From contig NC_089444.1 of NCBI RefSeq assembly GCF_026210795.1, positions 3,772,501-3,836,500 on the forward strand: a stretch of DNA of 64,000 nt, written 5' to 3'. The position numbers were made by a program, and so were the translations under genes. Positions 1 through 64,000 of this stretch are shown here, piece by piece (the first letter of the stretch is position 1; each line of letters begins with the position of its first letter). The stretch comes from Rhizophagus irregularis. Its lineage: Eukaryota; Glomeromycota; Glomeromycetes; Glomerales; Glomeraceae. The notes beneath the pieces were generated by a model. It had not been told where the DNA came from. It did no database searches and was given only the letters and a program-made list of their open reading frames with translations.

Positions 1-2500
1 AGGTATATCTCGTTATTGATTGTAATACTTGAGCAAATGTTTAAGAATGACCTAAATCGTATAATTTTAAAATATGCAAAACGAACTTGAAATACACACA
101 AAGTGAAAGAAAAACAAGTAAATGAAAATTTTTTTTATGCAATTTATGGATTTATAAAATTGTATAATTAAATTTTTTTTTAATTATTTTATTCCTTTTA
201 ATGAAATTCTTAATAATTGGAAATTTCAAAGAAAAAAAAATTTCGTGTAATCATAACAGTCACTGGTCACATGCAGATCATTACACCGCTAAATGATTTG
301 TTGGCTGCCGATCGTATTAAGTATTTAAGTTTATTATATAATCAGCAAATAATCTTAAAAGGAAATCACTCGAAAACTAATCTTTATGTTAACGTTAAAA
401 GTTCACGTTAACGTTAACGCGCCACCCACCTTATACTTATATAGAATATCTTCTTTTGCTAAAAAATTATGAGATAATAATTTCGGAAAATCATATGAAA
501 ATTAAATAATAATAAAAGAATTATTTTTCGTCAGAAATAATTAAACCAAAAATGATCAACGATCATGTTACGAAGTCGCAGTAATTAGTAAGTCATTTTG
601 TATGTAATTACTAATCAGATAGTTTTTTTATTGCATTATAACAGATTATGTTGTTAGTGTATTTTTTTTTTAAATATATATATATTGTTTAAGTTAGAAT
701 TTTTTTATTTATTTGATTGATTTTGGAATTCATTATATTATTATTATTATATCAAAAATTTTGACCAATTCAATCTGTAATACAAAAAAAATACATAATA
801 AACATCATAATAATATTTTTAATATATGTTTATATATGGTGACTTTCATGGATAAAATTTGATGATTCATCAAAAAAATCTTATATAAAAATATAAAAAT
901 TCATGAAAAACTTCAAATTTTACTTAAAATAACGATTCTCTTATAATATGCTGTTAAAAATCCACCATTTATGTCTTAAATTTAATGATTCACATATTAA
1001 AAATTCTTTTTTCGTAGGGTTAGATAGATAAATTTACTTAGCCAAAATTTCTGGTCTATATTTAGAAAAATTATTATTACACATAAATATTAATTTAAGG
1101 TGGATTTTTAATGTGAGTGTAAAATAAAAATTGATTAAAATTTTACTATATATATATTTTTCTTTGATAAATGTATTTCTTTATTAGTAAATGTAAAAGA
1201 AAATCATACATCTTAAATACAAAAATACATTGAAATACAAATGTTACCCCAACATCTCTTCATATCAAAATTCTCCGTATGTCCGTATGATAAAACGAAG
1301 TATGCACTGACCACAACCTAAAATTAAAATGTATTCATGTATTTACTAAACTACTTAAAAAACTAAACTATCCTATTTATGCTGTCGATGTTATTTCTAT
1401 CATTATATTTTTGCATTATATTTAATTTTCCTATGTTTTTTTGATTTTCTATACTTTTTACCCAAAATCCTTATTACACGCACTACTATTATTGTTAACA
1501 AAAAATAATTACAATGTAGCATAATGCAAAACTAGTTGTAACGAAAAATCCTATTCTACGTTGCTACCTGACTCATCCGTTCTGTTATCTTTCTTTCACC
1601 CTGTACTAACGCGACACGCTTTTGGCTGTTTTTGATTGCTGTTGTTTCTAATTCGTTCTTTGTCTTCGTTTGCCTTGTAACACGTCCGTTTTGTCTTGAA
1701 TTGCCCTATCACTAAATTTAACATTTAATTCATTGAACTCACTGACTGCTTCTTTGAAGGCACCTTCATACCCAATAAACTAGGTGATGATTCTTCTATT
1801 TGTTCTTCATCTTTCGACAGTTCATTGTTATGGTTTGGTGTCTGCCCAGCCACTTGAGTCATCCGGTACCCACACTTTCTGCTATCGCCGATAAGTTCGT
1901 CCTGCATCTTTAACTGGAGACTTTCCTTCATGTTGAATCATAAATTCCTTTCATCAGGCCATTTTCGTTGTTAAAATATATTAAAATGTATTTAATTTTG
2001 TTGACTCTCATTATTTTCCTGAAAAAACCGCCATATTTGTAAACATGCTCCTTGATTACGCCATCTTATTCTTTTCTGTCACTATCTATCCGTCTGCTCG
2101 CTTGCCAACTAAATTTTTCTATACGTTAATCTTGAATCAAACATCCTAAAAAAGAATTTGTGCCCATTTCTCGTAATCGATACATTAATACCGCCCCGTT
2201 TGTATATTTCTTAATATTCTTTTGTAAAACGCAATGATGCTTTTAACCATCTTGAATTTATAACACCGTTTGATTCTCAGCCGTTCAATATATCCCACAT
2301 TACTTTTTAATTGTTCATGTATTTATTAATTATTTATTTATTTTATGTGAAGTTAGGATAGACAATCGATCAGGATATATTCCCTCGAAAGGGGGTTAAT
2401 CCTACCTCTTGATATCATCCATTACAAAACAGACCTGAACTTCTATATAAATGGTAACCAGTTTTAATTGTTCATGTATTTTCGTATCTTTCAAATACGG
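1..2500. other. AT-rich gene-free region with one decayed coding-like block
   Basis: No intact gene is visible. Most of the stretch is AT-rich with poly-A and poly-T runs. A block at about 1560-1935 is richer in GC than its surroundings and has a 68-codon open frame on the minus strand (1725-1931) with a polar, acidic composition. It continues upstream in mixed frames, so it looks like a remnant of an old protein-coding gene or element of unknown identity. The small plus-strand frame at 217-411 has no recognisable features. Confidence 0.5.
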
Positions 2501-3169
2501 GATAGTCGTAGTGCTCCGAATAATCCGAGTTAACCCGGGTTATTTTGACCCGACTCGACTTTTAAATCGGGTCGATACTTGTAATTTTGAGTGACTCGTG
2601 ACCCGCATGACCCGCATGACCCGACCCGACGGGTCGGGTCATATATTTCCTTGACCCGGGTTTTAACCCGAATAATCATTTGATTATCCAAATCTTTTTT
2701 TTCGCACCTTTATTAAGTTAAAACGAAACAATTAGAGCATGTGCTTGAAATTCTGGCAGAAATAAAGGTATTATTGAGTTTCTATTGATGTATTTAATAA
2801 AATTTTGAATTTTAATTCTAATCTTAATTAAATAGTTAATTATACATATGTAATGTAAATTCTTTTAAGTTTAAAATTAAATGTAATTGAATAATATATA
2901 ACTTTAAATACGATAGATAAAAGTTGTGCAACCTACATGATGATCATTGTCATTATCTTGTAGGTCAATTTTTCTTATTATTGGTTAACCAAAAATTCGA
3001 GTTTGAACCCGGGTTATACGGGTTAAACTACACTCGGGTCAAGTCGATTTCGGGTTATAAAATTGTGTGACCTGAACATATACGAGTCCCTCCTTTTTCA
3101 CTTCAGGTCGGGTCGAATATATTCTCAAAACCCGACCCGACTTGACCCGGTAGGAGCACTAGATAGTCG
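2501..3169. mobile_element. hAT-type MITE with 8-bp target duplication
   Basis: The element spans 2509-3161 (653 bp). Its ends are inverted: TAGTGCTCC at the left and GGAGCACTA at the right. It is flanked on both sides by the same 8 bases, GATAGTCG (2501-2508 and 3162-3169). An 8-bp duplication is the hallmark of hAT transposases. Both subterminal regions (about 2520-2670 and 3000-3150) are packed with GACCCG/CGGGTC repeats in both orientations, while the middle is AT-rich and non-coding. There is no transposase, so it must be mobilised in trans. Confidence 0.85.
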
Positions 3170-3699
3170 ATATGTTATATCACGTGATTGCTCAAAAAAT
3201 TATTATCCAGAAAAAAATCCTGTTTTACTTCTTTAACCTGCACCTTGTTGATCGTTCCGTTATTTGGGTTGTTTTGCGCCCGCAAGTTTTTCCGTTTTGC
3301 GTCACAAGGATTTTTCTCTTGTTTCTTTTTTCCCTCTAGGTCTTTCACCTTTTTGTCTTTTTGTTAAGAATTTTAACCTTAGCTTTTCTTCTTTTTCTAT
3401 TTCATTCGTTCCTGAACCGTTACATCAACTTTCAATTTTCCTATACGATTTTGTAAACCTTCATATCTTTCTATTGTGTCATTTTGTTGTGCTAATATTG
3501 GTTCCCTGTTTACTGCGCCTTTTGAGCCGTTAGCTCTTCGACAATTTTCCTAAAGACTTCGAAACCATACTTTATTATGAAAACAATAATATTCTTGGAT
3601 TTTATTATATCATTTTGTTGTAAAAACAAAAAAATCGGCCAACTTAATTTTGGCCAGTTTAATTTCAGCAGGAATTAAGACGATTTGGGCCAGAATTAC
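3170..3699 (-). other. Decayed coding-like remnant, coiled-coil composition
   Basis: On the minus strand around 3260-3540 the translation is rich in Gln, Glu, Lys and Arg, with a stretch resembling a coiled coil, but it is broken by stops. It lies on the other side of the hAT MITE from the similar GC-richer block at 1560-1935. The two could be halves of one old gene split by the insertion. No family is recognised. Confidence 0.25.
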
Positions 3700-3842
3700 G
3701 AAAATCCGGGTTTAACGAAAAATCATGTGCCGGCCTGGACCCAACCCGGGTGAATTTTGAAGAAAATTTGCCGGCCCAAACCCGGATCCTGGTCCGGGCC
3801 GTGTTAGGGTTCCGGGTTCCGGGTCCCATTTGCAGACCTCTA
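3700..3842. mobile_element. Solitary hAT-like terminus with GC-rich subterminal repeats
   Basis: A GC-rich block of CCGGG/CCCGG motifs ends in TGCAGACCTCTA at 3831-3842, which has the form of a hAT right terminus (inverted, TAGAGGTCTGCA). No matching left end is seen within several hundred bases upstream, so this is probably a truncated copy. The 65-codon open frame across it (minus strand) is a by-product of the repeat. Confidence 0.5.
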
Positions 3843-4399
3843 ATTCAATTTTTCTATAAAAATAATGTGGAGTATTGTTAATACTATAATCCAAATGCCT
3901 TCTTTTCAAGAAATTTTGAAGTTGAGGCGCGTGAACAATGTAAAAAAAAAAATTGTGTAAAAAAAGTCAACTCTACAATAGAAAAAGAAAAAAGCAATAA
4001 ATGGTAAAAAATTTCCAATGACAAATTTTAGGCGGGTATGGTTTTGCTAACGTTAATTGTTTTTTATGTACTGGCGTGGGGAAAGCGGTGAGATAATTAC
4101 TGAGCGAGTAGGCCGCATTCAGTTATTTTTGTCTAGTTTTATAACACATTCCCTGGACCATGGGTATTTATATATAGTAATGGTTTTTTCTTTAGGATCG
4201 AGGTTTATTCTGCTAGGTTTCAATTTTTCATTTTGCTTTTATTTTTTTTTGTGTGTTTTATTTTATTGGACGAGTTTGAACGGGTGGAGGGTAGTTTCTA
4301 TTTATTCATGTGTTATGCAGCTGCATGGCCCGTTACATATATTGCGTATGAGCTCTTTGTATTTAGATAAATTAAAGTCGCGTGACCGTTTGGTCTGCG
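3843..4399. other. Gene-free AT-rich stretch
   Basis: The open frame at 4057-4428 (plus) is hydrophobic and low in complexity. It shows no family feature and runs out of frame into the F-box remnant that follows. No gene is supported. Confidence 0.4.
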
Positions 4400-4634
4400 A
4401 TTCTAGGTATAAGACTAAAAATAGGTAGTGATAATATTTTACATTACATAAAGGAATATATTATGAAGAAAAAAAGAGTCAAGTATTTGGCTATTATGGA
4501 TTGTAATAAGAAGAAAGAATTGTTTGATTTGAAAGACGAAGTGAGGGAATTCGAGTTACATATTAAATATTAAAGTTCGAAGATATAGTGATTTAGATAT
4601 TAACGTTTATGACTTTATAAAGAATATTGATTAG
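4400..4634 (+). pseudogene. F-box/LRR protein gene, C-terminal fragment
   Basis: The translation from about 4400 matches the last 60 or so residues of the intact F-box gene ending at 23732: both share the block H-Y-I-K-E-Y-I-M-K followed by R-V-K-Y-L-A-I-M-D. Nucleotide similarity continues past the coding end into the 3' flank, including the attgattagttataaaaatg segment. A base insertion near 4570 shifts the frame and creates a stop at 4571-4573; the ancestral stop lies at 4632-4634. The N-terminal 85% of the gene, including the F-box, is missing. It is a dead paralogue fragment. Confidence 0.75.
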
Positions 4635-6836
4635 TTATAAAAATGAATGATATTTGTAAAATTATTAATTAAAGTTGCTTTACATATTCACTTTTCTAAA
4701 ACAAAATATTTATTTATTTATTTATTATAGAGATTTAATGAGAAATTTTTTTGTTCATGACAAATTTATAAATATTTAATCATTTTTAGAAATGGACAGT
4801 CCCCATTTCGGTCTGGTCTGGTCCAAAAAACAACACTGGTTTTTCAGACCATGAATGTTTCAAATAATTGTTAGCTTTCAAAATAATCTGATATTTCATA
4901 CAGAAATTAATCTGAAGTTTATGCAAGTATCTGGATGTCTGTCCTAATGATGATGTGCAACAATAAAATCTTTAAATGGCATGCAGTTCTCTTAATAATG
5001 GGTTTATCTTTTATTTTTAAAAGAAAAGGATATAACATTCTCAACAGCTTAAACATACACATTTAAACAACAGAGTGCTATAACATAGTACAATTAATCC
5101 AAAACAAAACAAAATTATGCTACATAAATTTATTAAACCTAACTAAACAAAATCTTTACATGTTTCACTATCATAATTAATCCTTAATAGTGTTTAATTA
5201 AATCTGTGCTTAATTATTAAAACATGTTACTCACAATTAGTCAGCATGAATTGTAGACAATATATGCCATGATTTACCCAGTTTGACACAATAATAAAAA
5301 TTTAAAGATATTTACAGACTAGGAATTGAAACCCATAATAATATTGATCGCCTAGTGAATACTAATTAATTATAAAAAAATCATAATGGATATACAATAT
5401 TTTGCATAATTTATTATGCATCTTAGAATTGCTAAACGATATCAACTAAAATGCATGAATGTGAAGATAGTTTTATCAAAATTTTACTTACATAGTTTTA
5501 AATGGTGATTTAAAACAAAATTAAATGGATATAAAATTATTCAGTCTTAATGGATTGTAAATACGCATTGTTATTAGTGATTGTATCCTAAGTATTCGAA
5601 TAAAAAAATCTGTCACCGTTAAGTATGAAATCCCCAACAATGAGTCCGATTATCTCTGCTTAGGAAATACATATGATCTAGTCATGTGTAATCGATCACC
5701 TGGAAAAATGCGCAGTGCGATATCGGGAAAATTCTTGCTGAAGAATAGGGCTGTACAACATAAGATTTGCACATATATTCGCATTATTTTTTTTCTCTGA
5801 CTCGACTTGTATTATTTTTTATGGCGAAATGAATAAAATAATCATGTATAGTAGTTTGCAGGCATTAGCATAGGAATTCGTCATGTATCATGGGCTACGT
5901 CCTCGCACCACGTAATTCATTTTAGTTTAATGTATTGCAAATAAAAAACGTTTAGGGTAGTCAAATATTTTTCTCGTGGCGATTGGTAGACCGTACATAA
6001 TAATTTTTTATTGTTCGAGCGTTATGCATGTTAATATAGGTAATTTAGGAAATCTGGGCAAATTATTGGGCAATAAGATTGCCAGCACTTTCATTCTCAA
6101 ACTTTTTCGCATATCCTCAAAATTGTTACGTATATTATTGTAAAAGGACCCCTTGATTATTTTAAATATGAATATTAAATTCTTTTATTGTTAAATTAAG
6201 GAGAATCCGTTGATCAGATTTTCGTGATGCGATCATATTAAATTTTCCCAAAAGTGTAAAACAAAATCGATCCTGCGAATTATATAAAAAAGTGATGTTT
6301 TTATTAGTGAATCCTTTTATTCGCCTTGTGCAAGTAAAACAAAAAAATCAAAACCAATCTAACCTACCATTATTTGCATCATCGGTATTTACAATCAAAC
6401 GAACCCAATAATAAAGTAATTGCTCGGCTAGCATGCCATCACGATGTTAATCGATTTCCACCTCTATAGATGTTCCAAAATAAGACGGATATATTACTCT
6501 TCTTTGCTATGTATTGCCGAGAAAATCTTTGACAATCATCACGTGTACAATAAACGCCAGTGACTATTCACGTGAATCTCGTCACATGCCTTAACTCAAT
6601 AAAATTTGGCGCAGTGTATCTAATATAATAAACACCAAATTCTTGGTATTTGGCGCAGTATCGTGTGTATTATACAGATCCAGAGTTATGTGACTTTGAA
6701 ATCAGCCAACTGCGTAAATGATCAACTAAATTAATCAAATCAATCTCGATTTCTCATAAAAAGTTCATCTTTTATCTAGACTCGGACTCGTACAAGTGTA
6801 CAACTGCACGTCTTAACGTCTTAATAAGAAGTAATT
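4635..6836. other. Gene-free region with an F-box upstream remnant
   Basis: AT-rich DNA without an intact open frame. It contains the F-box upstream-region copy at 5203-5304, annotated separately. At 6600-6660 the phrase TTTGGCGCAGT occurs twice around a short inverted repeat. Nothing else is recognised. Confidence 0.5.
5203..5304 (+). promoter_or_regulatory. Orphan copy of an F-box gene upstream region
   Basis: About 100 bp align base by base with the DNA just upstream of the intact F-box start codon (22095-22200). Shared blocks include taattatt-aaacatgtt, cacaatta, catgaattgt, tttacccagtt and aataataaaaattt. No F-box coding sequence follows. This is the relic of a second paralogue promoter or 5' UTR, lying downstream of the C-terminal fragment at 4400-4634. 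Confidence 0.6.
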
Positions 6837-7040
6837 ATGTCTATCGTCTATGAGGCAATCAAAGCCCTAAGTTTCACACCAAAAGAAAAAACTGACCTAC
6901 GCGCATTCTTCGTTAATAATCCAGATAAAAGAAAGGAAGTAGAGCTCTTCATTTTTGAGTGTACTGATGATGAGGTGGTTTCTTGTTTGAGAAATGTCTT
7001 AAAGCCTGGTACGTTCTCTCACAGATTTTATCAAATATAG
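6837..7040 (+). CDS. Hypothetical small ORF or first exon before the Crinkler-like pseudogene
   Basis: A 67-codon frame with an ATG and charged, folded-protein-like composition, richer in GC than the flanks. It ends just before the first recognisable Crinkler/RHS-type segment (about 7140). It could be a first exon: several GT donors occur near its end and an AG acceptor (TATATAG, 7269-7275) precedes the next long exon. I do not recognise the sequence. It lacks the usual ubiquitin-like start of Crinkler proteins. Confidence 0.3.
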   Translation: MSIVYEAIKALSFTPKEKTDLRAFFVNNPDKRKEVELFIFECTDDEVVSCLRNVLKPGTFSHRFYQI

Positions 7041-7139
7041 GATAATGATGCTTTCTGTCATATTTGCCAATAATACCGAATACTCAATTAATCTTGTGCT
7101 TTTCTTTCCTGCTTCTTATCGTCAAACCCGTTCAAAAAA

Positions 7140-8541
7140 CACATTCACATTGTCGTAGAACCTGTTACTGGTAAGTGAGTCGTAATACTTTTGTCAACGC
7201 GAGTGAACAGTTCTTTTGATACTTATACTGATTTTTTCGCTGTCAAAACTTAACTTATTTCTTCTTATTATATAGCGCCTCTCCAGGTGACTGAGAATCA
7301 AGATCTGAATGGGTTTATAAAAGCTTTGAAAGATACGGATTTTAATACAAAAACAAGTGATCTTTTAGAGTTGGCCGATAATACCAAATTTTTTGGACTA
7401 AAAAATCAACCATCAAAACTGTTTATTCGTAATTGCTACAAAGACCTGTTCCAAACCGTCTTGAAACCTGAAATAAGAAATTTACGTATCTCAAATAGTC
7501 TTGGAATCGGAAAACCATTTTTCGGTTATTACTTACTTTATGATCTCCTAAAAAAAGATAGAACAATTGTATACGAACTCCATACTATGAAAAGTAGTGT
7601 TATCCTCTTTAAAGAGGGTAAGGGTTTCTATCTTAACGAGATTTTCAATCACAAAATTATAAGAAATTACTTGCATAAAGAAAATACTTGGTATATCATT
7701 GATATAATGCTTCTGTTGCTAAGACAATTCTTATTTCTTCACCAATGAAGAGTCACTATCATGACTTTGATAAGGGTGACTCAGTAACATACGAATCATG
7801 CCAGTATGGACTTGGGAAGAAATTAATTACTGTAGACAAAAGCTTTTCGATAATCTTGATGAAAATATGGTTAGTGAGTTGTATATAAAATGGGGAGGGA
7901 TCCCTCGGTATATTTTAAAGGAAGCTCTAAATAGTAGTATTCAACGTAAGCTTATACAAAGTGGTTGACACTTGTGATGAGAAAATATTCCAATACATTG
8001 GTGGAAGTAATATCAGGGAGGACGTGAGTCATATACTTGTTCATATGTGGACAAACGTTCCGGAGGATAATAATGTTTTGAGAGATGAGGAAAGCACTGT
8101 AGATGAAGGCGAGGTCAAATATATTGCTGAAGAATACTATACAGAAACAATTATAAAATTTGCGTCTGACTATGTAGGTAACATTATATACGAGAGGCAC
8201 AAATATTCAATAATAAGACGATTACAGGCAGAAGTAGAAGCATGCCAAAACAGAATTTTGTTACTCCTAAAGATGACATTTCTTGGAGATTGCCACGTTG
8301 TATTAAAGATCATGTTAAGCAATACGTTCTTGGAATTGATTTAAGTTCTGGAGATTTTGGAAATTTACCAAGAACGTCATCTACCGCAACAATTGAGGAA
8401 GGAGTCTCAACTATTGGAGAGCCATCGGCTTCTAATGTAGCATCATCTGACTCCATCATCCCTGCAAAAGGCCCTCTAGTGGAAATCAAAGTAAAGGGAG
8501 TAAAGGGAAAAAAAAAGCAAGTTAGTAAGAATGCTGCGTGA
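7140..8541 (+). pseudogene. Crinkler/RHS-like P-loop ATPase pseudogene
   Basis: The pieces in order are: an H-I-H-I-V-V-E-P segment (7141-7169) followed by a good donor GTAAGT, an acceptor at 7275, then a long segment containing N-S-L-G-I-G-K-P-F-F-G-Y-Y-L-L-Y. That is the Walker A region of Crinkler/RHS-type NTPases, with the usual Ser/Thr after Lys replaced by Pro. Next come S-S-P-x-K-S-H-Y-x-D-F-D-K, then M-P-V-W-T-W-E-E-I, then W-G-G-I-P-R-Y. These landmarks lie in frames 0, 2, 1, 2 and 1 along the plus strand (shifts near 7700, 7790, 7960 and 8240), which short introns cannot explain. The family assignment rests on remembered motif order; the loss of function is clear from the frames. 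Confidence 0.65.
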
Positions 8542-8833
8542 TGCATCACGCGATAGCCTTGGAACTCAATTTAGTATATATACAGTGTAATAAAAATATG
8601 TTTTTATCTACATCGGGCTAGTGATTTTTAACATAAGTATGTTACATGTGTGCGTGTTTTGACGCGAACATCATAAATAAATTTTTTATTAATACATGTG
8701 CATTATTATTACGCCTGTCTGTATGACCAGAATATAAAAACTTTCATATTGAAAGGTAGCCCAGTATATGTGGAAAAATTCATCCATCGCACAGACATGT
8801 CAAGTGATCAGCCATTACATCATTGCGATCATC
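8542..8833. other. AT-rich spacer
   Basis: No open frame or repeat of note between the Crinkler-like pseudogene and the following TIR element. Confidence 0.5.
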
Positions 8834-9483
8834 CTTTAACCTAAGGTAGGTGTGTAGACCTTTAAGGCTTTAACCTAAACTGGTATACGATAAAATTTGG
8901 TATATATAATAAGATTTTTCGATTCATATGTTCTAGTTCCGTTTGCTCTGTACGCATTTTCGTCTTGAAAGGTATGTCACTTTCTTTTTTAATTTATTAA
9001 TTTATTATTTTATTTTTATTTTATTTTACAGTTGAAGTAATTTTTTAAGTATAAAATATACTGAAATATTTTTATTGAAAACAGATAAAAAAGTAAATAT
9101 ATTATTAGTGATAAGCTTAAAGGTCCCAAAAGCTTTCATAGAAGTTTTACATAATTCTTTAGTCATGTTTTATTAGTAAGAGTCATAAAATATATAAATT
9201 TTGTATATCTAGTACAAAAATATGGTCTATTTATTATTTTTTTTAAAAAAAAAATAATAAATAATATATTTACAACAAATTTTATAAATTAAATAAAATT
9301 GCAGAATTATGAAAGTTATTTTAGATAAATATTTCTTTGCTCTTTTTCTTAAAAATACTATAGTACAAAAATTTTTTATATAAGATAAATATTCTTAGAT
9401 AAACACAAACCGAAACTTGACCAATGAAATTCATCAAATTTCCCCAGTTTAGATTAAAGGTCTACACCCCACCTTAGGTTAAG
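8834..9483. mobile_element. TIR element (MITE-like), about 650 bp
   Basis: The left end reads ctttaacctaaggt...gtgtagaccttt...taaactgg (8834-8882). The right end is its inverse, ccagttta...aaaggtctacacc...accttaggttaag (9443-9483). The left copy carries an extra insertion of about 9 bp. The interior is AT-rich with no open frame. I could not identify a convincing target duplication, so the superfamily is undetermined. Confidence 0.65.
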
Positions 9484-9900
9484 AACGCTCCATCATTGCG
9501 CAAAAATTTTTGCGTGATGCCGGCGGTTATGAATTGGATTGGATTCCCAACCATAGCTCAGAATAATCGAACATGCCTACTACTTTATCTTGCCTTATAT
9601 TCTTGACCGTAATAAATCTGTTACCCTATCGTATATGTACATATACTGTACTTGGCCAGATTACATAGTGGAATAGGGTTAGTAGTAAACTTACCCATTG
9701 TCTTGCGACGGTTATTTCTTGATTTTTTAACCATTATTACCAATCAGGTTATCCGATTGAATTAATCTGCGGACCACTCGGACCAGTGCAACAATCGCAG
9801 GAATATCAATGCCATGTTACTGCTCATACTGCGGAAGAATTTCAGTGAGCTAGAAACTTGGAAAAACTCGGTAAAGTATATGGGAGGAGGGTATGGCATT

Positions 9901-10036
9901 TAATTGTGTTAAAGAAATGTATTAACGTTTCTTTTTTCATTTTTTTAGGTTTCCAGACTCCTAGAAATTAATTGTGTTAAAGAAACGTACTAACGTTTCT
10001 TTTTTTCATTTTTTTCAAGTCACCGGACTCCCAGTA
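9901..10036. repeat. Two-copy 66-bp tandem duplication with hairpin
   Basis: The units start at 9902 and 9968. Each begins attgtgttaaagaaa and carries an interrupted palindrome of the form AAGAAACGT-ACTA-ACGTTTCTT, then a T-rich run and a variant of cagactcc. Copy 1 has drifted in the left palindrome arm. Confidence 0.7.
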
Positions 10037-10079
10037 AGTTAGAATATAAATATTTATTTAATAGAAGGTATATAAGTAT

Positions 10080-10284
10080 TAATCCCCTGTCGCACTAAGT
10101 GTCACTCATGATCACCTTCATACTAATTTTTAAAAATTGCGAGTGATTAGTTGAGTTTATAAATGACCGGGAATCTTCGTTTAGTTATTTCCCGGTCTCA
10201 TATAGATAGCCGGAAAATTACTAATTTTAGTTTAAAATAGTTAAAATAGTTAATATTTAATGAGTGACACGCTCCAGGGGATTA
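10080..10284. mobile_element. Small TIR element with TA target duplication
   Basis: The element spans 10082-10282 (201 bp). Both ends carry ATCCCCTG followed a few bases later by GTGTCACTCAT, inverted at the right. It is flanked by TA on each side (10080-10081, 10283-10284), as for Tc1/mariner-type insertion. An internal inverted repeat, gaccgggaa...ttcccggtc (about 10163-10197), gives it a strong hairpin. It is non-coding. Confidence 0.7.
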
Positions 10285-10501
10285 CCCATTTATTTCCTGG
10301 GAAGGAAAACAATAGGCTTTTTTCCCTTCGGGAAAAAAATTGGCTTTGGGTAGGTGAAGGTTCGTGTCGGAACTTCTTTTTAAATTTTTTTTAAATTTAT
10401 TTAAACATTTTTTCTTTATTTGTAGATATCGGCTTCGGTTCTGGGACGTTGAAGTCTAATTGCTTGTGAAAACTTTATGTACATGATGGAAAATTCGAAG
10501 G

Positions 10502-10995
10502 ATGACTGAAACAGCAAATCAATTACTAAATCGCGTCACCCCGATTTGCACATGCCAAGTTCCAGGTTCAACTAATACAACAGAACCAGCTTATTCTCGC
10601 TTTCAATATGTCATGAGAGAATGGCGTGACTTCAACCGAAGTGTAATTTTAAACCGTCGGAGAACAGTTCCGTATTTCTAGCTAATGCATGAGATCTACA
10701 TGTAGAAGTCGATGCAAAACTTCATCTTTATTCTAAGGAATGTTGGATGTTTCCGATTTCATTTTATGCACCAATAATCCCACAGCATGCCTGTGGAAAT
10801 TAAAACGTTTCACAATTTGAGGTTAGGTAATTATAATCTCTGGGAAGTTTATCGAAATGCTGGCTGGGCTCAAATAACGAATCGAGATTTTAGGTTTAAA
10901 AAAAGGATCTTATCTCAGGTGTTTGGCGAAATGGCCTGCAATGGCTTATATTACAGGATCTTGACAAACTATTCCGGTACGTACTTTTATAGATG
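10502..10995 (+). pseudogene. Unidentified decayed gene
   Basis: Three stretches of plausible protein sequence lie in different plus-strand frames: 10502-10681 (59 codons from ATG, with R-E-W-R-D-F-N-R-S), about 10685-10800, and 10787-10996 (with N-L-W-E-V-Y-R-N-A-G-W). Codon usage and GC content differ from the AT-rich flanks. A gene split by introns is possible, but stops at the joins favour decay. I do not recognise the family. Confidence 0.35.
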
Positions 10996-10996
10996 A

Positions 10997-11801
10997 CCGG
11001 AAAATGAACCAAATAAAATACAATAAGTTGTATTGCCTTCATATTTTTTTTCATAACCAGTTATGATTTGATCAATGGGCTAACCCGTAAAATTTATCAA
11101 ATATTATGATTGTAATGAGACATTGATATTATAAATAATAACGCATATTTTTATAATTTTTAGTATCGTGGCTAAAAGTTAATATCATTTATACAAAAAC
11201 ATTTTTTGACTTAACAGAAATATTGAAGATGGCAAGAATATTGGGATGAAGGAATTTCTTCAAGTTCGAAATAGTATAATAGGAATTAGTAATGTCCTTT
11301 AACTCTTATTGGTCCACAATAATACACTCATATGATCATATCGTTGAAGTTAATTTTTATATTTGATTATATAATGTCTATAATAACACTCACTGGAAAA
11401 TTATAAATTCTTTAATTAAGTAGTTTCTGAATATCTGGAGAAATTATAATATGAAGAAATTAATTTAATATAATATTTTTTCTGAAATAAAATATTTTTT
11501 CTTAAGAGGATCCTCAAAGACTAAACGTGGATTTGATTTGATGTTAATGGTTGTGACAAAAAGACAACAACATATAAACTTAAAAAATATTAATAAGATG
11601 TTATTTATTTAATTTGCTCAATTACAAACCGATTTATTTATAAAATAAAATTTACATATATATACTAAATAATCTATAATCAGTGTTGAGCAAATAATAT
11701 AAAATATATATCATAAATGTTTTGCAAAAATGACTGTGATAACCCAAGTGTTCTGAATTTCATTCTTAATTATTTGTATATATTTAATTCAACCTTGCAA
11801 T
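10997..11801. other. AT-rich region downstream of the kinase array
   Basis: No open frame is supported. It contains the 3' flank of the minus-strand kinase gene that ends at 11802. Confidence 0.5.
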
Positions 11802-14800
11802 CTAACATTTAGAGTTATCATTATATTTTGGAAGATCCTCTATAAAAGGATTAAGTAATCGAGATACATAAATAGCTTGTGGATGAATAGCTGCTTGGTA
11901 ATTTTTAATGGATGAAAGATTTGATTTTCTATATTTTTCTGCCTCATTAAATTGCACTTCAATTTCTTCATTTTCTACAATAAAAAAATCCACTCCAGAT
12001 GATTTATAAAATGATGTGATTAAATCATCTACCTCAATAATATTTGGTCTATTGTTTGGGTCTGAATCCCAACACTTTTTCATTAAACTAATATAACAGC
12101 TTGGCGTTTCTGGTTCATTTATTTCTGGCCTCACTTCTTTACAAATATCTAATGCAAGAAGATGATCATGTGCACGATTGTAAAAAGGTTGTCTTCCAGT
12201 TGCTACAAAATACATGATCATACCAAGGCTATAAATATCTGCTGCTTGAGTATAAAGCTCCCCCCTTAACACTTCAGGAGCCACATAGGGCATAACTCCA
12301 TAAATTTTTGTTTCATCTTTATTACCAACTTCTCCAAATAACCCCATGTCTGAAATTGATATATAATTACTAAAATTATATATCTTTTCACTTAAAAATA
12401 ATACATTTCCCGTATGAAAATCATGATGAATATGTTTTTTTTGATGAATTTCTTTAAGACCACAAATAATATTATCCAATACAGATAATTTATCTTGCCA
12501 ATTGAAATATTCATAATTTTTATTTATCCAATTATTAAAATTTCCTTTTTTTGCATATTTGAAAACTATAATATATTCCTTTGTATTTGGATTTTGAGAG
12601 ATTCCATATATACTGAGAATATTACTTCTTTTGTTTATTGGGAAATTTTTAATCTGTTTAGGTAAATAAAAAAATTATTATTTTATTATGGATTTTAAAT
12701 TTAAATTCATAAAAAAATTTTCTATAAAAAAATGATTATTAAAAAATTACATACCTCATTTAAAATTTTATTGTTAATATTTTGTGAATTATGTAAACAT
12801 TTTAAGGCAATTATTTTATTTGGATCCCTTTTATATATTTTATTATCTTTATCATATTCTAATAAACCATCTTTCCATTTTGCTGAATATACTGTAGCAA
12901 ATCCTCCTTTACCTATTTCCTTAATATTATTAAACTGATTGTATGGTATCCATTCAAATATTATATCATCATGATCATTTATTTTTAATTGCATTTCTTG
13001 AATAAAATCATCAATTATTTCATTTCCACTTAAACAATTTACTAAGTTTATGAAATTATTTTGAACAAAAATATAATCATACGTATTTGGATTTTGAGAT
13101 ATTCCATACAATACAAAAGATGCCCCATATTTTGTTGAATATTTCTTAGCCTAATAAATAATAAAAAGAAATTAATACACTTATTATTAAAAGACAGTAT
13201 AATAAATATTTGTAAGAAATTTTATACCTTATTTATTAGGAAATCAATAGAATTTTCTGAATTATGTAAGTATTTTAAAGCAACTTCTTTATTTGAATCT
13301 CTTGTGTATCCACCGTGATGATAATGCAATGGTCCATCTCTCCATACTGCTGAGTGTACTGTTACAAGACTATTTTTGCTTGTTTCTTTAATGTGATCAA
13401 ATTGATAGTATGGTATCCATTCAAATATTACATCCTCATAGTTATTTATTTTTAATTGCATCTCTTGAATGAAATCATCTATTTTTTTATTTCCACTTAC
13501 CCAGGTAAAATTTTTTTGGGCTAAAATATAATCATTTGTATCTGGATTTCGAGATATCCCATATATTTCAAGAAACTCTTCATTGAATTTACTTGCTGAA
13601 TATTTTTTTACCTAAAATATAAATCATATAATAATAGAAATAAGTGTATTTATAAGAAAAAAAATAACTTAAAAATTTTATACCTCATTTATTAGAGAAT
13701 CAATAGGATCTTGTGAACTATGAAAAAGCTTTAAAGCAACTTCTTCATCTAAATCTTCCATATCTTCACTATAATAATTTTCAAATTGTAATAGACCACC
13801 ATCCGTCCATACTGCTGAATATATTGTAATAGAATTATTTTTGCTAATTTCTTTAATTTTGCTAAATTGACCATAGGGTATCCATTTAAATAATAGATCA
13901 TTTTTGCTATTCAATTGCATTTCCTTAATGAAGCCATCAATTTTTTCATTTCCGCTTACCAATTTTAGAACTAAAATATAATCATTTGTATTTGAATCTT
14001 GAGAAATTCCATATATATCCCAATTTTCTCTGTCATGCATATTTGTTAAATATTTTCTAACCTATATAACAAAATGGTAAGTACTTATTAATAGTATTAA
14101 GATAATTTTTATAAAATTTCATAATTCATACCTTATTTATTATAGAATCAATGGATTGTTGTGATTTATTTAAACATTTTAAAACAACTTTTTTATTTGA
14201 ATCTCTTGAATAATATTCCTTTTTTACATATAATGGACCATCTCTCCATATTGCTGAATATACTGCCATAAGGCCATTTGTGCCTGTTTCTTTAATTTCA
14301 TTAAACTGATTATATGGTATCCATTCAAATACTCTATTATTTATGTTTTTTGAGTTTTCTGATTGCATTTCCCAAATAAAGTCATCAATTTTTTCATTTC
14401 CACTTATCCATGCTAGAACTAAAATATAATTATTTGTTTTTGGATCTTGAGATATTCCATATATATCATAAATTGCTATGTCAAATAATTTTGTTACATA
14501 TTCTTCAGCCTAAAAATAAAATAAAGGGATAAATATACTATAATAATAATATTAAGAATATTTATAAAATGTTATACCTTATTTATTAAGACGTCAACAA
14601 AATTTTGTGAGTTATGTAAATATTTTAAAGCAACTTTTTTATTTGAATCTCTTGTATAATTATTCCATTTTATATATAATGGTCCATCTCTCCATATTGC
14701 TGAATATATTGTTATAAAGCTATTTGTGTCTGATTCTTTAATTTCATTAAACTGATTGTATGGTATCCATTCAAGCACTATATTACTATTATTATTAATT

Positions 14801-17800
14801 TTTAATCGACTTTCTTGAATAAAATTATCAATTTTTTCGTTTCCACTGTCCCATACACAATTCCTTTGAACCAAAATATAATCTCCTGTATTAGGATTTT
14901 GGGATATTCCGTACAATACTTGTAATGCTTTATGGTTTTCTGGATATTTTTTAACCTAAATATAAATAAAAAAGATTTTAAATATATTAATTAAAAAAGT
15001 AGTTAAATATTTTAAGAAATTTCATACCTTATTTATTAAAGAATCTATAGATTTTTGTGAATTATGTAAACATTTTAATACAACTTTCTTATTTGAATCT
15101 CTTTCATAATATTTAGTTCTTATATCAATTTTCTTACATAATGGACCATCCTTCCATATTGCTGAATATACTGTTATAAGACCATTTGTACCTGTTTCCT
15201 TAATTCCATTAAACTGATTGTATGGTATCCATTCTAGAACTAAATCATCATGATAGTCATTAATTCTTAATTGGCTTTCTTGAATTAAATCATCAATTTT
15301 TTCATTTCCACTGTCCCATGTATAATTCATTTGAACCAAAATATAATCTCCGGTATCAGGACTTTGAGATATTCCGTACAATATTTGAAATGCTTTATAT
15401 TTTGTTGGATATTTTTTAGCCTAAATATAAATAAAGAAAGATTGTAAATGTACTAATTAAAAAAAAGTATCTAAAATTAAAGAAATTTCATACCTCATTT
15501 ATTAAAGAATCAATAGATTCTTGTGATTTATGTAAATATTTTAAAGCAACTTCTTTACCTGAATCTCTTATATATCTACCATAATCATAATCATCATAAT
15601 CACAATCATAATTACAATACAATGGACCATCCTTCCATATTGCTGAATATATTGTAATAAGGCCATTTGTACCTATTTCTTTAATTTCATTAAACTGATT
15701 ATATGGTATCCATTCAAGCACTACTATTTTTATACCATTATTATTAAAGCTACAATTAATTTTTAATTGTTCTTTTTGAATGAAATCATCAATTTTTTCA
15801 TTTCCACTAATCCAATTTGCTAAGTTTATAGAGTAATTTTGAACCAAAATATAATCACCAGTAACTGGATTTTGGGATATTCCATACAATGCTTGAAATG
15901 CTTTAAGAATTGTTGGATAGATTTTAACCTAAATATAAGTAAAAGAGATTGTAAATATACCAATTAAAAGAAAAAGTATCCAAATATTAAAGAAATTTCA
16001 TACCTCATTTATCAAATAATCAATAGATTCTTGTGATTTATGCAAATATTTTAAAGCAACTTCTTTATCTGAATCTCCTTCATATTCATCATCGCCATAA
16101 TACAATGGACTATCCTTCCATATTGCTGAATATACAGTTATAAGGCCATTTGTACCTGTTTCCTTAATTTCATTAAACTGGTTGTATGGTATCCATTCAA
16201 ACATACCTTCTATACTATCATCGCTAATATTAATTTTTAATTGCATTTCCTGAATAAAGTCATCAATTTTTTCATTTCCACTTGTCCATGTTAGAACTAA
16301 AATATAATCATTTGTTTTTGGGTTTTGAGATATTCCATATAATACTTGATATGTTTTACATTTTATCAGATTATTTAGATATTTTTTGGCCTAAATATAA
16401 ATCAATAAGTTGATAAATATACTAATAATAATAGTATTAAAGATATTTATAAAATGTTATACCTTATTTATAAAAAAGTCAACAGAATTTTGTGAATTAA
16501 GTAAATTTTGTAAAGCAATTTTTTTATTTGAATTTCTTGTATAATTACCATACCGGTTACTATGCAATGGACCATCCCTCCATATTGCTGAATATACTGT
16601 TATGGAACCATTTTTTCCTATTTCTTTGATTTCATTAAACTGATTATATGGTATCCATTCAAGTATTAAATTATTTCCATTATTGTCGATTTTTGATTGT
16701 ATTTCCTGAATAAAATCATCGATCTTTTCATTTCCATTGAACCAATTTGCTATATTTACTATGGGATCATTTTGAATTAAAATATAATCGTTTGTATCTG
16801 AATTTTGAGATATTCCATATAAAACAAACAATGCTTCATGTTTTATTGAATATTTTTTAGCCTAGATATGATATTAATTAAAAAATAGTAAATATACTAA
16901 ATCAAAAAAAGTATTTAAATATTTTAATATTTTTACCTTATTTAGTAAAAATTCAATGGAATCTTGTGAGTTATGTAAGCATATTAAAGCAACTTTTTTA
17001 TCTGAATCTCTTGCATAATTTTTATTCCATCCATCACTCCATATATCCCATGTATTAATTTCCTTATATAATGGACCATCTTTCCATATTGCTGAATATA
17101 CTGTTATAAAACCATTTGTGCCTATTACTTGAATTTCATTAAACTGATCGTATGGTATCCATTCAGGCACTACATTATAATAGTTATTAATTTTTAATTG
17201 CCTTTCTTGAATAAAATCATCAATTTTATCATTTCCACTGATCCAATTTAACATGTTTGTAGAATTATCTTGAACTAAAATATAATTTCCTGTATCTGGA
17301 TTTTGAGATATTCCATATAATACTTGAAATTCTTTATTATTTGTTGGATATTTTTTAGCCTAAATATTAATAAAAAGAGATTATAAATATACTAATTAAA
17401 AAAAGTATCCAAGTATTAAAGAAAATTTATACCTCATTTATTAAATAATCAATGGATTCTTGTGAATTATGTAAATATCTTAATGAAACTTCCTTATCTG
17501 ACCTTCTTGCATTATAATTACAACACAATGGACCATTCTTCCATATTGCTGAATACACTGTTATAAGACCATTTGTTTTTGTCTCTTTAATTTCAAAAAA
17601 CTGATTGTATGGTATCCATTCAGGCACTATATCATAATCGTTATTAATTTTTAATTGTTTTTCTTGAATAAATTCATCAACTTTTTCATTTCCACTGAAC
17701 CAATTTAACATGTTTATAGAATTATCTTGAACTAAAATATAATTTCCTGTATCTGGATTTTGAGAAATTCCATATAATACTTGAAATACTTTATGATTTG

Positions 17801-20583
17801 TTGGATATTTTTTAGCCTAAATATAAATAAAAGAGATTGTAAGTATACTAATTAAAAAAAGTATCCAAATATTAAAGAAAATTCATACTTCGTTTATTAA
17901 ATAATCAATGGAATTTTGTGAATTATGTAAACATTTTAATGCAACTTCCTTATCTGAACTTCTTGCATACATATCATAATTAAAACACAATGGACCATTC
18001 TTCCATATTGCTGAATACACTGTTATAAAACTATTTGTGTTTGTTTCTTTAATTTCAAAAAACTGATTGTATGGTATCCATTCAAATACTACATCACCAT
18101 CACAACCATCATGGCGGGAATTAATTTTTAATCGCTCTTTTTGAATAAAATCATCAATTTTTTCATTTCCACTTGTCCAGTTAAGAACAAAAATATAATC
18201 TCCAGTAACTGGATTTTGAGATATTCCATACAATACTATTTGTAATATTTCGTACGATGTTAAATGTAGTGCTTTATGATTTGTTGGATACTTTTTAGCC
18301 TAAATATAAATAATAAAAGTTATTGTAAATATACTAATTAAAAAGAAAAAGTATCAATATTTGAAGAAATTTATACCTCATTGATTATCCAATCAATGGA
18401 TTCTTGTGAATTATATAAATATTTTAAAGCAACTACTTTATTTGAATCTCTTTTATATCTAAAATACTGCAATGGACCGTCCTTCCATATTGCTGAATAT
18501 ACCGTTGTTATAAGGTCATTTTTACCTGTTTCTTTAATTTCATTAAACTGATTGTATGGTACCCATTCAAGCATTACACCATTAAAGTCAAATATTAATT
18601 GCCTTTCTCGAATGAAATCATTAATTTTTTCATTTTCACTATTCCATATATAATTATTTTGAACCAAAATATAATCTCCTGTAACTGGATTTTGTGATAT
18701 TCCATATAGTATTTGAAATGCTTCATGATTTGTTGGATATTTTTTAATCTAAATATAATAATATATATTATAAGCAAAACTAATTAAAAAAAAAAGTATT
18801 TAAATATTAAAGGAATTTCATACCTCATTTATTATTGAATTAATAGATTCTTGTGAGTTATGTAAACATTTTAAAGAAACTTCTCTATTTGAATCCCTTA
18901 GATAGTTTTCATCCGACCAATTATCTTCATCCGACCAATTCTTCTTTAATGGCCCATCTTTCCATATAGCTAAATATATTGTTATAAGGCCATTTGTGAC
19001 TGTTTCTTTAATTTCATTAAACTGATCATATGGTATCCACTCAAATACTAAATCATCTCTGTTATTGATTTTTAATTGCATTTCTTGAATGAAGTCATCA
19101 AATATTTCATTTCCACTGATCCAATTTGCCAATTTTATAGAATTATTTTGAACCAAAATATAATTTCCTGTATTTGGATTTTGAGAAATTCCATACAATA
19201 CTTGAAATGCTTCATTATTTGTTGAATATTTTTTAGCCTAAATATAAATAAAAAAGATTGTAAATATATTAGTTAAAAAAAAGTATTTAAATATTTAAAA
19301 AAATATTTGAAGGAATTTTATACCTCATCTATTAAAGTAACAATGGATTCTTGTGATTTATGTAAACATTTTAAAGCAACTTCTTTATTTGAATCTCTTG
19401 TATAATAATTCCATTCATTCTTTTTGTATAATGGACCATCCGTCCATATTGCTGAATACAATGTTATAAGGCTATTTTTGCATGTTTCTTTAATGTTATT
19501 AAACTGATTGTATGGTATCCATTTAAGCATAATATCATGGTCATTAATTTCTAATTGCCTTTCTTTGATGAAATCATCGATTTTTTCATTTCCACTTGTC
19601 CAGGTAAGAACCAAAATATAATCTCCTGTATCTGGATTTTGAGAAATTCCATACAATACTTGAAATGCTTCAAATGCTTCATGTTTTGTTGGATACTTTT
19701 TAGCCTAAATAAAAATGATTGTAAATATATCAATTAAAAAAAGTATCCAAATATTTAGGAAATTCCATACCTTATTTATTAAAGAATCAACAGATTCTTG
19801 TGATTTATGTAAGCATTTTAAAGCAACTTCTTTATTTGAGTCTCTTGTATAATAATTCCGTTTATCCTTTTTATGTAATGGACCATCCTTCCATATTGCT
19901 GAATATACTGTTATAGGACCATTTGTGCCTATTAATTTAATTTCATTAAACTGATTGTATGGTATCCATTCAAGCACTTCATCATTATAATTGTTAATTT
20001 TGAATTGTTTTTCTTGAATGAAATCATCAATTTTTTCATTTTTACTATCCCATATATAATTATTTTGAACCAATATATAATCTCCTGTATCTGGATTTTG
20101 AGAAATTCCATACAACGTTTGTAATGCTTCATGATTTATTGAATATTTTTTAGCCTAAATATAAATAAAAGAGATTGTAAATTTACTAGTTTTAAAAAAA
20201 ATTACTTAAATATTTTAAAAGTAATTTTATACCTCATTTATTATAGAATCAATAAATTTTTGTGAGTTATGTAAGCATTTTAAAGCAACTTTTTTATTTG
20301 AATCTCTTACATAACTTTTATTATCCCATGTATCAATTTTTTTATATAATGGACCATCCTTCCATTTTGCTGAATATACTGTTATAGGGCCATTTTTGCC
20401 TATCTCTTTGATTTCATTAAACTGATTGTATAGTATCCATTCAAATACTATTTCATTATCGTTATTGATTTTTAATTGCATTTTCCGGACAAAGTTATCA
20501 ATTTTTTCATTTCCACTTGTCCAACATATAAGATTATTTTCTATATATGTCAGAATGTTTGATGGATTTTTTTTAGAAGACAT
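11802..20583 (-). CDS. Giant kinase: 16 tandem degenerate N-lobes plus one complete kinase
   Basis: I predict 18 exons joined by 17 phase-0 GT-AG introns of 66-101 bp, giving about 2,499 codons with no in-frame stop. The start is the ATG at 20583. Exons 1-17 each encode a kinase N-lobe module. Exon 18 (11802-12653) carries the end of the N-lobe and the whole C-lobe: Y-G-I-S-Q-N-P (beta4), H-H-D-F-H-T-G-N (catalytic loop, HHD for HRD), S-D-M-G (DMG for DFG), V-A-P-E, and W-D-S-D-P-N-N-R-P. Only exon 17 has a proper glycine loop, G-K-G-G-F-A-T-V, and with the A-L-K lysine it completes a working-looking kinase. The 16 upstream modules have G-x-N-G-type loops and no C-lobe of their own. The family is tyrosine-kinase-like, as in other Glomeromycotina kinases. 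Alternatives are a chain of separate short genes or an expressed pseudogene. The unbroken frame and conserved splice sites favour a single gene. Confidence 0.75.
12755..20583 (-). repeat. Tandem array of 17 kinase N-lobe exons
   Basis: Exon bounds, 5' to 3' on the minus strand: 20233-20583, 19771-20154, 19324-19704, 18824-19237, 18377-18748, 17889-18299, 17433-17816, 16937-17359, 16463-16861, 16004-16390, 15494-15928, 15028-15420, 14578-14955, 14132-14509, 13684-14061, 13228-13611, 12755-13150. All but the first follow one plan: (A/V)-K-K-Y, L-Y-G-I-S-Q-N-P (beta4), D-Y-I-L-V (beta5), S-G-N-E-K-I-D-D-F-I-Q, E-W-I-P-Y-N-Q-F (before beta1), degenerate glycine loop, Y-S-A-I-W-K-D-G-P-L, V-A-L-K-C-L (beta3), then S-I-N-E at the exon end. 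The insert between P-L and R-D-S-N varies most in length. The introns are also alike, so the repeat unit is exon plus intron, about 430-510 bp. Confidence 0.85.
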
Positions 20584-22088
20584 TATATAAAAGCTCAAAA
20601 AAAAAAAAATTTATTAATAATATCATATTGTAACCATTATATATATGTAAATCATGAACACAAAAATCCAAAAAAGATAAGCTAATTTAAGTATTACATA
20701 TGATTAGTAATAATTTTTTAAAATGACTTGGATAATATATTAAAGCCACAATAATTAGTATTCTCAATACATTATATATATGTATATATATGTATAAATT
20801 TTTTATTAAACAATTTAATAACAAATATTTTATATTTGTTGCCGTAAGAACAAAAAAAAAATAAAATTAAATTAAATATAGTAGGTTGTTAATATATATA
20901 TATAAATAATGTATATAAAGCTTACTTTATAATATTATGATTGATTTTATAAAATTATCTAATTGAATTACATTTTGGAAACTTGAAAACAAATATAATT
21001 AAAGTTTAACTTAATATAATATATTCGAATTTTTTATCAATTTGGTTTATTTATCTTGTACATAACTTATTAAAATCTTTATAAAAATGCTAAAAACGAG
21101 CGTAAATATAGAAAAAATAGCATCATGATCGTTGATTTTATTTGTGTTGCGTGATCGACATGAATTAACGTAACTTTGAAAAAAAAAAAATCTCAGTTAA
21201 TTTTTGTAATATCTCTTGTTGCGTTTCAACAAAAAATATGTATAACAATTTTTTTATTTATTTCATTTATAATAAAATCATAAATCACCACATAATAGTA
21301 AATTCTTATTGACTTTGATGACTTTTGAATGACTTTTTGAAAAAAATTACGACATAGCATTCACGTGATTAAAAATAATCATATATATATATATAAATTG
21401 AGAAAATAAAAAAAGGATTTGATAGTAGAAATAGTATAAAAATAAGCAAAATAATTAATATATTTTTTTCATTGATAATTGATTTAGAAATTAAAATAAA
21501 AATAGAGTAGAAAATGCATGTCAACCAGTTTTTTTTTAATAATTCAGTTTTTAAAAATGTGTAAAAATTGTTCTATCTCAAAAATCACAACTTTAATAAT
21601 ATATGAAAGATATACACATATATATATATTGTAGTACAAATTATTAATACATACTTGTTACTTCTTATTCTTCTGCATCCGGAAATTATCTTAGACATAG
21701 TCCTGCGATGAGGGTGTAATCCAATGTAAGTTTTACACAAATTACGTAAATTTTCATAAGTAATTTACAAAACTTACACAAGCTTACGTATACTTACACA
21801 AATTTACGTAAGTTTACACCCCTGTCACATGGTTATGCTTAATTACTTTGAAAAACAAAAAACATTGAGTTGTTCATTCCTCTTATCATGTGGGTGGGCG
21901 TTAATCATTCTGTCTACTTTCTAAAATAAAAATATAAAAATAAAAAAAAAAATTCTTTCATAAAAATATTACATAACACAATTAACACATCTTTCAAAAA
22001 TCTTTACCAATCTATTTAATAAAATTGATCACCTATTAATTGCCAGTTTTGGATGTAAAATCAAAAATATTTGGTTCAATTGTAACGT
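20584..22088. other. Divergent intergenic region between kinase array and F-box gene
   Basis: AT-rich, no supported gene. It must hold the promoters of both the minus-strand kinase array and the plus-strand F-box gene. A small inverted-repeat element at 21712-21829 is annotated separately. Short (TA)n runs occur near 20780, 20895, 21380 and 21620. Confidence 0.5.
21712..21829. repeat. Short inverted-repeat element rich in TTACGTAA
   Basis: The left end (agggtgtaa...acacaaattacgtaa) and right end (ttacgtaagtttacacccct) are inverted relative to each other. The middle repeats acttacacaa and ttacgtaa, so the whole 118 bp could fold back. No target duplication was found. It may be a tiny MITE. 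Confidence 0.5.
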
Positions 22089-22214
22089 TCCATAGAACTG
22101 CGCCTAATTATTGAAACATGTTGCACACAATTAATCGACATGAATTGTGCGATAATATCACATATAAATTACCCAGTTCGGTATAATAATAAAAATTTGA
22201 TACTTCCCTCCAAT
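22089..22214 (+). promoter_or_regulatory. Conserved upstream segment of the F-box gene
   Basis: This segment immediately before the chosen F-box start is conserved in an orphan copy at 5203-5304 that lacks the coding sequence. That suggests promoter or 5' UTR sequence carried along in paralogue duplication. The open frame extends 25 codons upstream into it (from ATG 22140), but the orphan copy does not keep that frame. Confidence 0.45.
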
Positions 22215-23732
22215 ATGTCATGTTCAAAAATATTTTCAGGAGATTTACCTGAATTAACATATGAAGTTATAAAATATTTTCAGAATGATTATTCAACTTT
22301 ATATTCATGCATTTTAGTTAATAGATTATGGTGTCGTTTAACAATTCCATTATTATGGGAAAATCCATTTTCAATTTGTACTGAAAACAATGATTTTATT
22401 GAAATTTACTTATGTAATTTAAATAATGATTTTATAACAATATTAAATGAATATAAAATTTTTAATAATTCATTATCTACAAATACACTGTTCAATTATC
22501 CTAGTTTTTTAAAATATTTGAATACATATAAATTTATCACTTCTATTGATAAGTGGGTTGATTATGTTATTAGGAATTCAACATTCGAAATTAGTTATCT
22601 TTTTAAACATTTTGATTCAGTATCTAAGTTAATATTTAAAATTTTTATTGAAAATGAAATAAAATTACATACTCTTGAAATTGAGATCTCAGGTACTTAT
22701 TATAGCACATATTTTAATGAAATCCTTGAATTAATTTTACAAAATCAAAATTTTATTCACAATATTGGAAATTTGAAGCTTTATATCAAAAATTATGATG
22801 AAAATATGGATCATATATTACAAATAACTCATTTACATCAAAATCTTAAGAAAATTTTAATATGTAATAATTATACATCTTTATATCAATCATTATTATT
22901 ATCAAAAGATTATAATTGTTCAAATACCTTGAATACAATTACTTTCTATTATGTCGATTTCAGGAAAATAATCAATCTTGATAAAGTATTTGGACAATTA
23001 AATGTATTAGAAACTGTTCATATTATTAATTGTTCATCTTTGGAACAAATTATTAATTTATCAAAACCATTTAAATTGAAATCTTTAATTTTAATTAAAA
23101 TACAATTTGAATCATTGCAACAATTATTACTAAAATCTGGTGATTATTTGGAAAATTTCGGTTTGGGATTTAGTTATGGACTATCATCAAGACAAGTATT
23201 GTTAGGATTAATTATAAAGTATTGTAAGAATATCAAATTTCTTGATTTATGTGAAATATGTGAATTTAGATACCAGATTACTTATGAAATATTGGATTTA
23301 ATTGAAAATATTAAACAAGCTCTTAATCATCTTTCAATCAATATACTGGAAGATAATCATTCAACAAATGATAGTTCAATCATATTAAAGAATCTAGGAC
23401 AAGCCCTCCCCTCTAAATTGGAATACCTAAGTTTGGAACTTAAAGTTAAAGAAAGTGATTTTAGGGCATTCTTAGAAAATTCTCAAGATGTTTTTATTAA
23501 TAAATTATTAATAAAACTACAAATAGGTAGTGATGATATTTCACATTATATAAAGGAATATATTATGAAGGGAGAAAGAGTTAAATATTTGGCTATTATG
23601 GATATTAATAATAATAATCAATTGTCTGATTTTAGAGATGAAGTGGTGGAATTCAAGTTATATAATATTGGAGTTCGAAGTTATAATGATTTACTTATTA
23701 GCGTCGATAAATTTATTAAGAATATTGATTAG
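22215..23732 (+). CDS. F-box protein with leucine-rich C-terminal region
   Basis: Single exon of 505 residues from the ATG at 22215. I chose this start over the in-frame ATG at 22140 because M-S-C-S-K-I-F-S-G also begins the homologous gene at 35939. Residues 5-50 form an F-box: L-P-E-L-T-Y-E-V-I-K-Y-F, then S-C-I-L-V-N-R-L-W-C, I-P-L-L-W-E-N-P. Such domains bind Skp1 in SCF ubiquitin ligases. The rest is a leucine- and isoleucine-rich, irregular repeat region that would select the substrate. The target is unknown. Large F-box families without introns are typical of this fungal group. No lesion is seen. Confidence 0.85.
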   Translation: MSCSKIFSGDLPELTYEVIKYFQNDYSTLYSCILVNRLWCRLTIPLLWENPFSICTENNDFIEIYLCNLNNDFITILNEYKIFNNSLSTNTLFNYPSFLKYLNTYKFITSIDKWVDYVIRNSTFEISYLFKHFDSVSKLIFKIFIENEIKLHTLEIEISGTYYSTYFNEILELILQNQNFIHNIGNLKLYIKNYDENMDHILQITHLHQNLKKILICNNYTSLYQSLLLSKDYNCSNTLNTITFYYVDFRKIINLDKVFGQLNVLETVHIINCSSLEQIINLSKPFKLKSLILIKIQFESLQQLLLKSGDYLENFGLGFSYGLSSRQVLLGLIIKYCKNIKFLDLCEICEFRYQITYEILDLIENIKQALNHLSINILEDNHSTNDSSIILKNLGQALPSKLEYLSLELKVKESDFRAFLENSQDVFINKLLIKLQIGSDDISHYIKEYIMKGERVKYLAIMDINNNNQLSDFRDEVVEFKLYNIGVRSYNDLLISVDKFIKNID

Positions 23733-24940
23733 TTATAAAAATGAATAATCATATATAATATTTATAAATTATTACAACTGATTAATTAAAGTTGTTTTGT
23801 TCCAAACGCTTTATTCAATGTAAGTGATCTACGTACATAATATATGAAAATACAAATACGTCACAAAGCCCTACCCATGAAGTGCAATACAGTTACAAGG
23901 ATTAAATATATAAATAATAAAACACACTTAATGAATATATTAAACTAATGATTGTCATGTATTGTTTGCAAATTTATAATAAAATTCATTAACATGAAAT
24001 AGATAAAAATTTCATATATTATTTTTTTTTTTATATATTTTGCTTTCATATATTTTATCCCTATATATTATTTTTTTATCCCATATTTTTTATTTTATAT
24101 ATTTTTTATCCCATATATTTTTTATTCTATATATTTTATCTCATATATTTAATTTTTTTGATCAAATCGGAGTGCAACATTAATCTATAGCCAGAGCACA
24201 AAGTAGTGATGGTAATGCAAATATTACACAAGTAATATATTTTTATTAAGGCCTTTCAGGCTTTCGTCACATAAACCATTATTATTGAAAAATATATGTA
24301 ATAATATACGAATTGTTTAATAGGTCTCATCATTCTTTGACTTTAGATTTCTCATGATAAAACAAATGATGACAAAAAAGATGATTTAAATTGACAAGAA
24401 ATTAAAAGGAAATTATATAATACGATTACAGCTAAATAGTTATTTAAACACAATATAATGAATTTTTACGCAAAATTTAGACAAAGTTAGATAAAAAAAA
24501 AATACAAATATCAGATATTTCGTTTTTAATGGGATTGGCCAAATATAGTTTCACCAAGTAAATATATATTAACCTATTTGTTTACAATAAATATCTTAAT
24601 TAAAAAGGAAATAGAAATAAGTAATAATCCAAGCTATTTTAAAAGATGGCATCGATGATACAACTTCAATAAATGAATTTTATGATTATATTTTAAGAAT
24701 CCATATTCTATAAAATATAATTATAATATTTTTTTAAGCAATAAATAATACTGGTAAGTTCTTAATCTTAAAGTATGGATATGAATATTAAACATAACAA
24801 ATTTCAATTAAAAAATAAAAATTATAATAAAGATTATTTTGATAATTATTATATCTGCATTTAAAATATTTATTTTAGTAAAAATTGCAATATAACAACT
24901 GACAAATAGCCTAACAAATAAAGAATAAACAACAGAATTA
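23733..24940. other. Convergent intergenic region with T-rich tandem repeats
   Basis: This lies between the ends of the plus-strand F-box gene and the minus-strand Sel1-kinase gene. A low-complexity block at about 24000-24155 repeats variants of tatattttttatccca. No gene is seen. Confidence 0.5.
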
Positions 24941-27824
24941 TTAAATATTAACTTCACATTCAAGACAACCAGTATTTAAGATTTCAGTAAATTTACGACT
25001 TGTATAATATGCTTGTGTATGTGATTGTATAATAGAAGCATTTGCTTGTTCTTGTACTAAAGTTTTGTTTGCTTTTATAAATTCAAACATATCATCTTTT
25101 AATTTATTATCTATATTAGATACTACAAATTTATAATTTCCATCCCTGTTTATTCTATAATATTCATTAATACATCTAATCCACTCAGATATAATAACTT
25201 CGAGCATTGTTATGGTTGGTCTATTGGAAGGATCTGAATCCCAACATTTTTTCATTAAATCTATATAACATTTTGGAGTATTTTCAACAATTTCAGGGCG
25301 TTTCCCTTCACAGACACTCAAAATAAGGTGATGATCATGTGCTACACGATTAAATGGAGGAATACCTGATGTAAATTCCCACATTATCATTGAAAAACTA
25401 TAAATATCACTTGCTGGTGTATAGGGTTTTTGTCTTAATGTTTCAGGTGCCATATAAGGTAAAACTCCATAAATTTCTTTAATTTTATTGTCAGAATCTT
25501 GTAAATTATTTATAGGTTTACATAATCCTAAATCAATAATAAATAACTCATTGTAATTATCTGATATTAAAATATTACCATCATGAAAATCACCATGAGT
25601 TAAATTTGATTCATGAATTACTTTGAGCCCTAATACAATTTTTTTCAATAATTGTAACTTTTCTTGCCATTTAAATTTAATTATATCAGATAAACATTTT
25701 CTTAAACTTCCTTTTTTTGCATAACTCATTACTATTATATAATTTAAATTATTTGGATTTTGGGTACATCCAAAAAATTGAATAAATTTTGAAAATGAAT
25801 TTTTCTGACAATTATAATGATATTTCCACTGTATAAATAATAAAACAAAATTAATTTTTGTAAAAGAAAAAAAAATTGCTAATAAATATAAATAATATAT
25901 ATACCTCATCCAGAAATTTACTATTTAAACTTGATGAATTATTAAGTGTTTTAAGAATAACCTCATAACCTAATTGTCTATTCCATTGTTGTTTGTCAAA
26001 ATTCCAACTAAAAATAGGACCATCTAACCAGATAGCTTTATGAATTTCACTAAATCCTCCTTTATCATAATAATTGATATTTGACAATTTATTATAAGGT
26101 ATCCATTCTAAAATTTCATAACTATTTTTGGCATTTAGTTGTGCTTCTTGAATAAATTTATCAATAAATTCATTTTTACTGGTCCACTTTGAAAAATCTT
26201 GTTGAAATTGTTTGACATTACATTGTTGACACCACTGGTAATCATAATATGGTTGCTCACATTCATTACATAAATTAAAATCTACTTCATTATTACTTTC
26301 TGTTGCTTTTTTACGCCAATAAAAGGCTTTTTCTAAATTCTTTTCTGTTCCTTCTCCATTTTCATAACAAAAGGCTAAATTATGCATTGAATTAGTGATA
26401 CCATTTTCTGCTGCTTTTTGATACCAATAAAAGGCTTTTTCTAAATTCTTTTCTGTTCCTTCTCCATTGTCATAACAAATGGCTAAATTATGCATTGAAT
26501 TAGTGATACCATTTTCTGCTGCTTTTTGATACCAATAAAAGGCTTTTTCTAAATTCTTTTCTGTTCCTTCTCCATTTTCATAACAAAAGGCTAAATTATG
26601 TATTGCTTCAACATCATTTTCTGCTGCTTTTTGATACCAATAAAAGGCTTTTTCTAAATTCTTTTCTGTTCCTTCTCCATTTTCATAACAAAAGGCTAAA
26701 TTATGTATTGCTTCAACATCATTTTCTGCTGCTTTTTGATACCAATAAAAGGCTTTTTCTAAATTCTTTTCTGTTCCTTCTCCATTGTCATAACAATTGG
26801 CTAAATTATGTATTGCTTCAACATCATTTTCTGCTGCTTTTTGATACCAATAAAAGGCTTTTTCTAAATTCTTTTCTGTTCCTTCTCCATTGTAATAACA
26901 ATTGGCTAAATTATGTATTGCTTCAACATCATTTTCTGCTGCTTTTTGATACCAATAAAAGGCTTTTTCTAAATTCTTTTCTGTTCCTTCTCCATTGTAA
27001 TAACAATTGGCTAAATTATGTATTGCTTCAACATCATTTTCTGCTGCTTTTTGATACCAATAAAAGGCTTTTTCTAAATTCTTTTCTGTTCCTTCTCCAT
27101 TTTCATAACAAAAGGCTAAATTATGCATTACCTCTTCATCACCATTTTCTGCTGCTTTTTGATACCAATAAAAGGCTTTTTCTAAATTCTTTTCTGTTCC
27201 TTCTCCATCGTCATAACAATTGGCTAAATTATGCATTGAATTAGTGAAACCATTTTCTGCTGCTTTTTGATACCAATAAAAGGCTTTTTCTAAATTCTTT
27301 TCTGTTCCTTCTCCATTGTCATAACAAAAGGCTAAATTATGCATTGAATTAGTGAAACCATTTTCTGCTGCTTTTTGATACCAATAAAAGGCTTTTTCTA
27401 AATTCTTTTCTGTTCCTTCTCCATTGTCATAACAAAAGGCTAAATTATGCATTGAATTAGTGAAACCATTTTCTGCTGCTTTTTGATACCAATAAAAGGC
27501 TTTTTCTAAATTCTTTTCTGTTCCTTCTCCATTGTCATAACAAATGGCTAAATTATGCATTGAATTAGTGAAACCATTTTCTGCTGCTTTTTGATACCAA
27601 TAAAAGGCTTTTTCTAAATTCTTTTCTGTTCCTTCCCCATTGTAATACCTTTTAGCTAAATTAAATATTGCTACTTTATTACCATTTTCTGCTGATTTTT
27701 CTAAAGAATTAATACATTCTTTACACCATAATTCTTCAGTAAAGGGTTTATTGCAATATAAACAATTTTTGGTGTTTACTATATCAGTAACTGAGATATT
27801 AGATTTACTAAATTTGGTTTCCAT
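24941..27824 (-). CDS. Sel1-repeat protein kinase fusion, 13 Sel1 repeats
   Basis: Two exons: 25905-27824 and 24941-25828, with a 76-bp phase-0 intron, about 935 residues. The order is: zinc-ribbon-like C21-x2-C24 and C34-x2-C37; thirteen Sel1 repeats of 35-36 residues, nearly all sharing G-E-G-T-E-K-N-L-E-K-A-F-Y-W-Y-Q-K-A-A-E-N; a second C-x2-C pair (C-N-E-C ... W-C-Q-Q-C); the linker K-W-T-S-K-N-E-F-I-D-K-F-I-Q; then the kinase. The glycine loop is Y-D-K-G-G-F-S-E-I, the beta3 lysine is V-I-L-K, the catalytic loop is H-G-D-F-H-D-G-N (HGD for HRD), DFG reads D-L-G, and M-A-P-E is intact. Sel1 repeats form alpha-alpha solenoids for protein binding, so this is probably a scaffolded cytosolic kinase. 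No membrane segment is seen. Confidence 0.88.
26300..27650 (-). repeat. Sel1-coding minisatellite, 105/108-bp units
   Basis: The Sel1 repeats are almost identical at the DNA level over a core of about 70 bp, including third codon positions. They fall into two length classes: 108 bp (ends G-F-T-N-S, G-I-T-N-S) and 105 bp (ends N-D-V-E-A). This points to very recent expansion or conversion. The long open frame on the opposite strand (26603-27244) is only a shadow of this repeat. Confidence 0.85.
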
Positions 27825-30337
27825 TTGTTTTTATTTTAGAAATTTATTTTACTAAAAAAATTATTATTTTTCTAGACAAATATTTTTTAGACGAAAATTT
27901 TTTCAATATTTCATGAATTAGGTTACTTAAAAGGAATACTTTAACTAAAAGTAGAAGTTACAATAAAAAAAATATTTTCGGGCCATAATTTTTCCGATGC
28001 ACTGATCTGCGTTGAGAAATTCCTTTAAAAATACATTGTGTACTGTGTAATGATAAAATTTGCCGTTCACGTGATTTAATTAAAAGGAAGTAATTACATG
28101 TTCTTACAAAAATGAATGGATAAAATACATTAAATTACTATTTAACATATTTATAAAAAAAAATTATTGTTAGTTTATAAAAATATCATTCGTTTATAAC
28201 GAATATATACTAAATTCCAATCTTATACTATTTTTCGTTATTTTCTCAACAACTGGTGACCAAGATTAAATTAAGTTTTTATTTTATAATATCAGATATA
28301 TAAAAAATTGAATTAATAATCATTAAAAATGGACTTATAATGTCTATTTCTATTTGTGTTTAAACACGGGTTTCCAAAAAAGAAAATTTTCTATTTAATG
28401 TTGGGCAGAATTAAATTTAGCGGGAAAACAGAAGAAAACAAAAATCTGCTAAATAAGTCAAAATTGACATTAAAAACCATCTGTAAATAACGGATGATCC
28501 GGATAACCATCCGAATGACGGATCACAACACTATATTAAGAAAATGAAAACTTCAATATTTATCTTTTTGTGTCTTGACATACCTCGCATTTCACATTTA
28601 GTTTCTCTGATGTATGACAATAACACCATCTGATCGCATAACTCTTTATTACCAAGCGAAAAGTAAATATAAAGCTGTACTATATAATATTAGATAGTTA
28701 TTATTGAGTGAGAGAAGAGAGATATCGTTTGAAGACTGAATAAATACTTTAAGAACAATTATATTTTATTATATTGACTTTAAAAATATAGTTGCTTCAA
28801 ATGAAGTATTTGAACAATTACTATAATTTAGAAACAGAAACGTTGACGAAAGTTTATGGCATATCAGGGAAAAGAAACCTTGTAATAAATACTTTATATT
28901 TCACAAGATAGAAAATATGAAGGTATCAAGAAATCTCGTTATGTGAACAATAATTTTACGAAACTACCGCGAAGAAAATTTATGTGATGAATAAACATGC
29001 TTTTTAACATATTTAGTGTTTGCAGATTTATTTAGTAATAACTATGTATCAGTTATTTAATAAAGATGTTGTTATTAGTTATGGAATTATTTATATAATG
29101 TACCTCTAAATTACTGTTTCAAATGAATATAAAAATATAAATCATCTTTACTATGTGAAATAATTGTGTATGCATCGCAAGATCATTGAGTAGAACGAAG
29201 TATTTTGTTGTACTAAATAATATAATTAATATAAATCCGAAAAATTATTTCTCTTGACAAAGTTTTTGTGCTTATATCATATTTTTTATCTTGACAAGCT
29301 AACGAAGTTCTCTCACTTAAGGTTTTCGATTTATAAAAATTAATTTGCAATTTTTTAATAATTTAATTCAGAAAAATATAGAGGATTTAAGAAAAAAAGT
29401 AAAGGACTAAAGGAATGGTAATTTTTTCTTACTTTCTTACTAGTTTAGATAGTTTGGATAGGATTTAATTAGTTGTTTGTTAGTATTTAGATTTATATTG
29501 GAAAATTTTAAAACAGTCATATCGGCATAAATTTAGCCAATGTAAATTACCTGCGGCAATAAATGATTTGAAGATCCGCGGGTAGAATTTAGCCGGACAA
29601 AGTTTATGAGGCGCGGAAGGCGCAGAATACCTATCACGTGGATGTACTGGTGCTATTGGTACAAGATTTTATTATCTGCAATAAGATTGAAGAAGATGTA
29701 ATATAAAATTGAAGATTCGTTACAGCTACGGACTATCTTTAGGATGAAGTAAAGTTGGTGCATTATGTCCGAGTTCACGTATTTTGGGCAAATATTGGGC
29801 GCAGAACTCGTTAAAAGTAGGACGTGTATACTTAATAGAAAAAATTTTAACATCGATTGAATTACAATGTATCTAGTCATTTTTATAAACAGTTATTGTA
29901 TTACTAGATAGATATTTTTGTTATATGTATTTGTTTATACAGGTGCAAATCGCTTCGAATGTACGAATGTATTTTCATGGTGGTGTTTAATAAATTTTTT
30001 TAATTATCACATATTAATTCTTTGTTATTATGCATTTATACTTTGTATTTATACAGGATGATTAACAAAGAAAATCTGCATGAACCTATCGGGCTGAACG
30101 ATAATTTCTTATATTGCTTAAGTGTTTAACTCCAAGAATTGGATCTGCATAATTAATTTAACTTTATAAGTATCTTTATTTAAAATATGGTCATTTGATC
30201 AATCAACAAGTATCAGATGACATTACAAAAATGTCGTACCACTTTGATCTACAATAGCATTATTTAAAGAATTGTTAACGTTAGACTCCAACATAATTTT
30301 TTTTTTAAAAAAAAAAATTTAAACAAGAAAACCAACA
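27825..30337. other. Divergent intergenic region, 2.5 kb
   Basis: AT-rich, holding the promoters of the Sel1-kinase gene (minus) and the next Sel1 gene (plus). A short palindromic stretch of ATCCG/CGGAT occurs at about 28490-28530. A GC-richer patch at 29545-29640 shows no recognisable feature. The 75-codon minus frame at 29653-29880 is not supported as a gene. Confidence 0.5.
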
Positions 30338-31983
30338 ATGTCGTCCAACAAAATTATAGATATCAATATTTCTATAGATGATGAAAATTATTTAAAGAAT
30401 CTTATAATAAAATTTCGTAATAACATTATTAAATCATATGACTTTGAAAATTTTGAAAAGATTTCGACTAATTGGATAAAAACTTCCCTTGAAAGTAATG
30501 ATAAAGATCCTGAAATATTTCTCAAAATAATGGAAAATCATAAAGAAAATAAATCTTGGTTTACAAGTTTAATAGGATATTTTTATCAATTTGGTATTGG
30601 TTGTAATCTTAATAGGGAAAAGGCGTTGGATTGTTATTTAATTGCTATCAATAATAATATTAATTATGATTCTTTAGATATAATAAATAAGAATCAATTA
30701 CCTTTGATTGTAAAAAATAATGGTGTATTCAGTTTGTTAAGAAATAGTAACACGATTATTGGAAAATATTTATTATCATTATTTTATTATAAAGATTTTA
30801 TTAATAATATTTTATCTGTTACTGATTTTGAACAAAATAAATTAGTGTTTCTTCTAAAATTAGACGGAAATAGTGAATTAGAAGTACAATTTAATTTAAC
30901 AATTTGTAGAAAAGATGGAAATGTTGATTATAAAAAAGTTTTTGAATTACTTTTAAGTTTGGCTGAAAAAAAAAATTTAGATGCAAAATATAATTTGGCA
31001 ATTTGTTATATGGATGGAATAGGCACACAAAAAGATAAAGAAAAAGCATTTGACTTGTTTTTAGAATCTGCTATTCAACCATATAAATCTACTGTTAGAA
31101 GTAGGTTGAGGCGTATATTTAAAAATGATTTAGAATCTGCGATATCAAATAATTCAATAGCACAATATAGGGTAGCACAATATAGGGTAGGATGTCATTT
31201 TCAATCTGGAAAAGGAGCGAAAAAAAATATAATAAGGTCATTTAAATGGTATTTAAAATCAGCTAAAAATGGATATGTAAAGAGTCAAATTTGTGTGGAT
31301 CTTGTTATGAATGTGGTAAAGGAACGGACAAGAATGAAATAGAAGCGTTTAAATGGTATTTAAAATCAGCAGAAAAAGATGTAAAGAGTCAAAGTTACAT
31401 AGGATATTGTTATCTAAAAGGTTATGGAATAGATAAGAATGAAACAAAAGCATTTAAATGGTATTTAAAATCAGCTAAAAATGGAGATGCAATGAGTCAA
31501 AATAATGTGGGATATTGTTATGACCATGGGATAGGAATAGATAAGGATGAAACAAAAGCATTTGAATGGTATACAAAATCAGCTATTAAAGGATGTAATG
31601 ATGGACAATATAATTTAGGATATTGCTATGAAAATGGCAAAGGAACTGACAAGAATGAAATAAAAGCATTTGAATGGTACACAAAAGCAGCTGAATATAA
31701 TAATACTGTAGCACAAAATAATTTAGGAGATTGTTACAAATATGGTAAAGGGACAGATAAGGATGAGAAAAAAGCATTTGAGTGGTATTTAATATCGGCT
31801 GAACAAGGGTATAAAATGGGACAAAATAATGTGGGATATTGTTATAAACATGGTTGTGGAACAGGAAAAAACCAGGATATTGCAACTCAATGGTTCCAAA
31901 GAGCAGCCAAAAGTGCTGTAGCGCAAAATAATTTGCAAACATGCAAATATGGTGTTGAAATCGCTATAAAGGATTTATTGTAG
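30338..31983 (+). pseudogene. Sel1-repeat protein gene with a one-base frameshift
   Basis: The ATG at 30338 opens a frame of 334 codons that ends at 31342. The Sel1 repeats continue in another frame (31291-31983) without losing a repeat, so one base appears to be missing near 31294-31299. The N-terminal 190 residues are not recognisable Sel1. From about residue 205 on, Sel1 units follow (G-I-G-T-Q-K-D-K-E-K-A-F and several G-K-G-T-D-K-N-E-x-K-A-F-x-W-Y-x-K-S-A). A direct repeat I-A-Q-Y-R-V-A-Q-Y-R-V (near 31160) is a 15-bp tandem duplication. No kinase domain is present. It is either a recent pseudogene or a single assembly error, since all other parts are clean. Confidence 0.75.
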
Positions 31984-34043
31984 CTTTAATTAATGGAATC
32001 AAAGCAAATAGTATTATTCAAAAATTTTATAGTTGATTATATATAATGCCACATATCTTCATAATTTATGATGGTGATTCATTTGGCCGAAATTTCAAGA
32101 CTTAGCAAAACCAAACTGGTGTTTTAAATAAATTATTTATTATTCAATATATTTTGCATAATTTCTTTACAACCTCTTTGTATAATAGCCAAGCTAAATC
32201 TGCGACCGATATGTAAAGTCCGATGGATTACTTTCTGGCTCCAAATTTAAATAATTAGAATATCCTTTTTAATAACTAACAAGAGAAACTAATAGAGAAA
32301 TACGAAAAAATATATTGACAGTGAAATATATTTTACTTTTTCATTTTTTTGCCTTCCTTAGTTTTCTCAGCTTTTTTTAGTTTTTTTTCCTTGTCTTTCC
32401 TTTATAATATCAATATTTATTTAATTCTCTTTCGAATTTTTCACTTCCTTTTTATATTATTAGATCTAAGTTTTTATAAAGACTTGATTTTTAATTTATA
32501 AATCCTATTGCCTCTTTGTCATTTACTATCCAGCGGCCGGGCTAAGAGCGCGCTTGATTTTTTTTATATCATATTTAAATATTATTTATTATTAATGAGT
32601 GTAAATTATTTTGGATCAAAAAAATGATCAGATTGACATGTTACGGCAAATTATTTTTTTTAACCAATGTTTATTTTTTCAATCTTTATATTGATTTTTA
32701 TATTGATTTCTATTTTGATTTTTATCATAATATATTTTACTTATATAATTATTAAATAATTAAGATTTAGTAGAGAAGTAAAATTTTTTTATCTTAAATA
32801 AAGGTTGTTTACATAACTGTAGATTTACTATATTTTTTCTAATTATTGTTATTTAGTAATAATTATTATAATTAATAATATAATCAATTTCGGAAAAACT
32901 AAATTATACTAGCTCAAAATAGCAAGGTCAAATGGGCAATTCTATGATAATAGTAATTTTTAATTGTTAGTTTATATTTATTTATTTTTTACTTTAAAAA
33001 TAAGGGAAGAATTATTTTTCTTACTTTAGGTCCAATCTTAGGGCTTCAAGCGAAGGGAACTAATTATGATTGTGGAAGCTACGAGTAGGTGATATTTTAA
33101 TTATCATTATTTTTCATTTTTTTTATTTTTTTATTATTACTAATCAATCAAATTTTATTGCTCTTTTAGATAAAATATTTCAGATATCAAAAAAAAAAAA
33201 ATGCTTTTTAGATAAAAAAATCCTGGTTTTTTTATTTATTTTTTAGATAAAAATTTTGGTTTTTTATCCAAAATTATTTCATATTTTATTTATTTATTAA
33301 AATAAAAATAAAATGTAAGAATAGACAAAAGTTTATTTATTTATTTTATTAATATAAATAAAATGATTAATTAATAAACAAAATTTTTTTACAATGGCAA
33401 CAAATAATTTAAAATTTTTAAAAATAAAATAATGAATATATTTTCATCCATTATAATACCTTATAAAATCTTTGATCCAATAGATTTCATATGTCAATTG
33501 AAGTATTTTCTTTAAGGTCTATTACACTGCAATTATCTCTAACCTATTTGTTATCTCTTTTATAAATAAGTTCATAACAATAATAAAATTAATATTACAC
33601 TATTATACATTATTATACTATTTACAGTATATTATACATTTCAATTTAAACAGATCAATTAGCGGTGACGAAGTCACCGCCTCTAGTTTGATATAAAAAG
33701 AGTATAAGATAAAAATAATAGGAATGAGTTTATAATTAAATAATCATAAACTTAATGTAAAGTATGGTCTGTATATGATAATATAAATATTGTGCGGTGG
33801 ACTTTTCTACTATTCAATCCCATGACCTATCTCCAAATACTAAAATCTATACATCCATTACTACGAATTAATCTGATGACTATATATTGCTAAGTCTTCT
33901 TGTTTAACCTTATACGATTTTTGAAACATATCGCCTGGTTTAATATATTTTTTCCAGTAAATGAAGAATTTCATTTATTTTTTAATAAAGAATTACAAAA
34001 TATAATAATTATACATGTATTTATTAGTCTTAATTTGCATAAT
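31984..34043. other. Gene-free AT-rich region
   Basis: No gene is supported. A short GC-rich island lies at about 32530-32560. A perfect hairpin, GCGGTGAC-GAA-GTCACCGC, lies at 33662-33680. The part 33100-33450 is low-complexity A/T. Confidence 0.5.
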
Positions 34044-34194
34044 TGGGCCTGATCTAAGATCAAGGTTAAAGAATTTTTTTCAAAATTGAGATTTTTATTG
34101 CATTATATTTTTTGATATGACTAGATTAAAATACAATAACTTTTAAATTTTATCTAAAAAATTCTCTTACCTTGATTTTTCTAGATCAGACCCA
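34044..34194. mobile_element. 151-bp TIR element (MITE-like)
   Basis: The left end TGGGCCTGATCTA...ATCAAGG...GAATTTTTT and the right end are imperfect inverted repeats of about 40 bp (right end, inverted: TGGGTCTGATCTAG...ATCAAGG...GAATTTTTT). The AT-rich flanks do not allow a firm call of the target duplication. Non-coding. Confidence 0.6.
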
Positions 34195-34359
34195 TTATAT
34201 TGTTTGCTTTTGTTCATATTAAATTTTCAGATAATAAAAATTTCTCAATAAACTACAAAAAATAACAAATAAACATATGTTTTTAGAATAAGAAAATTTA
34301 TAAAACAATTTTATTTATAATAATGTTCATATATAATACTTTTAAATTACTACAAATAA

Positions 34360-35939
34360 CTAGTAAGTTTCTTTTATATAATTATAAACTCCCATGATTG
34401 AATCATTATAATTTTGCAATTTGATGTTATATGACCCAAATTCCTCCACTTCATCTTTCAAATAAAACAAATCCTTATTATGAAATAATGCATTTTTATG
34501 AAAAGAATTCTTAATAGCCAAATACCTGACTCTTTTCTTTTTCATAATATATTTTTTTATATAGGGTAAAATATCATCACCATCCTCATTATTTATTAAC
34601 AATTTCTTAATAATAGTATTTTTAGAACTTTCTAAAAATAATTTAAAATTACCTGCTTTAATGTGAAGAGTTAAACTTAAATATTCTAATTTAGAAGGAA
34701 GAATTTGTCCTAAATTTTGCAATATGATTGAACTATATTTGTTATAATCAATAATATTTCTTAATACTACTGGTTCAAAGATATTAATAGTAAGATAATT
34801 AAGATTTTGTTTAATATTTTCAATTAAATTTAATGTTGGATAAATAATTTGATTATTATAATCATGTAAATCAAGTAATTTGATATTTTTACAATATTTT
34901 ATAATTGATTTAATTAATTTTTTTGATATTGGATCATGATTAGATCTAAATCCGCAACCAAGATTCTCTAAATAAGCACCATATTTTTGTAATAATAATT
35001 GTAATGATTGATCAATTTGTGATCTATCATTTATAAATAAAGATTTTAATTTAAATGGTCTAGTTAAATTAATAATTTGTTGAATAAAACTAGTATTTAT
35101 AGGATAACAATGAAAAATATGAACAGATTCCAAAACATTTAATTGTTCAAATAACTTATCTAAAGGTTCTAATTGTTCAAATACTTTAAATACTATTACA
35201 TTATATTCCATCAATTTTAAGGGCATAATTAATTTGGATAACAATAATGGTTGATATGAAGGAAAATTGGTGTGATCTAATACAATTTTTTTAAGATTTC
35301 GATGTAAATTAATTATTTGCGATATGCGATCTTTAGTTAACTTGTCCTCATTAGGATTATTGTTGATATATAAGAAACCAGGGGTTTTACCATTATATAG
35401 TTTTAAAAATTTAATATTGTGAATGAAGTTCGTATTTTGTAAAATTAACTCAAGAATACCATTATTAAAATAAGAAAGATAACCAAGATGAGTTAACTCA
35501 ATTTCAAGAGTATGTAAATTTACGTCATTTTCAATAAATATTTTAAATAATGATATAATAACTAATTTTTTATTTAAATTTAAATATGCTTTAGCCCACC
35601 TTCCAACAGAAGAAATAAAGTCCTGTGTATTCAAATATTTTATAAAACTAGGGTAGTTGAAAAGTGTATTAGAAGGTAATAATTTATCAATGTCGTATTT
35701 ATTTAATTCAGTTTTTAGATCATCATTTAAATTTAAATTATATAAGTAAATTTCAATGAAGTTATAATTTCCGGTAGAAATTGAGAATGGTTTTCCCATA
35801 ATAATGGAATCGCTAAACGACACCATAATCTATTAACCAAAATACATGAGTGTAAAGTTGAAAAATCATTCTGAAAATATTTTATAATTTCATATATTAA
35901 TTCAGGTAATTCTCCTGAAAATATTTTTGAACATGACAT
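34360..35939 (-). pseudogene. F-box/LRR-like gene with a one-base deletion
   Basis: A paralogue of the F-box gene at 22215. The ATG at 35939 starts M-S-C-S-K-I-F-S-G-E-L-P-E-L and the F-box runs to I-P-L-L-W-E-N. A single missing base at about 35788-35795 then moves the rest of the protein into another frame, which stays open to the stop at 34360 (about 480 residues). The intact paralogue shows where the base is missing. Only this one lesion is visible, so it is a very young pseudogene or an assembly error. The C-terminal leucine-rich region is otherwise normal. Confidence 0.8.
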
Positions 35940-36533
35940 ATTGTAAGCAAAGAGAGAAAAAAATGATGTATAAGTGTATGACAAATTATTACTATGCAGT
36001 ACTGGGCAAATTATATAATTTTTCGGAATGGTAATTCCGATATGTCGCACAACTTACGTCAATTAACTTTGTGTAACGCGTTTAATGATACACATCATAA
36101 GAAAAAAATATTATTATTTATCAGAACATATACATACTGTATAAAGAACTAGAACTTTGACAAAGAATCGATTATTTGTATAAAAAAGAAAAACAAAAGT
36201 ATAATAGAAAATTAGACATGAATTCAATAAATTTAATTTGCGTAAATTATGATAAGTCAAATTCCCAATTTTAGAATAGTTGTGAAATTGCCGTGAATTT
36301 ATTAGAAAGTAAATACCTTTATTTATAAAATTTCTTGATATTTTTATTTTATTATTATTTTTTGTAATAATTGGTTGCATAACATATAAGGGTTTATTAT
36401 CCGGAAGACACACGTGATGATACAGTGAAATAAATTCACGTTCTTCGGCAGTTTCTGTTATTCTTGCTTTGGTTCATTTTACTTTTTCAAATCTCTAATA
36501 GATTGATTGTTTATTTTATAGTAATGAAAAGAA
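35940..36533. other. Upstream region of the second F-box gene
   Basis: AT-rich and gene-free. Unlike the orphan copy at 5203, it shows little similarity to the upstream region of the intact F-box gene. The 99-codon minus frame at 36114-36413 is not supported. Confidence 0.45.
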
Positions 36534-36993
36534 GGTACTGGTATAGTTGCCGCCGAAATTATTATTACGGTTACGGCACGTGCCGTAATCACCGTAATTA
36601 AAAACCGTAAACCGTAATTGCCGTAATGCCGTAATGCCGTAATTTAACTTGACGCCGTAATGCCGTAGTGTAATATGCCGTAAATAAATAAGACTAAACT
36701 TAATTTCAGCCGTTCGTAATGCCCGGTCAACTTTTTTAGCGTTATATCACGTGACGTTACACCAATTTCCAAAAAAGGAAATCTTGTCCCTCAATAAATC
36801 AAAGAAATGGGTTACACAAGGTTACACAAGGTTCTAAAAAAGGAGATCTTTTTGCCGATCATTTGGTATTATTCAAGTCACGTGATCATAATTAATTACG
36901 GCATTTTATTACGGTTACGGCATTATTTACGACATATGCCGTAATGCCGTAATGCCGTAATTAGGGAATTTCGACGGCACCTATAGGTACTGG
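36534..36993. mobile_element. hAT-type MITE with 8-bp target duplication and CCGTAATG repeats
   Basis: The element spans 36542-36985 (444 bp). The ends are TATAGTTGCCGCCGAAATT at the left and the inverse of TATAGGTGCCGTCGAAATT at the right (17 of 19 match). The 8 bases GGTACTGG flank it on both sides (36534-36541 and 36986-36993), diagnostic of hAT. Both subterminal regions are filled with direct copies of tgccgtaa, likely transposase-binding sites. It has no coding capacity. Confidence 0.9.
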
Positions 36994-37299
36994 AGCGATT
37001 AAGCCAAGTAAAATGTAGAAATTCTTTATTATTACTTAGACTCTTAAAGTTTATTTGTTAAATTTATGCATCATTAATAAACAGCTTCTTAAACTCGAGA
37101 AATAAGGAATTTTTCTTTTTCAGCGTGTGTCAATTTTTTTCTATTGAAGCAAATTGGAGGTAATTTGGACCCATCTTATTAAATAAATTAAAGTTTTAGT
37201 GGGCTACTTTTTTATACAATCCAAATCTAATCTGAATTTAAAATTTGCAATTTTGCAGAACCTACTAAAATCTATAGAAGTTCTAAACTGAGACAAAGT
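36994..37299. other. AT-rich spacer
   Basis: No feature is recognised between the hAT MITE and the pogo-like remnant. Confidence 0.45.
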
Positions 37300-37791
37300 A
37301 ATTTCACAAACTTACCAGCAGCACACATAAACCGATATTTTTTATTGCCTGTTCCTCGTATATGTACCATTCTCACTTTTTGATTGACTGTAAAGTTACC
37401 AAACAGGCGTCTCATCCATATTAAAGATATCGCTCATTTCTTGTATTACGGTCAGTCCCTATTTTCACTGTTCAATAATCCAGTTATACAATACTTTTTC
37501 AGCTTCAGCCTTCAGGATATAGACCAGAACGAACCAATTTTGTTTTTTTTTGCCATTTGTTTCGGTTGTCCAGCAGCTCACGCTCATTTGGACCCAACAT
37601 CTGATCATACTAATATTAAGATTAAAGTGGTTTGCCGCTACACTTTTGCCATGTTTATTAGCGTAATTGATGACTTCTCTCTTAAACTCAATAGTATATG
37701 AAGTTCGTTTAACTTTATACTTAACACCTTGATTTGTCTTTGGGAAAATTAAGCAGGTTTCGTGTAAGGTGATTATGATCACATTGTACAA
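37300..37791 (-). pseudogene. Pogo/Tigger-type DDE transposase remnant
   Basis: The minus-strand frame from 37791 contains an N-terminal helix-turn-helix of the type R-x-S-Y-T-x-E-F-K-R-E-V-I-N-Y-A, followed by A-A-N-H-F-N-L and W-V-Q. Shortly after, in another frame, the start of the catalytic core appears: F-N-M-D-E-T-P-V-W (first catalytic Asp), then V-H-I-R-G-T-G-N-K-K. The middle is heavily deleted and the second half of the transposase is absent. It is dead by truncation and frame changes. Confidence 0.7.
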
Positions 37792-39406
37792 CCTTTGTGC
37801 AATAAATTAGATGATCATAATATGAAAATTTGACGCGGCTTAATAAAAAAAAAGCTGTATGTTTCGAACAAAATATTTGTATAAGCAACCCTATAATAAA
37901 AAGGTTGCTTATTATTTTTGGGCAAATAATAAACTTTATTTATAAAGAACATTCCTGATATTTTAAAATAGGAATTTAATCAAGTCAATCGTTCGAATTA
38001 ATAATTATGTTGGCTCGATCAAAATTGAGTAACATTGATATATATCAAAATTTAATCTAGATTTATTAAAAAAATAAAAAAAAGTGTAATATATTTTTTT
38101 TGAATCACATAATTTTGTTAAGAATATTTTTTTTGCTCACAAACCAAAATTGTGAGAAACCAAAATTGTGAAACCAAAATAGTAAAATAAAGATCCAAAT
38201 ATTTGGCTGACATACTGAAATTAATTAAATAATTATGTTGTAATCTATTTGTGCTCTCATATGTAAATAATTTTGTAAATAATAATTTAAATAGATGTGT
38301 AATAGATAAAAATTATTTTTTTACGAATTCGCTTCTCTTGTAAGATAAATTGTATAATATCGAGAATTTTTGTTGGATTTTCTTCATTGAATTTATCAAT
38401 TCCACTTATTGTTACTACTTCCAACTTTAATATTAAAAGTAATGAATTCAATAGAAAGAAATTAGCGTTTGCTGGTATGAGAATGATATGTATTATATTA
38501 GTTATATTATTGATGTACAAATTTACAATATTTTTCAATAACGTAAATAGTTTACGTGCCACATTTTCAAAAAGAGAGATTTACTATTCAATAAACCAGA
38601 AAAGACTTTTAAATCAGTATATTTCAATTATAATGAAAATTTTCATATGAATGATTTATGAGTTTTGGAAAGTGGGTATCACAAAATTCTGAATTTCATA
38701 TTAGAGAATTTTAAATAACTAATGCAAAATTAATAATAAAAATTTTTTTGATCATACTGATTTTTTAATTAATCACGTAAATTTAGTTTTACCACATGAT
38801 TTACTTTTCAAACATCGTTAAATGCTTATCAAATATCAAGTCCAGAAAACTTGGAACAATATAATTAAAGGCGTGGCAATGAAAAATTCTTAATACCAGC
38901 TAACAAGGAATCAAAATATATTAAAAGGTGAAGACGGAAAGTAATATGGAACAAAATTTGCAAAAAAAAGAACAAAGAAAGAAATACAAGAAAAACAGAA
39001 AAGAAGCAGTAACTAACTACGTAAACCATTATATGAAAGGTAACATTAAAAAAAATGGATAAAAGATTTTCGAAATAATAAAAAATCACTGTATATCAAA
39101 AATTTGCTAACCATCGTCGCATGCGAACCGTTATATGGCATCATAAAAATTTATATTGATAATTTAAAATTATCTTTAGTAATAAAATTTTGATTTAATC
39201 AATTAATTGATCTCTTTGTCCTCAGTCGATCAGTCGATTATCCAAAAGCAATTTAATTGTGGCTATTTTGTAAATCACATGAACGAGTCAGGTGTTTCGT
39301 GTTTATCGGACCGAAGATTTTCCGAATTTACATATAAGGATATTCATTCGGGAAATTTTGGACAATATTACATTTCTTTTTCTTTGAAAATCGAAAGTCA
39401 GTTATA
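37792..39406. other. Gene-free AT-rich region upstream of the BTB gene
   Basis: Overlapping open frames on both strands at 38287-38650 and the plus frame at 39207-39407 show no family feature. The last 200 bp are slightly richer in GC and may be the 5' leader of the BTB-TLDc gene. Confidence 0.45.
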
Positions 39407-40905
39407 ATGTATGATAAATTTTTACCAAAATTATCTCAAAATTTACTTGAAATTCTAGAAGATAATGAATTTTATGATGTAACTATTGAAGTTGGTAATG
39501 ATCCTTATGTAAAGATTTTTCGCTCTCATATGATAATTTTAAATTATCGCTCTCCCTATTTGCGAAGAATTTTATCAACTAACGCTAATAATAAAAAGAA
39601 TGATGATGGAATCTTGGTACATATTAAATTACCAAATATTTTTCCTGAAATTTTTCAAATGATTTTAAGGTAGGAAATTTGAAATAATAAATTATACCAT
39701 TTTTTTAAATATGAATTTATTTAATTCTTACGGATAATATTCAAATATTTTTATTTTAGATATATTTATGGGGGAAGACTTTTTTTAGAGGAATATGATA
39801 GTTCGGATATTATTAAAATCTTGATTGCTGCCAATGAACTTAGTCTTCAAGAATTAATCACTCATTTACAATCATTCTTGATTGAAAATAAAAAAAATTG
39901 GATGGAAAAAAATTTCAATTTAATATATAAAACAAGCTTTGAAAACGATTCTTTCTTGAAATTACAAAATTTTTGTACGGAATTAATATCCAACGAACCT
40001 GAAAAAATTTTTAATTCAATTGATTTTATTTCACTTTCAGAAAAATCTTTAATTTCTCTTATCCAACATGATAACTTACAAATGAATGTTATTCAAATTT
40101 GGGAACATGTACTTAAATGGGGAATTGCTCAAAATCCTGGACTTTCTTCAGGCCCTTCAAGTTATTCAAAGGATGATTTTAATACTTTAAAAATTCTTTA
40201 TGATTTAAATTAAAGAATTTAATAAAAGGAATAAATTGTTGTAAAGTATTTTTTAAACAAAGTTTATCCGTATAAAAAAATCATACCAAAAGATTTACGT
40301 GAAAATTTAATTAAACACTTTATAGATCGATCAGAAACAATGATAACAACCAAGGAAATTAGTTCAAAAAGTATTGATTCAAGAATTATTACATTTCAAC
40401 ATACTGAATTAATTTCAAAATGGATCGATAGATTAGAAAATACTGACGAGATGAAAAATTTATATGAATTCAAGTTAATTTTTCGTGGAACCCGGGATGG
40501 ATTCTCAGCTAGTAAATTCCATGAAGTTTGTGATTATAAATCTCATACTATATCAATTGTTAAAGTGAAAGATAGTAATGAAATTCTTGGAGGATATAAT
40601 CCGATCATATGGAAATCTGATGTTAGTTATGGCACCACTAAGATAGTTTTATATTTTCTTTTAAGAATAAAGAAAATGTCGAAGAAAATATTTTAAGTCG
40701 AGTAAAGGATGAAAAATATGCCATATATAATTACCCTAATTTTGGCCCAGTATTCGGTGCTGGTGAACTTAACTTGTTTATTAGAATGTTTATAGGCAAA
40801 AGTAATAGAGGGAGTGTGCGAGAACCAATTTATTATGAATCGATTAGAGAAATTGCTTTATTTTCCGTAGAAGAATTTGAAGTATTTCAAATTATGAAAG
40901 ATTGA
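39407..40905 (+). pseudogene. BTB-BACK-TLDc protein gene, broken
   Basis: Exon 1 (39407-39669) encodes a BTB domain (Y-D-V-T-I-E-V-G, F-R-S-H-M-I-I-L, R-S-P-Y-L-R-R-I-L). A phase-2 intron, 39670-39759, leads to Y-I-Y-G-G and a BACK region ending in W-E-H-V-L-K-W-G. A stop follows at 40211-40213. The stretch to about 40265 is full of stops before P-Y-K-K-I-I-P resumes. The TLDc domain begins near 40330 and its L-I-F-R-G-T-R-D-G-F is clear. A one-base loss near 40640 shifts the frame, after which F-G-P-V-F-G-A-G-E-L is read to the stop at 40905. Two independent lesions make a pseudogene likely. Intact members of this family probably act as Cul3 adaptors; that is inference from the BTB fold. Confidence 0.75.
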
Positions 40906-42582
40906 TTAATTTATATTCTTCACGATTCATATGTATTTAGTATAATTTATTTATTCGAAAAATATTATTATAAACTAAATAAAACGGTAATACTGGTTAA
41001 TAATTATTATTTAAGCATAGTAATAATGAAAATTATATATTTTGTATTTTACCCTATAAAAAATTTTATCCGTTATTCACGGATTAATTCACGGAAATGT
41101 AAATAATTTGATAAATTCCGTGATATAAGGTTATTTATTCCGGAAATATGAGCCTTTTACGGAAAAAAGATGGAATGTAAAAAACGGATCGACTTTTTTT
41201 TACAGAGTTAGTAATAAAAATTTTATTAGTTAATTGAAAATATTGACGAGGTAATTCTGAATTCGTTCTAATTTACTACTTTAACTACAATTTTGATCAA
41301 TATGAATTGAATTGTTTTAACTGATTTAGTAAATAGTTTTTAGTTAAAAAAATATTTCTTTGTTATAAAATTACTATAACATTACTCTTTTATACTATTA
41401 AAAAGTTTATTATAAAATGAATGGAGATTTAAGCACACGTGAATAATATTTTAGTTTTACAGTATCAGTTTCTTCCACCGAAAATATCTTTATCAGTTAT
41501 TAGTCTTAAATAAATCGAGCATTTGCAACATTGATACCACATGTGTACTCGTGTCTATCATAATTTCAATCTCAATACTTCTTTAACAAATTTACGTTTC
41601 AATATCTTCTTAACTTTTCCGCCAATAAATGGAATGAACTTCAGTTACTAAAAAAGTTTATCCTATAAGTTTAATTGGTTCAATGAAATTTTTAGATTCC
41701 TTTTTCAATTTTTTTTCCTATTTAAAGCTTTATTATTTCCAAGAACTAGAAATATGCGTTTATTATTGTCCCCATCATGATAATATTAATGTACATTATC
41801 TTATTATTATTAGAAAAATAAAAAAAGATTTTTATTCATTTTTGCTTTAAATATTTTATAATTTTATTGTGGTAAATTGGTAATGAATAATTTGACTTTC
41901 ACAGAATTATCTTATCTTTGAACTATCTTTGATGCTGCGCCACATTTTCATCTAACGTTAAATTTATCTTTAAAAAAAAAATTATAAGGCAATCTCACCA
42001 TATCTATTAAAAGGTTCATTACCTTTACGTACGTCAGTTATTATCTGATATAAATTGATATTTGAGATAAAATTATATTTCATTGTATAATACTTAAATC
42101 AAGGAATAATTAAACAAAAAATTTTAAGAATTCATTTAGTTCAAAATTAGTTAGTTGGAAACAATACAAAATAAATTCATATCATATTGCAATATCAAAT
42201 ATTTTGGTTTTGCAATTGTCATGTTATATTAGTTTATAACTATACTAAAATAATTCTTTATTTGATTTATTAAAAATAAATGCTTGTATACTTGTTTCGA
42301 AGCATGATAATCATTATAATCTGTTTCCATTATAATTTACTATTATTAAGTTAGTGGAATTAATAAAAAAGTCAATTGATATACAATTTATATAACCTAG
42401 GCTAATTATTTATTTTATAATAATTATTTGATAAAATAAAATGTATTATATTTCAGATTATATCAAACTTTTTTATTATATTTTATTTTATTAGGTATAA
42501 TTTAATATTCAAGCCACTTCATATTTCTATGTAACAATTTAGAATTTATTTAAATATAAAATAACATACATGAAAACTATAA
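40906..42582. other. AT-rich intergenic region with one small MITE
   Basis: No gene is supported. The MITE at 41049-41210 is listed separately. Several tgataat and cacgtga words occur without clear arrangement. Confidence 0.5.
41049..41210. mobile_element. 156-bp MITE candidate with TTA target duplication
   Basis: The ends CCCTATAAAAAA...ATCCGTT (from 41052) and the inverse of CTCTGTAAAAAA...ATCCGTT (to 41207) form imperfect TIRs. TTA flanks both sides (41049-41051, 41208-41210), as for PIF/Harbinger elements. The interior carries several ACGGA/TCCGT words. A 3-bp duplication of TTA is weak evidence in AT-rich DNA. Confidence 0.45.
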
Positions 42583-44411
42583 TTAATCATTAAAATTTTT
42601 TATACTAATTTCACCTTTATCAAAATCTATAAAACAAACAAACAAATAAATAAAATAACACATTATAAAATAAAAAAAAGTAAATATCTTACCGAATTCA
42701 TCAAATTGGATATCCAAACATTCTGTAACTTTTAAAAAATAAATGTAATATTAAAAAAATATGAATATCATCAATTATGTTAATTATCAATAAATATAAT
42801 TACTTACGAAATGCTGATTGAATAGCACCAATTAAAAAAACAAATAATTAGTAATGTAATATATCTTTTTTTGTTATTAAAGTAAATTAGATTACCTGAA
42901 TTTGCTGGTTCTGGAAGATTTTTGAAATCTAAAAGTCTACTAGTATAGATTGCTTGTGGATGTTTTGGAATATTATTATATCTTTTTTCACTTGTTCTGT
43001 TTAATTTGATTTTATCATTATATTCATTTACTTGATCACTATCTTCATACTCATCATTATTCCATTCATTTAATGTTTGATATAATTCTTTAGCAGTTGG
43101 TCTATTTATTTCTTCAGCATCCCAACATTTAGTAATCAAATCTGCAAGTAATTTTGGTGTATACTTAAAAATACTTGGTTTAAGTCCTTCACATATTTTA
43201 ATAGCTAAACCATTATCATGAGCTATATTATTATAAGGAGTTTCTTCAGATATATATTCATTCATCATAATTCCAAATGAATAAATATCAGATGCTTTTG
43301 TATATTGATATCCACGTAAAACTTCTGGTGCCATATAAGGTAATACTCCATAAACACTTTTTTGATTAACTGATTGCTTTATATTTGCTGGTTGACACAT
43401 TCCAAAATCACTTATATATGGTAAATCACCAATATACAATATATTGCCTGAATGAAAATCTTTATGAACCTTTCCAGAATTATGAATATCTAGAAGTCCA
43501 CTTGCAATTTGTCGTAATTTATCGATTTTTGAATAATAGCCTAATTCTTTATTTATATAGTTATTTCTAAAATTTCCACCTTCACAGTATTGTAAAACCA
43601 TCATATATTCGTTAGTTTCTGGATCTTGAGTTATTCCATAACATTGAACAATATCATTAAGATAAATCTGAAGATGAGATTTAATCTAATTATCATCAAA
43701 AAGGAAAATTGTATTAATAAATAAATGCAAATAACAATCCTTATATATAAGATAAAGTAAGATTAAATTACCTCATTTAAAAAATCTAAACTTATATCAA
43801 GGGAATTATTCAACCTTTTTAATGCATATTTATAAATAAATCTATACCACTTTTGATTTTCAATATCCCAATATTTAATATGTCCTTCAGGCCATTCTGC
43901 TGAATAAACCTTACTAAAACCACCTTCTGCAATATAAGTGACATTTTGAAATTTTTCAAAAGGTATCCATTCAAGACATTTTTTATAATGTACAGCATTA
44001 AGTTGTGATTGTTGTATAAATTCATCAACTTCTTTGTTTCCACTAGACCAATTTTTAAAGTTATCCTTAAATCTTTTAGCATTACAAGGTTGACACCAAT
44101 CTTCTCCTGTGCCAGGTTCATTACATTCTCCACATATTCCATATACTTGTTTTCTTTTTTCTAAATCTTCCATATAAACTATTTTATCATCTGCCTCTTC
44201 TGATGATTCAGTAGTTGAATCAATAGTAGAAATTGTAACATGTCTCTTTTAAAAATAAATGATTAAAAAACTATTATCATCCAAATTATAAAATTCAATA
44301 ATGTAATGTTATTAATGATAAAATAAATTATTTTACCTGATATTTGTCTTCATCAACATATTTCCATAAATTTTTCTTATTTTCTGTAGGATTCATTTTT
44401 GATATTTCCAT
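42583..44411 (-). CDS. Tyrosine-kinase-like protein kinase with CxxC zinc motif
   Basis: Predicted exons: 44337-44411, 43772-44245, 42896-43685, 42809-42814, 42693-42728 and 42583-42626, about 474 residues. The first two and the kinase exon join in phase 0. The N-terminus is acidic, followed by C-G-E-C ... W-C-Q-P-C, the linker N-W-S-S-G-N-K-E-V-D-E-F-I-Q, glycine loop I-A-E-G-G-F-S-K-V-Y-S-A, beta3 lysine A-L-K-R-L, catalytic loop H-K-D-F-H-S-G-N, intact D-F-G, M-A-P-E and W-D-A-E-E-I-N-R-P. It ends in a polar tail (A-I-Y-T-S-R-L-L-D-F). The catalytic set looks complete except HRD, which is HKD. The last three exons, including a 6-base exon, rest on splice consensus only. If they are wrong the protein ends by read-through shortly after 42896. 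Confidence 0.8.
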
Positions 44412-45688
44412 ACTAAATTAATTTTTATTGTACTAAAAATATATATGTTACAATTTATTTATTTAAATTCAAAGATAACATTAACCATATAATAGAATGA
44501 AACGTAAAAAAATTTTTTTTGAAAAAAAAAAAGAATTAACGGATTACGGATAAATTTATTCACAAAATAAACTCTTGTGCAACATGTGTGACATTACTAA
44601 AAATAGTATAACCTAATGATAAAAATAAAACACAGTACGTGCTACAAATGATCAGCATAAGCATGAAACCAAATAAAAATTTCGCATAAAATTATAATTT
44701 ATCTTTTTTTAGTCAGTATTGATAGTATTATGCACCAATAATATTAAATTAACTAGATTGTACTAAAATATTGATTTTTGTCGATATTATTATTTTTATT
44801 TCAACCATGTGACACAGGTTACACTATCTTTACAATCGAAATTTCGTTACAATTGGACGATCATATTATCTATCATGTAAAAAATTGCTTTATTTATGGT
44901 AGCGAAATTTATAGTGTTAATTATTACAAGACTTTCTCTTTAAATACTTTTACCGATTTATCATGTATATACATAAATATGTACAAGCCTTGAACTCAAT
45001 TTATATAATTGATTTGAAGTTAATTATGATAATATAATAATAATTCATAATTAATTGTTTTCAAACTCTGTAAACTATAAACTGTAATATAAAAAATCCA
45101 TATCAGATGCCAAAGTATATAATATAAAATTCGCAATTGAATGAGTATTAAGATAAAGTAAGCTGTTAAAGAATGATAAGTTAATCGTGAAACAAATGAA
45201 GCGGGGAAAAAATAAATGAAATAAAGAGAAATGAAAATTGGCAAAATAAAAAAAAAGTAATAAAAAAATAAAGGAAACGGAATAGTATCAAAAATAAAAA
45301 AAAATAAAGAAAAAATAAAGATGAAAAAAATAAAGAATTAAATATGTTGAGAAAAGCATTCCATTTTTAATTAACTTTTCTTTTGGTTCGTTTGAAAGGC
45401 AATTGATTAGAGTATTAATATATATTTCTTCATAGAATCACTTCACATAAAGGCAATTGACTAATAAACATGAACATAAAGTAACTACGTCATTCCGTGG
45501 CTTCTGATTAATTGATTGTGATTAAAAAAGATTAAGTAGATTAAAAGTAAATTAATAATTAACTGAAAGTAATAGACGACTGCTATTTTGAATATATTCA
45601 TGTGAGTTAAACGTAGCAGCCATTCTGAAGTTGCTAAAGCAGGGCTTCTTTATTTTTCACATAATTAACAGTAGATTAAATTCAAGCA
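44412..45688. other. Gene-free region up to the gypsy insertion
   Basis: AT-rich. 45230-45340 is an A-rich simple-sequence block. No gene is supported. The gypsy target site ATAG lies at 45689-45692. Confidence 0.5.
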
Positions 45689-45692
45689 ATAG

Positions 45693-46144
45693 TGTTATGA
45701 GTCAGTTCTTATGTGCTTAAAAATAAGCGGTATATTTAGTGTAAGCAGAAGGATCGGTAGGGTCAGTAATTAATAGGATCAGCGTAGATCTTATACTAAT
45801 TCAATTAATTCAATGTAAATCTTAACAAAAATCCGATCAAATGCGAATATGGTATAGCTCTCCAAATAGCCTATACGATCAGACGCAAGTAAGGGATTAA
45901 ACTAACCAAATACAGACAATGAATAAAAATAAAGTGTATAAGAAATAACAACACGAAAATAAAGGGTATATGGGTTTTAATTAATTTTATTAAAGATTTT
46001 TAAGAACTGTTCTAAAGAACTACTTTTTTATAATGCGCATTTACACTGTCTTTTTATAACAAATTTTTACTAAGAAAAATAATATCTAACATATTAAATT
46101 TATGCTACATATGCTATATATATTATATATACTATATATACTAT
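45693..46144 (-). repeat. 3' LTR, outer part (interrupted)
   Basis: The first 452 plus-strand bases of the LTR, identical in layout to 59960-60411 of the other copy. It is cut at 46144 by the CACTA-like insertion; the rest of the LTR is at 53601-53790. The last three bases, TAT, are the target duplication. Confidence 0.92.
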
Positions 46145-46264
46145 CACTGGTCAAAATCAATACTATCGGGTACATATCAGGTACCTGATATGTGTATAAT
46201 ATATGTGATATATGTGTATGATATTTAACAATACCACACATATCAGGTACCCGATATGTGTAGT

Positions 46265-46510
46265 AGAAATGTAGAAAATCGGTGACATATACTGTAAACA
46301 TCATGTATACATCTTACACATATCGGGTAGTCAAATATCGGTGACATATCTTGTAAACATCATGTATATATCTTATACATATCGGGTAGTCAAATATCGG
46401 TGACATATCTTGTAAACATCACGTATATATCTTATACATATCGGGTAGTCAAATATCAGTGATATATATTATAAATATCATATATTTAACACACATATAT
46501 CGGGTAGTAA
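46265..46510. repeat. 59-bp tandem repeat in the left subterminal region
   Basis: About four copies begin at 46264, 46323, 46382 and 46441. The unit reads tcgggtagtcaaatatcgg, then tgacatat-ttgtaaacatca, then a tatc-rich tail. The last copy has diverged. Each unit carries the TIR-related word atcgggta. Confidence 0.8.
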
Positions 46511-47589
46511 AATATTTGTAATACATCAGTTAGTAGCTATAAATTTCATATAAAACCAATAGACATATATCTCTTTTTTTTATTTTAATTCAGATAAAAT
46601 GAAATTCAACTTTATTAAAATTTAAACAATAATACAAATCTTACTCTATCTACTACATACGTAAAATCAAATAAAGTTGAACATTAAAAATAAATAATTA
46701 TACTATGTAATATGTAAAGTTCTACTAAAAGTAACAATGATAATAAAATTATCTGTTTAACATTTAAAAGAAATATTAGTGAAAATATTAGTAAGTATAT
46801 TAATTAATAAGAGAAATAAAAATAGAAATGTTAATAAAAACGTTAGTGGTAAATATAGAAAATATTAGTAAAAATGTTAGTAGGAAGAAAGAAAAGTTAG
46901 TAAAATAGAAAATATTAATACGAGAATGTTAATAAAAACATGTTAGTAGTATTTAATATTAATAGAAAATGTTAATAAGTGGTAGAAAACATTAGTGAGA
47001 GAAAAGAAAAAAAGTATTAGAACGTCAATAGAAAATGTATATATAAAAGAAAAAACAAGCATAATAAAAATATACCTTTATGTTTATTTTTAATATAAAA
47101 ATAAATAAAAAAATATAATAATAATATTATTTCATAATAACTAAGTAAAGAGTTTGTTTTAAATAAAAAGTTTAAGAGAAAGGTTTTTACGAAAGGAAAA
47201 AAAAATAAACAAAGTGCGAAATATAAATACTGAAATCATGTGATCAATCGCCTGATTACAACAACAAATTCTGATTGGGCCATGGATTTTAACCCCAACA
47301 TATCAATCCGGATTATTATAATTAATAAAATGCATTTATACTATTTATACTAGAATTACACTGCAAGTTAAACTCTTTATTACTTTAAATAATACAAAAC
47401 CCTACTTAAATATACCAATTAGTCATATATCGGGTACCTATCGGTAGCCTATCATACATATACCAGTCAACAAATTAAATCACTGATTTTTCATAATATC
47501 ACAATTATTTAGAATCTCCTTCATCCACTCAACTTACAGTTTGTATTATTATCCAAGAATCCATGTCCCTAATAAAAATGATAAAAAAA

Positions 47590-48830
47590 AGAAAGGAAAC
47601 ATTATTAACGTCCTTACATGAAGAAATATAAAAAAATAACTTCCTCTTTTAGAAATACTCACCGGTCTCCATTTCCAAGTTCTGGGCTAAAATCTACAAA
47701 AAAAAGAAGTAAAGGAACGTTAATAAACGTTCTTACATAAAGAAAAATTAAAAAAATCCGCTTCCTCCCTTTAAAAATACTCACCACTGGTCACCATTTC
47801 CGAGTTCTGGGCTAAAATCTACAAAAAAAAGGTAGTAAAAGAACGTTAATAAATGTTCTTACATGAAGAAATATAAAAAAACATTTAGAAATACTCACCG
47901 GTCTCCATTTTCAAGTTCCGGGCTAAAATCTACAATAAAAGAAGTAAAGGAACGTTAATAAACGTTCTTGCATAAAGAAAACAAAAAAAACCCCTACTTT
48001 TCCAAATACTCACCGGTCTCCATTTCTGAGTTCCGGGCCGAAATCTACAAAAAAATAGAAATAAAAGAACGTTAATAAACGTTCTTACATAAATAAAATA
48101 AAAAACCCCCCACTTCCCTTTTTAAAAATACTCACCGGTCTCCATTTCTGAGTTCCAGGCCGAAATCTACAAAAAAAATAGAAATAAAAGAACGTTAATA
48201 AACGTTCTTACATAAATAAAATAAAAAACCCCCACTTCCCTTTTTAAAAATACTCACCGGTCTCCATTTCTGAGTTCCGGGCCGAAATCTACAAAAAAAA
48301 TAAAAATAAAAGAACGTTAATATACGTTCTTACATAAAGAAAAAATTTAAAAATCCGCTTCCTCCCTTTAAAAATACTCACCACCGGTCTCTATTTCTGA
48401 GTTCCGGGCCGAAATCTACAAAAAAAAAATAAAAGAACGTTAATAAACGTTCTTACATAAAAAAAAAACCTCCTCCTTCTCAAATACCCACTGGTCCCCA
48501 TATCCGAATTGCAGGCTAAAATCTACAAAAAAAAGAAGTAAAGAACGTTAATAAACGTTCTTACATAAAAAAATCTCCTGCTTTCCCCTCTTACTGATCC
48601 TAATTTCAAGTTCACAGGCCGAAATCTACAAAAAGGAAAAAGTAAAAGAACGTTAATAAACGTTCTTACATATGAAAAACCAAAAAAAAAACTCGCTTCC
48701 TCATTTTAAAAATACTCACCGGTCTCCATTTCCAAGTTCCGGCCGAAATCTACAAAAAAAAAAGCAGTAAAAGAACGTTAATGAACGTTCTTACATAAAA
48801 AACAAAATTTTTCAAGACACTTACCCGGAA
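47590..48830. repeat. Hairpin-bearing tandem repeat, about 11 units of 105-125 bp
   Basis: Every unit holds the palindrome GAACGTTAATAAACGTTC, then ttacat and an A-rich run, a C-rich stretch (cttcctcc, ctcaccggtctccattt), gagttccgggccgaaatctac and another A-run. Palindrome starts lie near 47714, 47840, 47947, 48067, 48190, 48310, 48436, 48543, 48650 and 48775, with a degenerate copy at 47605. A bases or C/T changes in one arm are often matched or lie in the loop, so the stem is kept. Confidence 0.88.
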
Positions 48831-48984
48831 TCTACAAAAAAAAAGATGTGTAGATCGGCCAATCAAATATACCGATATACTGAATACCCGATAGCATCCA
48901 TTTCCGGTTAAACGATATTGAGTATGAAATATACCTCCGAATCCTCCGATGTTGTATAGTATAGTTGATAAAAATCTATATTTA

Positions 48985-49095
48985 TCCATACAGTATAATT
49001 TTTTATCTATACAGTATAGTTTTTTATTTTATACAGTATAGTTTTTATTTTATACAGTACCCCTTTTATCTATACAGTATAGTTTTTTTACACTA
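48985..49095. repeat. Short tandem repeat atacagtatagtttttta
   Basis: Four to five copies of a 22-30 bp unit containing atacagtatag followed by a T-run, between the hairpin array and the large satellite. Confidence 0.75.
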
Positions 49096-49299
49096 TACTT
49101 CTCTTATTATGACGAAATTAATGATAAATTAACTTTTCCCAATATTATTATAGGGACAAAACATCAAAGATGATTTACCGAATGATAATTATATAAACGA
49201 AAAAGATATGAATTGTAAGTACTTGGATTATAATATACAATGAACGGTTTTTAGAATTTTATTACTATATACCATCGGAAGTATATATCATACTCAATA

Positions 49300-52200
49300 A
49301 CTATATTATCTTAGAAATTTCTCTATCAAATGATACCTTCAGTTAAAAAATTCTCAAAAAATAATTTTTCAAACAAACTCTTAGAAAATTCTCTATCAAA
49401 AAATGTTCCAAATAGTTAAAAAATTCTCAAAAATAATCTCTCCAAACGAATCTTTAGAAAATTCTCTATCAAAAATGCCCTAAGCGATCCTCTTAATTAA
49501 AAAATTTAAAAAATAATTTTTCCAAACAAACTCTTAGAAAATTCTCTATCAAAAATTGCCCTAAACGATCTCCTTAATTAAAAAATTTAAAAAATAATTT
49601 CCCTAAACGAACTCTTAGAAATTTCTCTATCAAACGATACTTCAGTTAAAAAATTCTCAAAAAATAATTTCCCCAAACTCTTAGAAAATTCTCTATCAAA
49701 AAATACCCTAAACGATTCCCTTAATTAAAAAATTCAAAAAATAATTTCCCTATACGAACTCTTGGAAATTTCTCTATCAAACGATACCTTCAGTTAAAAA
49801 ATTCTCAAAAAATACTTTCCCCAAATAAACTCCTAGAATTTTCTCTATCAAAAATGTCCCAAATGATCCCTTTAGTTAAAAAATTCTCAAAAAATAATTT
49901 TTCCAAACGAACTCTTAGAAAATTCTCTATCAAAAAATGCCCTAAACGATCCTTTTAGTTAAAAAATTCTTGAAAAACCATTTCCAAATGAACTCTTAGA
50001 AAATTCTCTATCAAAAATGTTCCAAACGATCCCTTTGGTTAAAAAATTCTCAAAAATAATCTCTCCAAACGAATCATTAGAAAATTCTCTATCAAAAAAT
50101 GCCCTAAACGATCCCCTTAATTAAAAAATTCAAAAAATAATTTCCCTAAACACACTCTTAGAAAATTCTCTATCAAAAAATGCCCTAAATGATTCTTTTA
50201 ATTAAAAAATTCTCGAAAAACCATTTCCCAAACGAACTCTTAGAAAATTCTCTATCAAAAATGTTCCAAACGTTCCCTTTAGTTAAAAAATTCTCAAAAA
50301 TAATCTCTTCAAACGAATCCTTAGAAAATTCTCTATCAAAAAATGCCCTAAACGATCCCCTTAATTAAAAAATTCAAAAAATAATTTCCCCAAACGAACT
50401 CTTAGAAAATTCTCTATCAAAAAATGCCCTAAACGATCCTTTTAGTTAAAAAATTCTTGAAAAACCATTTCCAAATGAACTCTTAGAAAATTCTCTATCA
50501 AAAATGTTCCAAACGATCCCTTTGGTTAAAAAATTCTCAAAAATAATCTCTCCAAACGAATCATTAGAAAATTCTCTATCAAAAAATGCCCTAAACGATC
50601 CCCTTAATTAAAAAATACAAAAAATAATTTCCCTAAACGAACTCTTAGAAAATTCTCTATTAAAAAATGCCCTAAACGATCCCCTTAATTAAAAAATTCA
50701 AAAAATAATTTCCCTAAACGAACTCTTAGAAAATTCTCAATCAAAAAATGCCCTAAACGATCCCCTTAATTAAAAAATTCAAAAAATAATTTCCCTAAAC
50801 GAACTCTTAGAAAATTCTCAATCAAAAAATGCCCTAAACGATCCCCTTAATTAAAAAATTCAAAAAATAATTTCCCCAAACGAACTCTTAGAAAATTCTC
50901 TATCAAAAATGCCCTAAATGATCCTTTTAGTTAAAAAATTCTCGAAAAACCATTTCCCAAACAAATTCTTAGAAAATTCTCTATCAAAAATGTTCCAAAC
51001 GTTCCCTTTAGTTAAAAAAATTCTCAAAAACAATCTCTCCAAACGAATCATTAGAAAATTCTCTATCAAAAATGCCCTAAGCGATCCCTTTAATTAAAAA
51101 ATACAAAAAATAATTTCCCTAAACGAACTCTTAGAAAATTCTCAATCAAAAATGCCCTAAATGATCCTTTTAGTTAAAAAATTCTCAAAAAACCATTTCC
51201 CAAACAAATTCTTAGAAAATTCTCTATCAAAAATGTTCCAAACGTTCCCTTTAGTTAAAAAATTCTCAAAAACAATCTCTCCAAACGAATCATTAGAAAA
51301 TTCTCTATCAAAAATGCCCTAAGCGATCCCCTTAATTAAAAAATACAAAAAATAATTTCCCCAAACGAACTCTTAGAAAATTCTCTATCAAAAATGCCCT
51401 AAATGATCCTTTTAGTTAAAAAATTCTCGAAAAACCATTTCCCAAACAAATTCTTAGAAAATTCTCTATCAAAAATGTTTCAAATGTTCCCTTTAGTTAA
51501 AAAATTCTCAAAAACAATCTCTCCAAACGAATCATTAGAAAATTCTCTATCAAAAATGCCCTAAGCGATCCCCTTAATTAAAAAATACAAAAAATAATTT
51601 CCCTAAACGAACTCTTAGAAAATTCTCAATCAAAAATGCCCTAAATGATCCTTTAGGTTAAAAAATTCTCGAAAAACCATTTCCCAAAAAAATTCTTAGA
51701 AAATTCTCTATCAAAAATGTTCCAAACGTTCTTTTTAGTTAAAAAATTCTCAAAAACAATCTCTCCAAACGAATCATTAGAAAATTCTCTATCAAAAATG
51801 CCCTAAGCGATCCCCTTAATTAAAAAATACAAAAAATAATTTCCCTAAACGAACTCTTAGAAAATTCTCAATCAAAAATGCCCTAAATGATCCTTTAGGT
51901 TAAAAAATTCTCGAAAAACCATTTCCCAAACAAATTCTTAGAAAATTCTCTATCAAAAATGTTCCAAACGTTCCCTTTAGTTAAAAAATTCTCAAAAACA
52001 ATCTCTCCAAACGAATCATTAGAAAATTCTCTATCAAAAATGCCCTAAGCGATCCCCTTAATTAAAAAATACAAAAAATAATTTCCCTAAACGAACTCTT
52101 AGAAATTTCTCTATCAAATGATACCTTCAGTTAAAAAATTCTCAAAAAATAATTTTTCCAAACAAACTCTTAGAAAATTCTCTATCAAAAAATGTTCCAA

Positions 52201-53230
52201 CGGTCCCTTTGGTTAAAAAATTCTCAAAAATAATCTCTCCAAACGAATCATTAGAAAATTCTCTATCAAAAAATGCCCTAAACGATCCCCTTAATTAAAA
52301 AATACAAAAAATAATTTCCCTAAACGAACTCTTAGAAAATTCTCAATCAAAAAATGCCCTAAACGATCCCCTTAATTAAAAAATTCAAAAAATAATTTCC
52401 CTAAACGAACTCTTAGAAAATTCTCAATCAAAAAATGCCCTAAACGATCCCCTTAATTAAAAAATTCAAAAAATAATTTCCCTGAACGAACTCTTAGAAA
52501 ATTCTCAATCAAAAAATGCCCTAAATGATCCTTTTAGTTAAAAAATTCTTGAAAAACCATTTCCCAAACAAATTCTTAGAAAATTCTCTATCAAAAATGT
52601 TCCAAACGTTCCCTTTAATTAAAAAATTCTCAAAAACAATCTCTCCAAACGAATCATTAGAAAATTCTCTATCAAAAATGTCCTAAGCGATCCCCTTAAT
52701 TAAAAAATACAAAAAATAATTTTCTTAAACGAACTCCTAGAAATTTCTCTATCAAATGATACCTTCAGTTAAAAAATTCTCAAAAAATAATTTTTCCAAA
52801 CAAACTCTTAGAAAATTCTCTATCAAAAAAATTCTCTATCAAAAAATGTTCCAACGGTCCCTTTGGTTAAAAAATTCTCAAAAATAATCTCTCTAAACGA
52901 ACTCTTAGAAAATTCTCAATCAAAAAATGCCCTAAACGATCCCCTTAATTAAAAAATTCAAAAAATAATTTCCCTAAACGAACTCTTAGAAAATTCTCAA
53001 TCAAAAAATGCCCAAATGATCCTTTTAGTTAAAAAATTCTCAAAAAACCATTTCCCAAACGAATTCTTAGAAAATTCTCTATCAAAAAATGTTCCAAACG
53101 GTCCCTTTAGTTAAAAAATTCTCAAAAATAATCTCTCCAAACAAATCTTTAGAAAATTCTCTATCAAAAATGCTCTAAATGATCCTCTTAGTTAAAAAAA
53201 TAATTTTTCCAAACGGACTCTTAAAAAATT
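49300..53230. repeat. Satellite array, about 80-bp monomer with higher-order pattern
   Basis: Roughly 48 monomers of about 80 bp: actcttagaaaattctctat, caaaaaatgccctaaacgat, ccccttaattaaaaaattc, aaaaaataatttcccaaacg. Monomers fall into types: gccctaaacgatcccctt, gttccaaacgttcccttt with ctcaaaaacaatctctcc, and gccctaaatgatcctttt with ctcgaaaaaccatttccc. Between about 50940 and 52100 the three types recur in fixed order as a unit of about 240 bp, at least five times. There is no open frame. Confidence 0.88.
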
Positions 53231-53600
53231 TCTCAAAAAAATCTATCTAAAAGTTTCTTAAATAAAATCCCTATTAAATATTATTCAAATGGACTTTTAA
53301 AATTTCTTAGAAAATTATTTATAAAAATTATCTAAAAAATGAATTTAAATAAAAAATTTTAGTTGAAACGGATTATATATAATACAGTACGTTGTACAAA
53401 ATAAAAATCTTACGTATTAAAATTTACATATCGGGTACCTGATATGTGTAAGATAGATCAATGCCCGATATACAATATCAGTGACTAATAGCTTAGCTAT
53501 CGGGTACCCGATATGTAAAAATACCCGATATTTATCCGATTAGCCACCGATATATAGGTACCCGATATGTACCCGATAGAATTGATTTTGACCAGTGTAT

Positions 53601-53790
53601 ATATGCTATATACCCTATATATACTATATTATCTATATATACTATTTATTCTATATGTTCCCTATATACCATATATTCTATATATCGGACATATATAACA
53701 TATCGAACATATTCGACATCTACTACATTGATCGGCATCACGGGTTCAGTTATATCACGTGATTGCTGCATAACAATTTACTGCGTAACA
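53601..53790 (-). repeat. 3' LTR, inner part
   Basis: The remaining 190 bp of the 3' LTR after the insertion, ending gcgtaaca at 53790. Added to 45693-46144 (452 bp) it gives 642 bp, the exact length of the intact 5' LTR. Confidence 0.92.
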
Positions 53791-53803
53791 TCACTCCCCG
53801 CTC
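53791..53803 (-). other. Polypurine tract candidate
   Basis: On the minus strand GAGCGGGGAGTGA directly abuts the LTR start TGTTA. It is the expected position and composition for the plus-strand primer of reverse transcription. It overlaps the end of the third ORF. Confidence 0.65.
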
Positions 53804-54141
53804 AAGTTTTCAACTCCGTTGAAAATTTGAAGAGCCTTAGTTACCAATTTCTGAAATTCGGTTTGGCTAACCTCTCGGAGTAATGTGGGCGTTATTCGGA
53901 TCGTGCGCATGATTTGTTCGACTCCCAGATATTCGAATAAATAGAACATTCGAGTGACAATAGTTCGGTAATGTTCCGTTAATTGTTGTCGATAATAGTT
54001 TCGTTGCTTATTATCTTTAGTTTGTCGTTCCAACAATTGTCCTAGATAAAACAAATTAACTAACCATAGGACTCTGTCACCAACTCGCTTAGATCTTTCT
54101 GTGGCTTCATTCATTAATCGGAACTTTTCCTCGAAGTTCAT
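53791..54141 (-). CDS. Extra 3' ORF of the gypsy element, unknown function
   Basis: 116 codons from ATG at 54141. The TGA stop is the last three bases before the LTR, so the frame runs through the polypurine tract. The protein is basic and helical, rich in Arg, Glu and Leu (M-N-F-E-E-K-F-R-L-M-N-E-A, L-T-E-H-Y-R-T-I-V-T-R-M-F). It has no signal peptide or membrane segment, so an envelope-like role is unlikely. It follows the integrase after about 280 bp of AT-rich DNA. GC content matches gag and pol rather than the flanks, which argues that it is a true element gene. I do not recognise it. Confidence 0.6.
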   Translation of the reverse strand: MNFEEKFRLMNEATERSKRVGDRVLWLVNLFYLGQLLERQTKDNKQRNYYRQQLTEHYRTIVTRMFYLFEYLGVEQIMRTIRITPTLLREVSQTEFQKLVTKALQIFNGVENLSGE

Positions 54142-54424
54142 ATTATCTTCATATGGTTTTGGATAAGGAACAACATATTCTGGTTGAGTTTCTCATAAAT
54201 CTTTCAATATACACTGATATGGAGTCATTTTTTTCTTTAATAATTTTAACAATCCTCAAAAAAAAAAAAAATCTTCAATATATATATAAAAAAAAATTAT
54301 CAAATAAAAAAAATTTCACAAATCTTCATCAACCGGTACATCAATTATCTATTGATTGTCTAAAATAGGAGATGATCGTCATATGCACATTCCCCAACAA
54401 TTTAAAAATTCCTTACACAAATTT

Positions 54425-57400
54425 TCATGGTGTTACGTTCTGATGCTGGTTATACGGCTTCAAACGTTCCGAATTGATGGGATCTCTCAAAATTTTCCCA
54501 TCTAAGGTTCGCAACTTATAGGCACCGTTGCTTAGAACCTCATGGATATAATACGGTCCTTTCCAACGTTCCCGCAACTTTTGTTTTCCTCGTAATTGAC
54601 TCTGATAAAGGAGAACTAAGTCACCGATTTTAAACTGCACGTCATGAAGAACACTATCGTGACGTTGTTTTTGCTTCTGTTGTGATTGGTGTATTATGTC
54701 TTGTGTTAATAGCCGTTCTCCCACAACTTTCCCAGTTAATGTATGAATTCGATTAAAAAGGTCTTGCTGAGTATCACTCTCAGATATATCAACCTGAGTA
54801 GTCCGGACGGCAAACTCAATCGGCAATATAGCATCTCTGCCATACATTAAATAAAATGGTTCGTGTCTGGTCGTGTTATGCCTTTTAGTTCTATAGGCAA
54901 ACAATACCGATGACAAATACACGTCCCAATCATCCTTGTTTTCGTTGGCATACTTTGCCAATGCTTCACATAACGTTTGGTTAAATCTTTCCACCAATCC
55001 GTTCGTTTGAGGATGATAAGCTGTTGATAGTTGGTGCTTTACTCCAAGCTCTTGGCAGAGTGAATTCAACATTTCGTTTACAAAGTGGGTTCCACGGTCG
55101 GTAAGGATCTCTTTTGGACATCCGTGCCGGCATATTATGTCTTCATAGAAAAAAGACACAACAGATGAAGCCTTTGCATTTGGTAAAGCGCGAGCTTCCG
55201 GCCATTTGGTAAGATATTCTGTGGCGACCACTATATACATATTTCCCTTTTTCGTCTTCGGGAGTGGTCCGACGATATCCATGCCAACTCTATCAAAAGG
55301 CTGTCCTATTTTTATCGGATGTAAAGGCTCGTTCCTCCGATTTTTACCCCTCTTTTGGCATTCATCACAACTTTTGACATAGTCCCGAATGTCATTGAAC
55401 ATTTGGGGCCAGTAATATCGGATTTTTATTCTTCGATATGTCTCATCAATAGAAAAATGACCGGCCAAAGGGTCTGAATGTGAGTGATGTAATATACTTT
55501 CAACTTCACTCTCTTTGACAACTTTTATTGGTCTGTTTGGGTTGTCCTTGTTTTTCTTATACAATTGATCGTTCAATACGATAAAATATCTCGATTTTCG
55601 TTTGATGGCAGCCCGCTGCTCTTTTGTTAGGTGTGTTGGCATAGAATAGTCCGTTAAAAATTGTACGAGTGAAAAATATATGGATAAATCCATTCCGTCA
55701 AATCGATATGGGTAGTCCGTAAAGTGGTGTCAATAATGCGTGTCCGATGTAAAAAAATATTCAAACGTAAATACTCCTTTTTTAGTGTTTAATCCGACTA
55801 AGTGTATCTACGTTTGAGTGTTGTTTTCCAGGGCGATTTATGATTTCCAAGTCGTAGCCATTCAATGTCATTAACCATCGTCCAAGTTTGCCAACAGGAT
55901 TCGTCATTTTTAGGAGATATTTTAACGCCGCATGGTCTGTTACTACAACAAACTTTTGGCCATGCAAATAATGGTGGAAATGTCTGATAGACCAAATAAC
56001 CGCGAGACATTCCAACTCTGTAATACCATAATTCCTCTCATGCTTATTTAGAGTCCTGCTCGCATAAGCAATTACACACTCGTTATTATTTTCATCCTTC
56101 TGAGCTAATATAGCTCCTAATGCATAGGTAGAAGCATCCGTGAATACCATAAACGGTTTTTCAAAATTTGGGTAAGCTAATATCGGTGGGGTCGTTAAAC
56201 ATATTTTCAAATTTTCGAAAGCCTTTTGTTGATCGCTTGCCCAAATGTAAGGAACGTTCTTCTTTAGCAAACGATGTAAAGGTTCAGCTATTTTTGAAAA
56301 GTTTTTCACGAACTTTCGATAATAAGAAGCCAACGCTATAAACCCTCGAAGTTGTGTTAGATCCTTCGGAACAGGAAATTCTTTAATAACTATCAACTTT
56401 TCAGGATCGGTATGAATGCCCTTTCGACTTACAACATGTCCCAAGAAGGGTATTTCGTCTTTAAAGAAGAAACACTTTTCCGGGCTCAACTTTAATCCAG
56501 CCTGTGCTAATCGCGAGAATACTTGTTCCAAATGTAACAGGTGTTCTTCGAACGTTTTTGATGCTACATTAATATCGTCGATATAAACCACAACATACTG
56601 CCAAAGGATATCTCGCAGGACTGTATCCATAAGACGCTGAAAGGTCGCCGGGGCATTACATAAGCTGAACGGCATAACGGTGAATTCATATATTCCGAAT
56701 TTCGTAATAAATGTTGATTTTTCTCGGTCCTTCGGATCCAACTCTACTTGCCAGAACCCACTTGCCAGGTCTAATGAAGAAAACCACTGGGACCCTGACA
56801 ATGTTTCCAGCATGTCGTCTATCCTAGGCAGTCCTTTTTCGTTACCTTATTCAATTTTCGGTAATCGACGCATAATCGTTTTTTACCATTCTTTTTCTCG
56901 ACAACTACCACTGGCGAAGTCCATTGACTATTGGACGGAATAATTAATCCTGCCTTTAGAAGCCGTTCAATTTCTTCTTTTATGAAGATCTGATTCTGGT
57001 ATGATGTCCTATAGAATCTTTGCTTGATTGGAACTGCATCTTCGGTATCAATACAATGTTTAACTATCGAAGTTCGACCGAAATCATCCGGTTCCCAGGC
57101 AAATAAATCCTTATGCCGATTCATGAATTCTTGAAATTTTTGTCGTTGTTCATTATCCAAATTTCCCGTATGGAATTTCCCCTTTTCAACTTCCTTATAT
57201 TGATAGTAACATTCGTTCTCAACGAATGTATCATCTTTCAAAAGCTCTTCGATTTCCTGAGCTTCCTCTTGAGTGATGAACTGCGTATTGCAATACATCT
57301 GCTCTTGTAAATTTTCATCATCATCATCAGTCTCATACTCCTCTTCAGATTCTTCTATCACATCTTCTTCGGCGACTTCCTCTTCCTCTTCTTCAACTCT

Positions 57401-58348
57401 GGAGGCTTCAATACTAACAATATGATGTGGTGCTTCTTGACATTCGGTTATAACTTCAAGTACTTTACCCTTCCATTCAATTACCATCTTATTATTGTTA
57501 TAATCAATAACGGCTTTCGTTTTCCGCAACCAGTCGTTTCCTACAATAGCAGAATAGGAGTCTGCTTCCGTGACAATCGCATCCATCGGTATGATACATC
57601 CTTTTATCATTAAAGGGATATCGGATACTGCGCCCAACGGCCTTCGTCGTTCTCCATTTACATTTACCATCACTGTTTTCAAAGCTCGGGTTATCTCCAT
57701 ATCCAAGTCTTTCAATAAGGATAAAGATATGATGCTTCCTGCTGAGCCCGAATCCACGATTAAAGGGAACCTTATGTGATTTATTGAAGCATCACAGTAT
57801 AATGCAGACGTCTTGTCATCATTTGGTCCTGCTGTATTTACTTGCATCAGGTCCTGCGTCTCGGGAGCAATTCCTTCTTCCAAGGTCTCATTATTTATTG
57901 ATTCCTTTGTTGGTCTTTTCTCTTGTTCCTCGTCCTTCTTTCGAACAACTGGTTTTCTTAATTGTTTGGCTATGGTTAAGCCAAACTTCGGATTCAAGGC
58001 CAATAACTGTCCATTTGTAATGTTTGCGGGTTGATCAAAAAACTGTTGCGGCGTGTAAGGTTCAACCATTCTATTGACCGGGGCAACAACCGGTACTTTC
58101 TTTTTAGGAGGCCTCTGGACCGTTCTCTTCGTTTCAGCATTTTTAGATTCGGTAACTTGCTTTGCTTTATTCCGCACCATCTTTTCTTCATCTTTCGAAT
58201 CGTTCTTAAGTGTTCCTTGCAATGGGTTTAGTCTAGTCTTACTTCTAGTAAGTCGAGTAGCCGGGTAAGTTTCGAGTAAGGTGAGATTTGAGGGAATTGT
58301 GATTTGGCGGGTACACTCACCCCCATGAGGTACGCCATCTAGTTTAAA
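54425..58348 (-). pseudogene. pol: Ty3/gypsy pol polyprotein, two frame breaks
   Basis: Part 1 (to 56819) is open from the gag slippery site: aspartic protease V-D-S-G-S-A-G near 57750, an acidic linker near 57350, and the start of the RT (L-C-V-D-Y-R-K-L-N). Near 56830 a few bases are lost between K-K-D and P-R-I-D-D, giving a stop. Part 2 (56813-55782) has the RT core with Y-I-D-D near 56580, the connection, and RNase H (F-T-D-A-S-T-Y-A-L-G). A stop and frame change follow near 55740. Part 3 (55693-54425) is the integrase: H-H-x-H ... C-D-E-C zinc fold, catalytic D, D and E in G-M-D-I-V, T-D-R-G-T and L-V-E-R-F, and a G-P-Y/F-type module at R-W-K-G-P-Y-Y. All catalytic residues are present, so only the frame breaks disable it. 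Confidence 0.9.
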
Positions 58349-59910
58349 GATTCTTCCTGAGGCACCAGCTGGGCAAGCAACTGGTGAATCTGGGCGATTC
58401 CTTCACTCACGTTATTCGTCTGCTGAGGTGTAGTGCGATTATTATTATCATTACCACCAGTATTGTTGTTACCGTTGTTGTTATTAGCGGGTGCCGCGTT
58501 ATTGTTTCGGTTGGGACAGGTCCTTACAATATGTCCCGGTTGTCCACAGGAATAGCAAGTCACTCTAGATTGTATGGCTGGATTTTGTTGCGCTTGATTG
58601 TTAGGCTGTGCAGCATTTCGTTGATTATTATTATTTCGATATCCTCTATTTCCGGAGCCCAATTGTTGTACCTGTTTGGTCAACTCTTGAATTGCCTTGC
58701 ATAAGTTTTCCGACTGTGTATTGGTGCCGGATGGTGCGAACTTATTCAAGTATGCACTAACGGCATGTTGATCTTGATGTGTCAATTCGTAGGCTTTCGC
58801 CCTATCTACTGCGGCATTCCAAGTCTGATCGTTATGGGGCTTTACAGTGACATATAGGTCAGGCAGCAGTCCGTTGACAAATTTCCGAGCTTTGATGGCT
58901 TCTGGGTATACAAAGGCGTTTGTTTCCACTCTTCGGTATAATTCTTGTAGAGCTGCGGCGTACGTATTGACGTCTTCTCCGGGCTGTTGTCGCTTCTGTT
59001 CCAATTCTGTAGTCCAAATTTCGATCAGGGTTTGTGTTCTAAAGGCGGCAGGGAAATTCAGAACAAAATCAGTATTATTATTGTTGCCGGTCCATGCAAC
59101 AACCTTATTCGGGTTATTATTTGGTAATGCTTGATTGGCATTCCACCAAGTGGAGGCGGCTCCTTTAAGATAAGCCGGCACAACCTCCAATTTTCGACCA
59201 TTTGCAATCCCATTTGCATTGCACGCTCGGGTAAAGTCTTCCAACCATGCTACTGGATCTTGATTCCCCCCATAGAAATATGGTAGCTCGGCTACCTTTC
59301 CTTCCCGGCGAGGTGGATTGGTAATCGCCTGGGTATTTCCGGCCAATGCGTTGTTAGTATTTGGCAGAGCTTAAGTTAAAGCGGCTATGGCGGCTCTCAA
59401 TTGCTGGAAATCTTGTTGGTTTGGTTGGGCCATATTATCAGGCTGTTGAGCTATTGGTTGTGGATTATTGTTTACAATTTCTTCTGAACCAGGTGATGTT
59501 GAAAACCTAATTTCGCTATAATTATAGGTGATTATGAATAAATCTAGGCGGAATCCTTGGGTAATGCTGTATATGTTCCAAATTTCTTGTTGTAATGCTT
59601 CAAAATTTAGAATAGGTGTGTCGGAATATCTAATACTGAAAATTAAATCAATTATAGCTATCCAAATGTCTTCTCCTTCGACGTATGATAGCTCCTCTAA
59701 ATACTGTTGAGTGTACCGAGTATAAGTTATGGCTGGGTATTCCGAGCTGTACCAGTCCCAAAAGGTACTAAAGTTGTCGGATAATAACAGTTCGGGTGGG
59801 TAACAGTGGATGCAGGATCGGTCACGATGACGATAGGTGATGTTAGGGCTTCTTAGGTCTTGATGTAATCTATCGTGGTTAATGTTCCTTTGAAAATGCG
59901 CTACAAACAT
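58339..59910 (-). pseudogene. gag: Ty3/gypsy gag with one premature stop
   Basis: The frame runs from the first ATG (59910) to the TAG at 58339-58341, about 523 codons, with one in-frame TAA at 59371-59373. The frame is unchanged on both sides, so it is a point nonsense mutation; one C-to-T change from a Gln codon would explain it. The capsid-like part includes Y-F-Y-G-G-N-Q-D-P-V-A-W-L and W-W-N-A-N. The nucleocapsid has one CCHC knuckle, C-Y-S-C-G-Q-P-G-H-I-V-R-T-C, followed by Asn-rich runs. Open frame also extends 16 codons upstream of the ATG over the primer-binding site, but lacks a start there. Confidence 0.88.
58342..58348 (-). promoter_or_regulatory. Probable -1 ribosomal frameshift site TTTAAAC at gag end
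   Basis: In the gag frame the codons read TCT-TTA-AAC-TAG, so T-TTA-AAC fits the slippery X-XXY-YYZ rule and sits directly before the gag stop (58339-58341). The pol frame is the -1 frame. It is open from the heptamer onward with no stop before the protease. This would set the gag to gag-pol ratio. A downstream pseudoknot was not worked out. Confidence 0.75.
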
Positions 59911-59939
59911 ACACTTTGGGTCAACAGGGATGTTAAGGA

Positions 59940-59957
59940 TTCTGGCAGAAGGCACCA
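59940..59957 (-). other. tRNA primer-binding site
   Basis: Two bases after the 5' LTR end, the minus strand reads TGGTGCCTTCTGCCAGAA, which begins with the TGG complementary to a tRNA CCA end. The matching tRNA 3' end would be ...GGCACCA. The tRNA species cannot be named from the sequence alone. Confidence 0.75.
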
Positions 59958-59959
59958 AT

Positions 59960-60601
59960 TGTTATGAGTCAGTTCTTATGTGCTTAAAAATAAGCGGTAT
60001 ATTTAGTGTAAGCAGAAGAATCGGTAGGGTCAGTAATTAATAGGATCGGCGTAGATCTTATACTAATTCAATTAATTCAATGTAAATCTTAACAAAAATC
60101 CGATCAAATGCGAATATGGTATAGCTCTCCAAATAGCCTATACGATCAGACGCAAGTAAGGGATTAAACTAACCAAATACAGACAATGAATAAAAATAAA
60201 GTGTATAAGAAATAACAACACGAAAATAAAGGGTATATGGGTTTTAATTAATTTTATTAAAGATTTTTAAGAACTGTTCTAAAGAACTACTTTTTTATAA
60301 TGCGCATTTACACTGTCTTTTTATAACAAATTTTTACTAAGAAAAATAATATCTAACATATTAAATTTATGCTACATATGCTATATATATTATATATACT
60401 ATATATACTATATATGCTATATACCCTATATATACTATATTATCTATATATACTATTTATTCTATATGTTCCCTATATACCATATATTCTATATATCGGA
60501 CATATATAACATATCGAACATATTCGACATCTACTACATTGATCGGCATCACGGGTTCAGTTATATCACGTGATTGCTGCGTAACAATTTACTGCGTAAC
60601 A
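59960..60601 (-). repeat. 5' LTR, intact, 642 bp
   Basis: TGTTA...TAACA ends. It differs from the split 3' LTR at three positions that I could find, all A/G. It includes a (TA)-rich block (about 60378-60500) where the CACTA-like element inserted in the sister LTR. Confidence 0.93.
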
Positions 60602-60605
60602 ATAG

Positions 60606-63052
60606 TATTTAATGTCATAGTTGCTAGTTTCTATGTATATTATCTGGATCGAAACGAAATTGATAGTCACATGATGATTTACGGTTGTCACGTCGTGTCA
60701 GCGCACTTAAAAAACAATTTTTCGTATTGCTACAATAGATAGTAATTACAGTATTCACATTGTTTTATCACGGAGAAACATATTTCTAAGCCCTTTTATA
60801 ACATTTCTCTGATAAAAATATTTAAATACTAATTAAAGAAATATTTTTTTTTTTAATAAAAAATGATAATAGATAAAAGTTGCCAAAGTATAATAGTACA
60901 TATTCACATTTTCTAATGGTTTTGACGTAAATTAATTAAATTTTTGAGCATTAATAAAATAAAAAAATTAGACATTACGTGTTATTGTCAAAGTTGAATT
61001 ATTCATATAAAAATTTTCATTCGATCACGCCTAATAGATTTGATGGTTATTTTCACGAATATTTCACGTGATTTCATGTCATTCTAAGATGAGTAGAACC
61101 AAAAACTTTTTAACGACTTTAATGTTAACTGATTTTAGTCAATTAAGGTTTTTTTATTTCTGAACGGTGTATAATGAGAAATAATGTTTAATAAGCTTGA
61201 CGAAAGTAAAACTGTAAGTAACATATGTACTGTACTATATATACAAAGCATCAGAATCTATCCAATTAAAAAAAAATTGTCATATTTAGATTACCATGTA
61301 TAAATAATTTGAATTGTGTAACATTGAAAAGTGTGCGTCCGATCTATTTCGTATTTATCATCATATCATAATTAAGGAAATTTGATTGACCTTCCTGAAT
61401 CCTGACTACGAAACCTATCTTAAACTAATACATTTTCAAGATAATTAAAATTTTAACTGGATTTTTTTTTATTCTGATGGATTAATACTAACAAAAAAAG
61501 TATAATTTTTCTTATTAATTGCATTTTATTTGCGGTCATTTCTCTCTTAATTACCATGACTAATCATTTCTATAATAATAATTTTTTTTTTATTTTTCAG
61601 TTTTTACCATAAAGACCTAAACTACCTTTTTAGTCTTTCATTATTGTTTATATTTTTATTGGATTTTTTTAGGGATTTTTTTAATCTGAATTTATCAAAA
61701 TTTTTGGAATTTTTTTTAACCCAAAAAGCATTGTTAATTCTTTTTTGGTTTGGGTCAAGACTATAATCAGATTAGAACTATGTCCTACGGCTTTTTAAGG
61801 TTTAGAGATTTTTTTTTGTCAATGGATATTGTTTCCGACTAATAAATTCGCATGAAATTTTTTTTTTTTGATATTAACGAATTTTTTTTTATTGTAAGAT
61901 TGTTTTTAATTATATAGATACATAATAAATCTATATAACTAAAAATCTATATAACTGAAACTACTTAATTATATATGAATATTTATAACAATAAAAAAAT
62001 AAATAACCAGTTACTATTACCATTTCTAATTTTAAGATATTGCCTCACATGGAAATACTGAGAATAGAAATGAATATGTGGTTTATAGTCATTATTAACC
62101 TGTTTATAAACAAAATTTAAATGTTTATTTATACCATTTTTTCTGTAATCTCATTTTTATCTAATAAAATAAATTAATTTTTTATCCTTTAAAAAAATTA
62201 AAAAGTCAAAAGGGTCAATCAAAGAAATATTTATTAATAATGAAGTATATTGCTTCAAAACTATGTGAAAGAAAATTTAATAAATCTTACACAGTATGAT
62301 AAATAACACCAATTGACTTTGTGATATATCACATGATGAAGGAATTATGCATCATGGTCTAATTGTTTCCATATTTTTTTATGATCTGGAATTAATATTC
62401 CTAAATCCTAATACATCTAATAGTTGCGTGACTTGGTTGGAGCAATTACACTTCTAATACATAATTTTTCAAAAATGGCGTGGAAAATTTTTTAAATGGT
62501 TTGATCATTTCCACATTAAACAATTTTTATGATCCAATGATTAATTTAATGAAATGATTATTAATCACATTACCATATTAAGTTTACAAAAAAAAATTAA
62601 CTGGTTTCTTTTGATTTTAAACATATATAAAACAGGACTCCAGAGATCTGAACAATATATAAAAGATATAAAGTAAATAATGAAAATATAAAAATTCACA
62701 CAACAAAATTCATATAAATATTAGTAAAAAAAATTATCTTTTTCTATAACAAAATTCATATAAATATCTCATTTTTTCACATCCATATCAGAAACTTTTA
62801 TATCAACAACTTTACAAAGCTTTTATTTGGGTTTTTATTTCTGATAGTGTTGTTTTAATAATAATTCTTTTTTTATCATAAGTTGATTCCACGATTATTT
62901 TATATTTTTTGGTAAATTCATTCATTTATTTAAAGTACTGAAATTTTCTGACTTTAACTACAGAACATAATTCAAATTAATATGGATGTGAAAAGATGTG
63001 ACAATATGAAGGAAAAATTAGAGAGGACTGGATCTACCAAAAATATTAGAAA
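60606..63052. other. Gene-free AT-rich region
   Basis: No gene is supported. 61560-61930 is rich in T-runs. ACGTGATT-type words recur. The 67-codon frame at 60539-60742 straddles the LTR end and is accidental. Confidence 0.5.
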
Positions 63053-63452
63053 ATGTTCATCTGTTTATTAGAAACAGACACCTATGATTTGAGAGCAAGT
63101 GGTGACATAGTCTGCTCAAATGAGCGCAATGTAGCAGCAACAGTAATAAACAAAATTAATAAAGATAAACGAAATAATGGCAAGAACTGGCAAGACTTTG
63201 TTAAATGAAAAAGTGAGAAACCAAATTAATTCATTTTATAAGAGAAATAACAAGTATGAAGAAAATAATGAAGATAACCCAAAATCAGAATTACAACTTC
63301 AGATAGAAAAATTAGTGATAAACTGTTATCAAAAAAGTCAAGAACTCAATAATGACTGTTACATGTATGAGATGAGTCCTAGTATAGTAAATGTCTTATT
63401 ATTATTTAAAAAGTTTCAACAAATAGGTGTTATTGCATACCACAATAAATGA
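63053..63452 (+). pseudogene. Decayed hypothetical gene in two overlapping frames
   Basis: Frame 1 (63053-63208) gives 51 residues including V-C-S-N-E-R-N-V-A-A-T-V-I-N-K-I-N-K-D-K. Frame 2 (63177-63452) gives a 91-residue helical, Lys- and Asn-rich stretch. Both look like real protein and overlap by 32 bp, suggesting one gene with a frame change. A further Lys-rich coiled-coil-like frame at 63647-63904 may be its continuation. I do not recognise the family. Confidence 0.35.
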
Positions 63453-63835
63453 AATAATGGAAAATTATATTATTGATGGACCAACAAATAATAAATTTAT
63501 AAGATTCAATAAATCAATAAAAATTTTGAGAAGAAGTTAAAGAATTTAGGAATTTGATGAATTAAAGAACAACAGAAATTAATTATTAAAAAACTAGAAA
63601 TAGAAACAAATATAAAGATTTACAGAATCAATATAATGATGTAAAGTTGTCAATGGATAAACTATCCTTTGACAAAAAATCCAAATTAAAGAAAGAGGTT
63701 AAAACTTTACAAGAAACTGTTTTAACTCAAAATTTCCAGATTAAAAGTTTAAAAATAGAATTCAAAATTGAGAAATTATGTATTCAATTTGCAAATCAAT
63801 TTTTAAAAATACCTTCAGATAGAAAGGATCAATTT

Positions 63836-64000
63836 TTAAATATAGATTTTGGCTCCATGGAAACCATCTGTTCTGCCTGTTTTTTTATATCTTTTACAAA
63901 TTGAATCTAGGAGTTGACGTTCTAACACTTTGTCTATATCAGAATCGGAATTATCCCAAATTTCAATTTCTGCTGCTGCTTCTTCACTTCCACTTTCTCT
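63836..64000 (-). CDS. Partial acidic ORF running off the window edge
   Basis: A minus-strand frame open from the window end to the stop at 63836-63838. It encodes about 54 residues with an acidic Ser/Glu/Asp-rich start (S-G-S-E-E-A-A-A-E-I, W-D-N-S-D-S-D-I-D) and then L-E-R-Q-L-L-D-S-I. The composition is far from the AT-rich flank. Only the C-terminus is inside the window, so the gene cannot be named. It overlaps the plus-strand frame at 63647-63904, and one of the two is spurious. Confidence 0.35.
   Translation of the reverse strand, partial: RESGSEEAAAEIEIWDNSDSDIDKVLERQLLDSICKRYKKTGRTDGFHGAKIYI

Follow-up and report, generated by a model that had tools for sequence, protein, structure and literature searches.

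A minus-strand gene of Rhizophagus irregularis, OCT59_008509, codes for 17 kinase N-lobes and one C-lobe. As read from the sequence, a single kinase bearing the catalytic residues shares an open, spliceable frame with sixteen modules that have no canonical ATP-gripping glycine loop. We put at about one half the probability that this is a real gene in which a chain of N-lobes, grown by phase-0 exon copying, scaffolds or regulates the terminal kinase. OCT59_008509, which NCBI labels as uncharacterized, is a member of a large, expanded Glomeromycotina family and is not unique. We found no description of an N-lobe-array kinase architecture in the open-access literature, and the available sections of PMC12881547, on fungal cell death, mention neither Glomeromycota nor Rhizophagus.

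Gene model and exon layout

The gene was located in the window, the 64,000-nucleotide stretch analysed here, where its ATG lies at 20583 and its stop codon ends at 11802; both coordinates are exact. The coding sequence runs over 18 exons and, apart from the stop, comprises 2,499 codons. The 17 introns, 66-101 bp long, all have GT-AG ends and phase 0, every splice site is intact, and neither a stop nor a frameshift occurs in the 2,499 codons. This reproduces the GT-AG, phase-0 introns and the open frame of about 2,499 codons that an earlier note had read between 11802 and 20583, and the gene model upholds its sixteen extra N-lobes ahead of one terminal kinase. The note had also assigned one N-lobe to each of 17 exons and the C-lobe to exon 18; the 17 lobes and the single C-lobe stand, but the exons are permuted halves. 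Helix αC is interrupted by the introns, and each internal exon carries the tail of one lobe and the head of the following one, in the order αC-end, β4, β5, a linker helix (SGNEKIDDFIQ), then β1-β3 and the αC-start of the next lobe. Because each repeat exon holds parts of two neighbouring lobes, the 17 lobes straddle splice junctions, the last being completed by exon 18. Pairwise identity among the lobes is 44-78%, with a mean of 59.5% (local alignment). The exons, all on the minus strand, are as follows.

Exon 1, 20233..20583, minus: start codon, N-terminal segment, linker helix, β1-β3 and αC-start of lobe 1; identical in the NCBI protein P0121
Exon 2, 19771..20154, minus: lobe 1 end, lobe 2 start
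Exon 3, 19324..19704, minus: lobe 2 end, lobe 3 start
Exon 4, 18824..19237, minus: lobe 3 end, lobe 4 start
Exon 5, 18377..18748, minus: lobe 4 end, lobe 5 start
Exon 6, 17889..18299, minus: lobe 5 end, lobe 6 start
Exon 7, 17433..17816, minus: lobe 6 end, lobe 7 start
Exon 8, 16937..17359, minus: lobe 7 end, lobe 8 start
Exon 9, 16463..16861, minus: lobe 8 end, lobe 9 start
Exon 10, 16004..16390, minus: lobe 9 end, lobe 10 start
Exon 11, 15494..15928, minus: lobe 10 end, lobe 11 start
Exon 12, 15028..15420, minus: lobe 11 end, lobe 12 start
Exon 13, 14578..14955, minus: lobe 12 end, lobe 13 start
Exon 14, 14132..14509, minus: lobe 13 end, lobe 14 start
Exon 15, 13684..14061, minus: lobe 14 end, lobe 15 start
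Exon 16, 13228..13611, minus: lobe 15 end, lobe 16 start
Exon 17, 12755..13150, minus: lobe 16 end, lobe 17 start; lobe 17 alone has a canonical glycine loop (GKGGFATV)
Exon 18, 11802..12653, minus: lobe 17 end, the only C-lobe (HHD..N, DMG, APE) and C-terminal tail; Pfam PF07714, E 2.8e-30

The contig that has the window in its interior, C16, is of chromosome size (4,919,323 bp), and another R. irregularis protein, P0122, has lobes that match the window's m01-m17 in order at 90-100% identity, with m13 split into two rows. Both observations speak against an assembly artefact, which the earlier note had named as a possible undoing of the array. In simulations, 60 neutral substitutions produced a mean of 4.7 stops per 129-codon exon and left the exon stop-free in 1 of 200 runs, so the open frames are not due to chance. 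The NCBI model of OCT59_008509 excises 255 bp from exon 17, where β1-β3 of the terminal lobe are encoded, and 162 bp from exon 18, both with GT-AG ends; if real, these excisions would disable the terminal kinase. No tRNA was found in the window, and nothing in it reached the gathering threshold of an Rfam family.

The terminal kinase and the array lobes

Judged by its motifs, the terminal kinase is probably active. Exon 17 provides the glycine-rich loop GKGGFATVYSA, the β3 lysine in IALK and the αC glutamate in LNE, and exon 18 provides HHDFHTGN with the catalytic aspartate and asparagine, SDMG with the metal-binding aspartate, and the APE motif in VAPE. The arginine of HRD is histidine here, and the phenylalanine of DFG is methionine.

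Array lobes start every 125-142 residues, and because this spacing leaves no room for a C-lobe the array units are not two-lobed kinases. The array units have β1-β5 and αC in a predicted N-lobe topology, the array modules of relatives being predicted as kinase N-lobes. The array-only model had a mean pLDDT of 61 and a pTM of 0.39; its structural matches, with the JAK2 JH2 N-lobe among the tied best, lay mostly over its second lobe. A profile of the array alignment A2 gave no match among PDB sequences at E 0.01.

Inspection of the alignment by eye revealed GKNGPI, GTNGLI and similar sequences at the glycine-loop region of lobes 1-16, compared to GKGGFA in lobe 17. OCT59_008509 thus has the architecture that we define as an N-lobe-array kinase, namely two or more free N-lobes whose loops are non-canonical, followed by one kinase with a canonical loop. 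The same contrast was observed among 108 listed relatives, in which the loop is canonical in 90 of 101 terminal lobes and in 8 of 765 array lobes; these 108 were drawn from proteins P0001-P0181 by excluding proteins with no C-lobe motif or fewer than three lobes, as well as lobes with a gap in the six columns of the loop. In Acaulospora, several proteins (P0183, P0185, P0187 and P0197) also combine a degenerate array with a canonical terminal lobe. Across a wider protein set, the last unit found by the pattern was non-canonical in some proteins, many of them partial or with a terminal lobe that the pattern missed.

Three N-lobe exons were tested against Pfam: exons 1 and 10 had no match and exon 17 had a sub-threshold kinase match (E 0.069). 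Since an ordinary single-lobe kinase in the window likewise has an N-lobe exon that Pfam misses, Pfam's silence on the array exons is not evidence of divergence. A single clade for all terminal lobes was considered and not retained: 13 of 14 grouped, P0136 fell among the array lobes, and a one-clade test on 12 gave p-AU 0.097. Of the 166 array lobes, 34 belonging to five proteins entered that tree; it had no outgroup, and window lobe 17 replaced the P0121 row. In a preceding FastTree, built from 182 rows (14 terminal lobes, 166 array lobes and 2 outgroup sequences), at best nine terminal lobes fell together, along with one other row. The P0121 terminal lobe in it is damaged by an annotated deletion.

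Family, selection and competing explanations

The R. irregularis genome contains at least 150 scored module matches in at least 40 clusters, at least 28 of them on C16; 150 of 4,484 candidates were scored, so these counts are lower bounds. Database relatives (P0001-P0181) comprised 120 of the 620 matches of one search and 61 new matches of the 87 of another. Among these listed matches, 178 of 181 have at least two free N-lobes, the 178 have 3 to 25 lobes, and up to 24 N-lobes precede one kinase. N-lobe arrays also occur in R. clarus, Glomus, Gigaspora and Acaulospora. Where neighbouring exons had profile matches reaching both ends, all 109 module-boundary introns in the window and the other R. 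irregularis array loci examined were GT-AG and phase 0. The repeat exon very probably arose by a fusion in which the linker helix preceding one lobe was attached to the β5 end of the lobe before it. Because the repeat exon is flanked by two phase-0 introns, exon plus intron (~460 bp) can be duplicated with the frame intact, and unequal exchange would very probably have lengthened the chain in this way.

To exons 2-16 we applied a codon model, which gave ω of 0.335 (2ΔlnL 106 against ω = 1), indicating purifying selection. The earlier note's proposal that selection lies behind the intact frames is borne out by this value, well below 1. No segment was convincingly above 1 in the codon model. The six-codon loopA was uninformative, its fits being stuck at their start values and the terminal exons yielding ω of 1.8 with a likelihood worse than that of ω = 1.

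Chain growth may have had no adaptive function: symmetric exons would multiply and their copies be tolerated, with selection purging only those that misfold or break the terminal kinase's frame. The phase-0 introns on both sides of the repeat unit and the wide range of lobe numbers among the listed relatives are consistent with this, as are nine gaps of 198-1042 bp between adjacent modules in other arrays of the genome, where a module is perhaps missing, broken or undetected. Constraint is also weaker on the array exons (ω 0.34-0.38) than on the terminal exons (0.24). However, β4-β5 (0.10-0.12) and the non-canonical glycine-loop region (0.21-0.29) are strongly constrained, and the contrast between degenerate array and canonical terminal lobe recurs in the 108 listed proteins and in Acaulospora. 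We consider tolerated multiplication alone rather unlikely.

By analogy with plants, the array could be an integrated decoy or sensor, in which degenerate lobes would act as bait and the terminal kinase would signal that a foreign effector or non-self kinase has been caught; the decoy idea is put forward for plant tandem kinases in the accessible part of PMC6170490. Such a role would suit a large lineage-specific family with varied module numbers and clusters concentrated on C16, in which 114 of 166 array lobes have their nearest tree row within their own array. A counting method gave ω near or above 1 for the αC-β4 loop (1.14 in the window, 1.27 in all) and the β2-β3 insert (1.42 and 0.91), but under neutral simulations with base bias the same estimate ranged from 0.76 to 1.09. 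The codon model gave 0.34-0.38 for the loop and 0.44-0.70 for the insert; in the window exons alone, the insert (2ΔlnL 3.7) and the post-β5 linker (2.0) were not separable from ω = 1. Neither the simulations nor the base-bias-aware codon model supported the diversifying selection in two loops suggested by counting. A bait role is less supported because the codon model gave no convincing diversifying selection, and P0122 retains all 17 lobes in order; we regard it as unlikely.

It is highly improbable that the modules are a pseudogene or annotation artefact, remnants of tandem kinases not translated as a single protein: the NCBI models of the window locus and P0122 differ over several stretches, and among the 178 listed relatives that carry free lobes, 74 have models lacking a C-lobe motif, but the uninterrupted frame with its intact splice sites, the purifying selection on the exons and the prediction of array proteins across several assemblies and species argue against it.

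Putative role and relation to known systems

We favour a scaffolding or regulatory chain. The N-lobes would be non-catalytic, protein-binding repeats that form a multivalent platform, whose partners may be further kinases from this expanded family, bound via N-lobe surfaces. The gathered partners may then localise or switch the single terminal kinase. More tentatively, the N-lobe may be a free-standing repeat domain whose chains of up to ~24 provide an interaction platform before one live kinase, in a class that arose early in, or spread through, arbuscular mycorrhizal fungi (Glomerales, Diversisporales).

In Janus kinases, the JH2 pseudokinase precedes and regulates the JH1 kinase and is present in one copy with both lobes. 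They too place a non-canonical kinase-derived part before a kinase, and the JAK2 JH2 N-lobe resembles the predicted array-only structure; in contrast, the array has many N-lobes rather than a two-lobed domain once. KIND is a kinase C-lobe without an N-lobe. Half of the kinase fold serves as a binding module there, according to the part of the source available, as it putatively does in the array, but the array modules align with N-lobes, form long arrays and are not KIND domains. Plant tandem kinase-pseudokinases (TKPs, such as Yr15/WTK1) consist of kinase and pseudokinase domains, each whole and two-lobed. In them, as in OCT59_008509, a kinase stands in tandem with a degenerate domain derived from a kinase, but the OCT59_008509 family repeats N-lobes only, up to 24 in the relatives listed, and the gene, with its single C-lobe, is not a TKP. 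Positions lost in TKPs include glycine-loop and catalytic ones, according to the accessible part of PMC6170490.

Tyrosine-kinase-like families are described as expanded in R. irregularis in the available parts of PMC6123716, PMC8647823 and PMC4219462, which count kinase-domain genes and make no mention of free N-lobe repeats. The terminal kinase (PF07714) fits among these families. Pfam-based kinase counts would overlook N-lobe arrays, since the two array exons tested were not called. The contrast between degenerate array and canonical terminal lobe makes the system directly approachable by experiment. The fungi in which this family is large are colonisers of most land plants, and their signalling is little understood. 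In animals and plants, kinases are regulated by full pseudokinases, and C-lobe half-kinases are known as binding modules (KIND). If the proposed reading is true, long N-lobe chains would be a third use of the dead kinase fold beside these two, half of a catalytic fold having been turned into a repeat protein with a use comparable to that of ankyrin or Sel1 arrays.

Exon structure of the N-lobe-array gene and its database models

11802-20583, minus strand: N-lobe-array kinase gene, spliced model from the start codon (20583) to the end of the stop codon (11802)

The spliced model comprises 2,499 codons over 18 exons, and its 17 introns (66-101 bp) are all GT-AG and all phase 0, in agreement with the coordinates and counts of the earlier note. 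Every internal exon starts midway through helix αC and encodes b4, b5 and a linker with the motif SGNEKIDDFIQ, followed by b1 and b2, a variable insert, b3, and αC up to its midpoint. Because the internal exons start mid-αC, the 17 lobes (m01-m17) straddle splice junctions. Exon 18 completes lobe 17 and encodes the gene's only C-lobe. The earlier picture of one N-lobe module per exon was therefore right as to 17 lobes and one C-lobe, but the lobes are divided between neighbouring exons at αC.

The R. irregularis genome has 32 contigs (146.7 Mb), and the window lies at 3772501-3836500 of contig C16 (NC_089444.1). The array gene corresponds to P0121 (NCBI model OCT59_008509; R. irregularis, 2,360 aa, annotated as uncharacterized), which is identical to our model over exons 1-16. 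P0121 lacks 85 residues of exon 17, in the b1-b2 part of the gene's only canonical lobe, and 54 residues of exon 18, in the C-lobe; the missing stretches (255 and 162 bp) have GT-AG ends and are both multiples of three. Since a second R. irregularis protein, P0122, retains both stretches and lacks others, these differences look like annotation noise. The P0122 lobes match m01-m17 in the same order at 90-100% identity, with lobe 13 represented by two rows. A related ten-lobe protein, P0027, has one lobe closest to m10 (64%) and three closest to m11 (71-78%), and its remaining lobes follow m12-m17 in order (73-93%). Within the window array, the closest neighbouring pair is m06/m07 (78%), and the nearest relative of most lobes is a non-adjacent lobe of the same array.

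Array lobes and terminal lobes across the family

Lobes were compared in 108 proteins that have the C-lobe motif and at least three lobes. The loop pattern [GA]x[GS][GS][FYA] was present in 90/101 terminal lobes compared to 8/765 preceding lobes. With gaps scored as absent, the b3 lysine was kept in 100/101 compared to 630/765, and the αC glutamate in 99/101 compared to 516/765. Correspondingly, lobe 17 of the window gene has GKGGFA, and lobes 1-16 have GKNGPI, GTNGLI, KTNGLI and similar loops. The same contrast was seen beyond this set in Acaulospora proteins P0183, P0185, P0187 and P0197 and, by eye, in the Gigaspora rosea protein P0179. In the wider set, the last unit found by pattern was non-canonical in some proteins, many of them partial or with a terminal lobe missed by the pattern. 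The window's terminal unit retains the Lys and Glu, both catalytic residues (Asp and Asn), the metal-binding Asp and the APE motif; HHD stands in place of HRD and DMG in place of DFG. With these residues kept, the terminal kinase is probably active.

A genome search with a composite module was scored for the best 150 of 4,484 candidates. These gave at least 150 module matches in at least 40 clusters on 11 contigs, 25 clusters having two or more; 28 of the 40 clusters lie on C16, and 25 of those 28 sit between 2.39 and 3.92 Mb. Nineteen loci examined have at least two modules; the longest of these arrays is that of the window, with 17 modules, most other loci being only partly covered. Every module boundary with both ends resolved (109/109) was GT-AG and phase 0, with introns of 62-86 bp. 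Nine larger gaps between modules, all in other loci, may reflect missing, broken or undetected modules.

Among the matches listed in two protein searches, 178/181 proteins have at least two lobes each followed by another within 185 residues; 104 of these 178 have the C-lobe motif, and the longest, P0123, has 25 lobes. Source organisms include R. irregularis, R. clarus, Glomus cerebriforme and G. rosea, and a third search, with a G. rosea query, added Acaulospora morrowiae, including the partial protein P0182 (10 units by pattern count). R. irregularis is a member of Glomerales, and G. rosea and A. morrowiae are members of Diversisporales. By eye, Acaulospora and Gigaspora units each include a cysteine knuckle, and in A. 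morrowiae array lobes, such as those of P0182, the glycine loop seems to be gone entirely. P0179 starts with a lengthy N-terminal region in which hydrophobic stretches are visible by eye; three degenerate lobes and a kinase follow, a layout suggesting that the architecture also occurs in membrane-receptor form. Kinase gene expansion in R. irregularis is already described in passages of PMC8647823, PMC6123716 and PMC4219462. Searches confined to open-access papers, some of them aimed at comparison families, brought up no account of N-lobe arrays.

Origin and growth of the arrays

24941-27830, minus strand: gene with 13 Sel1 repeat matches, a single-lobe kinase and, by eye, a cysteine knuckle
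42804-44248, minus strand: another single-lobe kinase, also showing a cysteine knuckle by eye

Both single-lobe kinases have a phase-0 GT-AG intron (25829-25904; 43686-43771) at the αC point used by array genes, and the 24941-27830 gene is likely a picture of the ancestral layout. Since this intron position is shared, the repeat exon looks like the first part of a normal second exon (αC-end to b5) joined with a normal N-lobe exon (linker to αC-start); with phase-0 introns on both sides, it can be freely copied. Inter-module introns are 80% alike, compared to 65% when shuffled, indicating that the copied unit is exon plus intron. In a tree of 48 rows, 13/14 terminal lobes grouped apart from array lobes, across species, a grouping less clean in an earlier, larger tree; 114/166 array lobes had their nearest row within their own array. 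Together, these patterns suggest that the arrays are old in kind and were homogenised or re-amplified in each lineage.

Elsewhere in the window, a pair of Sel1-type ORFs (30323-31983, plus; the first Pfam-scanned) overlap in different frames and are perhaps a single gene with an intron or frameshift. Long ORFs at 22086-23732 (plus) and 34360-35829 (minus) appear related by eye and had no Pfam match at E 0.001; they are perhaps F-box/LRR-like. Adjoining and overlapping ORFs at 53791-59961 (minus) resemble, by eye, Gypsy-type retrotransposon gag and pol.

Selection and a possible role for the lobe chain

Using a codon model that allowed for base bias, we obtained an omega of 0.335 for window array exons 2-16 (15 exons; 2 delta lnL 106), 0.383 for 129 array exons from the window and the other loci examined (509) and 0.236 for 12 terminal exons (112), with omega = 1 rejected in each case. 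Selection on the module frames, which had been proposed from their intactness, is thus borne out. Among segments of the array exons, b4-b5 had the lowest omega (0.10-0.12), followed by the linker helix (0.18-0.23) and then the glycine-loop region (0.21-0.29); the least constrained segments were the linker after b5 (0.55-0.93) and the b2-b3 insert (0.44-0.70). By a simple counting method, omega in two loops came close to 1 or exceeded it; because neutral simulations at this base composition themselves gave 0.76-1.09, we do not claim diversifying selection there.

A tolerated ratchet, in which array copies accumulate without adaptive function, deserves some weight as a minority reading. A role for the array lobes as sensors or decoys is somewhat less probable still, and that the array gene is an artefact is very improbable.

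In frame with one kinase, the gene carries modules of N-lobe type that are under selection and have no canonical ATP loop; these array lobes would be non-catalytic binding modules. RAF and EGFR-type dimers are known to use the kinase N-lobe as a docking surface, which suggests that a chain of N-lobes would gather kinases or substrates. We give a probability of about one half to the whole reading, that the array is a multivalent N-lobe platform serving one terminal kinase.
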